Origin: Pelagibacteraceae bacterium AG-414-M23
Lineage (GTDB): Bacteria > Pseudomonadota > Alphaproteobacteria > Pelagibacterales > Pelagibacteraceae
DNA: 64,000 bases
NCBI GenBank assembly: GCA_003214525.1
Contig: QCLN01000004.1
Span: 1-64,000 of the forward strand
Direction of reading: 5' to 3'
Part shown: in pieces, positions 1 to 64,000 of the stretch
How positions within the stretch are numbered: the stretch's first letter is position 1
How the letters are laid out: each line of letters starts with the position of its first letter
Notes under the pieces: model-generated
Database searches by the model: none
Told to the model about the DNA's origin: nothing
Seen by the model: the letters and a program-made list of their open reading frames with translations, nothing else
Program-made: the position numbers and the translations under genes

Positions 1-1
1 A

Positions 2-826
2 TTACTAAGATGTATTTCTAGATTAACAGATGCTACAGATGGAAAAATTTTTATTGAAGGTCAAGATTTGCTCTCACTAAATAATAAAGAACTAATTGAG
101 CTTAGAAGAAATAAAATGGGAATGGTTTTTCAGAGTTTTGCTCTACTTCCTCATAAAACAGTTGTAGAAAATATTGCTTTCCCGCTTCAAATTAAAGGAA
201 TTAAAACTGAAGATAGTATTAGTAAAGCAATGGACATGGTTAAACTTGTTGGACTTGATGGAAGAGAAAATTATTTTCCAAGAGAACTTTCTGGAGGACA
301 ACAACAAAGAGTAGGTATTGCTAGATCATTAGCTGTTGAACCTGATATTTGGTTTTTAGACGAACCTTTTTCTGCGCTAGATCCATTAATTAGAAAAGAA
401 ATGCAGCATGAATTTTTAAGGCTTCAAGAAAAATTAAAAAAAACAATTATGTTTATTACGCATGATTTCGATGAAGCATTAAAGCTCGCTGATCGTATTG
501 CAATTATGAAAGATGGTATAATTGAACAGTTAGACACGCCTGCAAATATTGTTTTAAATCCAGCTACTGAATACGTAAGAAAATTTACTGAAGAAGTGCC
601 AAGAGAAAAAGTTTTATTAATAGAAGATGTGATGGATCCATCTACTACTGATAATTTAGGTGATTTGAAAGTTTTAAAAGATGAAATTATAGAGAATGTT
701 GCTGAAAAAATTTTAACTCAAGAAAAAACAGTAGCAGTCCTAGATAATAACAACAAAATTGTAGGTTCTATTAATCCAACAAAAATAATTAATACAGTTT
801 TTGGAGGAAGAAAAAATAGTAATTAA
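2..826 (+). CDS. Betaine/TMAO-type ABC transporter ATP-binding protein (5' partial)
   Basis: ProV/OpuAA-family ATPase that energises import of a quaternary amine or related osmolyte. The frame is open to the window edge, so the start and Walker A lie upstream. Visible are the signature LSGGQQQRVGIARSLA, Walker B (IWFLDEPFSALDP), the H-loop (FITHD) and a C-terminal CBS-like region ending in IINTVFGG, as usual for ProV. The permease gene begins three bases after the stop, so the two are co-transcribed. The binding protein is not in view and should lie upstream. Because tmm is nearby, this may be the TMAO importer ATPase (TmoW type) rather than a glycine betaine one. The family call is firm; the substrate is inferred. 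Confidence 0.9.
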   Translation, partial: LLRCISRLTDATDGKIFIEGQDLLSLNNKELIELRRNKMGMVFQSFALLPHKTVVENIAFPLQIKGIKTEDSISKAMDMVKLVGLDGRENYFPRELSGGQQQRVGIARSLAVEPDIWFLDEPFSALDPLIRKEMQHEFLRLQEKLKKTIMFITHDFDEALKLADRIAIMKDGIIEQLDTPANIVLNPATEYVRKFTEEVPREKVLLIEDVMDPSTTDNLGDLKVLKDEIIENVAEKILTQEKTVAVLDNNNKIVGSINPTKIINTVFGGRKNSN

Positions 827-829
827 ATC

Positions 830-2983
830 ATGGAATTTATAAAAAAATATCCAAAATTAATTCAATGGTTATTTTTATTAGTTATATTTTTTGCATTATG
901 TTTTGCAATCGATGTTCCGGAAACATATAAATTTATACGAGGTCAAGCAGAATTTATTAAAGATCCCAATCAAAGCTCCTTCATTTTTCTTGGTAAAGAA
1001 GTAAGATATTACGCTTTTGATGTTTTTTGGAGACTGCCCCCATTACTTGGATGGTTACCTATCTGGATAAATGATTCATTATTTTTCTTAATGAATGAAT
1101 GGATGCCAATTGAGTTTTGGAATGAAGATACTCAAGAATATAAAACTAGACCTTTGGTTTTACAAATAAGCAGAAATATAACTGCGTTTATGACATTTCT
1201 AATAGAGTTAATTAGAGAGATTTTATTAGGTGGACTACGAACTATTGTTGCCTTTACAAGTTGGGATTGGATTGATGCCAATCCTTGGGCAGAATTGCCA
1301 GGTCTGCCATGGACTATCGTTGCTGCAGGTTCAGCAATACTTGCTTATAAACTAAGCGGTAAAGGACTAGCTTTGTTTGCCGGTTTAGTTATGGTTTATA
1401 TTTCTATATTTGGTCAATGGAAACCTTCGATGCAAACTCTTTCTTTTATATTAGTTGCAGCACCACTATCATTTATTTTTGGTTTAGGGTTAGGTATAGC
1501 AGCATTTAAAAGTAAACGTGTTGAGAAAGCTTTATATCCAATACTTTTAGTTATGCAAACAATGCCACAATATGCGGTATTAGTTCCTGCTCTTGTTCTT
1601 TTTGGAGTTGGCGATCAAGCAGCAGTAATTGTAACCATGGTTGTTGCTGTTCCACCAATGATATTATTAACTATATTAGGTTTAAGAGCAATACCTCCAG
1701 AAGTTATTGAAGCTGGTAGAATGAGTGGATGCAATAATTGGCAACTGATGTTTAAAGTCTTAATTCCAACTGCAAGAAGAGATATTTTAATTGGAGTAAA
1801 CCAGGTCATCATGGTGTGTTTTTCCATGGCAGTTATTTCAGCTTTTATAGGTGCAAAAGGTTTAGGATTTAATTTATTGTTAGCGTTAAATCAGCTGAAT
1901 ATTGGTTTAGCATTAGAAGCAGGCCTGTGTATTAGTTTAATTGCAATTCTGTTGGATAAAATGTCATTAGCTTGGGCAAATAAGCAAACAGATTATTTTG
2001 GCAATTTGACATTCTATCAAAGAAATAAAAATATTTTATTTTTTGTTGCAACAGTAATTATAGGAATTGTACTTGCTTATGTTGGAACTTTTTTGTTCAA
2101 AGGTAGTTACAACTATTTATTTGAAGTTCCACATAACAAAGGAATATCAACAGCAGATTTTTGGAATAAAGGTGTTGATTGGATCTTTGATACATTCTTT
2201 GTGTATATAAAAGCATTTAATACATGGTTGATTCAAGACGTGCTTCAGCCAATGAGAGCTTTATATTTAAGAATGCCTGCGGTTGCCACATTAGTTTTGG
2301 TTGTTGGTGCCGGATATTTAATTGGTGGGATTCGATCAGCATTAGTTGTTTGTGGATTAACATTATTTATAGCCTTAAGTCCATGGTGGGATAGAGCATT
2401 AGTGACAGCATATATGGCAACTTTTGGAGTTGTTATATCTTGTATAATTGGATTTACAGTTGGAACTTTATGTTTTCAAAACAAACATTCTGCGAGTTTT
2501 ATGCTGGGGGTTTGTGATATATTTCAAACTTTTCCTTCTTTCGTATACTTAATTCCAGTGATGATGCTTTTTGGCATAACCGATACATCAGTTTTAATTG
2601 CAGTTATAGTTTATGCAACAATACCAGCGACGAGGTATACAATTGAAGGTCTTAGAAGTGTTCCAGTTGGCTTGCATGATGCCGCAACAATGTCAGGTGT
2701 AAATAAATTGCAAAGATTGACTAAAATAGAATTTCCTTTAGCATTTCCCCACATGATGCTTGGCTTAAATCAAACAATCGTATTTGCATTGTTTATGGTT
2801 ATCATTGGAGCATTTATTGGAACTGAAGATTTAGGACAATACATTCTAAAAGCATTATCTGATAAAAAAGGTGCCGGTATTGGATTTACACTTGGAATTT
2901 GCGTTGCTTTTATAGGATTGATATTTGATAATTTAATTCGAACTTGGGTGGAAAAAAGAAAAAAACATCTAGGTATAGATTAA
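830..2983 (+). CDS. Double-domain betaine/TMAO-type ABC permease
   Basis: Inner-membrane permease of the ProW/OpuAB family. At 717 residues it is about twice the usual length because it carries two binding-protein-dependent permease domains, roughly residues 190-390 and 500-710. Each has the EAA-type loop (VIEAGRMSGCNNWQ in the first, LHDAATMSGVNK in the second) and a matching TMPQYAVLVP / TFPSFVYLIP helix. A single chain therefore supplies both halves of the channel. It follows the ATPase with a three-base gap and precedes glpK by six bases. Such double permeases are known in TMAO transport systems of marine bacteria (TmoV type), and tmm lies 2.5 kb downstream. The substrate is inferred from context. 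Confidence 0.88.
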   Translation: MEFIKKYPKLIQWLFLLVIFFALCFAIDVPETYKFIRGQAEFIKDPNQSSFIFLGKEVRYYAFDVFWRLPPLLGWLPIWINDSLFFLMNEWMPIEFWNEDTQEYKTRPLVLQISRNITAFMTFLIELIREILLGGLRTIVAFTSWDWIDANPWAELPGLPWTIVAAGSAILAYKLSGKGLALFAGLVMVYISIFGQWKPSMQTLSFILVAAPLSFIFGLGLGIAAFKSKRVEKALYPILLVMQTMPQYAVLVPALVLFGVGDQAAVIVTMVVAVPPMILLTILGLRAIPPEVIEAGRMSGCNNWQLMFKVLIPTARRDILIGVNQVIMVCFSMAVISAFIGAKGLGFNLLLALNQLNIGLALEAGLCISLIAILLDKMSLAWANKQTDYFGNLTFYQRNKNILFFVATVIIGIVLAYVGTFLFKGSYNYLFEVPHNKGISTADFWNKGVDWIFDTFFVYIKAFNTWLIQDVLQPMRALYLRMPAVATLVLVVGAGYLIGGIRSALVVCGLTLFIALSPWWDRALVTAYMATFGVVISCIIGFTVGTLCFQNKHSASFMLGVCDIFQTFPSFVYLIPVMMLFGITDTSVLIAVIVYATIPATRYTIEGLRSVPVGLHDAATMSGVNKLQRLTKIEFPLAFPHMMLGLNQTIVFALFMVIIGAFIGTEDLGQYILKALSDKKGAGIGFTLGICVAFIGLIFDNLIRTWVEKRKKHLGID

Positions 2984-2989
2984 CAATAA

Positions 2990-4468
2990 GTGAAAAAATT
3001 TCTTGTCGCAATTGATCAAGGAACAACGTCAACAAGAACAATTCTGTTTGACACTTCCGGCAATGTAAAATTCATATCACAGCGAGAATTCAAACAATAT
3101 TTTCCAAAAAATGGCTGGGTAGAACATGATCCAAATGAAATATGGAAAACTACACTTACTTCATTAAAAAAAGTATTACAAAAAGCAAATAAACTTAATG
3201 GAAAAATATTAAGTATTGGAATTACAAATCAAAGAGAAACAACGGTCATTTGGAATAAAAAAAATGGAAAACCAATCTATAATGCTATTGTTTGGCAAGA
3301 TAGACGAACTCAAGAATATTGTGATAATTTAAAAAAAAATAATTTTGAAAATAAGATTAGAAATAAAACAGGATTGTTTATAGATCCATATTTTTCAGCA
3401 ACAAAAATAAAATGGATACTAAATAATGTAAAAAATTCTAAAAAATTATTAAAATCAAATGATTTATTATTTGGTACTATTGACACCTTTTTGATTTGGA
3501 AATTAACAAAAGGTCAAAAACACTTGACTGAAACAACCAATGCATCCAGAACAATGTTGTTTAATATCAATACAAATAAATGGGACAAAGATATATTAAA
3601 AAAATTAAAAATTCCTTACAAAATACTTCCTGAAGTAAAAAACTCTGCAGATAATTTTGGAAGCACAAATAAAAAAGTTGTAGGAAAAGAAATTCCTATA
3701 TCTGCTGTAATTGGAGATCAACAAGCAGCAGCCGTTGGTCAATCGTGCTTTCAAAAAGGTTCTATAAAAAGCACATATGGTACTGGAGCATTTGTAATTA
3801 TGAATACCGGTTCAAAGAAAATTTTATCAAAAAATAAATTGTTAACTACGATTTGTTATACTTTAAAAGGTAAAAATACTTATGCATTAGAAGGTTCGAT
3901 TTTTATTGCTGGAGCAGGGGTACAATGGCTGAGAGATAAAATAAAATTAATTAAAAATGCAAATGAAACTGAAAAAATTGCTAAATCAGAGAAAAATAAC
4001 TACGGAGTATATGTAGTTCCAGCTTTCAGCGGAATAGGGGCGCCTTACTGGAGATCAGATGCAAGAGGACTAATTACAGGTTTAACTAGAGATAGTGACT
4101 GGAAAAGTTTAGTAAGAGCTGTTGTAGAGTCGGTCGCCTATCAAAGTTATGATTTATTTGACGCTATGAAAAAAGATGGATTAAAACCAAAAGTTATTAA
4201 AGTAGATGGAGGAATGGTAGCAAATAATTGGTTTACTCAATTTTTATCAGATATAATAAATTTAAAAGTAGTTAGACCTAAGGTTTTAGAAACTACCGCT
4301 TTAGGAGCTGCACTTTTAGCTGGATACCAAGTTGGAGAATTCAAATCATTAAATGAAATTCATGTTAAATCGAAAAAAGATAGAGTTTTTTCTCCAAAAC
4401 TTCATAAATCGTTGAGAAATAATTTATTGCAAGGTTGGAAACAAGCAATTAGAAAAACTTTAGCATAA
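2990..4468 (+). CDS. glpK: Glycerol kinase
   Basis: Phosphorylates glycerol to sn-glycerol 3-phosphate in the cytoplasm. This is a full-length FGGY kinase of 492 residues. It has the N-terminal phosphate loop DQGTTSTRTILFD, the GDQQAAAVGQ and TYGTGAFV motifs of the family, and the C-terminal DGGMVANNWFTQFLSDI segment. The start is GTG, six bases after the transporter permease. A GpsA-like dehydrogenase follows after eight bases, so the pair could take glycerol to dihydroxyacetone phosphate. Its position directly behind a betaine/TMAO transporter is unusual; whether the transporter also serves a glycerol-containing osmolyte such as glycerophosphocholine is speculation. Confidence 0.93.
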   Translation: MKKFLVAIDQGTTSTRTILFDTSGNVKFISQREFKQYFPKNGWVEHDPNEIWKTTLTSLKKVLQKANKLNGKILSIGITNQRETTVIWNKKNGKPIYNAIVWQDRRTQEYCDNLKKNNFENKIRNKTGLFIDPYFSATKIKWILNNVKNSKKLLKSNDLLFGTIDTFLIWKLTKGQKHLTETTNASRTMLFNINTNKWDKDILKKLKIPYKILPEVKNSADNFGSTNKKVVGKEIPISAVIGDQQAAAVGQSCFQKGSIKSTYGTGAFVIMNTGSKKILSKNKLLTTICYTLKGKNTYALEGSIFIAGAGVQWLRDKIKLIKNANETEKIAKSEKNNYGVYVVPAFSGIGAPYWRSDARGLITGLTRDSDWKSLVRAVVESVAYQSYDLFDAMKKDGLKPKVIKVDGGMVANNWFTQFLSDIINLKVVRPKVLETTALGAALLAGYQVGEFKSLNEIHVKSKKDRVFSPKLHKSLRNNLLQGWKQAIRKTLA

Positions 4469-4476
4469 TTTAAGCT

Positions 4477-5439
4477 ATGAAAAAAATATTAATAATCGGA
4501 GCTGGAGCCATGGGGGCGGCATTTACTTTCCCATGCTTAGATAACAATAATCATGTTACTTTAAGTGAACCTTACAATTTAAAACTTGTTAAAAAAATAT
4601 CTTCAAGAAAGAAATTTCATCCTTCATTAAAATTAAATTTATCAAAAAAATTAATTATAAAAAATTTTTCAAGCGAATTATTGATTCAAAAATGGGACCT
4701 GATTGTAATTGCGGTAAGCTCAATCGGTATAGATTTAATAAGAGAAAATCTAAAAAATTTGAAGTTTAATACTCGTATTTTAATTTTAACCAAAGGTCTT
4801 AAATTTGACAAAAGTTCAAAAAAAATTATCACAATGTCTGAACAGCTAAATAAAGGAAAAAAAAAATTTGATATATCAGTTCTAAAAGGACCTTGTTTAG
4901 CAAAAGAGTTAGCTAGAAAAATAAAATCCAGCACAATAATAGCAAACAAAAATATTAACAAAGCAAAATCAATAGGAAATTTAGTTTCAACTAAGTACTA
5001 TAGAATACAATACTCTAATGATGTTAAGGGAGTAGAAGTATGTTCTGCTATTAAAAATATATACTCTATGCTAATTGGAGCGGGCGAAGGATCCAACACT
5101 TCTTCCTCAATATTTACTCAGTCTATAAATGAAATGGTTTACTTAACAAAGTTTTTAAAAGGAAAAGAAGAAACTGTATATGGCCTTGCAGGTGTTGGAG
5201 ATCTGTATGTAAGTGCTGTAGGCGGAAGAAATAGTAAAATGGGAGAATTTCTAGGAAAAGGATTTACATTTAAAAATGCAAAAAAAAAATTCATGTTAAA
5301 TGATACCGTCGAAGGTGCAGAACTAGCTTTTGAAATAGGGAATCAAATATTAAAAAAAGTGAATAATAAAAAAATACCTTTAATGGTAGATTTAATTAAG
5401 TGTATTTTAAATAATAAAAAATTAAATATTAGATGGTAG
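4477..5439 (+). CDS. NAD(P)-dependent glycerol-3-phosphate dehydrogenase (GpsA-like)
   Basis: Interconverts glycerol 3-phosphate and dihydroxyacetone phosphate. Residues 4-13 form the Rossmann motif IIGAGAMGAA. KGLKFD and GPCLAKELA correspond to the GpsA nucleotide-binding and substrate segments. EVCSAIKNIYSMLIGAGEG carries the catalytic lysine region, and GLAGVGDLYVSAVGGRNSKMG is the C-terminal domain motif. It is 320 residues, a normal length, but the motifs deviate from the usual GPSFAKE and LKNV forms, which suggests a paralogue rather than the biosynthetic enzyme. Being next to glpK, it probably works in the oxidative direction, replacing GlpD. That role is inferred from position. Confidence 0.82.
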   Translation: MKKILIIGAGAMGAAFTFPCLDNNNHVTLSEPYNLKLVKKISSRKKFHPSLKLNLSKKLIIKNFSSELLIQKWDLIVIAVSSIGIDLIRENLKNLKFNTRILILTKGLKFDKSSKKIITMSEQLNKGKKKFDISVLKGPCLAKELARKIKSSTIIANKNINKAKSIGNLVSTKYYRIQYSNDVKGVEVCSAIKNIYSMLIGAGEGSNTSSSIFTQSINEMVYLTKFLKGKEETVYGLAGVGDLYVSAVGGRNSKMGEFLGKGFTFKNAKKKFMLNDTVEGAELAFEIGNQILKKVNNKKIPLMVDLIKCILNNKKLNIRW

Positions 5440-5456
5440 ATTAAATAATAATCTGT

Positions 5457-6797
5457 TTATTTCTTTGGTTGATCTAAAAATACTTTTAAAGAGTCATCCA
5501 TTGCTGACGACCAAGGAGTATGATGAATCGGAGCAACTGATCCAGTGACTGGTGATGAAAAAGATTTATTTCTATAAGTCATAATATCTTCTACTTTGTG
5601 ATGCTCCCATTCTTTAAAATGTTTTCTTATTAACTCAAAATCAATTTTTGGATAATCTGATAAATCATGAAGTTCTTTTGTATATTCTGTTTGAAAATCT
5701 ATCATTTGATCTGGATTTTCTAACTTTTCTTCCATAGCTACCCATTTATTAATATCTTTTTCTATTTCAGTTTTATTTGGCATTTTGATTTTTCCCATCA
5801 CCACATCTCTAGCAAACCATGCCTGACAATCAAACATGTTAAATGTATGAAACTGATCTTGCATTCCCAGATATAATAACTTGTGGTTATCTTGCCAAAC
5901 TACTCCTTTGTATAATTTAGGAGGGTATAATCTATTTCTAGTTTTAAGTTTTTGATCTTCAGTCAAGAATGGAAAGTGATGAAGATAACCAGAACACAAT
6001 ATAATTGCATCTGCTTCTTGTTCGCAACCATCTTTAAAAATTGCTTTGTTTCCCTCTAATCTATCTAGATGAAAAACTTCTTTAACACCATTTGGCCATT
6101 TAAATCCCATTGGATTGTGTCTGTAACCTATAGTTACAGTTTTGGCTCCGTACTTATGACATTGCAGTGCTACGTCTTCAGCAGAATAACTGCTGCCTAA
6201 TACAATTACATTTTTTCCTCTAAATTCCTCAGCATCTCTAAAATCATGTGAGTGCATTATTCTTCCGGGAAAAGAACTCATTCCTTGATATTCAGGTATG
6301 TAGGGTACAGAAAAATGTCCAGATGAAACAATTAAATAATCAAAAATTTCTTTTGCATGTTTGTTATTTTTTTTATCATGTGATGTAATTTCAAAATTTT
6401 TACCATCATATACAACACTGTTTACTGTTGTATTGAATCTCACTTTGTTTTTTGAATTCCCTTTTTTAACTCTACCTATTATGTAATCATACAATACTTC
6501 TCTAGGTGGAAAAGATGGTATTGGTTTACCAAAATGTTCATCAAAAGAATAATCAGCAAATTCTAAACATTCTTTAGGCCCATTTGACCAAAGATATCTA
6601 TACATACTATTAGGAATTGGATCACCGTATTCATCAGAACCAGTTCTCCAACTGTAATTCCATAAACCTCCCCAATCACTTTGTTTATCGAAAGCAACTA
6701 TTTCTGGTATTTTTTCACCTTTTTTTTCTGCCTGTTCAAACGCTCTTAGCATTGAAAGCCCACATGGGCCGGTTCCTATGATTGCAACTTTTGTCAT
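5457..6797 (-). CDS. tmm: Trimethylamine monooxygenase (flavin-containing)
   Basis: Oxidises trimethylamine to trimethylamine N-oxide using NADPH, FAD and O2, the first step of methylamine use in SAR11 and roseobacters. It is 446 residues. The FAD motif GTGPCGLSMLRAF is at residue 8, the FMO fingerprint region near FRGKNVIVLGSSYSAEDVA contains the NADPH Rossmann motif, and WGGLWNYSWRTG and YLWSNGPKECLEFADY are typical of bacterial Tmm. It converges on the gpsA-like gene with 17 bases between stops. TMAO demethylase (tdm) is not in the window. Other FMOs are possible, but the N-terminal third fits Tmm closely. Confidence 0.88.
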   Translation of the reverse strand: MTKVAIIGTGPCGLSMLRAFEQAEKKGEKIPEIVAFDKQSDWGGLWNYSWRTGSDEYGDPIPNSMYRYLWSNGPKECLEFADYSFDEHFGKPIPSFPPREVLYDYIIGRVKKGNSKNKVRFNTTVNSVVYDGKNFEITSHDKKNNKHAKEIFDYLIVSSGHFSVPYIPEYQGMSSFPGRIMHSHDFRDAEEFRGKNVIVLGSSYSAEDVALQCHKYGAKTVTIGYRHNPMGFKWPNGVKEVFHLDRLEGNKAIFKDGCEQEADAIILCSGYLHHFPFLTEDQKLKTRNRLYPPKLYKGVVWQDNHKLLYLGMQDQFHTFNMFDCQAWFARDVVMGKIKMPNKTEIEKDINKWVAMEEKLENPDQMIDFQTEYTKELHDLSDYPKIDFELIRKHFKEWEHHKVEDIMTYRNKSFSSPVTGSVAPIHHTPWSSAMDDSLKVFLDQPKK

Positions 6798-6859
6798 AAT
6801 TTCCTATACCATCTTATAAAAAAATAAAAAAAAATGAAATAAAATTTTATCAAGAATTT

Positions 6860-7651
6860 ATGCACAGAATTTTAATTGTCGAAGGAAATTTGCCTAATGA
6901 AAATAAAAATTTTCAAAGCTCAGGCATTCAAACTCACGCAGAAAGTTTAAAAGAAAGCCTTTCATATTATTCAAAGGATCTAAATATTGATATATTTAAT
7001 CCATGTGCTGAAAAAAACTTTGATAAAATAACACCCAACATTAAAAAATATGATGGTTTAATCTGGGGTGGAAGCAGTTTAAATATCTATAATGATTGTA
7101 TAGAAATTCGTAGACAAATTGCTTTTATGAAAGAATGTTTTAAAAGTATTAAAAAAATTTTGGCGATATGCTGGGGAATGCAAGTTGCAGTTACAGCCGC
7201 TGGTGGAGAAGTAAAAAAATCATCTAACGGCGCTCATATAGGGATAGCTAATGATATTGAAATTAATGAAAAAGGCTTAAATCATCCTTTATACAAATTA
7301 AAAAATAAAAAATTTAACTCACCAGCTTTTAATTTCGATGAAGTGGTTACTCTACCTAGTGGAGCCATTAATTTAGCATCAAATAAAATTAATAAAGTAC
7401 AAAGTGTTCATTTTAAAAATGGTATAAGTGACATATGGGGTTTGCAATACCATCCTGAAATTACATATCATAAAATGATAACTTTAATTAAATTTAGAAA
7501 AGAAAAACTAATAAATGTTAGAAAATGTTTTAAAAATGAAGAAGAAGTTCAAAACCATATAAAATTTATTGAGCAAGAAATCAAAAAATCTTCAAAAGAT
7601 GCTCAAATGTTGGAATTGAAAAATTGGTTAAATTATTTAAAAGCTGCTTAA
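6860..7651 (+). CDS. Class I glutamine amidotransferase-like protein
   Basis: GATase1-fold protein related to the glutaminase domain of GMP synthase. The nucleophile elbow CWGMQVAVTAAGG, the oxyanion segment WGGSSLNIY and the His-Glu pair in GLQYHPEIT form a complete catalytic triad, so it is probably an active amidase. It is 263 residues with no synthetase domain, so it would act as a free hydrolase of glutamine or a gamma-glutamyl compound, or feed ammonia to an unknown partner. It is divergent from tmm and abuts the fhs stop directly. A role in gamma-glutamylmethylamide turnover is conceivable near tmm, but nothing in the sequence proves it. A second such gene lies at 47282. Confidence 0.75.
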   Translation: MHRILIVEGNLPNENKNFQSSGIQTHAESLKESLSYYSKDLNIDIFNPCAEKNFDKITPNIKKYDGLIWGGSSLNIYNDCIEIRRQIAFMKECFKSIKKILAICWGMQVAVTAAGGEVKKSSNGAHIGIANDIEINEKGLNHPLYKLKNKKFNSPAFNFDEVVTLPSGAINLASNKINKVQSVHFKNGISDIWGLQYHPEITYHKMITLIKFRKEKLINVRKCFKNEEEVQNHIKFIEQEIKKSSKDAQMLELKNWLNYLKAA

Positions 7652-9334
7652 TTAAAATAAGCCCTCTATTTCACCTTTACTATTTAACTTAATGGAGTCT
7701 GCCGCAGGAACTCTAGGCAACCCAGGCATGGTCATAATTGATCCACATATAACTACTATAAATTCAGCACCTGATGAAAGTCTAACTTCTCTAATTGGTA
7801 TTTCATGATTTGAAGGTGCCCCCTTAAGCTTTGGATCAACTGAAAAACTATACTGGGTTTTTGCTATACAGACAGGAAATTTTCCATAACCATTTTTTTC
7901 AAAAGTTTTTAATTGTTCTTTAACTCTTTCATCTGCAGTTATTTTGTTTGCTTTGTAAATTTCTTTTGCAATTTTTTCTACTTTGTTCCAAAGAGTTTCA
8001 TTTTCACTGTATAAAAATTTAAAATTATTTTGATCTGATTCATCACATATTTCAACAACATTTTTGGCTAAATCTTTAGCTCCTTCACCTCCATCAGACC
8101 AATGAGTGCTTTTACTAACTTTTATACCAATACTATTACAATATTCTTTTAAAAAATTTATTTCATTTTCTGTATCCATAACGAAATGATTAATTGCTAC
8201 TACTGCTTCTACTCCAAATTTTTTTACATTATTGATATGTCTTTCTAGATTAACTAAACCTTTTTTAAGAGCCTCTATATTTTCTTTTTTTAAATCTTCT
8301 TTTTCTACACCACCATGCATTTTAAGAGCTCTTATCGTTGCAACTATAACTATGCAGCTAGGTTTTAAATTTGCTTTTCTACATTTAATATCCATAAATT
8401 TTTCAGCTCCAAGATCAGCTCCAAATCCAGCTTCGGTAACAACGTAATCTGAAAGTTTTAGTGCAGCTTTTGTGGCAATTATAGAATTGCATCCGTGAGC
8501 AATATTTGCAAAAGGCCCTCCATGTATTAAGGCAGGATTATTTTCTAAAGTTTGGGTAACATTAGGTCTAATAGCATCTTTAAGCAAAACTGTCATTGGA
8601 CCTTGAGCATTTAAGTCTTTTGCATAAATTGCTTTACCGTCTTTATTATAAGCTATTGTTATATTTCCTATCTTTTTTTCTAAATCTTCCAAGTTATTAG
8701 ATAGACAAAATATAGCCATAACTTCAGAAGCAACTGTAATATCAAAACCATCTTCTCTTGGAAAATCTTTTGCAGCACCTTTTGTATTAATTTTTATTGA
8801 TCTTAAAGCTCTGTCGTTCATATCCATAACTCTTTTCCATACTATTTTTTTGTCATCGATATTTAGTTTGTTACCCCAATAAATATGATTGTCTATAAGG
8901 GCTGATAAAAGGTTATGTGCAGATGTTATTGCATGAAAATCTCCAGTAAAATGTAAATTAATTTGTTCCATTGGAACTACCTGTGCATAACCTCCTCCAG
9001 CTGCACCACCTTTCATTCCAAAAGAAGGTCCTAAACTAGGCTCTCTTAAACACACAATTGATTTTTTACCAATTTTATTTATTCCATCTGAAAGTCCAAC
9101 TGAAACTGTAGTTTTGCCTTCACCTGCTGGTGTTGGAGTTATAGCTGTTACAAGAATAAGTTTTCCATTCTTTTTATTTTCTAAAGTTTGAAGATAATCA
9201 AAATTTATTTTTGCAATATGTCTTCCCATAGGGCTGAATGCACTTGGATCGTCGGGTACATTAATTTTGGCCAGGACCTTGTTTATAGGATCCATTTTTG
9301 CTTCTCTTGCTATTTGGATATCGCTTTTAGACAT
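7652..9334 (-). CDS. fhs: Formate-tetrahydrofolate ligase
   Basis: Joins formate to tetrahydrofolate with ATP to give 10-formyl-THF, or runs in reverse to make ATP from C1 units. The 560-residue chain is the normal length. It has the P-loop [14 protein letters not shown], the family segments [22 protein letters not shown] and [16 protein letters not shown], and the C-terminal end [12 protein letters not shown]. It lies between tmm and the sarcosine oxidase operon, divergent from soxB with a 121-base gap. The context suits recycling of formate and folate-bound C1 from amine demethylation. The stop abuts the convergent amidotransferase with no spacer. Confidence 0.97.
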
Positions 9335-9455
9335 TCATTTTTTTTGTAAAGTTAATGAGCGAATTTCTATACTTTTTTATCATTTTTTTAAACATCTAAA
9401 AAATATATATAAAAAAAACAATAAAAATTTATACTTATTTATATAAAAATTAATC

Positions 9456-10712
9456 ATGCAAAAATACTCAGTCTTCAGTCTAATTAAAAATGCATTCAAA
9501 GACCACAAAGATTGGGAAGTAGCATGGAAAGACCCGACTCCTAAAACCGAATATGATGTTATAATTATTGGTGGAGGAGGCCATGGTCTTGCCACAGCGT
9601 ACTATTTAGCTAAAGAACATAATATCACAAAAGTTGCGATTATAGAAAAAGGATGGATAGGCGGAGGCAATGTTGGAAGAAATACAACAATTATAAGATC
9701 AAACTATATGCATGATGAAAATGGTCTTTTCAGTGAATTTGGAATGAATCTATGGAGAAATATGAGTCAGGATTTAAATTTTAACGTAATGTTTTCTCCA
9801 AGAGGAATAATTAATCTTGCACATTCTGATGCTCAAATGAATGTCTATTCTAGAAGAGGAAATTCAATGCGTTTAAATGGAATTGATGCTGTTCTTTTAA
9901 ATAGAGATGAAGTTAGAGAAATTATACCTATGGCAGATTTTTCTGAAAATGTAAGATTTCCAATATTTGGTGGACTAATGCAGCCAAGCGCAGGAACAGC
10001 AAGACACGATGCAGTTGCCTGGGGGTATGCACGTCAAGCAGATTCGATGGGAGTAGACATTATCCAAAATTGTGAAGTTACAGGTTTTGATGTTTCTAAT
10101 GGAAAAATTTTAGGAATAAGAACTTCAAAAGGTGAAATTAAAGCAAAAAAAATTGGTCTTTGTGTTGCCGGAAGTACAAATATTTTAGCGGAGAAACTGA
10201 ATATGACATTGCCAATAGAAACACATCTTTTACAAGCATGTGTTTCTGAACCAATTAAACCAATCTTAGACAATGTCGTTACATTTGGAGCTGGACACTT
10301 TTATTGCAGTCAATCTGACAAAGGTGAAATGGTTATGGGCGGGGATCTTGATGGATATAACAGTTATGCTCAAAGAGGAAATCTTCCAACATTACAACAT
10401 GTGTTAACAGAAGGAATAGCAATGTTTCCATTTCTGAGTAAATTAAAAATGCTTAGAACATGGGGAGGAATAATGGATATGTCTATGGACGGATCACCTA
10501 TCATTGATAAAACACATATTGAAGGTTTATATTTAAATTGTGGATGGTGTTATGGAGGATTTAAAGCAACCCCTGCATCTGGATGGACTTTTGCTCATAC
10601 TATTGCTCAAGATAGACCTCACGAATTAAATGCAGGATATAGTTTAAATAGATTTAATACCGGACATTTAATTGATGAAAAAGGTCTTGGAACAAAAACT
10701 TGGATTTCTTAA
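9456..10712 (+). CDS. soxB: Sarcosine oxidase beta subunit
   Basis: FAD/FMN-binding catalytic subunit of heterotetrameric sarcosine oxidase, which converts sarcosine, O2 and THF to glycine, H2O2 and 5,10-methylene-THF. It is 418 residues. The FAD motif VIIIGGGGHGLATAYYL is near residue 35, with WIGGGNVGRNTTIIRSNY following. GTARHDAVAWGYARQAD matches the segment that carries the flavin-linked histidine in SoxB, and LYLNCGWCYGGFKATPASGW is the C-terminal signature. It is the first gene of soxBDAG, with the soxD start directly after the stop. The 121-base upstream region is mostly A/T tracts with no recognisable operator. Confidence 0.96.
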   Translation: MQKYSVFSLIKNAFKDHKDWEVAWKDPTPKTEYDVIIIGGGGHGLATAYYLAKEHNITKVAIIEKGWIGGGNVGRNTTIIRSNYMHDENGLFSEFGMNLWRNMSQDLNFNVMFSPRGIINLAHSDAQMNVYSRRGNSMRLNGIDAVLLNRDEVREIIPMADFSENVRFPIFGGLMQPSAGTARHDAVAWGYARQADSMGVDIIQNCEVTGFDVSNGKILGIRTSKGEIKAKKIGLCVAGSTNILAEKLNMTLPIETHLLQACVSEPIKPILDNVVTFGAGHFYCSQSDKGEMVMGGDLDGYNSYAQRGNLPTLQHVLTEGIAMFPFLSKLKMLRTWGGIMDMSMDGSPIIDKTHIEGLYLNCGWCYGGFKATPASGWTFAHTIAQDRPHELNAGYSLNRFNTGHLIDEKGLGTKTWIS

Positions 10713-10979
10713 ATGTTACATATTAAATGTCCTCACTGTGGATTAAGATCTCAAAATGAATTTTCATATGGTGGTGATGCAACAGTTAAAAGACCAGAAT
10801 TAAACAAAGATGTCTCAGATAAAGATTGGGATAATTTTGTTTATCTACGAAAAAGCCCAAGAGGAAAACATCTGGAATTATGGCAACACATTTCAGGATG
10901 TAGACAATGGATTAAAGTTGAAAGAGACACATTAACTCACGAAATATTCAAAACATTAAAAGCAAGCGAAGAGGCATAA
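10713..10979 (+). CDS. soxD: Sarcosine oxidase delta subunit
   Basis: Small zinc-binding subunit of heterotetrameric sarcosine oxidase, 88 residues. The zinc site is visible as CPHCG at residues 6-10 plus the HISGC stretch near residue 70. The FSYGGDA and WDNFVYLRKSPRGKHLELW segments are typical of SoxD. It begins immediately after the soxB stop and ends two bases before soxA, so the subunits are translated from one message. Confidence 0.95.
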   Translation: MLHIKCPHCGLRSQNEFSYGGDATVKRPELNKDVSDKDWDNFVYLRKSPRGKHLELWQHISGCRQWIKVERDTLTHEIFKTLKASEEA

Positions 10980-10981
10980 AG

Positions 10982-12193
10982 ATGTCAGAACATTTTAGAT
11001 TGGACAAAGGTGGATTAATAAATAGAAGTAAAAAAATTTCATTTAAATTTAATGGTAAAAAGTATTTTGGTTATGAGGGTGATACTTTAGCATCAGCTTT
11101 AATTGCAAATGGAGTTCATCTGGTTGGTAGAAGTTTTAAATATCATAGGCCCAGAGGATTTTTTGGAGCAGGTGTGGATGAGCCATATGCGATAGTTCAA
11201 ATGAATAGAAATAATGAAGTTGATCCTAATGTAAGAGCAACGGAACAAGAATTATTCGAAGGTTTAGAGGCAAAAAGTGTAAATTGTTGGCCAAATGTAG
11301 ATTTTGATATTGGTGCAATAAATAATTTTTTAGGCAAATTTTTCCCTGCAGGTTTTTACTATAAAACTTTTATGTGGCCTAAAAGCTTTTGGTATAAGAT
11401 ATATGAACCAATTATTAGAAAAGCAGCAGGTTTTGGAGCAGCTTCAATTAAACATGATAAAGAAAGATATGAACACAAATACGAATATTGTGATCTTTTA
11501 ATAACAGGATCAGGTCCTTCTGGCTTAGCAAGCGCTTATGCAGCAGCACAAAATGGAGCGAAAGTAATTTTAGCCGAAGATAAATCTAGATTTGGTGGAA
11601 GCCTTTTAACCAGCGAGGTAACAATCGGAAATCAAAGTGGACAAGAATGGGCAGAAAAAATAATAACTGAACTTAAATCAATGCCAAATGTTGTTGTAAA
11701 AAATAGATCCCAAGTTTTTGGTTATTACGATCATAACATGCTTGTTATGTCTGAGAGAATTAGCGATCATTTACCTAAATCAGAAAAATATATTCCTAAA
11801 CAGAGACTTTGGTACATTCGTGCAAAAGAAGTTATTATTTCGTCCGGATCAATAGAAAGACCTTTGGTTTTTGGAAATAATGATATTCCAGGTGTTATGC
11901 TTTCATCAGCAGCTAAAGAGTACTTAAAAATTTATGGAGTATTAGTTGGAAAAAAACCATTAGTATTTACAAATAATGATAGCGGATATGAAACTGCCAT
12001 AGAATTTAAAAAAAATGGAATAGATCCAATCATATTAGATACAAGAAAAGATCCTAATTCAGAAATTATAAAAGAAGCTAAAGACTTAAATATAAATATA
12101 AAGCTTTCTTATGTTGTTGTAGCAGCCAAAGGTTATAAAAAAGTTAATTCCGCAGATATTGCCAAAATATCAGAGGATAAAAAAAAATATTAG
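10982..12193 (+). CDS. soxA: Sarcosine oxidase alpha subunit, N-terminal part (frameshifted)
   Basis: N-terminal 400 residues of the SoxA subunit: the ferredoxin-like NAD-side domain (FKFNGKKYFGYEGDTLASAL, then GRSFKYHRPRG) and the first part of the pyridine-nucleotide oxidoreductase domain (ITGSGPSGLASAYAAAQNGAKV, IISSGSIERPLVF). The frame stops at 12193, just after a run of nine A at 12179-12187. The rest of the protein continues one base later in the next frame. From 10982 to 13979 there are 2998 bases; removing one leaves 999 codons, the normal SoxA length. So this is one gene with a one-base insertion, a sequencing error, or a slippage site. Confidence 0.9.
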   Translation: MSEHFRLDKGGLINRSKKISFKFNGKKYFGYEGDTLASALIANGVHLVGRSFKYHRPRGFFGAGVDEPYAIVQMNRNNEVDPNVRATEQELFEGLEAKSVNCWPNVDFDIGAINNFLGKFFPAGFYYKTFMWPKSFWYKIYEPIIRKAAGFGAASIKHDKERYEHKYEYCDLLITGSGPSGLASAYAAAQNGAKVILAEDKSRFGGSLLTSEVTIGNQSGQEWAEKIITELKSMPNVVVKNRSQVFGYYDHNMLVMSERISDHLPKSEKYIPKQRLWYIRAKEVIISSGSIERPLVFGNNDIPGVMLSSAAKEYLKIYGVLVGKKPLVFTNNDSGYETAIEFKKNGIDPIILDTRKDPNSEIIKEAKDLNINIKLSYVVVAAKGYKKVNSADIAKISEDKKKY

Positions 12194-13979
12194 CAACATT
12201 GAAAAAATAAAATGTGATTGTATTTGTGTCTCGGGATTTTGGACACCAACAATTCATTTAGCTTCACAATCAGGCAATAAAACTAAATTCAATGAAGAAA
12301 TAGATGCATTTATTCCAAGCCAATCAAAACAAAAAGAAACAACTCTTGGATCAGCTAACGGGATTTTTACACTAGAAGAAACATTAAAAACATCGTTTGA
12401 AAAAGGAAACGAATTATCGAAACAAATAACAAATAAAGAAAATAAAGTTTCTGTTCCTGCTGTTGTAGAAAAAAAATCTTCTAATCATGATAAATTTTGG
12501 TGTGTACCATTGCCAGAAGGTAAAAATTATAAAAGATTCCTAGATTTTCAAAACGATGTTGCGGTCTCTGATATACAGCTCGCACTAAGAGAAGGATATA
12601 GATCAATCGAACATGTTAAAAGATATACAACATTAGGAATGGCCACAGACCAAGGCAGGACAAGCAATCTTAATGGATTACAATTAGTCTCAGATATAGA
12701 AAATAAAGTTGTACCTCAAGTTGGTCATACTACTTTTAGACCACCTTATTCACCCGTTTCGATAGGAGCTATTGTTGGAAGAGAAATTGGAAAACATTCA
12801 AAACCAACAAGAAAATCACCAATGCATTATTGGCACGAAAAAAATAACGCTGTTTTTGTTGATGCGGGCGTTTGGTTGCGTCCAAGATATTATAAACAAG
12901 GAAATGAAAATTTATTTGAAGCATCAAAAAGAGAAGCAAAAAATGTAAGACAAAATGTAGGAGTATGTGATGTAACTACTCTAGGTAAAATCGATATTAA
13001 AGGGCCTGACTCAGCAGAATTTTTAAATAGAGTTTATACAAATGCTTGGCTTAAATTACCAGTTGGCAAAGCAAGATATGGAGTAATGTTAAGAGAAGAT
13101 GGTATTGTAATGGATGATGGAACAACAACAAGAATTTCAGAAAACCATTATCATATGACAACCACCACTGCTCAAGCTGCAAATGTTTTATCTCACTTAG
13201 AGTATTATTTACAACTAGTATGGCCCGAATTAAATGTAAATGTGGTTTCAAGCACTGAACAGTGGGCAGGTGCAGCAATAGCTGGACCAAAATCCAGAGA
13301 AGTGTTGCAGAAATTATTTCCAGATTTAGATGTTTCGAACGAAGGTTTACCTTTCATGGGATATATGGAAGGCAAATTATTTGACGTTAATGCAAAAATT
13401 TTCAGAATTTCATTTTCTGGTGAACTTGCTTATGAGGTAAATGTTGAGTCTGATAATGGTAATTTTATGTGGGAAAAAATAATAGAAATTGGAAAAAAAT
13501 TTAATATTCAACCATATGGAACTGAAGCATTATCAACATTAAGAATTGAAATGGGACACGTTGCAGGATCAGAATTGGATGGGCGTACAATTCCATATGA
13601 TAATTCCCTAGAAGGGATGGTTAGCAAAAAGAAAGACTTTATTGGAAAAAGATCTTTATCTAAAAAAGCATATGTTGCGCTAGATAGACAGAAAGTAGTT
13701 GGTGTTGTTCCATTAGACAAAAAAACTAACATTCCAGAGGGATCCTATTTAGTTAAAGATTCAAACGCGAAACTTCCTAACCCTAAACTTGGACATATCT
13801 CAGCATCATGTTGGAGTGTTGAATATGATAATCCTTTTTCATTAGCAATACTTAAAGATGGAAAAAATATGATTGGACAAAAACTTTATGCTTTATCTCC
13901 TTTAAAAAATAAAACTATACCAGTAGAGATTGTTTCATCGCATTATGTTGATCCAAAAGGAGAAAGAGTTAGGTCATGA
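12159..13979 (+). CDS. soxA: Sarcosine oxidase alpha subunit, C-terminal part (frameshifted)
   Basis: Continuation of soxA in the +1 frame. True homology begins after the A-run, with IEKIKCDCICVSGFWTPTIH matching the SoxA segment that ends the oxidoreductase domain, and continues with SDIQLALREGYRSIEHVKRYTTLGMATDQGR. From about residue 200 on is the folate-binding GcvT-like domain (GPDSAEFLNRVYTNAW, GPKSREVLQKLF, SFSGELAYEVNV, EALSTLRIEMGH). The ATG at 12159 is in-frame by chance and lies inside the upstream part; it is probably not a real start. The soxG start overlaps the stop (ATGA). The C-terminal domain looks intact, so the gene has not decayed beyond the single indel. Confidence 0.9.
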   Translation: MPKYQRIKKNISNIEKIKCDCICVSGFWTPTIHLASQSGNKTKFNEEIDAFIPSQSKQKETTLGSANGIFTLEETLKTSFEKGNELSKQITNKENKVSVPAVVEKKSSNHDKFWCVPLPEGKNYKRFLDFQNDVAVSDIQLALREGYRSIEHVKRYTTLGMATDQGRTSNLNGLQLVSDIENKVVPQVGHTTFRPPYSPVSIGAIVGREIGKHSKPTRKSPMHYWHEKNNAVFVDAGVWLRPRYYKQGNENLFEASKREAKNVRQNVGVCDVTTLGKIDIKGPDSAEFLNRVYTNAWLKLPVGKARYGVMLREDGIVMDDGTTTRISENHYHMTTTTAQAANVLSHLEYYLQLVWPELNVNVVSSTEQWAGAAIAGPKSREVLQKLFPDLDVSNEGLPFMGYMEGKLFDVNAKIFRISFSGELAYEVNVESDNGNFMWEKIIEIGKKFNIQPYGTEALSTLRIEMGHVAGSELDGRTIPYDNSLEGMVSKKKDFIGKRSLSKKAYVALDRQKVVGVVPLDKKTNIPEGSYLVKDSNAKLPNPKLGHISASCWSVEYDNPFSLAILKDGKNMIGQKLYALSPLKNKTIPVEIVSSHYVDPKGERVRS

Positions 13980-14563
13980 CATCATTATCAGCTTTAAATC
14001 ATATTCATAAATCAGGCTTTTTTGGAAATTATGAAAATAAAAACGAAGAAAATTTATTAAAAATTTCAGAAATTAAAAATTTTTTTATAGTTCAGATAGT
14101 TCAGTATAAAAATTCTTCAATTTTAATAGACAATCTTAATATTGATAATTTAAAGTTAAAAAATCAACCTTTAACTGTGGTTAGCAATAATGATACTAGA
14201 ATTTTATGGAATGGTCCAAAAAATTGGATTTTAGTATCAAAAAAAAAAGATCTACTTGATGAAATTTTAACAGTTTTTAAAGAAACAGATTTTGCAGTCA
14301 CAGACCTTTCTCATTCTAGATCAATTATAGAAATTGAAGGCAATATGGTTTATGAAGTTTTAAAAAAAGGATCGCCACTAGATATCAGTAAATTAAAATC
14401 AGGAGATAGCGCTAATACGGTTTATAATGGTATTACAATAACTTTAGATTTTATCTCTAACAAGCCAAATATAATAAGAATATTTTGCCTTAGAAGTTTT
14501 GGTGAGTCTTTTTACCATTCGATTACAGATGCCAGTTTAGAATTTGGCTATAAATGTTTATAA
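13976..14563 (+). CDS. soxG: Sarcosine oxidase gamma subunit
   Basis: Gamma subunit of heterotetrameric sarcosine oxidase, 195 residues. The family is poorly conserved, but DLSHSRSIIEIEGNMVYEVLKKGSPLDIS-type sequence (residues 105-135) and IFCLRSFGESFYHSITDASLEFGY at the C-terminus are characteristic of SoxG. The start codon overlaps the soxA stop in an ATGA, the usual coupling in this operon. Its 3' end overlaps the convergent hydrolase gene by six bases. Confidence 0.88.
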   Translation: MTSLSALNHIHKSGFFGNYENKNEENLLKISEIKNFFIVQIVQYKNSSILIDNLNIDNLKLKNQPLTVVSNNDTRILWNGPKNWILVSKKKDLLDEILTVFKETDFAVTDLSHSRSIIEIEGNMVYEVLKKGSPLDISKLKSGDSANTVYNGITITLDFISNKPNIIRIFCLRSFGESFYHSITDASLEFGYKCL

Positions 14564-15250
14564 TCTATCTAAAGTAAGACCTTTAACATTTGCTGGCACT
14601 GCCACATCTATCATTTTGGGGTTTGCCAAATTTAGGTTATCCATAATTTCTGCATACTGTTCTTTCGAGTTTACCTGAAGTCTTGGATTATTATTTTTTT
14701 CACTTTCTATAGTAGAAAATTTTATTCCATTATAATCATGTGCTGGATATACCAATGTGTTTTCTGGTAATTTTAATAACTTGTTAAATAAAGAATCATA
14801 AGCGTCTTCAGAACTCCCATTTTGAAAATCTGTTCTTCCTGTTGCATTTATTAAAAGAGTATCACCGGTAAAAACTCTATCGTTCATTAAATAACTATAA
14901 GAGCAATCTGTATGTCCTGGTGTATAAATTGCTTTAAGCTCAATATTTTCTACATTAATTTTTTCACTATCTTTTATTCTTAAATCAATTACCTCAGACT
15001 TAGATTTTTCCCCCATAATTCTTGTGCAGCTGGTTCTTTTATTTAATTCATTCAATCCCGTAATATGGTCAGCATGTATGTGGGTATCTATTACTTTAAC
15101 TAATTTTAAATCTAATTTTTCTAAAACTTTTATGTATTCTTCAGTGTGCTCAATTACAGGATCTATTATTAAAGCTTCCCTACCTTTTCCAGATGAAATT
15201 AAATAAGTATAAGTGCAAGAAGCAGGATCAAATAGTTGTTTAAAAATCAT
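14558..15250 (-). CDS. ETHE1-like persulfide dioxygenase / glyoxalase II-fold hydrolase
   Basis: Metallo-beta-lactamase-fold protein of 230 residues. The metal motif is THIHADHITG near residue 55, followed by the ligands in TPGHTDCSYSYL, FTGDTLLI and LVYPAHDY. The start MIFKQLFDPASCTYTYLI is typical of ETHE1-type persulfide dioxygenases, which use one iron to oxidise glutathione persulfide to sulfite. FQNGSSEDAYDSLFNKLLKLPENT also matches that group rather than classical glyoxalase II. It would help remove sulfane sulfur. It sits head to head with a small lipoprotein gene across 106 bases containing short palindromes. Confidence 0.82.
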   Translation of the reverse strand: MIFKQLFDPASCTYTYLISSGKGREALIIDPVIEHTEEYIKVLEKLDLKLVKVIDTHIHADHITGLNELNKRTSCTRIMGEKSKSEVIDLRIKDSEKINVENIELKAIYTPGHTDCSYSYLMNDRVFTGDTLLINATGRTDFQNGSSEDAYDSLFNKLLKLPENTLVYPAHDYNGIKFSTIESEKNNNPRLQVNSKEQYAEIMDNLNLANPKMIDVAVPANVKGLTLDRL

Positions 15251-15356
15251 GATTCATAATAACCAATAATTAAGACAAATACATTGTCCAAATTAAGCTT
15301 AATTATTAATTCACTATTGAGTTGAATCTCAAAACATGTATTAATTAACCCAGGGA
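15251..15356. promoter_or_regulatory. Divergent intergenic region with short palindromes
   Basis: Region between the leftward persulfide dioxygenase and the rightward lipoprotein. It holds a perfect 14-base palindrome at 15291-15304 (AATTAAG/CTTAATT) and an imperfect inverted repeat TTGAG...CTCAA at about 15317-15332. Either could be an operator for divergent transcription. The lipoprotein start is preceded by an AGGGA ribosome-binding site. In a genome this AT-rich, short palindromes arise by chance, so this is tentative. Confidence 0.25.
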
Positions 15357-15701
15357 ATGAAAAATTTATTATTAAACATTTTAGTTTTAATTTTTCTATC
15401 AGGATGTGTTCAAGGTACAGCTATGGTAGGTCCAGGAATTACTTTGGTATCAACTGGTGGAAACGTTTCTCAAGCTTTTACAACTTTTTTAACAAATAGA
15501 GCTGTAGAAAAAGAGACAGGTATGCATACACATCAATTGATAGCAAAAAAAGTTGAAGAGCAAAAAATTAAAAATAAAAAAGAAAAAATTCCTAAGGGTT
15601 TATTTACTTTGGTAGAAAACAATATTAAAAATAAGCAATTGTTAATTTTGTTAGAAAATAATATTAAAAAAACACATCAAAAAATAACTGATTTAGATTA
15701 A
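15357..15701 (+). CDS. Small lipoprotein of unknown function
   Basis: A 114-residue protein with a lipoprotein signal peptide: MKNLLLNILVLIFLSGC, with the lipobox LSGC placing the lipidated cysteine at residue 17. The middle (GTAMVGPGITLVSTGGNVSQ) is glycine- and threonine-rich; the C-terminal half is lysine-rich and helical. It is not recognised beyond this. Similar short lipoproteins with a VGPxxxLxSTGN motif occur in SAR11. It would sit in the outer membrane or periplasm. It starts after an AGGGA site and stops three bases before a convergent acetyltransferase gene. Confidence 0.7.
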   Translation: MKNLLLNILVLIFLSGCVQGTAMVGPGITLVSTGGNVSQAFTTFLTNRAVEKETGMHTHQLIAKKVEEQKIKNKKEKIPKGLFTLVENNIKNKQLLILLENNIKKTHQKITDLD

Positions 15702-15704
15702 TAG

Positions 15705-16160
15705 TTATATTTCTTTAGAATAATAACAAGAATTTGGATCTAATTTATAATGAGCAAAAGGATTGGAGGTCTTAAATCCTGCTTTTTCAAAAAGTTTTCT
15801 TGCAGATTTAAAAAAGTCTCCAGCTCCTGTTTCTAAACTTATTTTATTAATACCATTTTTCTTAGCCTCTAGTATTAAGTGATTTAAGAGCTTGATACCA
15901 TATCCCATGTTTCTAAATTGATCTGATATTCTGATTGATTTAAATTCTCCATGGCCTTTTTCTAAAAATTTAAGTGCACCACATCCAATTAATTTTTCAT
16001 TTTCCCATATGCTCCAAAATTTTATACTTGGAACTCTTAGACCTTCAATATCCAAAACATGTGTGCTACCTTCTGGAGAATTGGATCTAAGTTGGACAAA
16101 ATGATGTCGTAAAAGAGTATTTACCTCAGAATTATCAAAGTTATTTTCTATTGATTTCAT
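15705..16160 (-). CDS. GNAT-family N-acetyltransferase
   Basis: About 151 residues from the ATG at 16160 (MKSIENNFDNSEV). Longer starts at 16175 and 16238 exist, but the last overlaps the opposite gene, and alignment to the family begins near MKSI. The acetyl-CoA loop region is IRISDQFRNMGYGIKLLNHL, followed by the NKISLETGAGDFFKSARKLFEKAGF strand and helix typical of this group. The segment LRHHFVQLRSNSPEGSTHVLD is shared with a common bacterial GNAT family. The substrate is unknown. It is divergent from the SRAP gene. Confidence 0.82.
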   Translation of the reverse strand: MKSIENNFDNSEVNTLLRHHFVQLRSNSPEGSTHVLDIEGLRVPSIKFWSIWENEKLIGCGALKFLEKGHGEFKSIRISDQFRNMGYGIKLLNHLILEAKKNGINKISLETGAGDFFKSARKLFEKAGFKTSNPFAHYKLDPNSCYYSKEI

Positions 16161-16212
16161 AAATTTGAAAATCATATAATCTAAAAATAAATTAAACCAA
16201 GGAAAATTTATA

Positions 16213-16836
16213 ATGTGTGGAAGATTTGTTGTAACCAATCCTGTTGCAAAAACAAAGAAAATTGTAAAAACAGCAATTAAAGTAGAAGATACAGAAAATT
16301 ATAATGCACACCCTTATCAACAACTTCCAGTAATTAAAAAATATACTAATGGTAACACGTTAGAGTTGCTTAAATGGGGAATAACTCCATCATGGTCAAA
16401 ACAAAAAGATTTCAAACCTTTAATAAATGCAAGACTAGAAACTATAGATGAAAAAATATCTTTTAAAAAACATATTAAGCTACACAGATGTATTGCTGTA
16501 GCTGATGGTTTTTATGAATGGAAAAGAGATGGAAAAGAAAAAACACCATTTTATTTTTTAAGAGATGATAAAAAAATGATGTTTATTGCAGGAATTTTTG
16601 AAGATAATCAATTTTGCTTAATTACAGAAGAGGCTAGTGACAATGTAAATGAAATACATCATAGGCAGCCAGTAATTTTAAACGAAAAAGATATTAATAA
16701 TTACTTGAACCTACAGATAGATGGTTCAAATTTTTTAAAAGAAGCTAACAAGGCAAAATTAGAATTCTACAAAATTTCAAAAAATGTAAACAAACCTACA
16801 AACAACAATATCTCTTTGATTCAAAAAATAAATTAA
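16213..16836 (+). CDS. SRAP/HMCES-family abasic-site processing protein (YedK-like)
   Basis: Forms a covalent link to abasic sites in single-stranded DNA and protects them. It is 207 residues and starts MCGRF, so the catalytic Cys2 is exposed after methionine removal. NARLETI (Asn and Arg of the active site), DGFYEWK (Glu) and HHRQPVIL (His) are all present. The family fits the normal length. It begins 53 bases from the divergent GNAT gene and is the only DNA-damage gene in the window. Confidence 0.93.
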   Translation: MCGRFVVTNPVAKTKKIVKTAIKVEDTENYNAHPYQQLPVIKKYTNGNTLELLKWGITPSWSKQKDFKPLINARLETIDEKISFKKHIKLHRCIAVADGFYEWKRDGKEKTPFYFLRDDKKMMFIAGIFEDNQFCLITEEASDNVNEIHHRQPVILNEKDINNYLNLQIDGSNFLKEANKAKLEFYKISKNVNKPTNNNISLIQKIN

Positions 16837-16837
16837 T

Positions 16838-17893
16838 TTATTTTATAATAGCATCCAATGGTTCAACTTGACCAATTTTAAAAATAATAGCATCATCTGG
16901 TTCGTAACCATATAACTTAGCTGAATTTTTAAATCTTTTTGGAGGCTCGAGTATTGGTTCTAAAGATAAAACAACAGTTCCCCAATGCATGCCAATTAAT
17001 TTTTTACTTTTTAAATCTTTTCCAATTTCTAGAGCTTCCTCGGGATTTGTATGATAGATAGATTTATCTTTAACGGTCGACATTGGATAAAAATTATAAG
17101 CTCCAATATTAATTAATGTTAAATCTATAGGTCCATATTTTTTACCTAATTCTTTGTAAATATTTCCATAGCCAGTATCGCAAGCAAAAAATATTTTTTT
17201 ATCTTTGTATTCAATTATAAAACTACCCCATAGAGTTTTATTTGTGTCCCATAAACTTCTTTTTGACCAATGTACTGCTGGCACTAGAGTAATTTTTAAA
17301 TCATTTACTTTAATTTCATCATACCAATCCATTTCAGATACATTTCTGTAACCATTACGGGTAAAATATTTTCCAAGTTTAAGAGGAGTTAATACTTTTG
17401 CTTTTTTATTTGGAAACTTTTGTATGGTTCTTGTGCTCAAATGATCATAATGATTATGAGTTAGTAAAAATAGATCTACTTTTGGCAATTCATCTAAATT
17501 AATAGCAGGGTTAACATATCTTTTTGGTCCAAATATTAAAGGCCCCATATTTTTTTCAAATACTGGATCTGTAATAATTGTTGTTTCACCTAGTTTAATT
17601 AAAAAAGTTGCATGACCTATCCAAGCTATATAACTATCATTTTCATATTTATTTATATTTTTTAAAACCTCTATTTTATTAATCACATGATTTTTGGGAA
17701 CTGAAGTATCAAGTTTCTTTTTTTCTTCATTAAATACTTTAAAGCTCCAATTAAATGAAGAGCTTCTAATTGGTGATCCTTCTGGATTTCTAAAAGTACC
17801 ATCAGAAAGATGGTGATAGGGTTTTTTTTCCATAGCTAACAAACTATGAGAGTAGTTAATTAAAATAAATAAAAAAAAAATAATTTTTGTCAC
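16838..17893 (-). CDS. Periplasmic metallo-beta-lactamase-fold hydrolase (UlaG/NAPE-PLD-like)
   Basis: A 351-residue protein with an N-terminal hydrophobic stretch (MTKIIFFLFILINYSHSLLA) that looks like a signal peptide. The metal site is LTHNHYDHLS, with further ligands in VPAVHWSKR, FFACDTGYG and GMHWGT. WIGHATFLIKLGETTIITDP is the classic start of the UlaG/NAPE-PLD branch. This branch includes lactonases and phospholipase D-type enzymes; the substrate here is unknown. It lies four bases after purK in the same direction, so it is transcribed with purEK, although no functional link is evident. Confidence 0.8.
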   Translation of the reverse strand: MTKIIFFLFILINYSHSLLAMEKKPYHHLSDGTFRNPEGSPIRSSSFNWSFKVFNEEKKKLDTSVPKNHVINKIEVLKNINKYENDSYIAWIGHATFLIKLGETTIITDPVFEKNMGPLIFGPKRYVNPAINLDELPKVDLFLLTHNHYDHLSTRTIQKFPNKKAKVLTPLKLGKYFTRNGYRNVSEMDWYDEIKVNDLKITLVPAVHWSKRSLWDTNKTLWGSFIIEYKDKKIFFACDTGYGNIYKELGKKYGPIDLTLINIGAYNFYPMSTVKDKSIYHTNPEEALEIGKDLKSKKLIGMHWGTVVLSLEPILEPPKRFKNSAKLYGYEPDDAIIFKIGQVEPLDAIIK

Positions 17894-17897
17894 ACGT

Positions 17898-18944
17898 CTA
17901 TTTTTGAATAATAGTTAAATGCCCCATTTTCCTATTAGGTTTAATTTCTTTTTTTCCGTAATCAAAAAAAAACTCATTATCAGAATATTTTTTTGATCGA
18001 TATGTGACAATCTCATCGCCAATTAAATTGATCATTTTAGCATTATACAATTTTTTTAATTCGACCTTTTCTAATCCACATACGGCTCTTAAATGGTTTT
18101 CAAATTGACTTATGTTATAAGCATTTATAGTTAAATGTCCCGAGTTGTGTACTCTAGGAGCAATTTCATTCACATATAAATTATCATTTTTATCAATAAA
18201 ATATTCTACACAAATAGTGCCTATATAATCTAAATCATCAGCAATAATAGAGGCCCAGTCTTTTGCTTTTGATATAATTTTTTCATCTATTGTTGCTGGA
18301 ATTTTTGAATATTTTAATATCTGGTTTTCATGTTCATTTTCAATTGGATCATAAATATCATGCACTGCGTGACCAAATCTTGTTAAAATTATTGAAAATT
18401 CTTTTTTTAGATTTATAATTTTTTCTAAAATGTAATCTTGTGAGAAATCAATATTTAACTTTTCTAAATCATTAACACTATTTACTCTGTACTGGCCTTT
18501 ACCGTCATATCCTAGTTTACAAGTTTTAAGTATTGCTGGCACTAGTTTAACATTTGCATTTAAATCAGTCTTTTCTTTTATTGATACATATCTAGTTGTT
18601 CTTATGTTGCATTTATTAATAAAATCTTTTTCATACAATCTATGCTGAACTATTTTATTTATCTCTGGTTTTGGTTTAACTTGTTTATACTGGCTAATTA
18701 AATCAATTGTTTCAAAAGGAATATTTTCAAATTCATAAGTTACCACGTCTACTTTATCAATAAATTCTTGTAGTTTGATTTTATCTTTATAATTTCCAAA
18801 TATAAATTCATCTGTATAAATCTGAGCTGGAGCGTCTTGATCATCACAATATACAATTGTTTTTATATTTAATTTTTTTGCTGCTAAACATAGTAAGCTA
18901 CCAAGCTGACCACCCCCCAATATTCCGACTGATTGTTGTGACAT
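17898..18944 (-). CDS. purK: N5-carboxyaminoimidazole ribonucleotide synthase
   Basis: ATP-grasp enzyme of de novo purine synthesis that makes N5-CAIR from AIR, bicarbonate and ATP. It is 348 residues. It has GILGGGQLGSLL at the N-terminus, the ATP-grasp segments LKTCKLGYDGKGQ and EKIINLKKEFSII, and the metal-binding VNEIAPRVHNSGH. It follows purE after six bases, the standard purEK order. Confidence 0.97.
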   Translation of the reverse strand: MSQQSVGILGGGQLGSLLCLAAKKLNIKTIVYCDDQDAPAQIYTDEFIFGNYKDKIKLQEFIDKVDVVTYEFENIPFETIDLISQYKQVKPKPEINKIVQHRLYEKDFINKCNIRTTRYVSIKEKTDLNANVKLVPAILKTCKLGYDGKGQYRVNSVNDLEKLNIDFSQDYILEKIINLKKEFSIILTRFGHAVHDIYDPIENEHENQILKYSKIPATIDEKIISKAKDWASIIADDLDYIGTICVEYFIDKNDNLYVNEIAPRVHNSGHLTINAYNISQFENHLRAVCGLEKVELKKLYNAKMINLIGDEIVTYRSKKYSDNEFFFDYGKKEIKPNRKMGHLTIIQK

Positions 18945-18950
18945 ATCAAA

Positions 18951-19445
18951 TTAGCTAGGTTTTAATTTAACAGATTTTGTTTGTTTAGATCTTAATTGAT
19001 TTAATTTAATTCTAATTTCTTTGTTTTCTAATCCTAAGATTGATGCTGCATATAAAGCTGCATTTATTGCTCCGTCTTTTCCAATAGCAACTGTACCTAC
19101 AGGTATTCCTTTAGGCATTTGAACTATAGATAACAAGCTATCTAAACCTTTAAGTTTTTTACTTTCTATTGGAACGCCAATTACCGGAATAGATGTTATA
19201 GAAGCAACCATTCCAGGTAAATGTGCCGAACCTCCAGCACCAGCTATAATTACAGAAATATTATTTTTTTTTGCTTTATTAGCAAATTCAAATAATCTTT
19301 TAGGAGTTCTGTGGGCAGATACAGTTCTTGTCTCAAACCTTATTTTTAAATATTTCAAAGTATTCTCAGTATGCTTCATCGTTGAATAGTCTGATTGACT
19401 ACCCATAATAATGGATACTAAAGGTTTTTTATTTTTTTGAGGCAT
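18951..19445 (-). CDS. purE: N5-carboxyaminoimidazole ribonucleotide mutase
   Basis: Class I PurE, converting N5-CAIR to CAIR. It is 164 residues with the substrate loop [12 protein letters not shown], the [13 protein letters not shown] motif containing the catalytic histidine, and [15 protein letters not shown]. Its length is normal. It is the first gene of purEK and divergent from the dipeptidase-like gene by 49 bases. Confidence 0.97.
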
Positions 19446-19494
19446 TTTATTCTTTTAATAGCAAATATTTTTAATCTAATATACCTTTAATAAT

Positions 19495-20463
19495 ATGAAT
19501 TACAAAATAGACAATTTACAATATTGCAATTGGTCAAGAGAAGTATTTGAGATTAATCGTGAAGCCAAATTAGACGCAGTACATGTAACAGTAGTTTATC
19601 ACGAGAATTTTAACGAATTTAATTTAAGAGTTGAAGAGTGGAATTCTCACTTCAAAGAAAATTCAGATTTAATTTTTTTAGGAAAATCTTACAAGGATAT
19701 CGAAAAAGCAAAAAAGGAAAAAAAGACAGCTATTTTTTTTGGTTTTCAAAACTGTTCCCCAATAGAAGATGATATAAATCTAGTAGAAAAAGTTTATGAC
19801 CTTGGGTGCAGATTCATGCAACTAACTTATAATAATCAGTCTTTGTTAGCCACAGGTTGTTTTGAAGATGTTGATAGTGGCATTACTAAATTCGGAAAAG
19901 AAGTCATAAAAGAAATGAATAGACTAGGTTTAGTTATTGACATGTCTCATTCAGCAGAAAAAAGTACAATTGATGCAATCAATTTAAGTCAAAAGCCTGT
20001 TGCAATAACCCATGCAAACCCAGATTTTTGGCATCCCGTAAAAAGAAATAAATCAAATGAACTTCTTAAAATTTTATCAAAAAATGATGGTATGTTAGGA
20101 TTATCTTTATATCCTCATCATCTAAAAAATGGAACAGATTGTACATTGAGTAGCTTTTGTGAGATGACAGCAAAAATTGTAGAACTAATGGGGATAAAAA
20201 AAGTTGGAATTGGATCAGATCTTTGTTTACACCAACCTGACTCTGTTGTTGAATGGATGAGAAATGGAACGTGGTCAAAAGTAAAAAATTTTGGAGAAGG
20301 AACTAAAAAAAATGCAGGATTTCCCAAACAACCCGATTGGTTTATTGATGCGAGAGGTTTTGCAAATATAGAAAATGGATTGTCAAAAGTTGGATTTAAC
20401 AAAAATGAAATTAACGGAATCTTGGGAGACAATTGGTTTAATTTTTATAAAAGAATAAATTAA
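19495..20463 (+). CDS. M19 membrane-dipeptidase-like protein with degenerate metal site
   Basis: A 322-residue amidohydrolase-fold protein of the renal dipeptidase (M19) family: VIDMSHSAEKSTIDAI, VAITHANPDFWHPVKRN and KVGIGSDLCLHQ are recognisable. The usual N-terminal HxD zinc pair is missing (NWSREVFEINREAKLDAVHV instead) and the bridging Glu position reads GFQN. The binuclear zinc site therefore appears incomplete. A dipeptidase-like gene of this kind is known in the dimethylglycine-demethylase region of Pseudomonas, which fits the amine catabolism seen here. It is the first of four coupled genes; the next start overlaps its stop by one base. Peptidase activity should not be assumed. Confidence 0.78.
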   Translation: MNYKIDNLQYCNWSREVFEINREAKLDAVHVTVVYHENFNEFNLRVEEWNSHFKENSDLIFLGKSYKDIEKAKKEKKTAIFFGFQNCSPIEDDINLVEKVYDLGCRFMQLTYNNQSLLATGCFEDVDSGITKFGKEVIKEMNRLGLVIDMSHSAEKSTIDAINLSQKPVAITHANPDFWHPVKRNKSNELLKILSKNDGMLGLSLYPHHLKNGTDCTLSSFCEMTAKIVELMGIKKVGIGSDLCLHQPDSVVEWMRNGTWSKVKNFGEGTKKNAGFPKQPDWFIDARGFANIENGLSKVGFNKNEINGILGDNWFNFYKRIN

Positions 20464-22121
20464 TGGAAGTTGAATTAAGATCACCCAAGGAAATAATGAA
20501 ACTATCAAGATTAGGTTGTTTTCATCAGTCTAGGCTTTCTTTTTTAAGATCATTCTTGGAAGAATTCAAAGATTGGAAATATTCGAGAGATCTATTTGAA
20601 TTAGACAAGGAAGGCTTCGGTAAAGCTGTTTATTCATTTTCTAAAAACAATAGAACATATTCATTAGTTTGTTTTGCTAATGAACTAAAAGATGAAGAAA
20701 GATCCGATCGAGTTATTGCAACCAAATGGGATGCAGCATTCGTACTACATGATGGAATACCATTAAAAGAAGATATTGAAAGGCTTTATGAAAATGTACC
20801 AAAACAAGAAGTTGGAAGATTGAGTTATAAAGAACTTACTTTATCTAGAGCAAATAGATCAGTAAGATTATTCAATCAAGTAGTTGATAGCTTATCAAAT
20901 GGCAGACAGCCGGACAAAAAAATTTTATCAAAAGTTGGATATTTATATAGAACTACAGCCGTTTATGGATCTGGTAAATTTGGTTTAGCTGACAGATTCA
21001 GAATTAAAAATCGTTCAGAAATTAAAGGACCATTTAGATTAGAAATGATGCTTGTTTATTTAGTGCGTCAGTTTACATTTGATCAAATTAATCATATTGC
21101 AAAAAATAAAAATCCTACAAAATTTGTTGAATTAGATAGCGAAATTGCAAAAGGTCTTGGAATTGGAAATTCCACCGGACTTGGCATGGCTCCTTTTATA
21201 GTTAATCATCCAACCTTATTAAACAACTGGGTACAATCTAGAGAAAGTATACTAAAAAAAATAAGGGAAATAGAAATAGTAAAAGAAGGGCAATTTAATA
21301 TTTTCTACGATTGTTTAATTAAGTCGATTTATAATGTAAAAAATTGGAATTCAGACAGTGAGTTTCAAAAAAGTAAAATTAGAGATTTATTAGAAGATTT
21401 AAATAAAACTATTAATTATTTAAATGTAGTGGATAAAAAACAAAAATATCTTTTCAACACAATTTACAAATGGATAGAAGCCAAAGTTTGTGAAGAGTGC
21501 TTAGAATATTTGGTTTCAATGTTTATGGAGCCATTTGATGAAATTGTTAAAGAATTTATAGATAAAATGAGCTCAGATGAGGATAAACATTTTACAATAC
21601 CAAGTCAGAGGACTGTTATTCAGCTTAGAAATATTTTGGAAAATCATTACTCAGAATTAATAAAATTAGATTTTAATAAAAAAGAAAATAATCTTAATTT
21701 TTGGTTTATATCTAAAAATAAAGAAGAACCAAGATTAGCCAATAGATTTGAAATGAATGGCTCAGATTTAGAACAGCCTTTGGCTATAGCAAGAGATATA
21801 AAAAAATTATATGAGAGAGTTATAGTTTCTAAAAATAGCCAAACTATTGCAGAATTTTTAATTGAAAATGATGATTTAAGACATGTTGTTAGAAGAGCTT
21901 TTATAATTGAAAAATTTCCTTACTCAGAAATTTTAGACAATACTATCGGGGAAAAATTAATGCCAATTGACATGTTGAGATTTAAACTTTCATTTTTTGG
22001 AGCTGTAAAATTTGATCCAAGATCAGATAAATGGTTGAGAATTTGCATGTTTCAAGGTGCCCCACTGCCAAATCAACTTAAAAACTTTGATGATAAGTGG
22101 GTTTACGATTCTTTAAATTAA
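20463..22121 (+). CDS. Conserved protein of unknown function
   Basis: I do not recognise this 552-residue protein. It is soluble-looking, with no signal peptide or membrane span, and highly charged. The most structured stretches are VYGSGKFGLADRFRIKNRSE (about residues 170-190) and a glycine-rich segment GLGIGNSTGLGMAPFIVNHP (about 238-257), which could bind a nucleotide or ligand. A helical, acidic and basic middle region follows (about 290-440). The C-terminus ends WLRICMFQGAPLPNQLKNFD. Its start overlaps the dipeptidase-like stop (TAATG), and the next gene starts directly after its stop, so the three are co-translated. Function is probably tied to these partners. Confidence 0.7.
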   Translation: MEVELRSPKEIMKLSRLGCFHQSRLSFLRSFLEEFKDWKYSRDLFELDKEGFGKAVYSFSKNNRTYSLVCFANELKDEERSDRVIATKWDAAFVLHDGIPLKEDIERLYENVPKQEVGRLSYKELTLSRANRSVRLFNQVVDSLSNGRQPDKKILSKVGYLYRTTAVYGSGKFGLADRFRIKNRSEIKGPFRLEMMLVYLVRQFTFDQINHIAKNKNPTKFVELDSEIAKGLGIGNSTGLGMAPFIVNHPTLLNNWVQSRESILKKIREIEIVKEGQFNIFYDCLIKSIYNVKNWNSDSEFQKSKIRDLLEDLNKTINYLNVVDKKQKYLFNTIYKWIEAKVCEECLEYLVSMFMEPFDEIVKEFIDKMSSDEDKHFTIPSQRTVIQLRNILENHYSELIKLDFNKKENNLNFWFISKNKEEPRLANRFEMNGSDLEQPLAIARDIKKLYERVIVSKNSQTIAEFLIENDDLRHVVRRAFIIEKFPYSEILDNTIGEKLMPIDMLRFKLSFFGAVKFDPRSDKWLRICMFQGAPLPNQLKNFDDKWVYDSLN

Positions 22122-22733
22122 ATGAGATCTTTAAGCGAAATTGAAACTATATCCAAACGCGCATCAAGGTCGAAAGGATTTAGCTGGGGCACTTCAGAAG
22201 AAGTAGGAAAGTGTATTAGATTATTAGAATTATTTAGTTTACCTGGCGTTAAAAATCTCAGTCAATATCTTAAAAGTTATAATCAAAATAATTTTAAACA
22301 GCTAAAACTTGTTGCTAAAAATAATAATTCAGATGGTAAATATCATTGTCCTATAAGCTCAGGTGTTAGCTTTTTAGACCAAATCAAAAAATTAGAGAAA
22401 CATAATACAATTGAATTTAGCAAAATAGCATATCCACTTCTGTTTTTGCCTTTTGCAAGCAGAGCGTCAGAAATTTTAGGTAAAAGAATATATATAAAAA
22501 TAGATGAAAAAGAATTTATGCTTAATTTTAATCAAAGTATTTTCTCCAATTATTCAAAAAATGAAATATTAGAAAATGCAAATGTTATTTCAGTTGCTTT
22601 TTTAGAAAACACAAATTCATTTAGTGATAGTGAATGGAATGAAATGACTAAATTCGAAAACCAAACATTTGTAGATGAAAGTGATGAGCTAAAAAAAAAA
22701 TCAGCTGGGGCAGGGTTAACAGATAATGATTAA
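22122..22733 (+). CDS. DUF3726-like protein
   Basis: A 203-residue protein starting LSEIETISKRASRSKGFSWG, which resembles the uncharacterised DUF3726 family (recalled, not searched). No catalytic motif is evident. It has a run of ten A at 22691-22700 that is nevertheless in frame. Its start is immediately after the 552-residue gene. A further small gene overlaps its last eight bases, so four genes form one transcriptional and translational unit. Confidence 0.65.
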   Translation: MRSLSEIETISKRASRSKGFSWGTSEEVGKCIRLLELFSLPGVKNLSQYLKSYNQNNFKQLKLVAKNNNSDGKYHCPISSGVSFLDQIKKLEKHNTIEFSKIAYPLLFLPFASRASEILGKRIYIKIDEKEFMLNFNQSIFSNYSKNEILENANVISVAFLENTNSFSDSEWNEMTKFENQTFVDESDELKKKSAGAGLTDND

Positions 22734-22878
22734 TGAAGAAAAAAATCAAAATGAAATTGCAGACAGCAAATGTGAGGAATGTAAAAATGAAGATGATAGT
22801 GTTAAACAAAATTTAATACTTATAGGATATAAAGTTTGTAATTCTTGTAAAATATCAAAAACTATTTTTCCTATTTAA
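22726..22878 (+). CDS. 50-residue double-CxxC protein (putative zinc ribbon)
   Basis: Small gene read directly from the sequence: ATG at 22726, TAA at 22876-22878, 50 codons. The protein has SKCEECKNE near residue 15-22 and YKVCNSCKIS near residue 36-44, two CxxC pairs spaced about 19 residues apart, the arrangement of a zinc ribbon. The start overlaps the DUF3726-like stop by eight bases, suggesting translational coupling. It may be a metal-binding accessory subunit for the upstream proteins. The stop overlaps the convergent YIP1-like gene by four bases. Confidence 0.65.
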   Translation: MINEEKNQNEIADSKCEECKNEDDSVKQNLILIGYKVCNSCKISKTIFPI

Positions 22879-23420
22879 CTAATATTTGAAATTGGCAAAG
22901 AATTAATTCTGCTCATCACAAAAGATATGGATAAAAATGCAATTATCAAAAAAGATAAAAAAACAATCCCAAAAGCTTTAAAACTAGATTTTAAATTCAA
23001 TATGTGCTTAGTAGAAATAATTAGAGCCGCAAATATCCAGAATTGAGTTAAGAAAATTATAGGGATAACAAGTTCAGGAGTTACAGCAAAAAATCTTATT
23101 AAACCAGGCGCATGAGCATAACCAACTCCAATAAGTACTCTTTTGAAAGGAATTTTTGAATTTCCATCTGGAAATAATTTTACCCCTATAACATAGATAA
23201 AAATTGACCAAATTAACCATGTAATCAAAGCTGTTATCCCTGACACTCCGATTGATGTTTTGACAAAAGTATTTGCTGCAACAGCACCTGCTACACCGTC
23301 TAAAATCATTATAAGGATAGCAAAATAAATACCTGCTTCTCCAAAATATTTTGGATCTCTAAAAATATTTCTGTCTAGTTTTAAACTGCTAACTACTATA
23401 TGTAAAAATTGTCCAAACAT
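22875..23420 (-). CDS. YIP1-family membrane protein
   Basis: Integral membrane protein of about 181 residues from ATG 23420; a longer TTG start at 23441 would run close to a palindrome and is less likely. It has about five hydrophobic helices, for example YFAILIMILDGVAGAVAANT and ALITWLIWSIFIYVIGVKLF. The FKRVLIGVGYAHAPGLIRFF motif is typical of YIP1-domain proteins, and the N-terminal SLKLDRNIFRDPKYFGEAG also fits. The function of bacterial members is unknown. It is the last gene of the leftward cluster that begins with the binding protein at 27581. Confidence 0.75.
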   Translation of the reverse strand: MFGQFLHIVVSSLKLDRNIFRDPKYFGEAGIYFAILIMILDGVAGAVAANTFVKTSIGVSGITALITWLIWSIFIYVIGVKLFPDGNSKIPFKRVLIGVGYAHAPGLIRFFAVTPELVIPIIFLTQFWIFAALIISTKHILNLKSSFKAFGIVFLSFLIIAFLSISFVMSRINSLPISNIS

Positions 23421-23443
23421 TATTTGTCTTTTTTTGAGCAATA

Positions 23444-23463
23444 AGGGGGAGTTAACTCCCCCT
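23444..23463. terminator. Perfect 20-base palindrome after the GcvT-like gene
   Basis: Arms AGGGGGAGTT and AACTCCCCCT meet without a spacer, giving a perfect GC-rich palindrome in very AT-rich surroundings, 12 bases beyond the stop of the leftward methyltransferase gene. It would form a strong hairpin in RNA but lacks a clear U-run on the minus strand. It could therefore be an mRNA-stabilising or partial terminator hairpin ahead of the YIP1-like gene, or a protein-binding site. Confidence 0.55.
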
Positions 23464-23474
23464 CAAATAAATTT

Positions 23475-24833
23475 TTAGCCCTTTACAACTTCCCTTGTGT
23501 TTGCGTTGAAAGATTCTTTGAATGGAATATCAACTACAACAGCTTCAACAGGTGTTCCTGGGCTATTTGAATACTTTTCAGGTAAATGAACTTTAAATTT
23601 ACTTCCAGTTTTACCTTTTGGAAAACCATTTGCATTTAAAGTACCATCGAAGGGTACATAACCCATTGCAATATTAGTTTTCTTTTCAGGATGCCACCAA
23701 GGAGATGTTATAAAGCCTACCGGTTCACCGCCATCTTCTCCAGAAATTAACCAAAAATCAGGGGCATAATCTTCAATTGGTTTGCCTCCAAGTTCTAATC
23801 CAACGAGTTGCAGTTTGTATGGTTTTTTTCCAGCTTTAATATCAGCCCCCATAGCTTCTAAAGCTTTTTTACCAACGTAATCTCCCTTTTTATTCCACTC
23901 ACCCTTACCTGATAGTGAAACTTGATAACCTAAATTGCATTGAAAAGGATTATGTTGATGATCCATATCTTGTCCCCAAGAAAGAATCCCAGCTTGAATT
24001 CTTCTGTGGTGTGCAGGTGCAATTACCATTAAACTATGTTTTTTACCCGCATCAAGAACTGCATTCCACATATCTTCCGCATATAAAGTGGACTCTCTTA
24101 AATAAATTTCATAACCAGCCTCTCCTGAAAAACCAGATTGAGAAATTATACAACTTCTTCCTCCAATTTTAGCTGAAGCTAAACCATAAAAAGGTATATT
24201 TTCAAAATCAACTTGGTCACCACAAAGATCTTTCATTAGTGCTTTAGATTTAGGACCTTGGATTTGAACTGGCGATACATCTATTTCATGTATCTCACAA
24301 TTAAATCTTCCATCAGCGTTAACTCCCTGTAAGTACATTCCAATATCACTGTCTGACAAAGAAAACCAAAATTCATCTTTTGAGATTCTTAAAAGAATAG
24401 GATCATTTAAAACCCCACCATATTGGTTGCACAAGATAACATATCTCGCTTTCATAGGTGAAATTTTTGTTGCATCTCTTGTAATTACATAATCAACAAA
24501 TTTTTCTGCATCAGGACCTTTAACTTGTATCTGTCTTTCTACAGCAACGTTCCACATAGTTACATGATTTACAATTGCATCATATTCAACCATTGCTCCA
24601 CCATCTTCTGGTTTTACATATCCTCTTGGATGGTAAATACGATTATATACTGTTGCTCTCCAGCAACCTGCTTTCATTGATAAATGCCAATAAGGTGATT
24701 TCCTTACTCTTGTTGAAATTAGCATTTCTACTTTTGTTGGCCCGCTTTGTCTTAAATTGTATGGGACACTTCTGTCAGATTGATCTACTGACGTTATGTG
24801 TCTCATTTTACTATAGTCAAATTCTTTAGACAT
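23475..24833 (-). CDS. GcvT-family THF methyltransferase (DmdA/LigM-like), putative demethylase
   Basis: A 452-residue protein of the glycine-cleavage T / DmdA / LigM superfamily, enzymes that move a methyl or methylene group from a substrate to tetrahydrofolate. It has VERQIQVKGPDAEKFVDYVI near residue 95, CNQYGGVLNDPI, SPVQIQGPKSKALMKDL and SQSGFSGEAGYEIYLR, with a GcvT_C-like end (GEPVGFITSPWWHPEKKTNI, IAMGYVP). It is longer than SAR11 DmdA (about 370) and close to LigM in size. Its start overlaps a MetF-like gene by eight bases and lies downstream of a betaine-type transporter. It is probably a methyltransferase for an imported methylated compound; the substrate is unknown. Confidence 0.8.
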   Translation of the reverse strand: MSKEFDYSKMRHITSVDQSDRSVPYNLRQSGPTKVEMLISTRVRKSPYWHLSMKAGCWRATVYNRIYHPRGYVKPEDGGAMVEYDAIVNHVTMWNVAVERQIQVKGPDAEKFVDYVITRDATKISPMKARYVILCNQYGGVLNDPILLRISKDEFWFSLSDSDIGMYLQGVNADGRFNCEIHEIDVSPVQIQGPKSKALMKDLCGDQVDFENIPFYGLASAKIGGRSCIISQSGFSGEAGYEIYLRESTLYAEDMWNAVLDAGKKHSLMVIAPAHHRRIQAGILSWGQDMDHQHNPFQCNLGYQVSLSGKGEWNKKGDYVGKKALEAMGADIKAGKKPYKLQLVGLELGGKPIEDYAPDFWLISGEDGGEPVGFITSPWWHPEKKTNIAMGYVPFDGTLNANGFPKGKTGSKFKVHLPEKYSNSPGTPVEAVVVDIPFKESFNANTREVVKG

Positions 24834-25554
24834 ATTTATTCTCCATCAACCACTTATTAGTTTCCTTCAAGCCGCCGAATGTATAAATGTGAAAAAAATC
24901 AGTATGCGATTTAACTTTCCCTATTAAATCATTTGGGTCTTTAGGTTTCATTAAATCTAATGCCTTACTAAAATTAGATTTAAGAAAATTTAAGGAATTT
25001 TTTGCTCCTACAATATTAGCAAATTTAATCAGGCTAGTTATTTTAAGTGGCCCAGTAATTCCAACATGAACTGGTATTGTTTGATTAGAAATAAAGTCTA
25101 TTATTTTCTGAGAGTCTAGTAACCATTGAGTTACTATGTAGTCAGCATAAGGCTTTTTATCTTTCATAGCTTTTTCTAATTTTGAATCGGATATATCAGG
25201 ACTCCCCTCTGGATGTCCAGCGATTCCTATCTTCATCTGCTCAAAATATCCCGTTTCTAAAATTTGAATTGAGCTGTCAAAACTTCCAATGGGATCTCTG
25301 CTTCCTCCAATAACAAGTGCTTGCTTAACCCCTACATCTCTACATCTTGAAACATACTCTTTAAGTTGACCTTCATTTTCAATAGATCTAGCAGGGAAAT
25401 GTGGTATTGGATTTAGACCTTTTTTGAGTAGTTTAGAAGCTTGTTCAGCGGTATCTTTATAGTCTCCGCCTGGGAGCATAGTTATATACACATCCTTTAA
25501 AGCTGGCAAAGTATCTAGGTCAGTTTTAGGTCCAATTTCCAATGAAAAATTCAT
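24826..25554 (-). CDS. Short methylenetetrahydrofolate reductase-like protein
   Basis: A 242-residue MetF-family TIM-barrel protein, about 50 residues shorter than usual MetF. Recognisable segments are GLNPIPHFPARSI, QALVIGGSRDPIG, IGIAGHPEGSPD, YADYIVTQWLLD and HVGITGPLKITSLIKFA. MTHFR converts 5-methyl-THF and 5,10-methylene-THF. Coupled by an eight-base overlap to a GcvT-like methyltransferase, it probably oxidises the methyl-THF that enzyme makes, as in the ligM-metF pair for aromatic O-demethylation. It follows the permease after 63 bases. Confidence 0.8.
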   Translation of the reverse strand: MNFSLEIGPKTDLDTLPALKDVYITMLPGGDYKDTAEQASKLLKKGLNPIPHFPARSIENEGQLKEYVSRCRDVGVKQALVIGGSRDPIGSFDSSIQILETGYFEQMKIGIAGHPEGSPDISDSKLEKAMKDKKPYADYIVTQWLLDSQKIIDFISNQTIPVHVGITGPLKITSLIKFANIVGAKNSLNFLKSNFSKALDLMKPKDPNDLIGKVKSHTDFFHIYTFGGLKETNKWLMENKYV

Positions 25555-25617
25555 TACGGGATATTTATTTATTTTAAAATATCTGTCTATAAAAATCGGG
25601 TCTTAGAGACAAGAAGG

Positions 25618-26502
25618 TTATCTTTTTATACCTCTATGCTTTTGTATTCTTCGACCATATTCTTGGGTGATTCTGTCAAAGATGATAGCTAGGGCTACAA
25701 TAGCTAGCCCGTTAAAAAGTCCCAAAGCTAAATATTGATTTGATATAGCTCTTAGAATTGGTACACCCAATCCTTTAACCCCAATCATAGACGCTATAAC
25801 AACCATAGCTAACGCCATCATTATAGTTTGATTAACGCCAGCAAAAACCGTTGGAAGAGCCAAAGGTATTTGCACAGTTTTTAACTTTTGTAATTTTGTT
25901 GCACCAAAAGCTTCACTTGCTTCTATTGTTTCTTTATCGACTTCCCTTATACCTAAATTGGTTAATCTTATAACTGGAGGTATAGCATATATACAAACAG
26001 CAATTAAACCAGGAATTTTTCCAATACCAAGCAGCATCAATATAGGAATTAAGTAAACGAAACTTGGAATGGTCTGCATCATGTCTAAAATGGGAAGCAT
26101 TGTTTTTTCAACTCTGTTAGATCTTGCCATCAATACTCCTATTGGAATTCCAACAGCTATACACATAATTGTACATACAGTTATGATTGCTACAGTTGCC
26201 ATGCAATCTTTCCACATACCAAAGTATCCAATCAACATAAAAGCAAGCACACTTCCAACTACAAGCTTCCAACTTCTTGAACCTAACCAAGCTAAAGCAC
26301 CAAGTATCAATAATATTATTGGCCAAGGTGTTGCTAGTAATAATTTTTCTAACTTAATTAAAAAAAATAACAATGGATCAAAAAAAGCTTCTATACCATC
26401 TCCATATGCTCTAGAAAATTCTCTAAACGTATGATCAATTCCCTTTCTCAACTCCATAAGGGATGTACGTTCCATCACTGGAAATTTATTTAAAAATTCC
26501 AT
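25618..26502 (-). CDS. Betaine-type ABC transporter permease
   Basis: ProW/OpuAB-type single-domain permease of 294 residues. The N-terminal region precedes about six helices. The core has MGIPIGVLMARSNRV-like sequence, MLPILDMMQTIPSFVYLIPI, the EAA loop ETIEASEAFGATKLQKLKTV and LPTVFAGVNQTIMMALAMVVIA. It lies after the binding protein gene, separated by a strong hairpin. There is no ATPase gene in this cluster, so an ATPase from elsewhere, perhaps that at 60577 or the one at the window start, would be needed. Confidence 0.93.
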   Translation of the reverse strand: MEFLNKFPVMERTSLMELRKGIDHTFREFSRAYGDGIEAFFDPLLFFLIKLEKLLLATPWPIILLILGALAWLGSRSWKLVVGSVLAFMLIGYFGMWKDCMATVAIITVCTIMCIAVGIPIGVLMARSNRVEKTMLPILDMMQTIPSFVYLIPILMLLGIGKIPGLIAVCIYAIPPVIRLTNLGIREVDKETIEASEAFGATKLQKLKTVQIPLALPTVFAGVNQTIMMALAMVVIASMIGVKGLGVPILRAISNQYLALGLFNGLAIVALAIIFDRITQEYGRRIQKHRGIKR

Positions 26503-26518
26503 TTAATTCCTAAAAAAT

Positions 26519-26548
26519 TAACGAGCCTATAATTAAATAGGCTCGTTA
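26519..26548 (-). terminator. Hairpin between binding-protein and permease genes
   Basis: Eleven-base perfect arms TAACGAGCCTA (26519-26529) and TAGGCTCGTTA (26538-26548) with an eight-base loop. On the minus strand a TTTTTT run follows. It lies 13 bases beyond the binding-protein stop and 16 bases before the permease start. Such a site usually terminates part of the transcripts or protects the 3' end of the abundant binding-protein message. Confidence 0.75.
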
Positions 26549-26561
26549 AATAAATTATATC

Positions 26562-27581
26562 TTAAAGACCAGCTTTGATTTTTTTAGCAGCTGCTGAAGA
26601 TACCCACTTAGTCCAAACACCTTCATGCTTTTTCAAAAATTCAATTGCTGCATCTGAACCTTTAGCTTGGTTGTCTGCCATAAACACAAGCATTCCATTC
26701 ATTACTTCACCTGGATAAGTACGTTTTTCAACATAACTTAAAGCTTCTTTTCCTCCAGTTTTAGCAAAATTTGCTGTAACGATAGAATTAACTTCAGATT
26801 TTGTCCATGCAGTTGGTTTAGGACTCGCGCAATCTTGCTCAGCTAACGTTATACAATTGTCCCAATTATCTCTTCCTCCGAACGGCACTCCGAAATCAAC
26901 TGGAATTAAACCATATTTTCCAACCATTGATGTTGGGTTCCAGTAATAACCAAACCAAGGGTTTCCTGAATCAGCCGCTTTAGATATTGTACCATCTAAA
27001 CCTGCTGCAGAACCTGGATCAATTAATACCCATCCTTTTTTTTCCATTTCAAAAGCTCTGAAAAGGTTTGCATTAGCTAACTGGCATCCCCAACCTGCAG
27101 GACAACCAACAAATGCTCCTTTTGAAGGATCTTCTTTAGATGGAAACCATTCAGGATGTTTTAAGATTTCCATTGCTGTCATACCTTTTATTTTAGGGTG
27201 TTTTTTAACAGTTCCTGGAGTTATCCACCAACCTTCACCAAGACCAGTAATAGGTGCTCCATTAGCAATGATTAATCTTTTTTCTGAAACAGCTTTTTTT
27301 AAAGGCGTGTAAACAGCATTAGCCCATTGTTCTGGATTCATGTCTGGCTCACCTTTTTCATCCATAGAAGTAAATGTAGGCATAGTTGCGCCAGGTATAA
27401 GCTCAACCTCACAACCATAACCTTTTTCTAAAATGATTTTATCAACGTTAGCCATTAATTCAGCCGACGCCCAGTTTTGCTCAGCAATAACCAGCTTTCC
27501 ACATCCTGCGTTAGCAACACCAGTAAATGAAGTGAAGCCTAAAACTACAAGAGCTGAAAGAATTATATTTTTTACTTTCAT
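26562..27581 (-). CDS. Betaine/TMAO-type substrate-binding protein
   Basis: OpuAC/ProX-family periplasmic binding protein of 339 residues. A signal peptide ends near residue 25 (GVANAGCGK). It has CGKLVIAEQNWASAELMANV, then tryptophan-rich segments (GLGEGWWITPG, GCPAGWGCQLAN, SGNPWFGYYWNPTSM) that would form an aromatic box for a quaternary amine or N-oxide. GCPAGWGC, DNWDNC and DCASPKP contain cysteines that may pair as disulfides. The start follows an AAAGGGA ribosome site. It is the first gene of the leftward cluster and divergent from bhmT. Ligand candidates are glycine betaine, dimethylglycine, DMSP or TMAO. Confidence 0.93.
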   Translation of the reverse strand: MKVKNIILSALVVLGFTSFTGVANAGCGKLVIAEQNWASAELMANVDKIILEKGYGCEVELIPGATMPTFTSMDEKGEPDMNPEQWANAVYTPLKKAVSEKRLIIANGAPITGLGEGWWITPGTVKKHPKIKGMTAMEILKHPEWFPSKEDPSKGAFVGCPAGWGCQLANANLFRAFEMEKKGWVLIDPGSAAGLDGTISKAADSGNPWFGYYWNPTSMVGKYGLIPVDFGVPFGGRDNWDNCITLAEQDCASPKPTAWTKSEVNSIVTANFAKTGGKEALSYVEKRTYPGEVMNGMLVFMADNQAKGSDAAIEFLKKHEGVWTKWVSSAAAKKIKAGL

Positions 27582-27720
27582 TATTTGTTCCCTTTTAATT
27601 AATTAAAATAGCATGAGAACACATTGAAAAAAAAAATGCAAATTTATTTCAACCACCAGTTGTAGACAAAATGTTTTTGCAAAGGTTTTAATTTAAAATT
27701 AAGATTAAAAATCAAATTTT
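27582..27720. promoter_or_regulatory. Divergent control region between binding protein and bhmT
   Basis: This 139-base gap serves both the leftward transporter/methyltransferase cluster and the rightward bhmT operon. On the plus strand TGCAAA (about 27638-27643) can pair with TTTGCA (about 27676-27681), bracketing a small CAAC/GTTG hairpin; the GCAAAGG just after could be masked. SAR11 bhmT genes are known to carry SAM-V riboswitches, but I could not fit the SAM-II/SAM-V pseudoknot consensus here with any confidence. It should be regarded as a leader with possible structure. Confidence 0.35.
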
Positions 27721-28767
27721 ATGAAAAAAGATTTAATAAAAAGATTAAATGAAGGTCCAGTTCTTTGTGCGGAAGGATATTTGTTTGCAATGGAGAGAAG
27801 AGGTTATTTACAAGCGGGAGCATTTGTTCCTGAAGTTGTATTAGAACATCCAGAAGTAGTTTCACAGTTACATAGAGAGTTTATAAGATCTGGCAGCGAA
27901 GTTGTTCAAGCATTTACTTATTATGGACATAGAGAAAAGCTTAGAATAATTGGGAAAGAAAAACTTCTTGAACAACTACAAAAAAATGCTTTAAAAATTG
28001 CTAAGGACGCAAGAAACGAATTCAAAGATCTTGATTTATTGGTAGCCGGAAATGTTGCAAACACAAATGTTTATGATCCGAAAGATAAAAAAAGTAATAT
28101 TGAATGTCAAAAGATGTTCGAAGAACAAGTTGCTTGGGCTAAAGAAGCTGGAGTAGATTTTATTATTGCTGAAACCATTACTTGGGTTGAAGAATTAAAA
28201 ATTGCACTTAAAGTTATAAAAGATGCAGGACTTATTGCTGTTTGCAATTATGCTTTTAGGAGAGATGGCAAAACTAGGGAAGGAACTTCCCCTGGAGAAG
28301 CATGTAAAGTTTTAGAAGATAATGGAGCTGATGTTGTTGGTTTAAATTGTTTTAGAGGCCCGAAAATGACAATGAAACTTTTGCCAGAAATAAGAAAAGC
28401 AGTTTCTTGTCATGTTGCTGCTTTACCAGTACCATACAGGACTACTGAAAAAGATCCTGGGTTTTTAAATCAAAAGGATGAAGGTTGCGATTGCATACCT
28501 GGAGGAAACGCATTCCCTGTAGCATTAGACAATTTATATTGTAACAGGTATGAAATGGCAGATTTTGCTAAGGACTGTGCAGAAAAAAAAATAAATTTTA
28601 TAGGAATATGCTGTGGTGCAGAACCTCATCATGTAAGGGAAATGGCAGTTGCTCTAGGAAGAAAACCAATTTCTTATAAATACTATCCTGATATGTCCAA
28701 ACATTATGCTCATGGAACCGACTCATCTTTAAAAAAACATAATACAGACGCTGCAAAAACTTTATAA
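27721..28767 (+). CDS. bhmT: Betaine-homocysteine S-methyltransferase
   Basis: Transfers a methyl group from glycine betaine to homocysteine, giving dimethylglycine and methionine. It is 348 residues. The start RLNEGPVLCAEGYLFAMERR and EFIRSGSEVVQAFTYYGH are BHMT-like. The zinc cysteines are visible in DVVGLNCFRGP and in the pair FIGICCGAEPHHVREMA. FLNQKD and GNAFPVALDNLYCNRYEM also match. It is the first gene of a long rightward operon, with dimethylglycine dehydrogenase starting nine bases later, so product and next enzyme are encoded together. A related substrate such as DMSP is possible. Confidence 0.95.
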   Translation: MKKDLIKRLNEGPVLCAEGYLFAMERRGYLQAGAFVPEVVLEHPEVVSQLHREFIRSGSEVVQAFTYYGHREKLRIIGKEKLLEQLQKNALKIAKDARNEFKDLDLLVAGNVANTNVYDPKDKKSNIECQKMFEEQVAWAKEAGVDFIIAETITWVEELKIALKVIKDAGLIAVCNYAFRRDGKTREGTSPGEACKVLEDNGADVVGLNCFRGPKMTMKLLPEIRKAVSCHVAALPVPYRTTEKDPGFLNQKDEGCDCIPGGNAFPVALDNLYCNRYEMADFAKDCAEKKINFIGICCGAEPHHVREMAVALGRKPISYKYYPDMSKHYAHGTDSSLKKHNTDAAKTL

Positions 28768-28776
28768 AGGAAGTTT

Positions 28777-31182
28777 ATGGAAAAACATGCCAAGGTAGTT
28801 ATAATTGGTGGAGGAGTAGTTGGTTGTTCAATACTTTACCATCTTTCAAAGTTTGGTTTAAAAGACTGTATATTACTAGAAAGAAATGAACTTACATCAG
28901 GATCATCTTGGCACGCTGCTGGAAATGTTCATGTAATATCTTCAGATCCAAATATTTCAAGAATGATGGCTTATACAATAGGCCTTTATAAAGAAATTGA
29001 AAAAGAGTCTGGACATTCGACTGGATTTAAACCAAGTGGTGGATTTTATTTGGCATCCAATGACGTATGGGCCGAATATCTTAAAAGAGAAAGATCAAAA
29101 GCAAGATATATGGGTCTTGATCAAGAATTTATTTCACTTGAAGAAGTTAAAAAGAAAAATCCACTCATTGACCCGTCTAGATATCTTTTGGCTTTATGGG
29201 ACCCAATTGATGGAGAGGTTGATCCATCAGGAGTAACTTATGCTTTTGCAAAAGCTGCAAAAGCTCATGGTGGAAAATATTATACTCATACAGTTGTTAA
29301 GGACACCAAACAAAAGAAAGATGGCTCATGGAATGTTGTAACAGACAAAGGAAACATTAACACAGAAATAGTAATTAATGCTGGAGGATTATGGGCAAGA
29401 GAAGTTGGAAAATTGGCTGGATTAAATTTACCAGTTCAACCTATGGAACATCACTATTTAATTACAGAAGCTATTCCAGAAATTGAAGCATTAGGAGATC
29501 AAAGACTTCCAATTGGTACAGACTTTGAAGGAAATATTTATTTTAGACAAGAAGGCAAAGGTATGCTGCTTGGAACCTATGAGCAAAAGTCTACTCCTTG
29601 GAAGGTAGATGGAACTCCAATGAATTTTGGACACGAGCTTTTAGAACCTAAGCTTGATAACATTCAAGACAGATTAGCTATTGGATTTGAAAGAATGCCT
29701 GCTTTAGAAAAAGCTGGAATTAAAAATATTGTTAATGGGCCATTTACATTTGGTCCAGACGGAAGTCCTTTAATTGGTCCTGTTCCTGGTTTAAAAAACT
29801 ATTGGGTAGCAGTTGGTGTTATGGCAGGTTTTTGCCAAGGAGGTGGAGTAGGAAAGTGTATAGCTGAATGGATTATAGATGGCGAACCTTCAATAGATGT
29901 TTGGGCAATGGATGTTGCAAGATTTGGAGATTATGCATCCCCTCAATATGGAACAATTAAATCTTCAGAAAATTATGAAAGAAGATTTATAATGACCTTT
30001 CCAAATGAAACTTTACCAAAAGGAAGAAGGCAAAAAACAACAGCCTTGTACGATAGATTTATTGAGCAAGGAGCTGTAATGGGAGATGCTTTTGGTTTAG
30101 AAAATGTTTTGTGGTTTGCTAATAACAAAAAAGATGCCTATGAAGAGCCAACAATTAAAAGATCAAGATCTCATAATTATGTTTCTAAAGAAGTAATAAA
30201 TGTAAGAGAAAATGTAGGAGTAATTGAAGTTGCTAACTTTTCAAAACATGAATTCAAAGGCCCAGAGGCAAGAAAATTTTTAGATCATATTATGGCAGGA
30301 AAATTACCTAAGCCAGGCCGAATTTCTTTAACACCTATGCTTACTTACAGAGGAAAACTTTATGGAGATCTAACAGTTGCATGTTATGATGAAAATCAAT
30401 TTATGGTTTTCGGATCAGGTGCTGCACAAGAAATGCACAGAAGATGGTTTGAAAGTCATATAAGTAAATTTAATTTAACATATAAAAATAGATCAGATGA
30501 ATTTCATGGCTTATCAATTGCTGGTCCAAAATCTAGAGAGCTACTCCAAAAAATAACAAGAGATGATGTTTCAAATTCTAAACTTAAATTTAGAGATTCA
30601 AGATATATGTTTGTCGGCGGAGTTCCCGCAATAGTAAATAGAATTTCTTTTACAGGTGAATTAGGTTATGAAATTTATGTAGCTCCCCATTTTCAACTCA
30701 AGTTGTATGAAGAAATCATACAGGCAGGAAAAGAATTCAATATCAAACCCTTCGGAGGAAGGGCTCTTATGTCAATGAGGCTTGAAAAAAGTTGGGGCGC
30801 TTGGACTTTAGACTATAGGCCAGATTTTACAGCAAAAGAGACTGGTTTAGATGTATTTATTAATTGGGACAAAGATTTTATTGGCAAAGAAAGCGCTAAA
30901 AAAGATCAAAGCGCAAATAAACTTGTACCATTAATAGTTCAAACAAATGAAATTGATGTAACTAACAATGAAGCTGTAATGAAAAAAGATAAGAGCATTG
31001 GATATGTTACTTCAGGTGGCTTTGCTCATTATGTAAATAAAAGTATCGCTTTCTCATACGTTAATAAAGAAGAAATTAATTCTAATAAAGGCATTCAAAT
31101 AGAAATTAACGGAGATTTATTTAATTGTTCTATAATTAAAGAACCACTTTATGATCCAAGTGGACAAAAGATGAGAAGTTAA
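28777..31182 (+). CDS. dmgdh: Dimethylglycine dehydrogenase (sarcosine dehydrogenase family)
   Basis: Oxidative N-demethylase of 801 residues that passes the methyl carbon to THF as methylene-THF. The N-terminal FAD domain has VVIIGGGVVGCSILYHLSKFG-type sequence and SGSSWHAAGNVHV, where the histidine normally carries covalent FAD. It also has GEVDPSGVTYAFAKAAKAHGG and PDGSPLIGPVPGLKNYWVAV. From about residue 430 is the GcvT folate domain (KHEFKGPEARKFLDHIM, SIAGPKSRELLQKI, FTGELGYEIYVAPH, RALMSMRLEKSWG). It directly follows bhmT, so dimethylglycine is the likeliest substrate; sarcosine has its own oxidase at 9456. Confidence 0.93.
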   Translation: MEKHAKVVIIGGGVVGCSILYHLSKFGLKDCILLERNELTSGSSWHAAGNVHVISSDPNISRMMAYTIGLYKEIEKESGHSTGFKPSGGFYLASNDVWAEYLKRERSKARYMGLDQEFISLEEVKKKNPLIDPSRYLLALWDPIDGEVDPSGVTYAFAKAAKAHGGKYYTHTVVKDTKQKKDGSWNVVTDKGNINTEIVINAGGLWAREVGKLAGLNLPVQPMEHHYLITEAIPEIEALGDQRLPIGTDFEGNIYFRQEGKGMLLGTYEQKSTPWKVDGTPMNFGHELLEPKLDNIQDRLAIGFERMPALEKAGIKNIVNGPFTFGPDGSPLIGPVPGLKNYWVAVGVMAGFCQGGGVGKCIAEWIIDGEPSIDVWAMDVARFGDYASPQYGTIKSSENYERRFIMTFPNETLPKGRRQKTTALYDRFIEQGAVMGDAFGLENVLWFANNKKDAYEEPTIKRSRSHNYVSKEVINVRENVGVIEVANFSKHEFKGPEARKFLDHIMAGKLPKPGRISLTPMLTYRGKLYGDLTVACYDENQFMVFGSGAAQEMHRRWFESHISKFNLTYKNRSDEFHGLSIAGPKSRELLQKITRDDVSNSKLKFRDSRYMFVGGVPAIVNRISFTGELGYEIYVAPHFQLKLYEEIIQAGKEFNIKPFGGRALMSMRLEKSWGAWTLDYRPDFTAKETGLDVFINWDKDFIGKESAKKDQSANKLVPLIVQTNEIDVTNNEAVMKKDKSIGYVTSGGFAHYVNKSIAFSYVNKEEINSNKGIQIEINGDLFNCSIIKEPLYDPSGQKMRS

Positions 31183-31811
31183 TGTCTCAAAAAGATGTAG
31201 GTAATAAAGTACCGATTTATAAACTTAAAAAAACCGAAGAAGTAATGAAATATTACGATGAGTGGGGCATAGGAAATAAATATGATAAGGATATGGTTGA
31301 CTGGAATTACACTGGTCCCAAAGAAACTTCAGAAGTTTTTATTAAATATCAAAAAAACAAAGATGCTAAGATCTACGATGCAGGATGTGGAACAGGTTTA
31401 GTGGGTGTTGAATTAAAAAAATACGGTTTTTCAAATTTTTACGGCGCAGATCTTTCTCAAAAATTATTAGATTTAGTTCCAACAGATCTATATCAAAAGT
31501 TAAATAAAGTAGACTTAAATAAAACTATTAAAGAAGAAGATAATTCTTATGATGCAGTTATGTGCGTTGGTACATTTACATTTGGCCACGTAAAACCACC
31601 TGCGTTAGATGAATTTATTAGAATTACCAAAAACAAAGGTCTTATTTGTTTTACAATTAATGAAGGAATTCATGAGGAGTATGGTTTTGATAAAAAAATA
31701 GACCAACTTAATAAAGATAATAAGTGGAAAGAAATAGAATTTTTTAAATCGAACTATATTGCCAGTAAAGATGTTAATGCATGGTTAGGTCTTTACGAGG
31801 TTATAAAATAA
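31182..31811 (+). CDS. Class I SAM-dependent methyltransferase (METTL27-like)
   Basis: A 209-residue Rossmann methyltransferase. The SAM motif is IYDAGCGTGLVGVELKKYGF at about residue 65, the acidic motif II is FYGADLSQKLLDL, and YDAVMCVGTFTFGHVKPPAL is the post-motif region. N-terminal KYYDEWGIGNKYDKDMVDWNY resembles the Williams-Beuren/METTL27 group, of unknown substrate. It overlaps the stop of the dehydrogenase and the start of the Rieske gene by one base each. In this operon it might methylate an amine or act on an intermediate; that is inference. Confidence 0.85.
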   Translation: MSQKDVGNKVPIYKLKKTEEVMKYYDEWGIGNKYDKDMVDWNYTGPKETSEVFIKYQKNKDAKIYDAGCGTGLVGVELKKYGFSNFYGADLSQKLLDLVPTDLYQKLNKVDLNKTIKEEDNSYDAVMCVGTFTFGHVKPPALDEFIRITKNKGLICFTINEGIHEEYGFDKKIDQLNKDNKWKEIEFFKSNYIASKDVNAWLGLYEVIK

Positions 31812-32986
31812 TGTCTGAAATATATAATATTGTTAATAAAAAAAAATTAGATGTAGTTAAAAAACCTATCAGTAAAGCGCATGGTCTTCCAAATGAATGT
31901 TATACAAGTAAAGAGTATACATTAATTGAAAGAAAAAAACTGTTTGAAGATAAATGGGTAGTAATCGGTGTCGCAAGTTCCATACCAAATATTGGCGATG
32001 TTAAACCTTTTGATCTTTTAGGAATTCCTTTGTTGTTATTAAGAAACAAAAAGAATCAAATTAAAGTATTTCATAATATTTGTAGTCACAGGGGGTCTAA
32101 ACTTGTTACGGAGTTATGTAAAAAAAAAAATATTATAAGATGTCCTTATCATTCATGGTCATACAATTTAGATGGAGATCTAATAGCCACTCCACATATT
32201 GGTGGAATGAACAAGCATAAGAGTCCAGGGTTTAAAAATTCTAAAAGTAATTTAAAAGAAATTAGATCGTACGTGTGGATAGATTTAATTATGATAAATA
32301 TTAATAACAACGAGATACCTTTTGAAAAATATATCAAACCATTAGATGAAAGATGGTCAAAATTTTGGCCCAACAAAGATAGAAAATTAATAAAACACTC
32401 AAATGATTTTGGATATTTTAAATTAAAAGCAAAATGTAATTGGAAATTTGCAATTGAAAATTATTGTGAAAGTTATCATTTGCCATGGGTTCATCCTGGA
32501 CTAAACTCTTATTCAAAAATAGAAGATCATTATCATATACAGGGTTTACCCAATAGATTTGCTGGGCAAGGTACTGTTGTTTATAATCCAAGATTTAAGG
32601 GTAAAAATAAACTCCCATCTTTTCCAAACTGGCCAAAAAATAAAGAACATATTGCAGAGTATGTGGCGTTATTTCCAAATGTAATGCTAGGAATACATAA
32701 GGATCATTATTATGCTTACTGGTTAGAACCTATTAATCATGAGCTTACTATAGAACATATGGAATTATATTACGTTGGAGAGAAAGCGGCTAATTCAAAA
32801 AAATTTAAATCATTAAGAAAGCAAAATCATAAATTATGGGAAGATATACAAAGGGAAGATGTTGATATAATCCAAAGAATGCAGATTGGAAGAAACTCAC
32901 CAGTTTATAATGGTGGAAATTTTTCTCCAATTATGGATAATCCCACTCACCATTTTCATAAATGGGTAGTAACAAATTTAGTTTAA
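31811..32986 (+). CDS. Rieske-type oxygenase alpha subunit
   Basis: Ring-hydroxylating-type oxygenase of 391 residues from ATG 31811, which overlaps the previous stop (TAATG). An upstream in-frame start at 31781 would overlap by 31 bases and is unlikely. The Rieske [2Fe-2S] ligands are CSHRGSKL and CPYHSWSYNLDG. The mononuclear iron site is AIENYCESYHLPWVHPGLN plus a later acidic residue in EDVDIIQRMQIG. The sequence style matches betaine, choline and carnitine monooxygenases (GbcA/CMO/CntA-like), so glycine betaine or a relative is a plausible substrate. No reductase gene is adjacent. Confidence 0.88.
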   Translation: MSEIYNIVNKKKLDVVKKPISKAHGLPNECYTSKEYTLIERKKLFEDKWVVIGVASSIPNIGDVKPFDLLGIPLLLLRNKKNQIKVFHNICSHRGSKLVTELCKKKNIIRCPYHSWSYNLDGDLIATPHIGGMNKHKSPGFKNSKSNLKEIRSYVWIDLIMININNNEIPFEKYIKPLDERWSKFWPNKDRKLIKHSNDFGYFKLKAKCNWKFAIENYCESYHLPWVHPGLNSYSKIEDHYHIQGLPNRFAGQGTVVYNPRFKGKNKLPSFPNWPKNKEHIAEYVALFPNVMLGIHKDHYYAYWLEPINHELTIEHMELYYVGEKAANSKKFKSLRKQNHKLWEDIQREDVDIIQRMQIGRNSPVYNGGNFSPIMDNPTHHFHKWVVTNLV

Positions 32987-32989
32987 ATT

Positions 32990-33430
32990 ATGTATAGACC
33001 TTTGCCAGAACAACTAACAATAAAAAATTCACCAATCGAGGGTTTAGGTTTATTTGCAACTGAAGATATAAAAGCCAATACTTTTATTGGTGTTACACAT
33101 ATAAGAGACGAGCAGTTTGAAAACAAATATATTAGAACACCATTAGGTGGTTTTTATAACCATTCTAACAATCCAACAGTAATGAGAATGGTATCAGATT
33201 CATTGCCAACACTAAAATTTGGCGATCCGATTGACCCTAACACCAATGCAAAAAAACTAAAAGATGGAAAAAATGATAGAGAGAATTTGTTTTATAACTT
33301 AAATGAAAAAAGTGATGCAAAATATATGTTTATGGTATCTACCAGAGATATTAAAGCTGGTGAAGAGCTAACAGCAAACTACAATCTTTACACTTACCCC
33401 AAAACTGGCGTTGGTATACAGATGCTTTAA
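32990..33430 (+). CDS. SET-domain protein
   Basis: A 146-residue protein consisting only of a SET domain. It has IKNSPIEGLGLFATEDIKAN at the start, GGFYNHSNNPTV as the NHS motif binding SAM, and STRDIKAGEELTANYNLY as the C-terminal ELxxNY motif with the catalytic tyrosine. SET domains methylate protein lysines; bacterial examples are few in function. It has its own start three bases after the Rieske gene and four bases before the DddP-like gene. The target could be one of the operon proteins, but that is speculation. Confidence 0.85.
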   Translation: MYRPLPEQLTIKNSPIEGLGLFATEDIKANTFIGVTHIRDEQFENKYIRTPLGGFYNHSNNPTVMRMVSDSLPTLKFGDPIDPNTNAKKLKDGKNDRENLFYNLNEKSDAKYMFMVSTRDIKAGEELTANYNLYTYPKTGVGIQML

Positions 33431-33434
33431 TTGA

Positions 33435-34670
33435 ATGAAATTCAATAGAAAAATTAATCCAAACTTAAAATCAAAACAGAATTTCATAACAAAGAAAAGA
33501 TTAAAAGAAGACGAGATAGATTTTAAAAAGTTAAGATCTTATAGACTTGATAGAGTAAAAAAAAAATTAGAGAAAAACAATCTTGAAGCTTGTATATTAT
33601 TCGATCCAGTTAATGTTAGATACGCTTTGGACTCAGTTAATATGAGCGTTTATAATATGCACAATCTTACCAGATATTGTTTTGTTCCAGTGAGAGGACC
33701 AGTGATACTTTACGAATATTTTAACTGTGGAATATTATCAAAACATTTAAATTTAATAGATGAAATAAGACCAGCAATAACTTGGGATTACTTCAGCAAT
33801 GGAGACCAAGCAAGCTTACAATTAAAAAAATGGATAAATGAAATTGAAGACTTGTCAAAATCTTATTTTAAAAATAAAAAAATAGCGATTGATGTTATTA
33901 ATGGACCCGCTATTACAGCATTAAATAAAACTGGTATTGAAGTTGTGGACGCTAAATTAATTCTTGAACAAGCAAGAGTTATTAAATCACAAGAAGAGTT
34001 AAAATGCATGAAGGCAGCTTTAGAAGTTGCTGAAATTGGTGTTACTAAAATGCGCAATGAACTAAAAGCTGGAATGACCGAAGATGAACTTTGGTCAATT
34101 TTACACAAAACAAATATTGAACATGGTGGTGAATGGATTGAGTGTAGAATTTTATCTTCAGGCGAAAGAACAAATCCATGGATGCAAGAAAGTAGTAATA
34201 AAATAATTCAAAAAGGAGAAATGGTATCTTTTGACACTGATATGGTAGGACCTTACGGATACTGCGCCGATATATCAAGAACATATGTTGAAGGCCACAA
34301 ATTTAATGATAGCCAAAAAAAAATATATCAAATGGCTGTTGAACAAATTAATCATAATTATAGATTAATAAAACCTGGAACATCTTTTAAAGAATTTACT
34401 GAAAAATCTTGGAAACTGCCTGAAGAATATTATGGAAATAGATATTCCTGCATGCTTCATGGAATTGGCCTTTGCGATGAATGGCCACAGATAAAATACC
34501 CAACTGATGGAGGGCAAAAAGAAGGTTATTTTGAAAAAAATATGACCATTACACTTGAGAGTTATATTGGTAAAGTAGGTGGAAAAGAAGGGGTTAAACT
34601 TGAACAGCAGTATTTAGTTGGTGAAAATAATCTTGAACTGATGTCCCATCATCCATTAGAAGATATCTAA
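33435..34670 (+). CDS. DddP-like M24-family enzyme (candidate DMSP lyase)
   Basis: A 411-residue M24 (creatinase/aminopeptidase fold) protein. It resembles DddP, the iron-dependent DMSP lyase that gives DMS and acrylate. FDPVNVRYALDSVNMSVYN, GGEWIECRILSSGERTNPW, SFDTDMVGPYGYCADISRTY and CMLHGIGLCDEWPQIKYP all match DddP closely. The six metal ligands are present: three Asp in the FDTD...CADIS stretch, His in MLHGIG, Glu in TITLESYIG and Glu in VKLEQQYLV. The Asp in GLCDEW corresponds to the proposed DddP nucleophile. The setting is a betaine operon, so action on another onium compound is possible. Confidence 0.72.
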   Translation: MKFNRKINPNLKSKQNFITKKRLKEDEIDFKKLRSYRLDRVKKKLEKNNLEACILFDPVNVRYALDSVNMSVYNMHNLTRYCFVPVRGPVILYEYFNCGILSKHLNLIDEIRPAITWDYFSNGDQASLQLKKWINEIEDLSKSYFKNKKIAIDVINGPAITALNKTGIEVVDAKLILEQARVIKSQEELKCMKAALEVAEIGVTKMRNELKAGMTEDELWSILHKTNIEHGGEWIECRILSSGERTNPWMQESSNKIIQKGEMVSFDTDMVGPYGYCADISRTYVEGHKFNDSQKKIYQMAVEQINHNYRLIKPGTSFKEFTEKSWKLPEEYYGNRYSCMLHGIGLCDEWPQIKYPTDGGQKEGYFEKNMTITLESYIGKVGGKEGVKLEQQYLVGENNLELMSHHPLEDI

Positions 34671-35077
34671 TGAAAATAATTTTAATAATGGGATTGCCTG
34701 GTGCAGGCAAAACAACTTTAGCAAATGAGTTGGCAAAATTAATTGAATGTAAAAGATTGAATGCAGACGAAATCAGAAAAGCTGCGAATGATTGGGATTT
34801 TTCAAAAGAAGGAAGAGAAAGACAGGCAAAAAGAATGTCTGATGAAGCTCTTAAAATAAAAAAAGAAGGCAATAATGTCATCGCTGATTTTATTTGCCCA
34901 ACACCTGAAGCTAGAGAGCTTTTTCCAGCAGATTACATTGTTTGGGTAGATACCATTAAAGAAGGAAGATTTGAAGATACAAATCAAATGTTTGTAAAAC
35001 CAGAAAAATTTAATTTTCATGTCACAACACAAGATGCTAAGCTATGGGCGTCTAAAATTAAGAAGGATTTAAAATAA
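34670..35077 (+). CDS. Small APS-kinase-like P-loop kinase
   Basis: A 135-residue P-loop protein related to adenylylsulfate kinase. Walker A is IMGLPGAGKTTLANELA at residue 7, followed by LNADEIRKAANDWDFSKEGR and VIADFICPTPEARELF, which match CysC. It is shorter than CysC (about 200) and ends soon after the lid region. Its start overlaps the stop of the DddP-like gene (TAATG) and its own stop overlaps the next gene in the same way. Paired with the nucleotidyltransferase, it looks like a two-step nucleotide-activation module. The true substrate is unknown. Confidence 0.75.
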   Translation: MKIILIMGLPGAGKTTLANELAKLIECKRLNADEIRKAANDWDFSKEGRERQAKRMSDEALKIKKEGNNVIADFICPTPEARELFPADYIVWVDTIKEGRFEDTNQMFVKPEKFNFHVTTQDAKLWASKIKKDLK

Positions 35078-35451
35078 TGTCTTATCAATGGGATAATAAA
35101 AAACCAACTGCACAAATGTTAGGAAGATGGCAACCATTTCATGACGGTCATTATGCTTTATTTGAAGAAATAATTAAAAAAACGGGTCAGGTTTGTATTC
35201 AAATAAGAGATGTTCAGGGTGTTGACGACAATCCTTTTGATTTTGAAACAGTTAAAAAAAATATAGAAGAAAGGTTAAAACCTAAATACGAAGGTAGATT
35301 TAAAATTATGTTAGTTCCTAATGTAACAAACATTTGCTACGGCAGAGGCGTAGGTTACAAAATAGAAGAAATAGTCATGCCTGAAGAAATACAAAAAATT
35401 TCAGCTACAAAAATTAGAGCTAAAATGAGAGAAGACGGAAAGTTGAAGTAA
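35077..35451 (+). CDS. Small cytidylyltransferase/ATP-sulfurylase-like nucleotidyltransferase
   Basis: A 124-residue nucleotidyltransferase-fold protein. GRWQPFHDGHYALFEEII holds the HxGH motif and KISATKIRAKMREDGK is the ISxTxIR motif at the C-terminus, so both signatures are intact in a minimal domain. It overlaps the stop of the APS-kinase-like gene by one base. Members transfer CMP or AMP onto a phosphate, sulfate or carboxylate. Together with the kinase it may activate a small metabolite; sulfate assimilation is possible but the proteins are much smaller than classical CysC/Sat. Confidence 0.75.
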   Translation: MSYQWDNKKPTAQMLGRWQPFHDGHYALFEEIIKKTGQVCIQIRDVQGVDDNPFDFETVKKNIEERLKPKYEGRFKIMLVPNVTNICYGRGVGYKIEEIVMPEEIQKISATKIRAKMREDGKLK

Positions 35452-35457
35452 AATTCA

Positions 35458-36309
35458 ATGAACGATAGACTTAAAACTATTGTAGACTTAGAAAAATATC
35501 CAATTCAAGATTTAAATTCTCCAAAAATAAAAGATCTGATAGAAAAATGCAAAAGTGAACTAAATCAATTTAGTTGTTCAACAATTCCTAATTTTATTTT
35601 GCCAAATTCTTTAAAAATAATGAATTTAGAATTAGAAAAACAACTTGATGAAGTTTATATGTCAAAAGAAAGTATTAACGCATATCTTTACGCTAAAGAT
35701 GATCCAACATTACCAGAAAATCATCCAAAAAGAATATTTATGAATAGATATAACGGATATTTAAATTCTGATTGTTTTCCAAAAGAATCTGAGATGAAGT
35801 TTCTTTATGAAACTGAAGAACTTTTAAAGTTTATTTCAGCTTGTTTAGGTATTGAACCAATTTATAGATGGGCTGACCCACTTGCGTGTCATGCATACAA
35901 CGTTATGAAACCCGATGGTATTCTTCCATGGCATTTTGATAGTTGTGAATTCACATTAAGCTTAATGATACAGAAGCCTGAAAAAGGAGGAGTGTTTGAG
36001 TATTGTCCAAATATTCGTGGACCTGGAAATGAAAACTTTGATGAAGTTAAAAAAGTAATTGATGGAGATCGTACAAGAGTGCGACAGTTAAAATTAGAGC
36101 CAGGTGATTTACAAATATTTAAAGGACGTTTTACATTACACAGAGTTACTAAAATTGAAGGAAACCTTTCAAGATATATGTGTATACCTGCTTATGTATT
36201 AGATCCATGGAGAGTAAACACGCCCGAACATTCAAAAGCAATTTATGGAAAAGTATTACCAATTCACCTAGAAAGAAATATAGCTAGATCTGATGGATTA
36301 GCTGATTAA
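35458..36309 (+). CDS. 2OG-Fe(II) oxygenase, BesD/ArpA-like
   Basis: A 283-residue iron/2-oxoglutarate oxygenase. The metal triad is visible as ILPWHFDSCEFTLSLMI (HxD) and FKGRFTLHRVTKIEG (distal His), with RYMCIPAYV supplying a 2OG-binding arginine. Spacing and the segments KGGVFEYCPNIRG and LKLEPGDLQIF resemble the ArpA/BesD group, whose halogenase members replace Asp by Gly. Here the Asp is present, so hydroxylation is expected rather than halogenation. It sits between the nucleotidyltransferase and the carnitine-dehydrogenase-like gene. A cationic amino acid or betaine is the probable type of substrate. Confidence 0.75.
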   Translation: MNDRLKTIVDLEKYPIQDLNSPKIKDLIEKCKSELNQFSCSTIPNFILPNSLKIMNLELEKQLDEVYMSKESINAYLYAKDDPTLPENHPKRIFMNRYNGYLNSDCFPKESEMKFLYETEELLKFISACLGIEPIYRWADPLACHAYNVMKPDGILPWHFDSCEFTLSLMIQKPEKGGVFEYCPNIRGPGNENFDEVKKVIDGDRTRVRQLKLEPGDLQIFKGRFTLHRVTKIEGNLSRYMCIPAYVLDPWRVNTPEHSKAIYGKVLPIHLERNIARSDGLAD

Positions 36310-37251
36310 ATGATTAAAAAAATAGCTGTAATTGGTACAGGAGTTATTGGAGCCGGATGGATCATCAGGATTTTGGCGCACAATAAAAAAGTTATCGCAT
36401 ATGATAAAAACTCCAGATTGGAAAAAAAGTTAATTTCAGAAATAAAGAGAGTATGGCCTTCTATAAAAAAATTATTTAATAATAAAAAACTTAATCTTAA
36501 AAATTTCAAATATGTAACTTCTATAGAAGAAGCTGTTAAAGAAGCAGATTTTATTCAAGAATGTGCAACTGAAGATTATAAAATAAAAACAAAACTAATG
36601 AATATCATTGGGAAATTTTCAAAACACGATGCTATAATATCATCGAGCTCTTCAGGCTTACTTCCCACAATGATATATTCCAAGTGTAAAAATCCACATC
36701 GAACAATGATAGCTCACCCTTTTAACCCTGTTTATATGTGTCCTGGAGTTGAGATTGTGCCTGGGAAAAAAACTAAGAAAAAATTTTTGAATAAGGCAAA
36801 TAAATTTTACAAATCAATATCAATGAACCCAATTATGATAAAAAAAGAATTACCAGGATATTTATCAGATAGACTTCAAGAAGCACTGTGGAGAGAAGCA
36901 TTACATATAGTAAATGAAGGATATGCTTCTACAAAAGAATTAGACAGAGCAATAGAAGATGGTCCTGGACTAAGATGGTCATTAATGGGAACTTTTTTAA
37001 CGTTTCATTTAGCCGGAGGAAAAGGGGGCATGAAACACATGCTAGAGCAATTTGGACCTGCTTTAAAATTACCTTGGACTAAATTAAAGGCTCCAACTCT
37101 TTCAAAAAAACTTTCAACAAGAGTTATTGCAGGAACCAAACAACAGGCTAGAGGAAAATCTGTAGAGCAATTGTCAAAAATAAGAGACGAATATCTGGTC
37201 AATCTTTTAAAACTAAGAAAAAAATATGAAGACAAAATAAGGAAACGATAG
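36310..37251 (+). CDS. L-carnitine dehydrogenase-like 3-hydroxyacyl dehydrogenase
   Basis: A 313-residue NAD-dependent dehydrogenase of the 3-hydroxyacyl-CoA dehydrogenase family. The Rossmann motif is IAVIGTGVIGAGWIIRIL at the N-terminus; SSSSSGLLPT, AHPFNPVYMCPGVEIVPG and YLSDRLQEALWREALHIV follow. The C-terminal EDGPGLRWSLMGTFLTFHLA and LEQFGPALKLPWTK are characteristic of L-carnitine dehydrogenases, which oxidise carnitine to 3-dehydrocarnitine. It starts directly after the 2OG oxygenase stop. With a GBBH-like gene at 45291 and bhmT upstream, carnitine to glycine betaine is a reasonable pathway. A lambda-crystallin-type enzyme is the alternative. Confidence 0.82.
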   Translation: MIKKIAVIGTGVIGAGWIIRILAHNKKVIAYDKNSRLEKKLISEIKRVWPSIKKLFNNKKLNLKNFKYVTSIEEAVKEADFIQECATEDYKIKTKLMNIIGKFSKHDAIISSSSSGLLPTMIYSKCKNPHRTMIAHPFNPVYMCPGVEIVPGKKTKKKFLNKANKFYKSISMNPIMIKKELPGYLSDRLQEALWREALHIVNEGYASTKELDRAIEDGPGLRWSLMGTFLTFHLAGGKGGMKHMLEQFGPALKLPWTKLKAPTLSKKLSTRVIAGTKQQARGKSVEQLSKIRDEYLVNLLKLRKKYEDKIRKR

Positions 37252-37291
37252 TAAAAAATATATAACATCTAAAATTTAATTAACAATATTT

Positions 37292-37873
37292 ATGATTTCA
37301 GCTATTCTTTTAGCAGCAGGAGAATCAAAGAGATTAAAAGGGGAGAATAAGTTAGTTAAAACTTTTAAAAAAAAACCTCTTATTCATTACTCTATAAAAT
37401 CACTACAAAAAAGCAAAGTAAAAAAAATAATTATTGTTTTGGGATTTCAAAGTGGAGAGGTAAAAAAAAAAATTAAAAAACAGAAAAAAATTCAGTTAAT
37501 TTTGAATAAAAAATTTAAACTAGGAATATCAACTTCGATTAAAGTTGGTTTAAAAAAAATCTACAAAAAAGATAAAGGATTTATAATTATGCAATCAGAT
37601 ATGCCTTTTGTAAAAACTTCAGATATCAATAAAATATGTAATTCGATAAACAAAAAAAAATATTTAGTTCATGCATTAAAATTTAAAAACAGAATAGGAA
37701 ACCCTATAGGATTTGATATTTCTGTTCTCGCAAAATTCAAAAAAATTAAGGGCAATATTGGAGCCAAATATATGGTTAAAAGATTAAAAAATAATACAAA
37801 TTTTATAAAAGTACATTCAGGAAAAGTTTTTAAAGATTTTGATTTAAAAAAAGATTTTAATAAGTTTGAATAG
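37292..37873 (+). CDS. MocA-like molybdenum cofactor nucleotidyltransferase
   Basis: A 193-residue nucleotidyltransferase of the MobA/MocA group. LLAAGESKRLKGENKL is the nucleotide-binding loop at the N-terminus and MQSDMPFVKTSDI carries the metal-binding Asp. RIGNPIGFDISVL and GNIGAKYMVKRL match MocA, the CTP:molybdopterin cytidylyltransferase. It converges on moaE with a 17-base overlap. MocA makes the cytosine dinucleotide cofactor used by xanthine-dehydrogenase-type enzymes. It begins 40 bases after the carnitine-dehydrogenase-like gene and may be read through from that operon. Confidence 0.78.
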   Translation: MISAILLAAGESKRLKGENKLVKTFKKKPLIHYSIKSLQKSKVKKIIIVLGFQSGEVKKKIKKQKKIQLILNKKFKLGISTSIKVGLKKIYKKDKGFIIMQSDMPFVKTSDINKICNSINKKKYLVHALKFKNRIGNPIGFDISVLAKFKKIKGNIGAKYMVKRLKNNTNFIKVHSGKVFKDFDLKKDFNKFE

Positions 37874-38303
37874 GGTTTCCTTTTAACCACTCACTATCAT
37901 TATTTTCATAATGCTCTTTTTTCCAAATTGGAGATCTTTTTTTTATTTCTTCTATAATATATCGAGATAAATCATATGCTTCAGATCTATGAGGACAAGC
38001 AACAGCAATAACAATACTAATTTCGCCAAGCCCTACATAACCTTTAACATGCTCAATAAATACAGATTTTTCCTTAATATTTAGTTTTTGCTCAGCTTCA
38101 TTATAAATTTCTTTAAAACTTTTAATTACAAGTTCATCATGGCTATCATAAGTAATTCCCGTAACTTTTTTGTTTTCATTATTTTCCCTAACTGTTCCAT
38201 AAAATACTATTGACGCACCAAATTTAGAAGAAGAAATAAACTCTTCGGCATTTTCTGGTTTAATTTTTTCTTTTGAAATATTTATTATTTTAGTATGAAG
38301 CAT
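37857..38303 (-). CDS. moaE: Molybdopterin synthase catalytic subunit
   Basis: Large subunit of molybdopterin synthase, 148 residues. It has GASIVFYGTVRENNENKKV, ITYDSHDELVIKSFKEI, EHVKGYVGLGEISIVIAVAC and RSEAYDLSRYIIEEIKKRSP-IWKKE, which include the catalytic lysines. Its start overlaps the moaD stop, and it is the last gene of moaACDE read leftward. Confidence 0.95.
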   Translation of the reverse strand: MLHTKIINISKEKIKPENAEEFISSSKFGASIVFYGTVRENNENKKVTGITYDSHDELVIKSFKEIYNEAEQKLNIKEKSVFIEHVKGYVGLGEISIVIAVACPHRSEAYDLSRYIIEEIKKRSPIWKKEHYENNDSEWLKGNPIQTY

Positions 38304-38572
38304 TAACCGCCCCCAATAGGTGGAATAATTCCTATTTTTTGATCTTTATTAATCTGGTAGTTTTCAGAAATAATATTATTGTCCTCAGAGCAAAATGCAG
38401 AAGTTTCAATTATCTTTTTTAAATTATTATTTCCTTTAAAATTTTGATCTACATAATTTATTATCGTTTTTCTAAGTTCTTTTATTGAGCTTTTTTCTTC
38501 AAGATGAAATTCTAAAAATTCTTTATCACTTAAGTCTTTACTTGCTCCGAATAGTTCAAGCTTTATTTTCAT
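38303..38572 (-). CDS. moaD: Molybdopterin synthase sulfur carrier subunit
   Basis: Ubiquitin-like sulfur carrier of 89 residues. The C-terminus reads IGIIPPIGGG, giving the Gly-Gly end that is thiocarboxylated, with a third glycine. It overlaps moaE by one base and starts two bases after the moaC stop. Confidence 0.93.
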   Translation of the reverse strand: MKIKLELFGASKDLSDKEFLEFHLEEKSSIKELRKTIINYVDQNFKGNNNLKKIIETSAFCSEDNNIISENYQINKDQKIGIIPPIGGG

Positions 38573-38573
38573 T

Positions 38574-39119
38574 TTAAAAAATATTTTCTAGAAATTTAGG
38601 AAGACCATCTGGATTTTTCCATAATCCGCTCTTTCCACCTTCTTTGATTAATAACTTAACATTATCAATTTTTAAATGTGGGTTAACGATTTTACTTAAA
38701 TCATAAATAGTTATTAATGCTGCATTAACCCCCATAATAGCTTCCATTTCAACGCCAGTTTTTGCAATTGCGGACACCACACAAAATACCTCTAAAGAAT
38801 TATCAACTTCATTCATTATAATTTTTGTTGCAGTGTGATCAATTGGTAGAGGATGACACAAAGGTATTAATTCACTTGTTTTTTTAACACCTAAGACAGC
38901 AGATATTTCGGCTAGACTTATAGGGTCACCCTTAGGCATTTTTTTATTTTTAATTAAATCAAAAACCTCTTTACCAACATAAATTTTTCCAGATGCTAGA
39001 GCTCTTCTAAAAGTTTCTTTTTTTGAAGACACATCAACCATATTAAAAGAATTTTTTTTAAAAATTTCTTTAGCCCAGTCTTTTAATTGTTCCTGATTAA
39101 TTATTTTCAAATTTTTCAT
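38574..39119 (-). CDS. moaC: Cyclic pyranopterin monophosphate synthase
   Basis: Second enzyme of molybdenum cofactor synthesis, 181 residues. LIPLCHPLPIDHTATKI and AKTGVEMEAIMGVNAALITIYDL are the conserved MoaC blocks. The start overlaps the moaA stop by one base. There is a short N-terminal extension (about 20 residues) before the usual MVDVSSK start. Confidence 0.95.
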   Translation of the reverse strand: MKNLKIINQEQLKDWAKEIFKKNSFNMVDVSSKKETFRRALASGKIYVGKEVFDLIKNKKMPKGDPISLAEISAVLGVKKTSELIPLCHPLPIDHTATKIIMNEVDNSLEVFCVVSAIAKTGVEMEAIMGVNAALITIYDLSKIVNPHLKIDNVKLLIKEGGKSGLWKNPDGLPKFLENIF

Positions 39120-40105
39120 TATCCGCCAGTTTTAGATAAGTTTTTGGTTGAGCCTGTATCTCCAAGTTCTAAATAATGAGACTCTTTTTTAAATTGCATT
39201 TGTTTTAATATAAGATCTTTTAGCTCATTAAGTTGGCTATCTTTTTGCAACAAATGTCTAACACTTATTCCAGTATTTCCAAACAAACAGAGTCTTAAAT
39301 CTCCTCTTGATGTAATTCGTAATCGATTACAAGTTTTACAAAAATCTTTTGAATAAGGTGCGATTATTCCAAACTTACCTTCATATTCAGGGTTTATATA
39401 ATTTAAAGAAGGACCAGCATCTTTTCCTAATGTTTGATAAATCCATTTATTTTTATTTAAATAATTTTTAAATATCTTAGACGAAACATGATATTTTTTA
39501 AAATATTCTAAATTATCACCTGTTTGCATTAATTCTATATATCTAAAATCTATTTTATTACTTCTGATAAAATTTGACCATTTATCAAAATCTTTTTCTG
39601 ATGAGTTAATTCCATTTAATAAAACAGCATTAATTTTAATATTTTCAAATCCTAGATTTTGTAAATTTTTTATTCCTTGTAAAATTTCTGGCAATCTATC
39701 ATGACCGGTAACATTTTTAAAAGTTTCACGGTCAAGACTATCAATGCTTATATTTATTCCATTTAATCCACTATCTATTAATAACTTTGCTTTTTTATCC
39801 AACTGATAGCCATTTGTAGTAATTACAACTTTTTTTACTCCTGATTCAATTTTTAAAACTTTAATAATGTCAAAAAAATCTTTTCTTACTGTTGGCTCTC
39901 CACCAGTAATTCTAATTTTGCAGACTCCTAATTCTGAAAAGCATTTTGCAAGACGTTTAATTTCATCTAGATGAAGAAATTTCCTATTATCACTTTTATC
40001 AACCTGGTAACCATTTGGCAAACAATAGCCGCATTTAAAATTACAAACATCTGTAATTGACATCCTAATGTAAGGAAATGTTCTACCAAAACTATCTTTA
40101 AGCAT
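39119..40105 (-). CDS. moaA: GTP 3',8-cyclase
   Basis: Radical SAM enzyme that starts molybdenum cofactor synthesis, 328 residues. The N-terminal cluster motif is CNFKCGYC, the SAM segment is KIRITGGEPTVRKDF and the C-terminal [4Fe-4S] motif is FCKTCNRLRITSRGDLRLCLF. The C-terminus ends in GG (SKTGG), as required for activity. It is the first gene of moaACDE. Confidence 0.96.
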   Translation of the reverse strand: MLKDSFGRTFPYIRMSITDVCNFKCGYCLPNGYQVDKSDNRKFLHLDEIKRLAKCFSELGVCKIRITGGEPTVRKDFFDIIKVLKIESGVKKVVITTNGYQLDKKAKLLIDSGLNGINISIDSLDRETFKNVTGHDRLPEILQGIKNLQNLGFENIKINAVLLNGINSSEKDFDKWSNFIRSNKIDFRYIELMQTGDNLEYFKKYHVSSKIFKNYLNKNKWIYQTLGKDAGPSLNYINPEYEGKFGIIAPYSKDFCKTCNRLRITSRGDLRLCLFGNTGISVRHLLQKDSQLNELKDLILKQMQFKKESHYLELGDTGSTKNLSKTGG

Positions 40106-40207
40106 TTTTATTTATTTTTTTTTAATTTAAGTTATCATAATTAATAATTTATATCATGACCAAAATTCTTACGAATGATTAGATAAATCAATTTTATATG
40201 AAGATAG

Positions 40208-40239
40208 TTAACTTCCAGCTTAAAAAAACTGGAAGTTAA
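40208..40239 (-). terminator. Hairpin terminator of the GYD-protein gene
   Basis: Eleven-base arms TTAACTTCCAG and CTGGAAGTTAA around a ten-base loop, eight bases beyond the leftward stop at 40248. There is no long U-run after it on the minus strand, so it may act as a 3'-end stabiliser as well as a terminator. Confidence 0.6.
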
Positions 40240-40247
40240 AAATTATT

Positions 40248-40571
40248 TTATTTACCTGGTTCTTTGTATCCAGAAGCCATTTTTTTGGCAGTTTCTGCAA
40301 TTTCATTAAGATTTACATCTTCTAAAATTGTAAAGTCAGAAACAGCTCCGCTTGATACAGCAACCATAGCAGCTGCAGCAGCTTGTTCAAAAGTACCATC
40401 TATTTCTGCCATAAAGTCGTACTTACCTCTTAGACCAGCATAACGAGTTACTTTCGCACCAGCGGATTCAGCGAGAGCAGATGTAGCAGCTTTTCGATCT
40501 GTACCTGGATTGCTTACAAATCCGGCTAGACCTTTTGCGGTGTAACATCCTAATGTTATAAATTTAGCCAT
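40248..40571 (-). CDS. GYD-domain protein
   Basis: A 107-residue protein of the GYD family (alpha/beta ferredoxin-like fold). The ATG at 40571 is chosen because AAGGAGAAAG lies just upstream; a longer frame to 40598 would include that site. GLRGKYDFMAEIDGTFEQAAA contains the GYD-type motif, and AAAAAMVAVSSGAVSDFTILED follows. The function of GYD proteins is not known. Unusually alanine- and glycine-rich codons and its own hairpin suggest strong expression. It is divergent from the aldehyde dehydrogenase gene. Confidence 0.8.
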   Translation of the reverse strand: MAKFITLGCYTAKGLAGFVSNPGTDRKAATSALAESAGAKVTRYAGLRGKYDFMAEIDGTFEQAAAAAMVAVSSGAVSDFTILEDVNLNEIAETAKKMASGYKEPGK

Positions 40572-40664
40572 TCTTTCTCCTTTTATTATTTGAAACATTA
40601 AAACATATTTGTTAAAATTTTGTAGATATTTTTTATAATCAACTTCAGGTTAAATTTTAAAATT

Positions 40665-42107
40665 ATGTACGAAAAATTTGGTCAGTTTATAGATGGTAAA
40701 TGGCAACAGTCGTCTGACAAATCTACATATGAAGTTATTAATCCAGCAAACGAAGAAATTATAGGCAATGCCTCAAAAGCTACGAGTGAAGATATTGATC
40801 ATGCACTTAAATCTGCCGAGAAAGGTTTGATAGTTTGGAAACAAACAGCACCTTGGCAGAGATCATATATTTTGAGAAAGATTGCTGACAAAATGAGAGA
40901 AAAACAAGATGTGCTAGCAAAATGGATGACATTAGAAGTTGGAAAACCTTTTGTAGAAGCCAAAGGTGAAGTTGGAGGAGCCGCAGATATTTTTGAATGG
41001 AACGCAGAAGAAACAAAAAGAATTTACGGACAGACTGTAGAAAGTAGATTTCCGGATACAAGAGTTCATGTATACTATCAGCCAGTTGGAGTTGTTGCGG
41101 CCTTATCTCCATGGAATTTTCCATTAGTTTTATCTTCTAGGAAAATTTCTACTGCTCTTGCTGCCGGATGTTCAGTTATAATTAAACCAGATGTAATAAC
41201 ACCCGGAACTGTTATGGAATTGGTTGATATATGTAGAGAATGCGGAGTACCACCTGGTGTAGTTAATTTATTATCAGGAGATCCACCGAGTATAGCATCA
41301 CAATTAATTGCCTCAGATACAGTAAAAAAAATTTCAATTACTGGCTCATCAAGAGTTGGAAAACTGATACTGAAACAGGCTGCAGATAAAGTGCAAAGGG
41401 TAACTATGGAACTGAGTGGTCATTCACCATTTATAGTTTTTGATGATGCAGATATTAAAAAAGCAGCTGATATGGCTGTAGCTTCTAAATTCAGAAATAA
41501 CGGACAAGTTTGTATTTCACCAAATAGATTTTATATACAAGAGAGTAAAAAAGAGGAATTTGTTAATTTATTTGTTGAAAAAACAAAAAAATTAAAAATT
41601 GGAAACGGAATGGATCCAGATGTTCAATTGGGACCAATTACAACAAAAAAAAGATTAAACGAAATAGAAGAAATGGTTGAAACTACAAAGAAAGAAGGAG
41701 CAAAAGTATTATTAGGTGGCAAAAGGCCTTCTGGATTCAATAAAGGCTATTTCTATGAACCAACAGTGTTTGATAATGTAAAAGATGATTTTACTATAAT
41801 GAAGATAGAACCTTTTGGTCCACTAGTTCCAATGTTATCATTTAAAACTTTTGACGAAGTAGTCGAGAGAGCAAACAATCATGAATTAGGACTTGCAAGC
41901 TACATATGCACAAACTCAATGGAAAAGGCTCATAGAGCGTCTGAATTAATGGAAACAGGAACAGTAGCTGTAAACACACCAGTCGTTGCTATAGCCGAGG
42001 CACCCTTTGGTGGAATTAAACAAGCAGGGTATGGAAGAGAAGGTGGATCTATGGCCATCAAAGATTATTTGAATGTAAAATACACTCACCTCGGTATCAA
42101 AGGTTAG
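40665..42107 (+). CDS. NAD(P)-dependent aldehyde dehydrogenase (succinate-semialdehyde-like)
   Basis: Full-length aldehyde dehydrogenase of 480 residues. SPWNFPLVLSSRKISTALAA is the cofactor region, ITGSSRVGK the nucleotide-binding GxxxxG, VTMELSGHSPF carries the catalytic Glu, and NNGQVCISPNRFY the catalytic Cys. EAPFGGIKQAGYGREGG is at the C-terminus. The middle motif PPGVVNLLSGDPPSIASQLI is like GabD-type succinate semialdehyde dehydrogenases. The HpaI aldolase follows after five bases and would release succinate semialdehyde in the hydroxyphenylacetate pathway, supporting that substrate; other semialdehydes remain possible. Confidence 0.88.
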   Translation: MYEKFGQFIDGKWQQSSDKSTYEVINPANEEIIGNASKATSEDIDHALKSAEKGLIVWKQTAPWQRSYILRKIADKMREKQDVLAKWMTLEVGKPFVEAKGEVGGAADIFEWNAEETKRIYGQTVESRFPDTRVHVYYQPVGVVAALSPWNFPLVLSSRKISTALAAGCSVIIKPDVITPGTVMELVDICRECGVPPGVVNLLSGDPPSIASQLIASDTVKKISITGSSRVGKLILKQAADKVQRVTMELSGHSPFIVFDDADIKKAADMAVASKFRNNGQVCISPNRFYIQESKKEEFVNLFVEKTKKLKIGNGMDPDVQLGPITTKKRLNEIEEMVETTKKEGAKVLLGGKRPSGFNKGYFYEPTVFDNVKDDFTIMKIEPFGPLVPMLSFKTFDEVVERANNHELGLASYICTNSMEKAHRASELMETGTVAVNTPVVAIAEAPFGGIKQAGYGREGGSMAIKDYLNVKYTHLGIKG

Positions 42108-42112
42108 TAAAA

Positions 42113-42877
42113 TTGAGAAAAAATAAACTAAAGGAATTATTTAAACAAGGTAAAGCAGCTATTAATGGCTGGTTAGAGATACCGAGTTCATTTTCTGCTG
42201 AGTCAATGTCTCATCAAGGATACGACTCTTTAACAATTGATATGCAACACGGCGCTTTAGATAATTCTAATATTTTAGAAATGTTTCAAGCTATATCAAC
42301 CACAGATGTTGTTCCCATGGCTAGATTAAATTGGAATGAACCTAGCCAGATAATGAAAGTTTTAGATTTTGGAGCATACGGAATAATATGCCCAATGGTA
42401 AGTAATAGGGATCAAGCAGAAAAATTTGTTCAAGCTTGCATGTATCCACCAAAGGGCTATAGAAGTTTTGGTCCAACAAGAGGTTTTATGTATGGAGGAC
42501 ACGATTACGTTGACCATGCAAATGAAGAAATTTTGAAATTAGCAATGATAGAAACTAAAGAAGCTCTACAAGAATTAGATAAGATTATGAAAACCCCCGG
42601 ACTTGATGGAATTTATATCGGTCCAGCCGATCTAAGTTTATCAATAGGAGAAAAACCTGGCTTTGATAAGCCCGAAGGACATCCGACTTATGAACAAATT
42701 TCAAATATAATAGATCACGCAAAAAAAAATAATTTAGTTGCAGGGATCCATAATGCAACTCCAGAGTATGCTAAAAAAATGATTGATATTGGATTTCAAA
42801 TTGTAACTGTTGGAAGTGATAAAATATTTATGAGTGAAGGCGCTAAATCAATAGTAACAAAGCTTAAAAAAAATTAG
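42113..42877 (+). CDS. HpcH/HpaI-family aldolase
   Basis: Class II metal-dependent aldolase of 254 residues. It has INGWLEIPSSFSAESMSHQ, YDSLTIDMQHGALDN (the DxQHG motif), GAYGIICPMVSNRDQAEKFV with an active-site loop, and LDGIYIGPADLSLSIG. It cleaves 4-hydroxy-2-oxo acids to pyruvate plus an aldehyde. The start is TTG five bases after the dehydrogenase stop. The FAH gene begins directly after its stop, so the three genes form a module. Confidence 0.9.
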   Translation: MRKNKLKELFKQGKAAINGWLEIPSSFSAESMSHQGYDSLTIDMQHGALDNSNILEMFQAISTTDVVPMARLNWNEPSQIMKVLDFGAYGIICPMVSNRDQAEKFVQACMYPPKGYRSFGPTRGFMYGGHDYVDHANEEILKLAMIETKEALQELDKIMKTPGLDGIYIGPADLSLSIGEKPGFDKPEGHPTYEQISNIIDHAKKNNLVAGIHNATPEYAKKMIDIGFQIVTVGSDKIFMSEGAKSIVTKLKKN

Positions 42878-43720
42878 ATGAAACTTTTAAGAATTGGAGA
42901 AAAAGGTAAGGAGAAACCTGCAATATTAGATAAAAATAATAAAATTAGAGATTTAAGCTCTCATATTTTGGATTTAAATCCTGAATATTTGAATTTCGAA
43001 ACTTTTTCTAAAATAGAAAAAATTGATTTAGAAAAATTACCTGAAATATCTAAAAATGAAAGATTGGGAGCTTGTATTAACAAACCCGGAAAGTTTGTAG
43101 CTATAGGATTAAACTATTCTGATCATGCAAAAGAAACAGGATTAAAAACACCAACAGAACCAATAGTTTTCATGAAAGCGACAAGTTCTATTTCAGGACC
43201 AAATGATAATATTGAAATGCCAAAAGAATCTAAAAAATTAGATTGGGAGGCTGAACTAGGTTTTGTAATTGGAAAAGAAACTAAAAATATTACTGAGAAA
43301 AATGCTGCAGATCATATTCTAGGATATTGCATTGTAAATGATGTTAGCGAAAGAGAATGGCAAATTGAAAAATTAGGGCAATGGGTAAAAGGAAAATCAG
43401 GAGATACATTTGGTCCAACTGGACCATACTTAGTAACTAAGGATGAAATTCCTGACATTAATAATTTAAATTTAACTTTAGAAGTAAATGAAAAAAAAAT
43501 GCAAAATGGCAATACAAAAAATATGATATTTAATACAAGTTTTATACTTTCATATTTAAGTAAATTTATGTCTTTGCAGCCAGGTGACTTAGTTACCACT
43601 GGTACTCCAGCTGGAGTAGGAATGGGAAGAAAGCCACAAGTATTTTTAAAATCTGGAGACAATATTAAACTGTCAATAGATTGCTTGGGTCAACAAAGCT
43701 CAAAAGTTATATCAATATAG
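42878..43720 (+). CDS. Fumarylacetoacetate hydrolase-family protein
   Basis: A 280-residue FAH-fold enzyme. FVAIGLNYSDHAKETGL is the start of the catalytic domain; DWEAELGFVIGKE contains metal-binding Glu residues, and GYCIVNDVSEREWQ and VTTGTPAGVGMGRKPQVFL complete the motif set. These enzymes hydrolyse, decarboxylate or isomerise 2-keto acids. Following an HpaI-like aldolase, it may prepare a keto-diacid or dehydrate a sugar acid. It abuts the aldolase stop and ends nine bases before ccdA. Confidence 0.88.
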   Translation: MKLLRIGEKGKEKPAILDKNNKIRDLSSHILDLNPEYLNFETFSKIEKIDLEKLPEISKNERLGACINKPGKFVAIGLNYSDHAKETGLKTPTEPIVFMKATSSISGPNDNIEMPKESKKLDWEAELGFVIGKETKNITEKNAADHILGYCIVNDVSEREWQIEKLGQWVKGKSGDTFGPTGPYLVTKDEIPDINNLNLTLEVNEKKMQNGNTKNMIFNTSFILSYLSKFMSLQPGDLVTTGTPAGVGMGRKPQVFLKSGDNIKLSIDCLGQQSSKVISI

Positions 43721-43728
43721 AATTAATT

Positions 43729-44433
43729 ATGACTGAATTATTTATAGCTTTTGGAGCAGGATTAATAAGTTTTTTATCTCCATGTGTATTACCATTAATA
43801 CCAGGTTATATTTCTTACATCTCTGGGACCACATATAACGAACTTTTGGAGACAAAAGTAAAAGTTTATCCATTAATTTTTTTTACACTTGGTTTTTCAA
43901 TTGTATTTATACTATTTGGAGCAGCTGCCACATTTATAGGTCAATTATTCTTAAGTTATTCAAACGAATTAAGAATTATTGCTGGAATAGTAATACTTAT
44001 TTTTTCATTTCATATTTTAGGTTTTTTAAATTTGAAATTTTTTAATTATGAAAAAAGGTTTCAAGTTTCTAATAATAATAATTTTTTTGGTCCTATAGTA
44101 TTAGGAATGGCTTTTGGTTTTGGTTGGACACCGTGTATTGGTCCAATTTTAGGATCCATACTAGTTTTAGCTACTACAGAAGAATCTTTATCGAAAGGCA
44201 TAATCCTTTTAACTTTTTATTCATTAGGATTAGCAATTCCTTTTATCATTTCAGGTTTGCTTATACAAAAATTTATTAATGTATCAAAAAAATTAAAATC
44301 AAAAATGAAACTTGTAGTAAACATTAGTGGATATTTTTTGTTAGTAACTGGGATTTTGATTTTAACTAATCAGTTACAGACTTTAGGTTTTTATTTAATT
44401 GAATATTTTCCTATTTTACAAAAACTTGGTTGA
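43729..44433 (+). CDS. ccdA: CcdA-type thiol-disulfide membrane protein
   Basis: Six-helix inner-membrane protein of 234 residues from the ATG at 43729; a longer TTG start at 43681 would overlap the FAH gene. The two redox cysteines are in SFLSPCVLPLIPGYISYISG and FGWTPCIGPILGSIL. CcdA carries electrons from thioredoxin to the periplasm for cytochrome c maturation. Its 3' end meets the convergent DMT gene with no spacer. Confidence 0.93.
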   Translation: MTELFIAFGAGLISFLSPCVLPLIPGYISYISGTTYNELLETKVKVYPLIFFTLGFSIVFILFGAAATFIGQLFLSYSNELRIIAGIVILIFSFHILGFLNLKFFNYEKRFQVSNNNNFFGPIVLGMAFGFGWTPCIGPILGSILVLATTEESLSKGIILLTFYSLGLAIPFIISGLLIQKFINVSKKLKSKMKLVVNISGYFLLVTGILILTNQLQTLGFYLIEYFPILQKLG

Positions 44434-45294
44434 TTATTTTTTATCCGGCTTAGTAAATACTATCAACATTACTCCGATAATAATCACAGCTCCTCCAATA
44501 AATAATTCTTTAGTTGGTTCTTCTCCTAAAAGAAAAATTGCAGCTAACAGTCCAGTTGGAGGTATACCCATGGTGACTATAGGTAATACTTTGTATAAGG
44601 GGTTATTTTTTAAAACATAATAGAAGCAACCGTATGTTATTGGTTGCATAATAAATCCTAAATAAATTGCAATCATCCAACTTTCAAAAGGAGCATTCTT
44701 AAAGTAGTTAATTGTATTACCGTCAAATATAGCTGAAAGACCTATTAATATTGGGCCAGAAAAAAAACCTAGCCAAGCAACTAGAGCTAAAGGATTTAAT
44801 TCTTTACTTAATGGTTTTACTAGAACTTGTCCTAGAGCCCAAACGCCTGATCCTATAATTACTAAAGTTACACCAAAAAATTTTCCATCTAAATTAGGTG
44901 AGCCGGTTAAAATATAAACACCAACGAAGGCAACACTTATTCCTATCAAAGCTCTTACAGTTGGTTTTTCTTTAAGCAAAAAATAAGCAAAAACCACTCC
45001 AAAAGGAACTTCTGTTTGAACAAGCAACACGGCGGCTGATGCATCTATTAAACTTAAACCGGTATAAGTAATACTGTACTGCAAAGTATTTGCTATTAAA
45101 GATACAATAAATATTTTTTTAAGAAAGCCTCTAGGTATTGGAAACCACCATATTAAAAGTGATGCCACAAAAGTAAATCTTAAACCCATTAATAAAAATG
45201 GGGGCAAGTGCTCCATCGCTGGTTTGGCTATAACAAAACCAAATCCTAAAAAAATTGGAACCAGCGCCGCTATTAAGGAGTCGCGAAGGGTCAA
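44434..45294 (-). CDS. DMT-superfamily (EamA) transporter
   Basis: A 286-residue drug/metabolite exporter with ten predicted helices and two EamA repeats; SIDASAAVLLVQTEVPFGVVF-type sequence (read as GLSLIDASAAVLLVQTEVPF) and LKEKPTVRALIGISVAFVGV lie in the first half, LGEEPTKELFIGGAVIIIG in the second. The start is TTG overlapping the GBBH-like stop (TTGA), so the two are coupled. The exported substance is unknown; the partnership with a betaine-type oxygenase is suggestive only. Confidence 0.85.
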   Translation of the reverse strand: MTLRDSLIAALVPIFLGFGFVIAKPAMEHLPPFLLMGLRFTFVASLLIWWFPIPRGFLKKIFIVSLIANTLQYSITYTGLSLIDASAAVLLVQTEVPFGVVFAYFLLKEKPTVRALIGISVAFVGVYILTGSPNLDGKFFGVTLVIIGSGVWALGQVLVKPLSKELNPLALVAWLGFFSGPILIGLSAIFDGNTINYFKNAPFESWMIAIYLGFIMQPITYGCFYYVLKNNPLYKVLPIVTMGIPPTGLLAAIFLLGEEPTKELFIGGAVIIIGVMLIVFTKPDKK

Positions 45295-46394
45295 ATTTTG
45301 AATTTTCTTTTTAAATGTCTTAATTTACCTTCAGTACTATCGAAATCTATATAACAACCTTGTAGAAATCTTTTTCCTTCGCTTGGATCAAATTTTGTTC
45401 TTCCATGTAAAATTCTATAATTATCCATCATCATGAGATCCTTTGAAGTTAATTTAAATTCTATTCTATTGTATTTAGAGTTATATAAATCAGACAATTT
45501 TTTTCTAGATTTATAATATAAATCTAATTTATTTTTTTCTAGCATTGGCACATAATCCAGCCTTGGGCTGAATCTTACTTGTTTAAACTCTTTGTTTTCA
45601 TCCAAATGAATTAATTCTGACCAATCTTCTAATACCACGCTTTTATCAGTAAATTTAAATCTGACTTTTACTTCAGAAAGAATTTTATATGCTTCTGGAT
45701 CTTTTTTTTTAAGATTTTCTGTAACTGTATAACCATCAACAAGTGTTGAAAGACCACCGCTAACCTCATTTTCGATACAATGTAATAACTGTATACAAGG
45801 AACTGGATTTCTATAAGGGTTATCAGTATGCGGGCTTAAGTGTAAAGTAGTATAAGCTAAATCGTTTGGATTTGACTTAGATTTAACATTAAAATGTTCA
45901 CCAAAATTAGTTCTTCTTACGCTACCAATAGAGTTAGCAAATTTAACAATATAATTATTCTCTGTAGGAACATTTTTTATAATAACAAAACCATATTCAT
46001 AAAAAGATATTAATAAATCATGCATTTCTTTTGATTCATAAAAATCCTCTTTATATGTAAAATTTTTTATATTTTTTAATGATGAATCCCATTTTTTTTT
46101 AGTAATTGATTTTATTACTGTATCTTTATTTGAAAATTCAAATTCAAGTTTATCTATATTCAGTTTAGAGCTAACACCATCGTTAAAATCGACTTGAAGA
46201 AAACCATTTTTAATTTCTGCTTTTTTTATAATTATTTCGCCATTCATTGTTGAAGGGTCAAATAATCTTTGTTGTGTACCTTTATCTAAAAACTCATCAC
46301 CATCCACTCTTTCTCTAAGCCAGAAAGGATGTATTTCTTGAACAGATTTTCCGTTCTTAAAAAAAATTTTATTTTCACTTAGTTCAATTTTCAT
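45291..46394 (-). CDS. Gamma-butyrobetaine hydroxylase-like 2OG oxygenase
   Basis: A 367-residue TauD/GBBH-fold Fe(II)/2OG oxygenase. The N-terminal DUF971-like zinc domain region begins IHPFWLRERVDGDEFLDKGT. The metal site is LHLSPHTDNPYRNPVPCIQL (HxD) and DNYRILHGRTKFD (His), with RFLQGCYIDFD containing the 2OG arginine. CIENEVSGGLSTLVDGYTV matches gamma-butyrobetaine dioxygenases, which make L-carnitine. A related trimethyllysine or other betaine hydroxylase cannot be excluded. An L-carnitine-dehydrogenase-like gene is 8 kb away. It is coupled to a DMT exporter. Confidence 0.8.
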   Translation of the reverse strand: MKIELSENKIFFKNGKSVQEIHPFWLRERVDGDEFLDKGTQQRLFDPSTMNGEIIIKKAEIKNGFLQVDFNDGVSSKLNIDKLEFEFSNKDTVIKSITKKKWDSSLKNIKNFTYKEDFYESKEMHDLLISFYEYGFVIIKNVPTENNYIVKFANSIGSVRRTNFGEHFNVKSKSNPNDLAYTTLHLSPHTDNPYRNPVPCIQLLHCIENEVSGGLSTLVDGYTVTENLKKKDPEAYKILSEVKVRFKFTDKSVVLEDWSELIHLDENKEFKQVRFSPRLDYVPMLEKNKLDLYYKSRKKLSDLYNSKYNRIEFKLTSKDLMMMDNYRILHGRTKFDPSEGKRFLQGCYIDFDSTEGKLRHLKRKFKI

Positions 46395-46462
46395 AAGCTT
46401 TTTCGAGGATTATTTAAAATTTAGCTTTAATCAAGATAAATAAAATAGTATGTGATCATTTA

Positions 46463-47266
46463 ATGTCTGAATTAAATCTTAAAAACATCAGAGTTTTTGC
46501 TAACTTTTTAAACCGATTAGCTAAAGATATGACAAGGTTCTATTACTCCAAACTTAACAAACCTTTCAAAGTTGATAATAAATTAAAAGGTAAAGGATAC
46601 GATCCGGTTACTACAGCTGACAAAGCTTTTGAAAAATTTATAAGATCTAAAATTAAAAAGAAATTTCCAACCCATGAAATTATTGGTGAAGAGTTTGGTT
46701 ATAAAAAAACTAAAAGTGATTTTGCATGGATCATCGATCCTATAGATGGAACAAGATCGTTTGTAGTTGGTAACCCAACTTGGAGTAATTTAATTTCATT
46801 AAACTTTAAAGGCAATCCAATTGTCGGTTTGGCTAATTTTCCAAAACTAAACAAATATTATTTAAATACTTCAAAAAAAACAGCTTATGTAATAGAAAAA
46901 GGAAAAAAAAGAAAACTATCAGTTAATAAAAAAGCAAGTTTTAGTAATGTGAAAGTTTCAGGAGCTTTTCACGGTTGGTTATCTCTAAAAAAACAAAGTA
47001 AAATTCCTAAGCTTTTAAAACTTATGCAGTTTCCATGTACCGATGCTTTAAGTTATGCACATCTATGTGAAGGTAAAATTGATGTCGTTATGCAATGTCA
47101 AAATAAAATATGGGACATTCATCCACTAATTCCAATCATAAAAGCATCAGGTGGAATTGCCACAACTTGGAAAAATGAAAGTGCAAATAAAGCTGGCAAT
47201 GTTTTAATTTCTGCTAACAAATTTATTCATAAAAAAATATTAAAACTCCTAAAACCAGCGCTTTAA
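46463..47266 (+). CDS. Inositol-monophosphatase-family phosphatase
   Basis: A 267-residue Mg-dependent sugar phosphatase. GEEFGYKKTKSDFAWIIDPIDGTRSFVVGNP-type blocks are present as IIGEEFGY and DPIDGTRSFVVGNPTW. IWDIHPLIPIIKASGG is the C-terminal motif. VTTADKAFEKFIRSKI supplies further metal ligands. The VVGNPTWSNLISLN sequence is typical of histidinol-phosphatase (HisN) subtypes. Divergent from the GBBH-like gene. Inositol- or histidinol-phosphatase are both possible. Confidence 0.85.
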   Translation: MSELNLKNIRVFANFLNRLAKDMTRFYYSKLNKPFKVDNKLKGKGYDPVTTADKAFEKFIRSKIKKKFPTHEIIGEEFGYKKTKSDFAWIIDPIDGTRSFVVGNPTWSNLISLNFKGNPIVGLANFPKLNKYYLNTSKKTAYVIEKGKKRKLSVNKKASFSNVKVSGAFHGWLSLKKQSKIPKLLKLMQFPCTDALSYAHLCEGKIDVVMQCQNKIWDIHPLIPIIKASGGIATTWKNESANKAGNVLISANKFIHKKILKLLKPAL

Positions 47267-47281
47267 ATATACAATTTTATT

Positions 47282-48004
47282 ATGAGAGTATTAATTCTAC
47301 AGCATATCAAAATAGAAGATCCTGGTTTTATAAAAGATTTAATGATCAAGGATGGAGTTGAGCTAACAACAATAGAATTAGACGAAGGTGAAAATATTCC
47401 AACTGACTTATCAAAATTTGATGCAATGTTTTGTATGGGTGGACCGATGGATACATGGATGGAAAAAGAACATCCCTGGTTAGTTGACGAGAAAAAAGCA
47501 ATAAAAGAATTTGTTGTTAATTTAAAAAAACCCTATTTAGGATTTTGTTTGGGCTGTCAATTGTTAGGAGAAGTTACAGGAGGCAAGGTAGTTAAATCGA
47601 AAAATCCAGAAATCGGAATGTTAAATATAAATTTTTCTGAAAATAAAAAAAACGATTTATTGTTTTCTAAATTTCCAGATAAAATTACATCTCTTCAATG
47701 GCACTCTTATGAAGTTCAAGATCTAGAAAAAAATAAAAACATAACTTTAATAGCTTCATCACCAGAAACAAAATATCAAATATTTAAGTACAAAGAACAT
47801 GCTTACGGGATTCAATTTCATATAGAGGTTAAAAAAACAACTGTTGGCGAGTGGGGGTGTGTTCCCGAATATAAGTCTGCTTTAGAAAAACAACTAGGAG
47901 ATGGTGCATTAGATAGATTTGATAAGGATTCTCAAAAACATATGCCTAGCATGAACGAGTATTCTAAAATTTTATACGAAAATTTCAAAAAATTGGTGCA
48001 ATAA
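47282..48004 (+). CDS. Class I glutamine amidotransferase-like protein
   Basis: A 240-residue stand-alone GATase1 protein like the one at 6860. MFCMGGPMDTWMEKEHPWL is the oxyanion region, YLGFCLGCQLLGEVTGG holds the nucleophile Cys and YGIQFHIEVKKT the His-Glu pair. So the triad is complete. This branch is often annotated as GMP-synthase-like but lacks the synthetase domain. It follows the IMPase-like gene after 15 bases and precedes dppA by 62 bases. Confidence 0.78.
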   Translation: MRVLILQHIKIEDPGFIKDLMIKDGVELTTIELDEGENIPTDLSKFDAMFCMGGPMDTWMEKEHPWLVDEKKAIKEFVVNLKKPYLGFCLGCQLLGEVTGGKVVKSKNPEIGMLNINFSENKKNDLLFSKFPDKITSLQWHSYEVQDLEKNKNITLIASSPETKYQIFKYKEHAYGIQFHIEVKKTTVGEWGCVPEYKSALEKQLGDGALDRFDKDSQKHMPSMNEYSKILYENFKKLVQ

Positions 48005-48066
48005 TTCTTCTTTTGTTTCCCTGATTATTAAGTTAGATTTTTATAAAAAATAATTAGGAGGGGAAA

Positions 48067-49626
48067 ATGAAACCTAAAAATTTGCTAAGAATTTTAATGG
48101 CATTTTTATTTGTTTTTGCATCTACACAATCTTTTGCAAAAACCATCAAATGGTCAATGCAAGGGGATAGTTTAACACTAGATCCTCATGCACAAAATGA
48201 AGGTCCAACTACTATGGTATCAAGACAAATTTATGAAGCTCTTGTTACTAGAGGTTTGGACATGTCAATTGGACCTCAGTTAGCAACAGAGTGGAAGACA
48301 ACTAGCCCAACAACTTGGGTTTTTACTTTAAGAGAAGATGTTATTTTTCATGACGGAACACCAATGACATCAGAAGATGTTGTATTTAGCTTATTAAGAG
48401 CTCAACAACCAACATCAGACTTTAAAGAATATATTAGCACCGTTACATCTGTAAGAGCACTTGGTAATTACACAGTTCAAATTAAAACTAAAGCACCAAA
48501 TCCAATTCTTTTGAACCAATTATCGAATATATTTGTAATGTCTAAAAAATGGGCAACTGATAATTTTGCGATCGTTCCACAGAACTGGGATGCTGGACAA
48601 GAAACATTTTCAGCAACTAATGCAATGGGAACAGGTCCATTTAAAATCACTTTAAGAGAACCTAATACAAAAACTGTTTTTAAAAAGAATGGTAAATGGT
48701 GGGGAAATGTTGAACATAACATAACTCAAATTCATTTACTTCCAATTAAAAACGCTGCGACTAGAGTTGCTGCTTTATTATCTGGAGAAATAGATATAGT
48801 TACAGATGCACCAGTTCAAGACTTGGCGCGTATCAAAAGTTCTGCAGGACATAAAGTAGAAAGCACTCCACAGATGCGGACAATTTTTCTTGGAATGGAC
48901 CAAGCTGCTGACCAATTAAGAACGGGTAACACTGGCGATAATCCATTTAAAAAAAAAGAGGTTAGACAAGCTCTTTACCAAGCTATCGATATAGAAGCTA
49001 TTAAGAAAAAAGTTATGAGAGGGTTGAGTGAACCAGCGGGTATTATTACTTTCCCAGGAGTTACAGGTTACACCAAAGCACTTGACAAAAGATTGCCTTA
49101 CGATGTTAATGCTGCAAAACAATTGCTAGCAGACGCAGGTTATCCTGATGGTTTCGAAGTTGAACTTAGATGTCCAAATGATAGATATGTAAATGATGAA
49201 GCAATTTGCACAGCTGTTGTAGGAATGCTAGGTAAAATTGGCGTTAAAGTAAATCTATTTGCTCAAACTAAAAGCAAACACTTCAAAGAACTTAAAGATA
49301 ACCAAGGGGACTTTTATATGTTAGGTTGGGGTGTTCCTACTTTAGATAGTCACTATGTATTTCATTACTTATACGAGTCTGGCGCAAGCTGGAACAAGGT
49401 TAACTTTAGCGATGCTGAAGTTGATGCTGCAATTAGAGTAATGGAAGGTGAGGTTGATCTAGATAAAAGAAATGCTGCAATAGCGAAAGCTTGGAAAATT
49501 GTAAGAGATAACATTGCTTATCTGCCACTACATCACCAAGTAATTTCTTGGGCATCAAAATCAAATGTTGATGTTCCTATAAGACCGAATAATGAACCAT
49601 TATTCCGTTTTTCTAGAGTAAATTAA
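48067..49626 (+). CDS. dppA: Dipeptide/oligopeptide-type substrate-binding protein
   Basis: A 519-residue SBP_bac_5 family periplasmic protein. The signal peptide ends near residue 25 (FASTQSFA). SLTLDPHAQNEGPTTMVSRQ, PTTWVFTLREDVIFHDGTP and AMGTGPFKITLREPNT are the family blocks; TLDSHYVFHYLYESGASWN lies in the C-terminal lobe. A strong ribosome site (AGGAGG) precedes the start. A hairpin follows, before the permease. Ligands in this family vary from peptides to opines and glutathione, so the name is generic. Confidence 0.92.
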   Translation: MKPKNLLRILMAFLFVFASTQSFAKTIKWSMQGDSLTLDPHAQNEGPTTMVSRQIYEALVTRGLDMSIGPQLATEWKTTSPTTWVFTLREDVIFHDGTPMTSEDVVFSLLRAQQPTSDFKEYISTVTSVRALGNYTVQIKTKAPNPILLNQLSNIFVMSKKWATDNFAIVPQNWDAGQETFSATNAMGTGPFKITLREPNTKTVFKKNGKWWGNVEHNITQIHLLPIKNAATRVAALLSGEIDIVTDAPVQDLARIKSSAGHKVESTPQMRTIFLGMDQAADQLRTGNTGDNPFKKKEVRQALYQAIDIEAIKKKVMRGLSEPAGIITFPGVTGYTKALDKRLPYDVNAAKQLLADAGYPDGFEVELRCPNDRYVNDEAICTAVVGMLGKIGVKVNLFAQTKSKHFKELKDNQGDFYMLGWGVPTLDSHYVFHYLYESGASWNKVNFSDAEVDAAIRVMEGEVDLDKRNAAIAKAWKIVRDNIAYLPLHHQVISWASKSNVDVPIRPNNEPLFRFSRVN

Positions 49627-49635
49627 ATTAATTTT

Positions 49636-49669
49636 TTACAAGCCCTTTTTTAAATAAAAGGGCTTGTAA
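49636..49669 (+). terminator. Hairpin between dppA and dppB
   Basis: Fourteen-base perfect arms, TTACAAGCCCTTTT at 49636-49649 and its complement at 49656-49669, with a six-base loop. There is no U-run after it. It lies nine bases past the dppA stop and 16 bases before dppB, the usual position for a hairpin that keeps the binding-protein mRNA level above that of the permeases. Confidence 0.7.
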
Positions 49670-49685
49670 TCTAAGATTTCACAAA

Positions 49686-50669
49686 TTGTTAAAGTATTTT
49701 TTTAAACGTCTGTTTCAATCAGTCCTAGTAATGCTGGTTGTTGCTTTTGTCTCTTTTTCACTTTTCACTTTTGTTGGCGATCCAATTAACAATATGGTTG
49801 GAGAAGAAACATCAGATGAAGAAAGAGCAGAACTTAGAGAAACTTTAGGATTAACAGACCCTATACATATTCAATTTTCAAGATTTGTAGTTAATGCATC
49901 AAAAGGTGAGTTTGGAATATCTTATCAATTAAGAAGACCTGTTTCAGAATTAATTTCTGAAAGATTGCCAGCAACAATAGAGCTGGTTTTGGTCTCAGCA
50001 TTAATTGCACTAGTATCAGGAACTTTATTGGGCGTTTATACAGGTATAAATCGAAAAGGTTTTTTAAGTGATGCAATATTAGCTATTTCTTTACTGGGCG
50101 TCTCACTCCCAACATTTGTAATTGGCATATTGTTTATTTATCTATTTGCAGTGATTTTAGGAGTATTACCTTCTTTTGGTAGAGGAGAAGTTGTTAGTCT
50201 CGGTTATTGGTCTACAGGTTTTTTAACTTTATCTGGCTTAAAAGCTATAATTCTTCCCTCTGTAACTCTTAGCCTTTTTCAAATGACTTACATCATTAGA
50301 CTTGTTCGAGCAGAAATGATGGAAATATTACAAACAGACTATATTAAGTTTGCAAGAGCAAGAGGTATAAGTGAAAAAAGTATTCATTATAAACATGCAT
50401 TAAAAAATGGACTAATACCAGTAATTACAATTGCAGGGATAAACATTGGTACATTAATTGCATTTTCAATCATTACAGAAACAGTCTTTCAATGGCCAGG
50501 TATGGGTTTCTTATTTATTCAGGCAGTTCAATTTGTAGATATACCAATTATGTCTGCATACTTAGTCTTTATAGCGTTTGTCTTTGTAATGATAAATTTT
50601 ATAGTTGATATTTTATACTACTTCATTGATCCGAGAATTAGAGTTAAAGCGGAGGCAGTAAGTGGATAG
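49686..50669 (+). CDS. dppB: Dipeptide-type ABC transporter permease
   Basis: A 327-residue DppB-like permease. The start is TTG (MLKYFFKRLFQSVLVMLVV), the typical N-terminus. LRETLGLTDPIHIQFSRFV is the DppB periplasmic segment and DYIKFARARGISEKSIHYKH the EAA loop. FQWPGMGFLFIQAVQFVDIP is at the C-terminal end. It overlaps the next permease gene by eight bases. Confidence 0.95.
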   Translation: MLKYFFKRLFQSVLVMLVVAFVSFSLFTFVGDPINNMVGEETSDEERAELRETLGLTDPIHIQFSRFVVNASKGEFGISYQLRRPVSELISERLPATIELVLVSALIALVSGTLLGVYTGINRKGFLSDAILAISLLGVSLPTFVIGILFIYLFAVILGVLPSFGRGEVVSLGYWSTGFLTLSGLKAIILPSVTLSLFQMTYIIRLVRAEMMEILQTDYIKFARARGISEKSIHYKHALKNGLIPVITIAGINIGTLIAFSIITETVFQWPGMGFLFIQAVQFVDIPIMSAYLVFIAFVFVMINFIVDILYYFIDPRIRVKAEAVSG

Positions 50670-51588
50670 CAAAAATTTAACATTATTTAATAGAATAAAA
50701 GATAGTGATATTTACTTTAGTTTTATAAAATCACCCACGGCTATAATTTCTACTTTTATATTAATTGTAATTTTCTTTTGTTCTTTTTTTGTTGAATTCG
50801 TAACACCATATAATCCTTTTGACCCATCATCACTATCTTTAATGGATGCATTTACCCCACCTTCATGGACAGAAGACGGTCTTGCTAAATTTATTTTAGG
50901 AACTGACGGTCAAGGTAGAGATATGTTGGCAACAATTCTTTATGGATCACGAATTTCATTAATCGTTGGTTTTTCAGCAGTTATATTTGCTTTAGTCTTA
51001 GGAGTAGGACTAGGATTAAGCGCAGGATATTTTGGTGGAAAATATGAAATGATCGTTATGAGATTAACAGATGTGCAGTTAACTGTACCAAGTATTTTAA
51101 TGGCTCTTTTAGTAGATGGAATAGCACGAGGAATTATTTCAAGAGAATTACATGACGAAATGGCAATTTACGTTTTAATTTTTGCAATTGGAATTTCAGA
51201 GTGGCCGCAGTTTGCAAGAGTATCAAGAGCTGCCACTTTGGTTGAAAAAAATAAAGACTATGTTTCTGCTTCAACAATTATTGGTGTTTCAAATTTAATT
51301 ATTATGTTTAAACACATCCTGCCAAATATTTTAAGACCAATTCTAGTAATTGGAACAATAGGGTTAGCTCTTGCAATAATAGCAGAAGCAACGTTAAGTT
51401 TTTTGGGAGTAGGCGTTCCACCAACAACACCTTCATTAGGAACATTAATTAGACTTGGAAATGATTTCTTATTCTCAGGTGAGTGGTGGATAACTTTTTT
51501 TCCAGCAATTTTTTTAGTTATATTAGCATTTTCAATTAACTTATTAGGAGATTGGATGAGAGATACTCTTAATCCAAAATTAAACTAA
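50662..51588 (+). CDS. dppC: Dipeptide-type ABC transporter permease
   Basis: A 308-residue DppC-like permease with a GTG start overlapping dppB. FILGTDGQGRDMLATILYGSR is the family signature; DYVSASTIIGVSNLIIMFKHIL holds the EAA loop, and ATLSFLGVGVPPTTPSLGTL the last helices. Its stop overlaps the ATPase start by one base. Confidence 0.95.
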   Translation: MDSKNLTLFNRIKDSDIYFSFIKSPTAIISTFILIVIFFCSFFVEFVTPYNPFDPSSLSLMDAFTPPSWTEDGLAKFILGTDGQGRDMLATILYGSRISLIVGFSAVIFALVLGVGLGLSAGYFGGKYEMIVMRLTDVQLTVPSILMALLVDGIARGIISRELHDEMAIYVLIFAIGISEWPQFARVSRAATLVEKNKDYVSASTIIGVSNLIIMFKHILPNILRPILVIGTIGLALAIIAEATLSFLGVGVPPTTPSLGTLIRLGNDFLFSGEWWITFFPAIFLVILAFSINLLGDWMRDTLNPKLN

Positions 51589-53270
51589 TGACATTTTTAA
51601 AAATAAATAATTTAAGTGTTAATTATGAAATGCGAAGAGAAACTGTTTATGCAGCAAAGAAAGTAAATATAAATGTTGAAAAAGGTGAAATACTTGGTCT
51701 GGTAGGAGAATCTGGATCTGGAAAAAGTACAGTTGGTAATGCAATAATTAACCTTATAGATGAGCCAGGGAAAGTATCTGGTGGATCAATAATATTAGAT
51801 GGAACAGATATTTATGAAAATCCTGAAAATATTCTTAAATTAAGAGGAAAAAAAATAGGTCTTATTTTTCAAGACCCTCAAACTTCTTTAAATCCCATCC
51901 TTACAATAGGAGAACAATTAATTGAAACAATTCAAACTCACTTAAAGCTAAGCACAGAAGAAGCAAAAAATAAAGCTATTAACTTATTAAAAGAAGTAGG
52001 AATAAAAGATGCTGAAACAAGATTTGATAATTATCCTCATCAATTTTCAGGAGGAATGAGACAAAGAGTTGTTATTTCATTAGCTCTTTGCTGCGAACCT
52101 GAACTTCTTATAGCTGATGAACCAACTACTGCACTAGATGTTTCAATACAATCTCAAATTTTAGATTTAATTAAAAGATTAACTAAAGAGAGAAATTTAG
52201 CAGTAATATTAATCACTCATGATATGGGCGTTATATCAGAAACAACAGACAGAGTAGCTGTAATGAAAAATGGAGATCTTGTAGAAATAGGACCAACTAA
52301 AGAAATACTAACTAAACCTAAAGAGATTTATACTAAGGCTCTCGTAAGCTCAGTTCCGCCCACAAATAAAAAAATAAATAGATTTAAAATTATTGTAAAG
52401 GAAAACAACACACAAGGTGAAACTAATATTAAAATTTTAAATAGATGGACAAAAAAAGAAATTATTGATCAGGATTTAGTTAAAGTTAAAAATTTAAGCA
52501 AAACATTTGATGATAGTTTTTTTATAGAAAGCACCAAAAACTCTGTAATGGCTGTAGACAATGTATCATTTAATATAAAAGAAGGAGAGTCATTTGGGCT
52601 AGTTGGTGAAAGCGGTAGTGGCAAATCAACAATAGCAAAAATGATTGTTAATTTATATAGCCCGAGCGCTGGAGATATTGATTTTGATAATGTTTGTATA
52701 ACAAAAATTAAAAGCAATAAAGAAATGATGAAATTTAGAAAACAAATTCAAATGATATTTCAAGATCCTTATTCATCTTTAAATGGCAGACTAAAAGTTA
52801 AAGATATAGTTGCCGAACCTATAAAACTTCATAATCCTTCAATAAACTCTAAAGATTTAGATAGTTATATTCATGATTTATTAGAATCTGTTGAATTAAC
52901 TCAACAATCAGCTGAACGTTATCCTCATGAATTTTCTGGAGGCCAAAGACAAAGAATATCAATTGCAAGAGCACTTGCAACTCAACCAAGACTTCTTGTA
53001 TGTGATGAGCCAACTTCTGCTTTAGATGTAAGTATTCAAGCGCAAATATTAAATTTATTAAAGGATTTACAAGAACAGTTAAATCTGACAATCTTATTCA
53101 TCAGCCATGACTTACCAGTGGTAAGACAAATGTGTGATCGAATAGCGGTATTAAAAAATGGAAAGCTTTGCGAGATTTCAAAAACTGAAGAATTGTTTAA
53201 AAATCCATCGCATGAGTACACAAAAGAATTATTAACATTAATGCCAAAAATAGAATCAATTTATAACTAA
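51588..53270 (+). CDS. Fused dipeptide-type ABC transporter ATPase (DppD-DppF)
   Basis: A 560-residue protein with two complete ABC domains. The first, residues 1-270, has Walker A GESGSGKSTVGNAI, signature FSGGMRQRVVIS and Walker B LLIADEPTTALD. The second, residues 300-555, has GESGSGKSTIAKMI, FSGGQRQRISIARAL and LLVCDEPTSALD. It therefore replaces separate DppD and DppF. It is the last gene of dppABC(DF). A strong ribosome site and the AhpD-like gene follow after 21 bases. Confidence 0.95.
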   Translation: MTFLKINNLSVNYEMRRETVYAAKKVNINVEKGEILGLVGESGSGKSTVGNAIINLIDEPGKVSGGSIILDGTDIYENPENILKLRGKKIGLIFQDPQTSLNPILTIGEQLIETIQTHLKLSTEEAKNKAINLLKEVGIKDAETRFDNYPHQFSGGMRQRVVISLALCCEPELLIADEPTTALDVSIQSQILDLIKRLTKERNLAVILITHDMGVISETTDRVAVMKNGDLVEIGPTKEILTKPKEIYTKALVSSVPPTNKKINRFKIIVKENNTQGETNIKILNRWTKKEIIDQDLVKVKNLSKTFDDSFFIESTKNSVMAVDNVSFNIKEGESFGLVGESGSGKSTIAKMIVNLYSPSAGDIDFDNVCITKIKSNKEMMKFRKQIQMIFQDPYSSLNGRLKVKDIVAEPIKLHNPSINSKDLDSYIHDLLESVELTQQSAERYPHEFSGGQRQRISIARALATQPRLLVCDEPTSALDVSIQAQILNLLKDLQEQLNLTILFISHDLPVVRQMCDRIAVLKNGKLCEISKTEELFKNPSHEYTKELLTLMPKIESIYN

Positions 53271-53291
53271 TGAAAAAAATAAGGAGGAAAA

Positions 53292-53684
53292 ATGCCAATG
53301 TTTAAAATAATCGAAGAAAATGAAGCCACAGGAAAAGTTAAAGAAGTATATGATGATATAAAAAGCTCAAGAGGGATTACAGAAATTCCAAATTTCTGGA
53401 AGATGCTTGCAAATGACCCTAACGAACTAGAAAGATCATGGAATTCATTAAAACAAGTAATGAGAAAAGGAGCATTAGATCCTATAACTAAAGAGTTAAT
53501 TTACGTTGCAGTATCAATAACTAATGGTTGTGAGTATTGTACAAGATCTCATTCATATGCTGCTAAAAAAAAAGGCGCAACTGATGAAATGATAAAAGAA
53601 ATGATATCAGTGGTAGGATTAGCAAATAAAAACAATAAATTAGTAGATGCTTATCAAGTAGAAGTGGATGAAATTTATAAATAA
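53292..53684 (+). CDS. AhpD/carboxymuconolactone-decarboxylase-family protein
   Basis: A 130-residue AhpD-like protein. The redox motif is NGCEYCTRSHSYAAKKKGA, with the CxxC and His of AhpD. It is probably a peroxidase or thiol-disulfide protein. A strong AAGGAGG ribosome site precedes the start. It follows the peptide transporter and abuts the convergent dehydrogenase with no spacer. Its role with the transporter is unknown. Confidence 0.87.
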   Translation: MPMFKIIEENEATGKVKEVYDDIKSSRGITEIPNFWKMLANDPNELERSWNSLKQVMRKGALDPITKELIYVAVSITNGCEYCTRSHSYAAKKKGATDEMIKEMISVVGLANKNNKLVDAYQVEVDEIYK

Positions 53685-54599
53685 CTAGTCTATTGGGTAA
53701 TTCCAAGCATCTCCACCAACAACCTTTGATATTGCTGAAAAATCTTTTGTATCATTTCCTTCTTCACAAAATTTATTATAAATTTCTAAAGCCATTGTCC
53801 CAAGTGGAGTAGAAGCTTTAACTTTTTTAGCACATTCATTTGCTAACTTTAGATCTTTATTCATCATACCCGCAGAAAATCCAGGTCGATAATTATTATT
53901 TGATGGAGTTCCTTCAATTAAACCTGGCAAAGGTGGATAAACTGATATTGGCCAACTATTTCCTGAGGCGTTTTTCATGATCTCATGAACCTTTCTAATA
54001 TCTATGTTTAGCCTTTTTGCTAGCATCAAAGATTCAGATGCTGCAATCATTGTAATTCCAAGAGACATATTGTTGCAAATTTTTGCTCCATTTCCACTTC
54101 CTAATTCACCAGCATGAAATATATTTTTTCCCATTATTTTTAATAGGGGTAGAGCCAAATCAAAAGAATCTTTAGATCCACCAACCATAATATTTAAAGT
54201 TGCTTTTTCTGCACCCATCACACCACCACTGACAGGGGCATCAATCATTTTAATTCCTTTTTCAGTAGCTTTCTTTCCTATTTCAATTGAAGTTTGTATA
54301 TCAATAGTAGAACAATCAATAAGAAGACAATTTTTTGATACTTTGTTTATAATACCTTCTTCACCCAAATAAACTTCTTTTGAATTTTTACCTTCCGGGA
54401 GCATTGTGATTACAGTAGTTACCTCATTTGTAATTAGATCGTCTAACTTTTCAACTACATTTAATTTTTTTTCTTTTGCTTTATTAATCATGTTTTTTGA
54501 AACATCAAAAACTTTAACTTTTTTTCCTGCTTTGACCAAATTTTGTGCCATTGGATTTCCCATATTACCAACACCAATGAATGCAATTAGTTCTGACAT
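53685..54599 (-). CDS. 3-hydroxyisobutyrate dehydrogenase-family protein
   Basis: A 304-residue beta-hydroxyacid dehydrogenase. FIGVGNMGNPMAQNLVKAG is the N-terminal NAD motif; LIDCSTIDIQTSIEIG, DAPVSGGVMGAEKATLNIMVGG and GSGNGAKICNNMSLGITMIA (with the catalytic lysine) follow. PGFSAGMMNKDLKLA is the C-terminal block. It probably acts in valine degradation, oxidising 3-hydroxyisobutyrate, though tartronate semialdehyde reductases are similar. A strong AGGAGG ribosome site precedes its start. It is the last gene of the leftward run from 57046. Confidence 0.9.
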   Translation of the reverse strand: MSELIAFIGVGNMGNPMAQNLVKAGKKVKVFDVSKNMINKAKEKKLNVVEKLDDLITNEVTTVITMLPEGKNSKEVYLGEEGIINKVSKNCLLIDCSTIDIQTSIEIGKKATEKGIKMIDAPVSGGVMGAEKATLNIMVGGSKDSFDLALPLLKIMGKNIFHAGELGSGNGAKICNNMSLGITMIAASESLMLAKRLNIDIRKVHEIMKNASGNSWPISVYPPLPGLIEGTPSNNNYRPGFSAGMMNKDLKLANECAKKVKASTPLGTMALEIYNKFCEEGNDTKDFSAISKVVGGDAWNYPID

Positions 54600-54611
54600 A
54601 TTTTCCTCCTT

Positions 54612-54833
54612 TTATTTTGTAATATTTTCAACAAATCTTTTTGCAATAGGTCCTACCAATAAAGAAGTAGCTATTGCAATTGGTAAGCCAACTGACCAAG
54701 CTTTAAAAAATCTTCTTGGGTAATCACTATCCATACCTGTATTAATGTATGTAATTATCAAAGTCATAAACAAACTCATTCCAAAACCCATTATTAAAAC
54801 AAAAATTAAGTTTGAGTATTTTTTCTTGAACAT
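54612..54833 (-). CDS. DUF2798-like small membrane protein
   Basis: A 73-residue protein with two hydrophobic helices: LIFVLIMGFGMSLFMTLIIT and VGLPIAIATSLLVGPIAKRF. The arrangement, with a short loop containing FFKAWSVG, is typical of DUF2798. The function is unknown. It sits between the SMR pair and the dehydrogenase, with one-base spacing to the SMR gene. Confidence 0.8.
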   Translation of the reverse strand: MFKKKYSNLIFVLIMGFGMSLFMTLIITYINTGMDSDYPRRFFKAWSVGLPIAIATSLLVGPIAKRFVENITK

Positions 54834-54834
54834 A

Positions 54835-55170
54835 TCAATTTACTTTGCCTAGTAGATTTACGATTAGTACACCAGCTATAATTAAAAAAATTCCAACTAA
54901 ACCATATATATTTGGCATTTGATTATATTTAATAATTCCAAATATAAGTATTGAGGCAACAGTAACAGCACTATATGTGGCATAGGCAAAACCAACAGGA
55001 ATTGCCGACATTCCTTTTGCAAGTGAAAACATAGTTACACACATCAAAAGTAAACATGCAACACTAGGTGTTAATTTTGAAAACCCATCAGATATTTTTG
55101 CAAAACTGTTTGCAGCTATTCCACATGATATAGCGACGAATAAAAAAATATATCCAGTGAAAGGTTTCAT
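54835..55170 (-). CDS. SMR-family small membrane protein lacking the TM1 glutamate (second of pair)
   Basis: A 111-residue four-helix protein of the small multidrug resistance family: MSAIPVGFAYATYSAVTVAS and GIFLIIAGVLIVNLLGKVN match SMR helices 3-4. The TM1 sequence is YIFLFVAISCGIAANSFAK, without any acidic residue, where EmrE has the essential Glu14. The Trp of TM3 is replaced by Tyr. Its start overlaps the stop of its paralogue, so the two are probably one heterodimer. Proton-coupled drug export is unlikely as judged from the sequence. Confidence 0.82.
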   Translation of the reverse strand: MKPFTGYIFLFVAISCGIAANSFAKISDGFSKLTPSVACLLLMCVTMFSLAKGMSAIPVGFAYATYSAVTVASILIFGIIKYNQMPNIYGLVGIFLIIAGVLIVNLLGKVN

Positions 55171-55505
55171 TAATTGGCTTTTCCTAATAAATTGACAATT
55201 AAAACACCAGTTATAATTAAAAAGAGACCAAAGAGTGTATAAAGATTGGGCATCTGATTAAATTTATATATTCCAACTATTGTAGTTGCGATAATACATA
55301 ATCCTGCAAATGAAGCATAAGTAATTCCAACTGGAATTGTTTTCATAACAAGGGACAAGGTGTACATACAGCCAACAATTGCTATTGCTGTTAACACACT
55401 AGGTATAAATAATGTAAAACCTTCAGCACTCTTAGCAAATCCATTAGCAGCTGTACCCAAGACAACAGCAACAATTAATATTATATAGGCTGTAATATTT
55501 CCCAC
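55170..55505 (-). CDS. SMR-family small membrane protein lacking the TM1 glutamate (first of pair)
   Basis: A 111-residue SMR-family protein with four helices: VMKTIPVGITYASFAGLCII and GLFLIITGVLIVNLLGKAN are typical. TM1 (IILIVAVVLGTAANGFAK) carries no acidic residue, and the TM3 Trp is replaced by Phe. It shares the AANxFAK motif with its partner. The two genes overlap by one base. They may transport something by another mechanism or act as a pair that has lost drug binding. Confidence 0.82.
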   Translation of the reverse strand: MGNITAYIILIVAVVLGTAANGFAKSAEGFTLFIPSVLTAIAIVGCMYTLSLVMKTIPVGITYASFAGLCIIATTIVGIYKFNQMPNLYTLFGLFLIITGVLIVNLLGKAN

Positions 55506-55512
55506 TAAATAA

Positions 55513-55731
55513 TTATAAATGAAATATTGAAAAATAAAAATAAATTATCCATAAGACACAACAAAACAAAGTGGTAAATAGTATAGTTATTCCAGTAACT
55601 GTATCGTTGTTGTGTTTTCTGTTTACTTTTTTTCTCCAGCTGATTGGATACAAAGGTAAAGTAAAAGCATATATGATTAAAAATAGATCAAATGCAGTGA
55701 AAATTATACTGACAAAAAGTAATTGATTCAT
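55513..55731 (-). CDS. Small membrane protein of unknown function
   Basis: I do not recognise this 72-residue protein. It has two hydrophobic helices, LFVSIIFTAFDLFLIIYAFT and GITILFTTLFCCVLWIIYFY, joined by a basic loop (SWRKKVNRKHNND). It lies seven bases upstream of the SMR pair in the same direction and starts at the stop of the VOC gene with no gap, so it is probably co-transcribed. It may be a partner of the SMR proteins, but that is only positional. Confidence 0.6.
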   Translation of the reverse strand: MNQLLFVSIIFTAFDLFLIIYAFTLPLYPISWRKKVNRKHNNDTVTGITILFTTLFCCVLWIIYFYFSIFHL

Positions 55732-56115
55732 TTAACTTAAAACACATCTGGCAGCTATTTTATTACCATCAGGATCACGGACATAAGCATAATAATTCCC
55801 ATCTGATCTCTCTCCTGGTGCTCCTTCGTCAATTGCACCAATTTTCAAAGCTGTTACATGAAATTTATTTACAGCTTCTTTTGACTCAGCAGATAATGCA
55901 ACCATTGTACCGTTTCCAGCAGTAGCATTTTGTTTATTGTGTGGTTTTGTAATATAAAATTTTACTCCATCTTCATCGCTTGTACCATATCCAATATATC
56001 TTTCTGTTACAGTAACTCTTTTCATTCCAAGATGAGCTAATATAGCATCATAAAACTTACTTGTTTTCACAAGATCATTAGTCCCAACCATTACAAAACC
56101 AATTGCTTTATTCAT
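55732..56115 (-). CDS. VOC/glyoxalase-family protein
   Basis: A 127-residue vicinal-oxygen-chelate protein. MNKAIGFVMVGTNDLVKTSKFYDAIL is the typical start and YYAYVRDPDGNKIAARCV the C-terminal half; GNGTMVALSAESKEAVNKFH lies in between. Members include glyoxalase I and dioxygenases; the function of this one is unknown. It follows a SnoaL-like gene. Confidence 0.83.
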   Translation of the reverse strand: MNKAIGFVMVGTNDLVKTSKFYDAILAHLGMKRVTVTERYIGYGTSDEDGVKFYITKPHNKQNATAGNGTMVALSAESKEAVNKFHVTALKIGAIDEGAPGERSDGNYYAYVRDPDGNKIAARCVLS

Positions 56116-56124
56116 TAATAATAC

Positions 56125-56445
56125 TTATTTAGGCATAGGTGTTGCGCCAGTTTCTAAAGCAATTATTTTACCATCTTTATACTTATAAACTGCCATTACC
56201 GCCTCAACATTTCCATCATCAAATGTTACGAATGAATGGTGTATGCCCACTTCATTATTTTCATAAATTACTCTTGTTTTGTCTTGTTTAATGTCGCCAC
56301 TCATCGCCCATTTGATTACATCAGATTTACTTAAAGTATTACCTGATTTATGCATTGTAAATTTAAAATCATCATGCAAAAGTTCATTCATAGCTGCCTC
56401 ATCTTTATTTGCCATTGCAGCAGAGTATTTTTCTAATATAGACAT
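56125..56445 (-). CDS. SnoaL/NTF2-like protein
   Basis: A 106-residue alpha+beta barrel protein. ILEKYSAAMANKDEAAMNEL and LHDDFKFTMHKSGNTLSK are the helical start and first strand of SnoaL-like folds; FVTFDDGNVEAVMAVYKYKDGKI is the sheet. It is probably a small-molecule-binding or isomerase-like protein of unknown function. It lies nine bases from the VOC gene and one base from the next. Confidence 0.75.
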   Translation of the reverse strand: MSILEKYSAAMANKDEAAMNELLHDDFKFTMHKSGNTLSKSDVIKWAMSGDIKQDKTRVIYENNEVGIHHSFVTFDDGNVEAVMAVYKYKDGKIIALETGATPMPK

Positions 56446-56446
56446 A

Positions 56447-56737
56447 TTATTTTGCTCCTTTAACTATTATAAAATTACCGACAGAATTGTCTAACCGTAT
56501 CTGTCTTACAGGTTTGTATTCTTCAGAGTTATACCATTCCAAAGCTTTTTCGTAAGAAGGAAATTTAATCACCACTGTTCTAGGATATTTCCATTCACCT
56601 TCAAAACATTGGTATTCACCACCTCTTACCAAATATTCTCCTCCAAATTTTGTAACTATATCCGTAACTTTCGCTAAATATTGTTTATAATCTTCAGAAT
56701 TAGTTACTTCAATTTGAGTAATTGCATATCCAGTCAT
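56447..56737 (-). CDS. DUF1330-family protein
   Basis: A 96-residue dimeric alpha-beta barrel protein. ITQIEVTNSEDYKQYLAKV and GGEYLVRGGEYQCFEGEW are the DUF1330 signature, followed by YPRTVVIKFPSYEKALEWYN and SEEYKPVRQIRL. The function of the family is unknown. It is part of the leftward small-gene operon. Confidence 0.85.
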   Translation of the reverse strand: MTGYAITQIEVTNSEDYKQYLAKVTDIVTKFGGEYLVRGGEYQCFEGEWKYPRTVVIKFPSYEKALEWYNSEEYKPVRQIRLDNSVGNFIIVKGAK

Positions 56738-56749
56738 TTTTATTAATCC

Positions 56750-57046
56750 TTATAGATTAACTTTGCTTAATTCATACATTTCAACAATTTCGATACATTC
56801 ATCGAAAATAGGTTTTGCAATCGGATTATTACCTGAAGCAAACTTCTTCATTTCTTCTTCATTATGAACTGAGACTTTAAACATAACATAACTTTTATCT
56901 GGCCCTATTGCTGGAACTGTTTTTTCAACATGAGCAATAGTTTTTCTTACTCCCATTCCTTCATCTGATTGCATAAATCCCATGAATTTTTCAAATTTTC
57001 CTTCACCAGATTTAATTCTTGCTATTGCAAGCATTTCTTTTTCCAT
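56750..57046 (-). CDS. Small protein of unknown function, possible dimeric alpha-beta barrel
   Basis: A 98-residue soluble protein not recognised with confidence. MLAIARIKSGEGKFEKFMGF at the start and KSYVMFKVSVHNEEEMKKFA in the middle look like the beta-alpha-beta repeats of antibiotic-monooxygenase-like or EthD-like barrels. A strong AAGGAGA ribosome site precedes the start. It is the first gene of the leftward operon that runs through DUF1330, SnoaL, VOC, the SMR pair and DUF2798 to the dehydrogenase. Confidence 0.6.
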   Translation of the reverse strand: MEKEMLAIARIKSGEGKFEKFMGFMQSDEGMGVRKTIAHVEKTVPAIGPDKSYVMFKVSVHNEEEMKKFASGNNPIAKPIFDECIEIVEMYELSKVNL

Positions 57047-57144
57047 ATTTTCTCCTTTTTTTATTTTTTATTATACATTCATCAAATTTGTTTTAAAAAA
57101 GATTTTTAAACAGCTTTGAGTTGTATTTTATCAAATTTATCACA

Positions 57145-57172
57145 TTGTTAAATTAGACAAGATTTATATAAT
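57145..57172 (+). promoter_or_regulatory. Sigma-70-like promoter for the peroxiredoxin gene
   Basis: TTGTTA at 57145-57150 and TATAAT at 57167-57172 are separated by 16 bases, close to the sigma-70 consensus. The start codon is 31 bases beyond, with GAGGA as ribosome site. No operator was seen. Confidence 0.5.
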
Positions 57173-57202
57173 TAAAAATTAAAATATAAAAAGAGGATTA
57201 TA

Positions 57203-57865
57203 ATGACATTAAAAATAAATAGTTTAGCTCCTGACTTTAAAGCCGAAACTTCAGAGGGAAACTTATCTTTTCATGAGTGGCTAGGTGATAGCTGGGGTGT
57301 TTTATTTTCACACCCAAAAGACTTTACACCTGTTTGTACAACTGAGCTTGGTGCATTGGCTAAAATGAAACCTGAGTTTGAAAAAAGAAACGTTAAAGTT
57401 ATGGGATTAAGCGTAGATCCGGTATCAGACCATGTTAAATGGTTGGACGATATTAAGGATGTTTGCGGATTAAAACCAAATTATCCTATTGTTGCGGATG
57501 AAAAATTAGAAGTCGCGAAACTTTACAATATGCTAGAAGGTGATGCTGGCACAACATCAATGGGACGTACTGCAGTTGACAATGAAACTGTTAGAACTGT
57601 TTACGTAATTAGACCAGATAAAAGAATTGGTTTATTTTTAACTTACCCGATGACCACTGGACGTAACTTTAATGAAATATTAAGAACAATTGATTCTATG
57701 CAGCGAACAGCAAAACACAAAATCGCTACACCTGCAGACTGGGTGCCTGGCGATAAAGTAATTATTGTTCCTAAAGTTACTAACGAGGAAGCAAAAAAAA
57801 TATATCCAGATGGTTGGGAAACTTTAAAACCTTATTTAAGAAAAGTTCCAGACCCGGTAAAATAA
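57203..57865 (+). CDS. 1-Cys peroxiredoxin (Prx6 type)
   Basis: A 220-residue peroxidase of the Prx6 group. The peroxidatic cysteine is in SHPKDFTPVCTTELG. The C-terminal extension (TPADWVPGDKVIIVPKVTNEEA) and the end GWETLKPYLRKVPDP are typical. It detoxifies H2O2 and alkyl hydroperoxides; sarcosine oxidase and flavin oxidases encoded here produce H2O2. It has its own promoter and terminator. Confidence 0.95.
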   Translation: MTLKINSLAPDFKAETSEGNLSFHEWLGDSWGVLFSHPKDFTPVCTTELGALAKMKPEFEKRNVKVMGLSVDPVSDHVKWLDDIKDVCGLKPNYPIVADEKLEVAKLYNMLEGDAGTTSMGRTAVDNETVRTVYVIRPDKRIGLFLTYPMTTGRNFNEILRTIDSMQRTAKHKIATPADWVPGDKVIIVPKVTNEEAKKIYPDGWETLKPYLRKVPDPVK

Positions 57866-57882
57866 ATAAAGTAAATAAAATT

Positions 57883-57919
57883 AAACCAACAATCTTATAA
57901 ATAAGGTTGTTGGTTTTTT
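57883..57919 (+). terminator. Intrinsic terminator of the peroxiredoxin gene
   Basis: Fourteen-base arms AAACCAACAATCTT (57883-57896) and AAGGTTGTTGGTTT (57903-57916), with one G-U pair, a six-base loop and a TTTTTT tail. It lies 17 bases past the peroxiredoxin stop. It also abuts the stop of the convergent racemase gene and may act in both directions. Confidence 0.85.
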
Positions 57920-58616
57920 ATTTACGTTTATATTTTTTCATACAAACTTCAGCTAGCAATAAATTTGGATCAATAAAAAGCTTCGATTCTTTTGCTTTTC
58001 TAAATGATTTGTAAGCAAAAATAGCTATTGGCAATTCAGTACATCCCAAGATAATTTTTTTGCATTTTTTTCTTATCAGATGTTTTACTGCCGCTCTTAA
58101 GGCAATTTCAGCTTCTTTAACTTTACCCATTTTAACAAGTTTAATTGCTTTATTAACAGATTTTTTTTGCAATTCTTTCTCAGGACTAATTAATTTAAAA
58201 TTTCTATCAAAATAATTGCTATAAACGTTTGTTTTTAATGTAGCTTCAGTACACAAAATACCAATTGTAGATTTTTTTTTACATGTTTTTTTTGCATGAA
58301 GGTAAACTTCTTTTGGCATACTTAATAACGGAATTTTAATTTTTTTTTGAACATCTTTATGCCAATAATGTGCTGTGTTACACGGCATAACAATGAATTT
58401 GCACTTATTTTTTTCTAACATTTTACAACCATCTACAAGTGCTTTTAAAACATTATAGTATTTTTTTAAATTTTCAGGTCTTTTAGGAGTATTAGACTTG
58501 TTATAAAGGACAAACATAGGGTACTGTTGATCTAATTTGCCTCTGTTTAATTTTGCTAATTTATTACAAAAATCTAAACCTGCTTGTGTACCCATTCCTC
58601 CTAATATTCCGATCAT
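57918..58616 (-). CDS. Aspartate/glutamate racemase-family protein
   Basis: A 232-residue protein of the Asp/Glu racemase superfamily. IGILGGMGTQAGLDFCNKL is the start; FIVMPCNTAHYWHKDVQ and KKIILGCTELPIAIF each hold one of the two catalytic cysteines. It probably racemises aspartate or a similar amino acid. It converges on the peroxiredoxin terminator. Confidence 0.88.
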   Translation of the reverse strand: MIGILGGMGTQAGLDFCNKLAKLNRGKLDQQYPMFVLYNKSNTPKRPENLKKYYNVLKALVDGCKMLEKNKCKFIVMPCNTAHYWHKDVQKKIKIPLLSMPKEVYLHAKKTCKKKSTIGILCTEATLKTNVYSNYFDRNFKLISPEKELQKKSVNKAIKLVKMGKVKEAEIALRAAVKHLIRKKCKKIILGCTELPIAIFAYKSFRKAKESKLFIDPNLLLAEVCMKKYKRK

Positions 58617-58685
58617 AAAGATTATTTTTAAATTTTGATTTTGGTTTTTAACATTTAAGTATACAACTATATTTTAAATTTAATT

Positions 58686-59438
58686 ATGCAAGACATATAT
58701 ATTGATGACATCGGATCAGGTTTTCCTTTGGTTTTAGTTCATGGATACCTAGGGTCATCTGAAATGTGGAATTTACAAAAAGAATTTTTAAGCAAAAAAT
58801 TTAGAGTTATTACTCCTGCCTTACCTGGATTTGGCGAAAGTCACAAAGCTCAATCTTTAAATAGTATTAATGAAATTGCAAAATTTATATTTAAATGCCT
58901 TGATGAAAAAAAAATAAATGAATTTCATTTAATAGGACACTCAATGGGAGGAATGATAGTCCAAGAAATGGTAAAAATTTCAGGAGAAAGAATTAAAAAA
59001 CTAATTTGTTTTGCAACTGGTTCAATAGGAGATATTCCCGGAAGATTTGAGCCAATAGACACAACTAGAGAAAGATTAAAAAAAGAAGGATTAAAAGAAA
59101 CAATAAGTAGAGTCTCACAAAAATGGTTCTTAGAAGGAATTAAAGCTAAATATTATTATTTTTGCGAAAATGCAGTTAAAAATATTTCTATAGAAACTGC
59201 CGATAATGCTCTTATTGCCATGAAAAATTGGAGAGGATACGAAAATTTAAAAAATATCAAACAAGAAACTCTAATCATTTGGGGCGACAAGGACGTTTCT
59301 TATAATTTTGATCAAGTTGATGCTTTAAAAAAAAATATACCAAATAGCAAGTTGGAGATCTTCAAAGACTGCAGCCATAATGTTCACCTCGAAGAACCTC
59401 AAAAATTCAATGAAACAGTAAAAAATTTCTTAGAATAG
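58686..59438 (+). CDS. Alpha/beta-fold hydrolase
   Basis: A 250-residue alpha/beta hydrolase. The oxyanion region is VHGYLGSSEMWNLQ, the nucleophile elbow is LIGHSMGGMIVQEM (Ser), the acid is IWGDKDVSYNFD and the catalytic histidine is CSHNVHLEEPQKF. The 3-oxoadipate enol-lactonase-like group is nearest in style. The substrate is unknown. It is divergent from the racemase. Confidence 0.85.
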   Translation: MQDIYIDDIGSGFPLVLVHGYLGSSEMWNLQKEFLSKKFRVITPALPGFGESHKAQSLNSINEIAKFIFKCLDEKKINEFHLIGHSMGGMIVQEMVKISGERIKKLICFATGSIGDIPGRFEPIDTTRERLKKEGLKETISRVSQKWFLEGIKAKYYYFCENAVKNISIETADNALIAMKNWRGYENLKNIKQETLIIWGDKDVSYNFDQVDALKKNIPNSKLEIFKDCSHNVHLEEPQKFNETVKNFLE

Positions 59439-59526
59439 TCTTAAAAAGAACTTTCTTATAAATTGACTCTTTAAAAATAACATAGTTAAAATTGATTTTT
59501 AAATTTAATTCAATGAGAGGGAATCA

Positions 59527-60489
59527 ATGAAAACAATTAAGACTATACTTGTTGCAACTTTGATATCTCTATTTGTACCTTTTTCAAGTTTTGCAGAAAA
59601 AGTTAAAATAGGAGATCCGGGTTGGACAGGCGCAACTGCTATAGCAAATTTATTAGCTGCAGTAGTTACTGATAAGATGGGTGGAGAAGCAGAATTAGTT
59701 CCAGGAAATAATACTGCAATCTACGGTGCAATTGACAGAAGTAAAGGTGAAATAGAAGTTCACCCTGACATATGGTTACCAAACCAAGAAGCTTACACTA
59801 ATGATTTAGTTCCAAAAGGAACTCTTAAGTTAAGCAGCAATTCTTACGAAGGAAACCAAGGTTATTGTGTGTCACAACAATTTGCAAAAAAAATGAATAT
59901 TACTGCAATAGAAGACTTAGGAAGACCCGAAGTTGTTAAAGCTATGGATAGTGATGGCAACGGTAAAGGTGAGTTTTGGATTGGTGCAGATGGTTGGGCT
60001 TCAGCAAATGTTAATGAAGTTAAAGTAAGAGATTACAAATTACTTGATGCAGGTATTGAACCTATAAGAGCAGCAGAAGCGGTTAAAAATGCTAGAGTTT
60101 TAGATTCAATTAAAAAAGGCGAAGGTTACGCATTCTATTGTTACAAACCTCATGCGATTTGGGGAATGGCTGATGTAGTAATGTTAGAAGAGCCTAAACA
60201 TGATCCAGCTAAATATAAGATGATACAACCAAAAGCAGATCCAGATTGGTATAAAAAATCTTATGTAGCATCTAAAGATGCCCTTAAAAAAATCCAAATA
60301 GGTTGGGGAACTTCTTTAGAGAAAAAATCACCAGCTATTGTAGAATTTTTCAAAAAATTCCAAATAACAGCTGATGATGTTTCTTGGATGGCATTCCAAG
60401 TATCTGTTAAAAAAAGAGATCCAGCAGAAGTAGCTAGAGACTGGATGAGTAAAAATAAATCTACAGTTGACGGTTGGTTAGGACTGTAA
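59527..60489 (+). CDS. proX: Betaine-type substrate-binding protein
   Basis: OpuAC/ProX-family periplasmic protein of 320 residues. The signal peptide ends near residue 22 (FSSFAEK). KIGDPGWTGATAIANLLAAV and GNNTAIYGAIDRSKGEIEVH match, with several tryptophans (DIWLPNQ, FWIGADGWAS, DWYKKSY, VSWMAF) for an aromatic cage. A GAGGG ribosome site precedes the start. A hairpin separates it from the ATPase. The likely ligand is glycine betaine or another quaternary osmolyte. Confidence 0.92.
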   Translation: MKTIKTILVATLISLFVPFSSFAEKVKIGDPGWTGATAIANLLAAVVTDKMGGEAELVPGNNTAIYGAIDRSKGEIEVHPDIWLPNQEAYTNDLVPKGTLKLSSNSYEGNQGYCVSQQFAKKMNITAIEDLGRPEVVKAMDSDGNGKGEFWIGADGWASANVNEVKVRDYKLLDAGIEPIRAAEAVKNARVLDSIKKGEGYAFYCYKPHAIWGMADVVMLEEPKHDPAKYKMIQPKADPDWYKKSYVASKDALKKIQIGWGTSLEKKSPAIVEFFKKFQITADDVSWMAFQVSVKKRDPAEVARDWMSKNKSTVDGWLGL

Positions 60490-60509
60490 GTTTAGATTAA
60501 TAATTATAT

Positions 60510-60538
60510 TTACCTGGCGACCTAAGGTTGCCAGGTAA
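60510..60538 (+). terminator. Hairpin between proX and proV
   Basis: Thirteen-base arms TTACCTGGCGACC (60510-60522) and GGTTGCCAGGTAA (60526-60538), one G-U pair, with a three-base loop, 21 bases after the proX stop. There is no strong U-run, so it is more likely a transcript-stabilising or partially terminating hairpin that raises the binding-protein level. Confidence 0.7.
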
Positions 60539-60576
60539 TACTTTCGATTAAATTTTTATTTATATAAATATTTTTT

Positions 60577-61629
60577 ATGGAAACAGCCATTCGAATTCAA
60601 AACGTCTGGAAAATTTTTGGAAATAATTCAAAAGATGCTTTAGATGCGATTCAAAATAAAAAAATTTCAAAGCAGGAAGCGTTAGAAAAATATAACTCTG
60701 TAATAGGAGTTTCAGATGTCTCATTTGATGTAAATAAGGGAGAAATATTCTGTGTTATGGGCCTTTCAGGTAGTGGAAAATCTACATTAGTTAGGCATAT
60801 AAATAGACTTCTTGAACCAACTTCTGGAAAAATATTAATTAACAATCAAGACGTAATGCAGTTTGACAAAGACAGCTTACAAGAATTAAGAAATAAAAAA
60901 ATAGGGATGGTATTTCAGAATTTTGCTCTTATGCCTCATAGATCAGTTCTAGACAACATTGCAATGCCTTTAGAAATAAGAGGCGTAAGTAAAAATGATA
61001 GATTAGATGCTGCAAACAAAATTTTAAATATTGTAGAGCTTCAAGGCTGGGGAAATAAATATGCACACGAGCTATCTGGAGGCATGCAGCAAAGAGTAGG
61101 TTTAGCTAGAGCGCTAGCCGCTGATCCAGAATTTTTATTAATGGATGAACCCTTTAGTGCATTAGACCCGTTGATTAGAAGACAACTTCAATCAGAATTT
61201 ATAAAACTTTCAAAGCAAATGAAAAAAACAACTGTATTCATTACACATGATCTAGATGAAGCGGTAAGAGTAGGGCACAGAATAGCTATCATGAGAGATG
61301 GTGCGGTAGTTCAAATTGGAACACCTGAAGAAATCGTAGTTAATCCTGCAGATGAATATGTTGCTGATTTCGTCAAAGGAATCTCAAGATTAAAAGTTGT
61401 TCAAGCAAAAACAATTATGAAATCTGTAAAAGATTATGAAAGTAAATTTGGTCCATTGGATAATGATAACGAAGTAGTAAGTGAAAATGATGTTTTAAGT
61501 AAATTAATAGAAACTTCAATTTCAAAAGACAAACCAATCGTTGTTTCGGATAAAAATAATCAAAAACTAGGTGTTATAAGTCAATCTGACCTCCTAAAGG
61601 CAGTTATTGAAGGAAGTGAAAATGAATAA
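60577..61629 (+). CDS. proV: Betaine-type ABC transporter ATPase
   Basis: A 350-residue ProV-like ATPase. The N-terminal insert (DALDAIQNKKISKQEALEKY) is typical of ProV. Walker A is GLSGSGKSTLVRHIN, signature ELSGGMQQRVGLARALA, Walker B FLLMDEPFSALDP and the H-loop FITHDLDEA. CBS-like sequence forms the C-terminal 80 residues. It is part of proXVW and may also serve the ATPase-less transporter at 25618-27581, which is a guess. Confidence 0.95.
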   Translation: METAIRIQNVWKIFGNNSKDALDAIQNKKISKQEALEKYNSVIGVSDVSFDVNKGEIFCVMGLSGSGKSTLVRHINRLLEPTSGKILINNQDVMQFDKDSLQELRNKKIGMVFQNFALMPHRSVLDNIAMPLEIRGVSKNDRLDAANKILNIVELQGWGNKYAHELSGGMQQRVGLARALAADPEFLLMDEPFSALDPLIRRQLQSEFIKLSKQMKKTTVFITHDLDEAVRVGHRIAIMRDGAVVQIGTPEEIVVNPADEYVADFVKGISRLKVVQAKTIMKSVKDYESKFGPLDNDNEVVSENDVLSKLIETSISKDKPIVVSDKNNQKLGVISQSDLLKAVIEGSENE

Positions 61630-63124
61630 AGAGAATAAAAATTTATCTAGATCAGAACTTATTAGTAATTTTGTTATTACAAATCCAGAATATTATATTA
61701 AAGAATTTAAAAAAATTGGAAGCAAACCATCTTATTCATTTTCATTTAATCTATTTGCTTCATTGTTAGGTCCAATTTGGTTTGGAATGAGAAATATTTG
61801 GAATTATGCCCTAGCTTTTTTAATAGTTGAAACTTTTGCTGTTGTTCAAATTATTAGAGGTTTGTTTGGAAATATTACCAAAGATGCCTTAGAAAAAATT
61901 GATAAAATTCAGTCAACAATTGACTTTAGAAATAAACAATTGGAAGCAGCAATCGAAAACAATCCAGACAAAGTAGAAGTTTATGAGAGAGCTATAAAAT
62001 CTTTAGAAGAGGCTATGAAAGAGTATGTAATAGATGTTCAGCAAATAGAAGCTTCTGCTATTTGGATAACAATCTTTGGGTTTGGTGTATTAATATTGGT
62101 TAAGTTAATTCAAGGAGTGTTAGCTAATACTATTTTAGAAAAAAGATACTCAGAATGGCTCTCGAACAAATTAATCAGTCCTGGCATGAAAATGAAAAAT
62201 TATATATTAAGCGGAATCTTTACTGCTGTAATAATGTTATTTTCAGTTGTTCATTATAGCTTTCCTGGATTAATGGTAATTATGAATGATTTTCCAACAC
62301 ACCCAGAAATTAGACTTACCTCAATTAAATGGGTTGAAACTATTTTTGATTATGCAGTTATTAAAGGTGACGCTTTATTTACTGCAATAACTATTGGAAT
62401 TAGATCGGTGTTAGACTTTTTAGAATTACTTTTTGTAAAAACTCCTTGGGTAGTAATTGTAACTACAATAGTTGTTCTGACCGGTTTATCTGCAGGACCA
62501 CGTACAGCAATATATTCTGCAGGATTTTTAGCTTATATGGGTTTTCTTGGATTTTGGATTAAAGCAATGACTACTTTGGCATTGTTAGGAACCGCTGCAA
62601 TACTTAGCATTGTAATTGGTATCCCACTTGGAATTTATTGCGCAAGACGGCAAAGATTTTATTCAATGATAAGACCTATAATGGACTTTATGCAAACAAT
62701 GCCAGCTTTCGTATTTATGATTCCAGTTATAGCTTTTTTTGGAACTGGAAAAGTTGCAGCTGTTATTATTACAATGATATTTGGTGGAACACCAGTAGTC
62801 AGGCTTACAGTTTTGGGTTTAAGAGGAGTTCCAGAAACAATTAGAGAAGCAGCTATCGCATATGGTGCATCTAAATGGTACCTCCTAAGAAAAGTTGATT
62901 TACCTTTGGCAACACCATCTATACTTGCCGGAGTAAACCAAACAGTAATGTTAAGTTTAGCAATGGTAGTAGTTGCATCCCTTATAGGTGCAAAAGGATT
63001 AGGCCAAGATGTGCTAGAAGCTTTACAATATGCAAACGTAGGTCAAGGTATATTAGCTGGTGTAGCAATTTTATTTGTTGCTTTAATTTTAGATAGAGTT
63101 GTTCAAGGAAAAAAAAGAGTGTAA
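61622..63124 (+). CDS. proW: Betaine-type ABC permease with N-terminal membrane and coiled-coil extension
   Basis: A 500-residue ProW-like permease from ATG 61622, which overlaps the proV stop by eight bases and has GGAAG upstream; a TTG start at 61607 is less likely. The C-terminal half is a normal permease (FMQTMPAFVFMIPVIAFFG, EAA loop TIREAAIAYGASKWYLLRKV). The N-terminal 200 residues are extra: a DUF2628-like segment (FSFNLFASLLGPIWFGMRNI), then a coiled coil rich in E and K (about residues 90-145), then further helices. The extension may regulate or anchor the transporter. Confidence 0.92.
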   Translation: MNKENKNLSRSELISNFVITNPEYYIKEFKKIGSKPSYSFSFNLFASLLGPIWFGMRNIWNYALAFLIVETFAVVQIIRGLFGNITKDALEKIDKIQSTIDFRNKQLEAAIENNPDKVEVYERAIKSLEEAMKEYVIDVQQIEASAIWITIFGFGVLILVKLIQGVLANTILEKRYSEWLSNKLISPGMKMKNYILSGIFTAVIMLFSVVHYSFPGLMVIMNDFPTHPEIRLTSIKWVETIFDYAVIKGDALFTAITIGIRSVLDFLELLFVKTPWVVIVTTIVVLTGLSAGPRTAIYSAGFLAYMGFLGFWIKAMTTLALLGTAAILSIVIGIPLGIYCARRQRFYSMIRPIMDFMQTMPAFVFMIPVIAFFGTGKVAAVIITMIFGGTPVVRLTVLGLRGVPETIREAAIAYGASKWYLLRKVDLPLATPSILAGVNQTVMLSLAMVVVASLIGAKGLGQDVLEALQYANVGQGILAGVAILFVALILDRVVQGKKRV

Positions 63125-63127
63125 GGA

Positions 63128-63739
63128 TTATTGATAAATTCCTATATCAATTATTTTTATTTTTCCGGAAAGTTTAGAGCCAGGATACATTTTATGACCA
63201 AGCTTTTTTGCATGCAGAGCTAAAGTTACATCAGCTCTTACTGCCTCACCCATAACTTTGCCATTATCTCCATAAATTCCAGATGGAATATCCACAGCTA
63301 TAACTTTTAATTTTGAATTGTTAATTTTATTAATACACTCTTTAAAGATACCTTGGATTTTTTTATTTAGACCAATTCCAAATAGTGCGTCCACTATAAC
63401 TGCGTCTTGGTTTATATTTATTTCTTCTAAAGGTTTTTTCTTTAATTTATTTTTTTTATAAGCTTTTAAACTATCTCCTTTATAACTATTTTTTCCAAGG
63501 CAATATAAATCAACTTCTTTTCCATTTTCACTCAAGCAGTTAGAAAGTATTAATCCATCGCCACCATTATTTCCTGGTCCACATACAACTATAAACCTAT
63601 TTTTCTTATAAATTTTTATTATTTGTTTTGCACAAGCCTTGCCAGCTTGCTCCATTAATTTGAAAGAATCCCCCAATCTTAAAAACTCTCTTTTTTCGAT
63701 ATCTTTAATTTCAGAGATTGAAAGGGCTATTTTTCTCAT
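63128..63739 (-). CDS. nnrE: NAD(P)HX epimerase domain protein (YjeF N-terminal)
   Basis: About 203 residues from ATG 63739; a TTG at 63769 is a weaker alternative. LMEQAGKACAKQIIKIY and VCGPGNNGGDGLILSNCL are the YjeF N-domain motifs, with ALFGIGLNKKIQGIF and VDIPSGIYGDNGKV following. It repairs epimers of hydrated NAD(P)H. The C-terminal ADP-dependent dehydratase domain, usually fused, is absent; it may be encoded elsewhere. It converges on proW with three bases between stops. Confidence 0.92.
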   Translation of the reverse strand: MRKIALSISEIKDIEKREFLRLGDSFKLMEQAGKACAKQIIKIYKKNRFIVVCGPGNNGGDGLILSNCLSENGKEVDLYCLGKNSYKGDSLKAYKKNKLKKKPLEEININQDAVIVDALFGIGLNKKIQGIFKECINKINNSKLKVIAVDIPSGIYGDNGKVMGEAVRADVTLALHAKKLGHKMYPGSKLSGKIKIIDIGIYQ

Positions 63740-63842
63740 ATTTTCAGAGCATAATTTGATCTTAAACAAATATCAATAAGACAACTTGCTTAATGATTAA
63801 ATGTTACATTGAAAAAAATGTACAAAGAATTACCTTATTAAC

Positions 63843-64000
63843 ATGGAAGCCCTAGGCAATTTTGATTGGAAATGCAAACATACCTGGAAAATATCTGCAA
63901 AAAATACCTTTTGGTGTTTGTTAGGTTGTGCAATAGGTGACTTTGGAACAATTTTATTTTTTCAATTAACACAAATACCATTTCCAGTTTTTTGGATAAT
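63843..64000 (+). CDS. DUF4396-like membrane protein (3' partial)
   Basis: The frame starts with ATG at 63843 and runs off the window. The visible 52 codons read WKISAKNTFWCLLGCAIGDF and GTILFFQLTQIPFPVFWI, which resemble the start of DUF4396 membrane proteins, with the conserved GCxxGD signature. The remainder is outside the window. Confidence is limited by the short length. Confidence 0.6.
   Translation, partial: MEALGNFDWKCKHTWKISAKNTFWCLLGCAIGDFGTILFFQLTQIPFPVFWI

Follow-up and report, generated by a model that had tools for sequence, protein, structure and literature searches.

A modular SAR11 locus with exchangeable onium cargo and a compact kinase-nucleotidyltransferase pair proposed to act in sulfate activation

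We read the ten genes at 27721-37251 of the window (the whole 64,000-nucleotide stretch of Pelagibacteraceae DNA analysed here) as one allele of a modular SAR11 locus whose cargo is exchanged in sub-modules, rather than as a single pathway. The explanation we favor, and rate at slightly better than even, is that the exchangeable cargo serves onium compounds, that two compact core genes, an APS-kinase-like gene (KIN) and an HxGH nucleotidyltransferase gene (NT), act in sulfate activation, and that NT is a sulfate adenylyltransferase. An earlier note on this DNA had suggested that all ten genes could be an onium-compound system, which is right only in part.

Layout and variability of the locus

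All ten ORFs were found on the + strand, and the tight packing described in the earlier note is borne out by the spacings read off their coordinates: a 9-nt gap from bhmT to DMGDH, a 1-nt overlap of DMGDH with MT, an overlap of MT with the Rieske gene that measures 31 nt when the first ATG is used and 1 nt with an internal one, gaps of 3 nt from Rieske to SET and 4 nt from SET to M24, overlaps of 1 nt each at the M24/KIN and KIN/NT junctions, a 6-nt gap from NT to 2OG and a gap of 0 nt from 2OG to CDH. The end of the run is uncertain, because a MobA-like gene (37292-37873) follows it after 40 nt, likewise on the + strand. An Rfam scan of 22-43 kb returned nothing at gathering scores; compared with shuffled sequence, promoter-like sites were rarer and terminator-like sites about as frequent. 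The family names given earlier hold at the Pfam level, where the products belong, in order, to the homocysteine S-methyltransferase, DAO plus GCV_T, SAM methyltransferase, Rieske, SET, M24, APS_kinase, CTP_transf_like (at its cut-off only), HalD-type 2OG and 3HCDH families, but several of the narrower names fall under NCBI equivalog cut-offs. Divergent from the run lie genes for an OpuAC-type betaine binding protein (26562..27581, -; PF04069, 2.5e-43) and an OpuAB-type permease (25618..26502, -; PF00528, 2.4e-28), and beyond them the two left anchors, an MTHFR-like gene (24826..25554, -; PF02219 at 3.4e-5, slightly under cut-off) and gcvTlike, encoding a GcvT/DmdA-like THF-dependent demethylase-type protein (23475..24833, -; PF01571, 6e-39), which scores 231.9 bits, under the 410 cut-off, with DmdA model NF009133.

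Much of this gene order recurs in other SAR11 genomes, so the arrangement is not a chance neighbourhood of one genome. The best 80 of the 593 confirmed places in a scan of named genomes were all SAR11. Their anchors are fixed, with the DmdA-like/MTHFR-like pair on one side (gcvTlike being a constant neighbour) and KIN-NT, for the most part joined by an enoyl-CoA hydratase, at the opposite end; the hydratase lies immediately 3′ of NT in 49/80 loci, and NT adjoins 2OG in 25/80. The cargo may be lacking or consist of Rieske, EgtB-EgtD-MT-Rieske or bhmT-DMGDH-MT-Rieske-(SET)-M24, plus 2OG-CDH after NT, and in several loci ORFs of about 700-780 aa sit between KIN and NT. Cargo is absent in 11 of the 40 loci, out of the 80, that are complete, and the 9-kb flank is shorter than the long loci, so that window-type cargo is under-represented in these counts. 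Among 143 genomes, NT is present in 116 and the MTHFR-like gene in 109, and the two are divergent on one contig in 93 of the 104 genomes having both. The spacers between them (114 of the 116 NT genomes entered; G084 and G044, with weak matches, left out) fall into clusters of discrete length between 101 bp and 13.8 kb, apart from a single outlier of 49.7 kb. Another family of the order, f238, has 33 genomes with an NT of lower similarity.

One report describes an Arctic SAR11 genomic island for glycine betaine and carnitine, with an Opu-type ABC transporter, carnitine dehydrogenase and BKACE (PMC12421898). Six loci (L058, L059, L060, L062, L063 and L065), which carry the window's 2OG at 80-85% identity, resemble this island, as judged partly by reading, whereas the window's MTHFR/KIN-NT locus differs from what is described there in site and gene set.

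Two sets of cargo genes

Most of the cargo falls in families related to betaine or sulfonium enzymes, in agreement with the earlier estimate of at least five such genes in ten. The bhmT-like betaine:homocysteine methyltransferase (27721..28767, +; PF02574) has human BHMT as its nearest solved structure (4.5e-49) and misses the cut-off of the betaine--homocysteine methyltransferase model NF005718 (94.5 of 338 bits). It is followed by DMGDH, a DMGDH-like FAD/THF demethylating dehydrogenase (28777..31182, +; DAO, FAO_M, GCV_T and GCV_T_C), by the SAM methyltransferase MT (31182..31811, +; PF08241, 3.1e-11) and by a CntA/GbcA-like Rieske oxygenase alpha subunit (31781..32986, +; PF00355, PF00848), which matches the CntA structure at 2.3e-28, misses the GbcA cut-off (115 of 670 bits) and has no reductase partner recognised by Pfam among the ten genes. 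The Rieske gene accompanies MT in 48/48 named loci carrying MT and is absent in L198 and L199. These four genes would form a demethylation set. The SET-domain gene (32990..33430, +; PF00856, 9.6e-12) occurs in 7/80 SAR11 loci and is accessory. Homarine catabolism was considered as a theme and set aside, no SAR11 cluster like it having come up among the papers listed in a literature search.

The second set would combine a 2OG hydroxylase with a DddP-like M24 metalloenzyme and a carnitine-dehydrogenase-like enzyme. M24 (33435..34670, +) matches DddP model NF043017 at 8.8e-105, and its motif HGIGLCDEWP recurs as HGVGLCDEWP in solved chain 4rzy, which we take to be a DddP. It is unlike DddP DMSP lyase in reaching only 351 bits against the 600-bit cut-off and in being often accompanied by the 2OG gene. 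2OG (35458..36309, +) belongs to PF23169 (41.9 bits, cut-off 26), the family of the BesD/HalD radical halogenases. Those halogenases have H-x-G at the metal site, whereas 2OG has H-x-D in 23/23 aligned sequences, with the distal H in 22/23, so that a hydroxylase is expected rather than a halogenase; a PDB sequence search with 2OG gave no match at 0.01. CDH (36310..37251, +), an L-carnitine-dehydrogenase-like 3-hydroxyacyl dehydrogenase, misses the cut-off of model NF005471 (353.2 of 414 bits). Outside SAR11, 2OG adjoins M24 in 6/22 loci, an OpuAB-type permease lies close by in 3 of these, and such 2OG-M24 loci hold no KIN-NT label. 2OG and M24 are a separate pair, found outside SAR11 too.

The KIN-NT pair and its genomic settings

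KIN (34670..35077, +) is a compact APS-kinase relative by PF01583 (42.7 bits, cut-off 21.1), and scores far under the cut-off of the equivalog-domain model TIGR00455 (35.2 of 138.7 bits), which a fused homologue from the haloarchaeon Halocatena passes (L079; 147.8 over 138.7). Its fold was assessed on the KIN half of a fused phage homologue (L203), standing in for the window protein. The 30 top rows in VIA are APS kinases or APS-kinase-like domains (Z 16.2-18.7), mostly over 128-143 residues at rmsd 1.8-2.8, and gluconate kinase follows from Z 15.3, within 1 of the lowest APS-kinase row. In the reading favored here, KIN would phosphorylate APS to PAPS.

NT (35077..35451, +), of 124 aa, has the H-x-G-H and S-x-T-x-x-R motifs and the predicted fold (pLDDT 90.7) of the HxGH nucleotidyltransferase superfamily. 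GR.QP.H.GH, GR.VGY and S.T.IR show no variation in 53 sequences from SAR11 and viruses, an invariance partly built in, GR.QP having belonged to the retrieval pattern. Pfam listed only PF01467 (E 0.001, at cut-off) and no match to PF01747 (Sat). The model's top structure matches are PPAT (113 residues at Z 11.8 and rmsd 2.6), followed by NMNAT (Z 10.9); ATP sulfurylase is absent among the 50 rows listed for NT alone, which is no proof of a different fold. An A4 profile comparison with the bifunctional SAT/APS kinase 2gks placed NT on Sat-like motifs at non-significant scores only and was discarded. PAPSS1/2, bifunctional enzymes, have the APS kinase domain first and ATP sulfurylase second. Fused KIN-NT likewise has its APS kinase domain first and the HxGH nucleotidyltransferase second, and by Foldseek and VIA the fused model aligns with human PAPSS1 over a portion of each domain (rmsd 9-13). 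NT differs from the PAPSS1/2 sulfurylase in its small size, in lacking a PF01747 match and in lying nearer NMNAT/PPAT, and KIN and NT are often two genes.

In viruses KIN occurs with NT in 75/78 readable loci, 22 of them fused (78 of 80 loci were counted; the NT ORF is missing in two). A sulfotransferase lies directly upstream of KIN in 24/27 viral loci holding two sulfotransferase clusters, one representative of each being Pfam-supported, against an expected 3.2, and the junctions are mostly 1-4-nt overlaps; of two further upstream clusters, c53 matches only under cut-off (E 0.005-0.008) and c23 gave no hit, and neither was included in the count. In 51/75 loci the upstream gene falls outside these clusters; those tested comprise ribonucleotide reductase, DNA polymerase, Thy1 and unknowns, and three phage regions that were read have no sulfotransferase annotated. 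Split or fused, KIN-NT stands beside sulfotransferases in many viral contigs, haloarchaea (fused in Natrinema), Microvirga and a SAR11 relative (fused in both). No sulfotransferase was recognised near the fused pair in G410 (L180, whose tested neighbour is an AMP-binding enzyme), L183 or L189, and a 304-aa ORF of L190 had no Pfam hit. CysD/CysN-like ORFs adjoin the fused pair in Microvirga, where the need for NT is therefore not evident; the NT there reads HESH in place of HxGH and has lost both the final R and the GR of GR.VGY. Among the bacteria sampled beyond SAR11 the pair is rare (3/398 phylum genomes at 1e-12, including the window's own and one partial match). In a literature search, with preprints and most subscription papers outside its reach, none of the papers listed described a PAPS synthetase of compact size or a phage module joining KIN-NT to a sulfotransferase; one paper terms a viral 'cytidylyltransferase' unexplained (PMC13079714).

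In SAR11 itself, AprA and AprB clear their equivalog cut-offs; aprA is found in 119 of the 143 genomes and Sat (PF01747) in 8. NT and aprA co-occur (both 105, neither 13, aprA only 14, NT only 11; Fisher p 1.6e-5, uncorrected for phylogeny). Of 28 NT genomes entered from outside the window's own genus g1, 22 had aprA, and in 19/22 NT lies 1.4-3.9 kb upstream of it on the same strand, in five other SAR11 genera; the g3, g6, g8 and g14 genomes in this sample were chosen for carrying the 2OG gene. In g1, NT lies at the MTHFR locus and does not adjoin apr. According to two reports, SAR11 AprBA produces APS from sulfite, and sat and cysDNC are missing (PMC5069961, PMC12636525), as in Ca. P. ubique (PMC5069961). 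Our reading keeps this pathway and differs in putting forward NT, encoded shortly upstream of aprBA in five genera, as the possible enzyme of the APS step. Because KIN-NT occurs without cargo in 11/40 loci, near aprA in other genera and with sulfotransferases elsewhere, it most likely serves sulfate/APS chemistry, and probably stands outside onium catabolism.

Proposed roles, alternatives and implications

From gene content, order and variability, co-occurrence, family scores and predicted folds, we infer the catalytic steps, their direction and the cargo substrate as follows. The anchors flank cargo that is exchanged and that would act on methylated onium compounds. NT, as an adenylyltransferase of the HxGH type that is very small and does not belong to the Sat family, would interconvert sulfate + ATP and APS + PPi, and KIN would convert APS to PAPS. 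In SAR11, NT would turn the APS made from sulfite by AprBA back into sulfate and ATP, and where sulfotransferases stand nearby, in viral contigs, in haloarchaea, in Microvirga and in a surface-polysaccharide cluster, PAPS for them would come from KIN-NT.

The sulfotransferase and apr contexts also fit a pair acting in APS metabolism with an NT that is not ATP-sulfurylase-like, for example one forming ADP + sulfate from APS + phosphate, or a nucleotidyltransferase remnant with a regulatory role. The Microvirga motif losses beside CysDN-like ORFs favor this reading, but the motif invariance in SAR11 and viruses, allowing for the retrieval pattern, argues against it, and we consider it unlikely. 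A NadR-like pair for NAD or CoA salvage seems rather unlikely: kinase-NMNAT fusions such as NadR exist, the NT profile matches NadM (2.1e-12 to MJ0541) and the fold is NMNAT/PPAT-like, but the best matches of KIN by Pfam and fold are APS kinases, the genomic contexts are those of sulfur chemistry, and NT misses the NadM cut-offs by far (NF002243, 27.9 of 127 bits; TIGR01527, 23.9 of 181.2 bits). That the ten genes form one onium pathway, with 2OG hydroxylating a betaine, KIN phosphorylating and NT nucleotidylating it, and M24, CDH and the demethylases finishing, is quite improbable. The tight packing and the NT-2OG adjacency suit it, yet a hydratase more often follows NT directly, 2OG-M24 occurs without KIN-NT, KIN-NT keeps company with sulfotransferases and apr, and the persistence of the core pair without cargo led us to reject it. 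Least probable is a hotspot of unrelated genes whose neighbourhoods, apr included, say nothing of function, for which the strong variability and the large ORFs between KIN and NT speak, since each of the associations (with sulfotransferases, with apr and of 2OG with M24) is met again in distant organisms or elsewhere on the chromosome.

On the sulfate adenylyltransferase reading, NT may be the candidate missing step after AprBA, a sulfate-handling enzyme that SAR11 was thought to lack. More tentatively, and at somewhat less than even odds, NT would be a third kind of ATP sulfurylase, of about 124 residues and unrelated in sequence to Sat and CysDN, which with the trimmed KIN would make the smallest known PAPS synthetase, would close an ATP-yielding route from sulfite to sulfate in SAR11 and would have been spread by phages together with sulfotransferases. 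SAR11 are the ocean's most abundant bacteria and possess AprBA but have been described without sat and cysDNC, so that the fate of APS and any ATP gained from surface-ocean organosulfur are at stake; a 124-residue candidate near apr renders the question directly testable. The viral KIN-NT-sulfotransferase neighbourhoods suggest a phage-borne sulfation module, and the osmolytes used by SAR11 populations might be traced from the exchangeable onium cargo and from the pairing of 2OG with the DddP-like enzyme.

Architecture of the ten-gene run and its relatives

The ten + strand ORFs at 27721–37251 are present as the earlier note described them. They comprise bhmT, DMGDH, a SAM methyltransferase (MT), Rieske, SET, a DddP-like metalloenzyme (M24), a compact APS-kinase-like kinase (KIN), a compact HxGH adenylyltransferase-type protein (NT), a HalD/BesD-related 2OG-Fe(II) enzyme (2OG) and a carnitine-dehydrogenase-like protein (CDH). 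The family names given in the note held at the Pfam level, but most of the narrow ones scored below NCBI equivalog cut-offs, so that 'DddP-like' and 'carnitine-dehydrogenase-like' are valid as 'like' only. The host genome is SAR11-type (1.10 Mb, 38 contigs, 87.6% complete). To the left lie divergent genes for OpuAC, OpuAB, an MTHFR-like protein and a GcvT/DmdA-like protein, and a MobA-like gene begins 40 nt past the tenth gene; no Rfam element was found at gathering scores over 22–43 kb. Behind CDH, MobA/MoaEDCA-like genes (37251–40105) occupy the place of the hydratase that comes after NT or CDH in most relatives; an 80% homologue of this hydratase is the first gene region of contig C29, suggestive of a rearrangement breakpoint. 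Two more ABC transporter clusters of betaine-type similarity sit at the window ends (60589–63118 and 2–2980), their ATPases 48–49% identical to a SAR11 carnitine-island-type ATPase and their permeases 35–37% to OpuAB. A 606-aa ORF (12159–13979), with a GcvT-like stretch 31% identical to DMGDH over 353 residues, is predicted to be an additional gene of the THF-dependent demethylase type.

Of 297 family genomes, 53 carry the 2OG gene, including the genome that the window comes from, and in 40 fetched regions the window genes recur in differing combinations. Among 80 named Pelagibacteraceae loci retrieved by NT (the best 80 of 593 places), KIN lies immediately 5′ of NT in 62 loci, and the gene 3′ of NT is enoyl-CoA hydratase in 49 (a representative passes its model cut-off) and 2OG in 25. 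In these same 80 loci, M24 is found in 25 (22 of them with 2OG), CDH accompanies 2OG in 19/25, Rieske accompanies MT in 48/48 and SET occurs in seven; beyond them, L198 and L199 carry MT without a labelled Rieske. Forty loci were complete from MTHFR through the hydratase or next anchor; long alleles of the window's kind escape the following counts because the flank was 9 kb: EgtB-EgtD-MT-Rieske in 18, no cargo in 11, Rieske in four, a large ORF separating KIN from NT in three, Rieske-MT in two, and EgtB-MT-Rieske and Rieske-M24 plus 2OG-aldolase in one each. EgtB and EgtD pass cut-offs in L102 and were assigned elsewhere by length and motif. In a set of 143 genomes (those ≥90% complete, together with the one that contains the window), MTHFR-like was found in 109 and NT in 116; 114 NT genomes entered the spacing analysis, 104 of which carry both genes, divergent on one contig in 93. 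The spacers cluster at 101, 454–513, ~1100, 1700, 2300, 2900, 4524, 6970, 9190, 9500 and 10 280 bp, with some single values between, and reach 13.8 kb, plus one of 49.7 kb. The locus is modular between fixed anchors, and the single ten-gene pathway proposed earlier gives way to a modular onium locus around a probable sulfate-activation pair.

The exchangeable genes

Most likely, the cargo would oxidise and cleave an onium acid resembling carnitine or DMSP, with bhmT, DMGDH and Rieske as the demethylating enzymes. Outside SAR11, 2OG homologues directly adjoin an M24 homologue in 6/22 loci chosen mostly from best matches (L074, L075, L166, L171, L174 and L177), with an OpuAB-type permease in the same stretch in L074, L075 and L171; in Rhodobacteraceae M382, the genes after 2OG encode an ABC transporter, a protein of the trimethylamine methyltransferase family and an FAD oxidoreductase. 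The M24 motif is HGIGLCDEWP in the window and HGIGMCDEHP in L074, its CD missing in the other five non-SAR11 homologues. Because aligned 2OG sequences retain H-x-D (23/23) and the distal histidine (22/23; Gln in L170), the enzyme is expected to be a hydroxylase. Some SAR11 carry a diverged 2OG (~53%) with an FrhB-family protein and with proteins that read as 3-hydroxyisobutyrate-dehydrogenase-like and class II aldolase-like.

A second SAR11 2OG locus (L058, L059, L060, L062, L063, L065) has genes for an Opu-type ABC transporter, a carnitine-dehydrogenase-like protein and a BKACE-like protein, some of them assigned by reading, and resembles the Arctic carnitine/glycine-betaine island (PMC12421898). 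In many SAR11 alleles of the MTHFR/NT locus EgtB and EgtD (ergothioneine/hercynine synthesis) fill the cargo slot, as at L102:4582–6761, where both exceed NCBI cut-offs; in several, e.g. L200, a gene for SBP56 (selenium-binding, methanethiol-oxidase-type) lies downstream. Several loci have KIN and NT separated by large inserted ORFs of ~700–780 aa with signal-peptide-like N-termini (L066:10949–13234; L044:8911–11028).

KIN and NT beside sulfotransferases

Away from the SAR11 MTHFR locus, KIN-NT tends to be associated with sulfate chemistry. Of 591 confirmed loci on viral contigs, 80 were kept and 78 were readable; among these, 53 have KIN as a separate ORF in NT's locus, 22 have it fused to NT and three lack it. 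Two viral protein clusters, each with a representative that matches PF00685/PF13469 (sulfotransferases), occur in 27 KIN-bearing loci and lie directly upstream of KIN in 24, versus 3.2 expected under random placement, with overlaps of 1–23 nt; among all 75 viral KIN genes with an upstream ORF, 51 have another gene there, and the phages are related, so these counts are non-independent. In five annotated phages KIN adjoins NT, as a single CDS in all three regions read, and no sulfotransferase annotation stands beside it in those three. Downstream of the viral sulfotransferase-KIN-NT genes there is often a recurring row that includes 2OG-Fe(II) oxygenases and a ferrochelatase-labelled PHROG (L238:5023–5601; L226:2658–3248; L243:5347–5997; L245:7363–8004).

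On haloarchaeal plasmids the fused 'cysC' adjoins, or is one gene from, an annotated sulfotransferase in 3/3 regions read; the sulfotransferase is Pfam-supported in L078 and the kinase half passes TIGR00455 in L079, the one locus tested in each case. Microvirga has a fused KIN-NT, its NT without key motif residues, with a sulfotransferase ~1 kb upstream and downstream ORFs that, by reading, resemble CysD and CysN. In the SAR11 relative L188, the fusion lies beside a PF00685 sulfotransferase amid what read as surface-polysaccharide genes; near the fusions of L180, L183 and L189 no sulfotransferase was recognised.

The predicted model of a fused phage KIN-NT (L203; pLDDT 87.9) returned APS kinase or APS-kinase-like domains in the 30 top VIA rows (Z 16.2–18.7), followed by gluconate kinase (Z 15.3), and human PAPSS1 aligned over parts of both its domains with a large rmsd. 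KIN-NT is probably a sulfate-activation pair amid the modular onium locus.

A candidate sulfate adenylyltransferase in SAR11

The NT model, predicted from a 53-sequence alignment (pLDDT 90.7), has PPAT and NMNAT as its nearest solved folds (Z ≤11.8, 113 residues, rmsd 2.6), a fit to adenylyltransferases in general that does not single out a substrate. Columns invariant across the 53 sequences include GR.QP.H.GH, R44, NP, GR.VGY and S.T.IR, of which GR.QP and, for SAR11 rows, the first H belonged to the retrieval pattern and the others did not. The GR[DG]VGY motif may be reminiscent of Sat's GRDHAG.

Of 22 genomes with both genes outside the window's genus (g1), 19, from five genera, have NT upstream of aprA at a distance of 1.4–3.9 kb and in the same orientation; in the remaining three the two are on different contigs. 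In L186, NT is directly followed by an AprM-like ORF (assigned by reading; its QmoC match is weak), aprB and aprA, and AprA and AprB pass equivalog cut-offs. In g1, NT is at the MTHFR locus instead; two g1 genomes lack KIN, with a MTHFR-NT spacing of just 101 bp (one, L197, read), and the genus-g4 loci read have NT without a labelled KIN adjoining, except the diverged fusion in L189. A TENA/PqqC- or CADD-family gene directly precedes NT in one SAR11 relative (L186:7902–8573) and lies between NT and the apr genes in another (L085:9469–10152).

Of the 143 genomes, 119 have aprA and eight have PF01747, the latter by a search positive in 5/14 control genomes. NT and aprA occur together in 105, NT only in 11, aprA only in 14 and neither in 13 (Fisher p 1.6e-5, with no correction for phylogeny). 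Three aprA-only genomes (G162, G268 and G280, out of the 14) have the MTHFR gene ≤~300 bp from the contig start, on the flank that NT would be expected to occupy, so some of the NT absences may be assembly gaps.

Ca. P. ubique is described as lacking sat and cysDNC, and AprBA as possibly detoxifying sulfite (PMC5069961). The strongest new idea to arise here, from context and motifs, is that NT may be the missing sulfate adenylyltransferase of SAR11.
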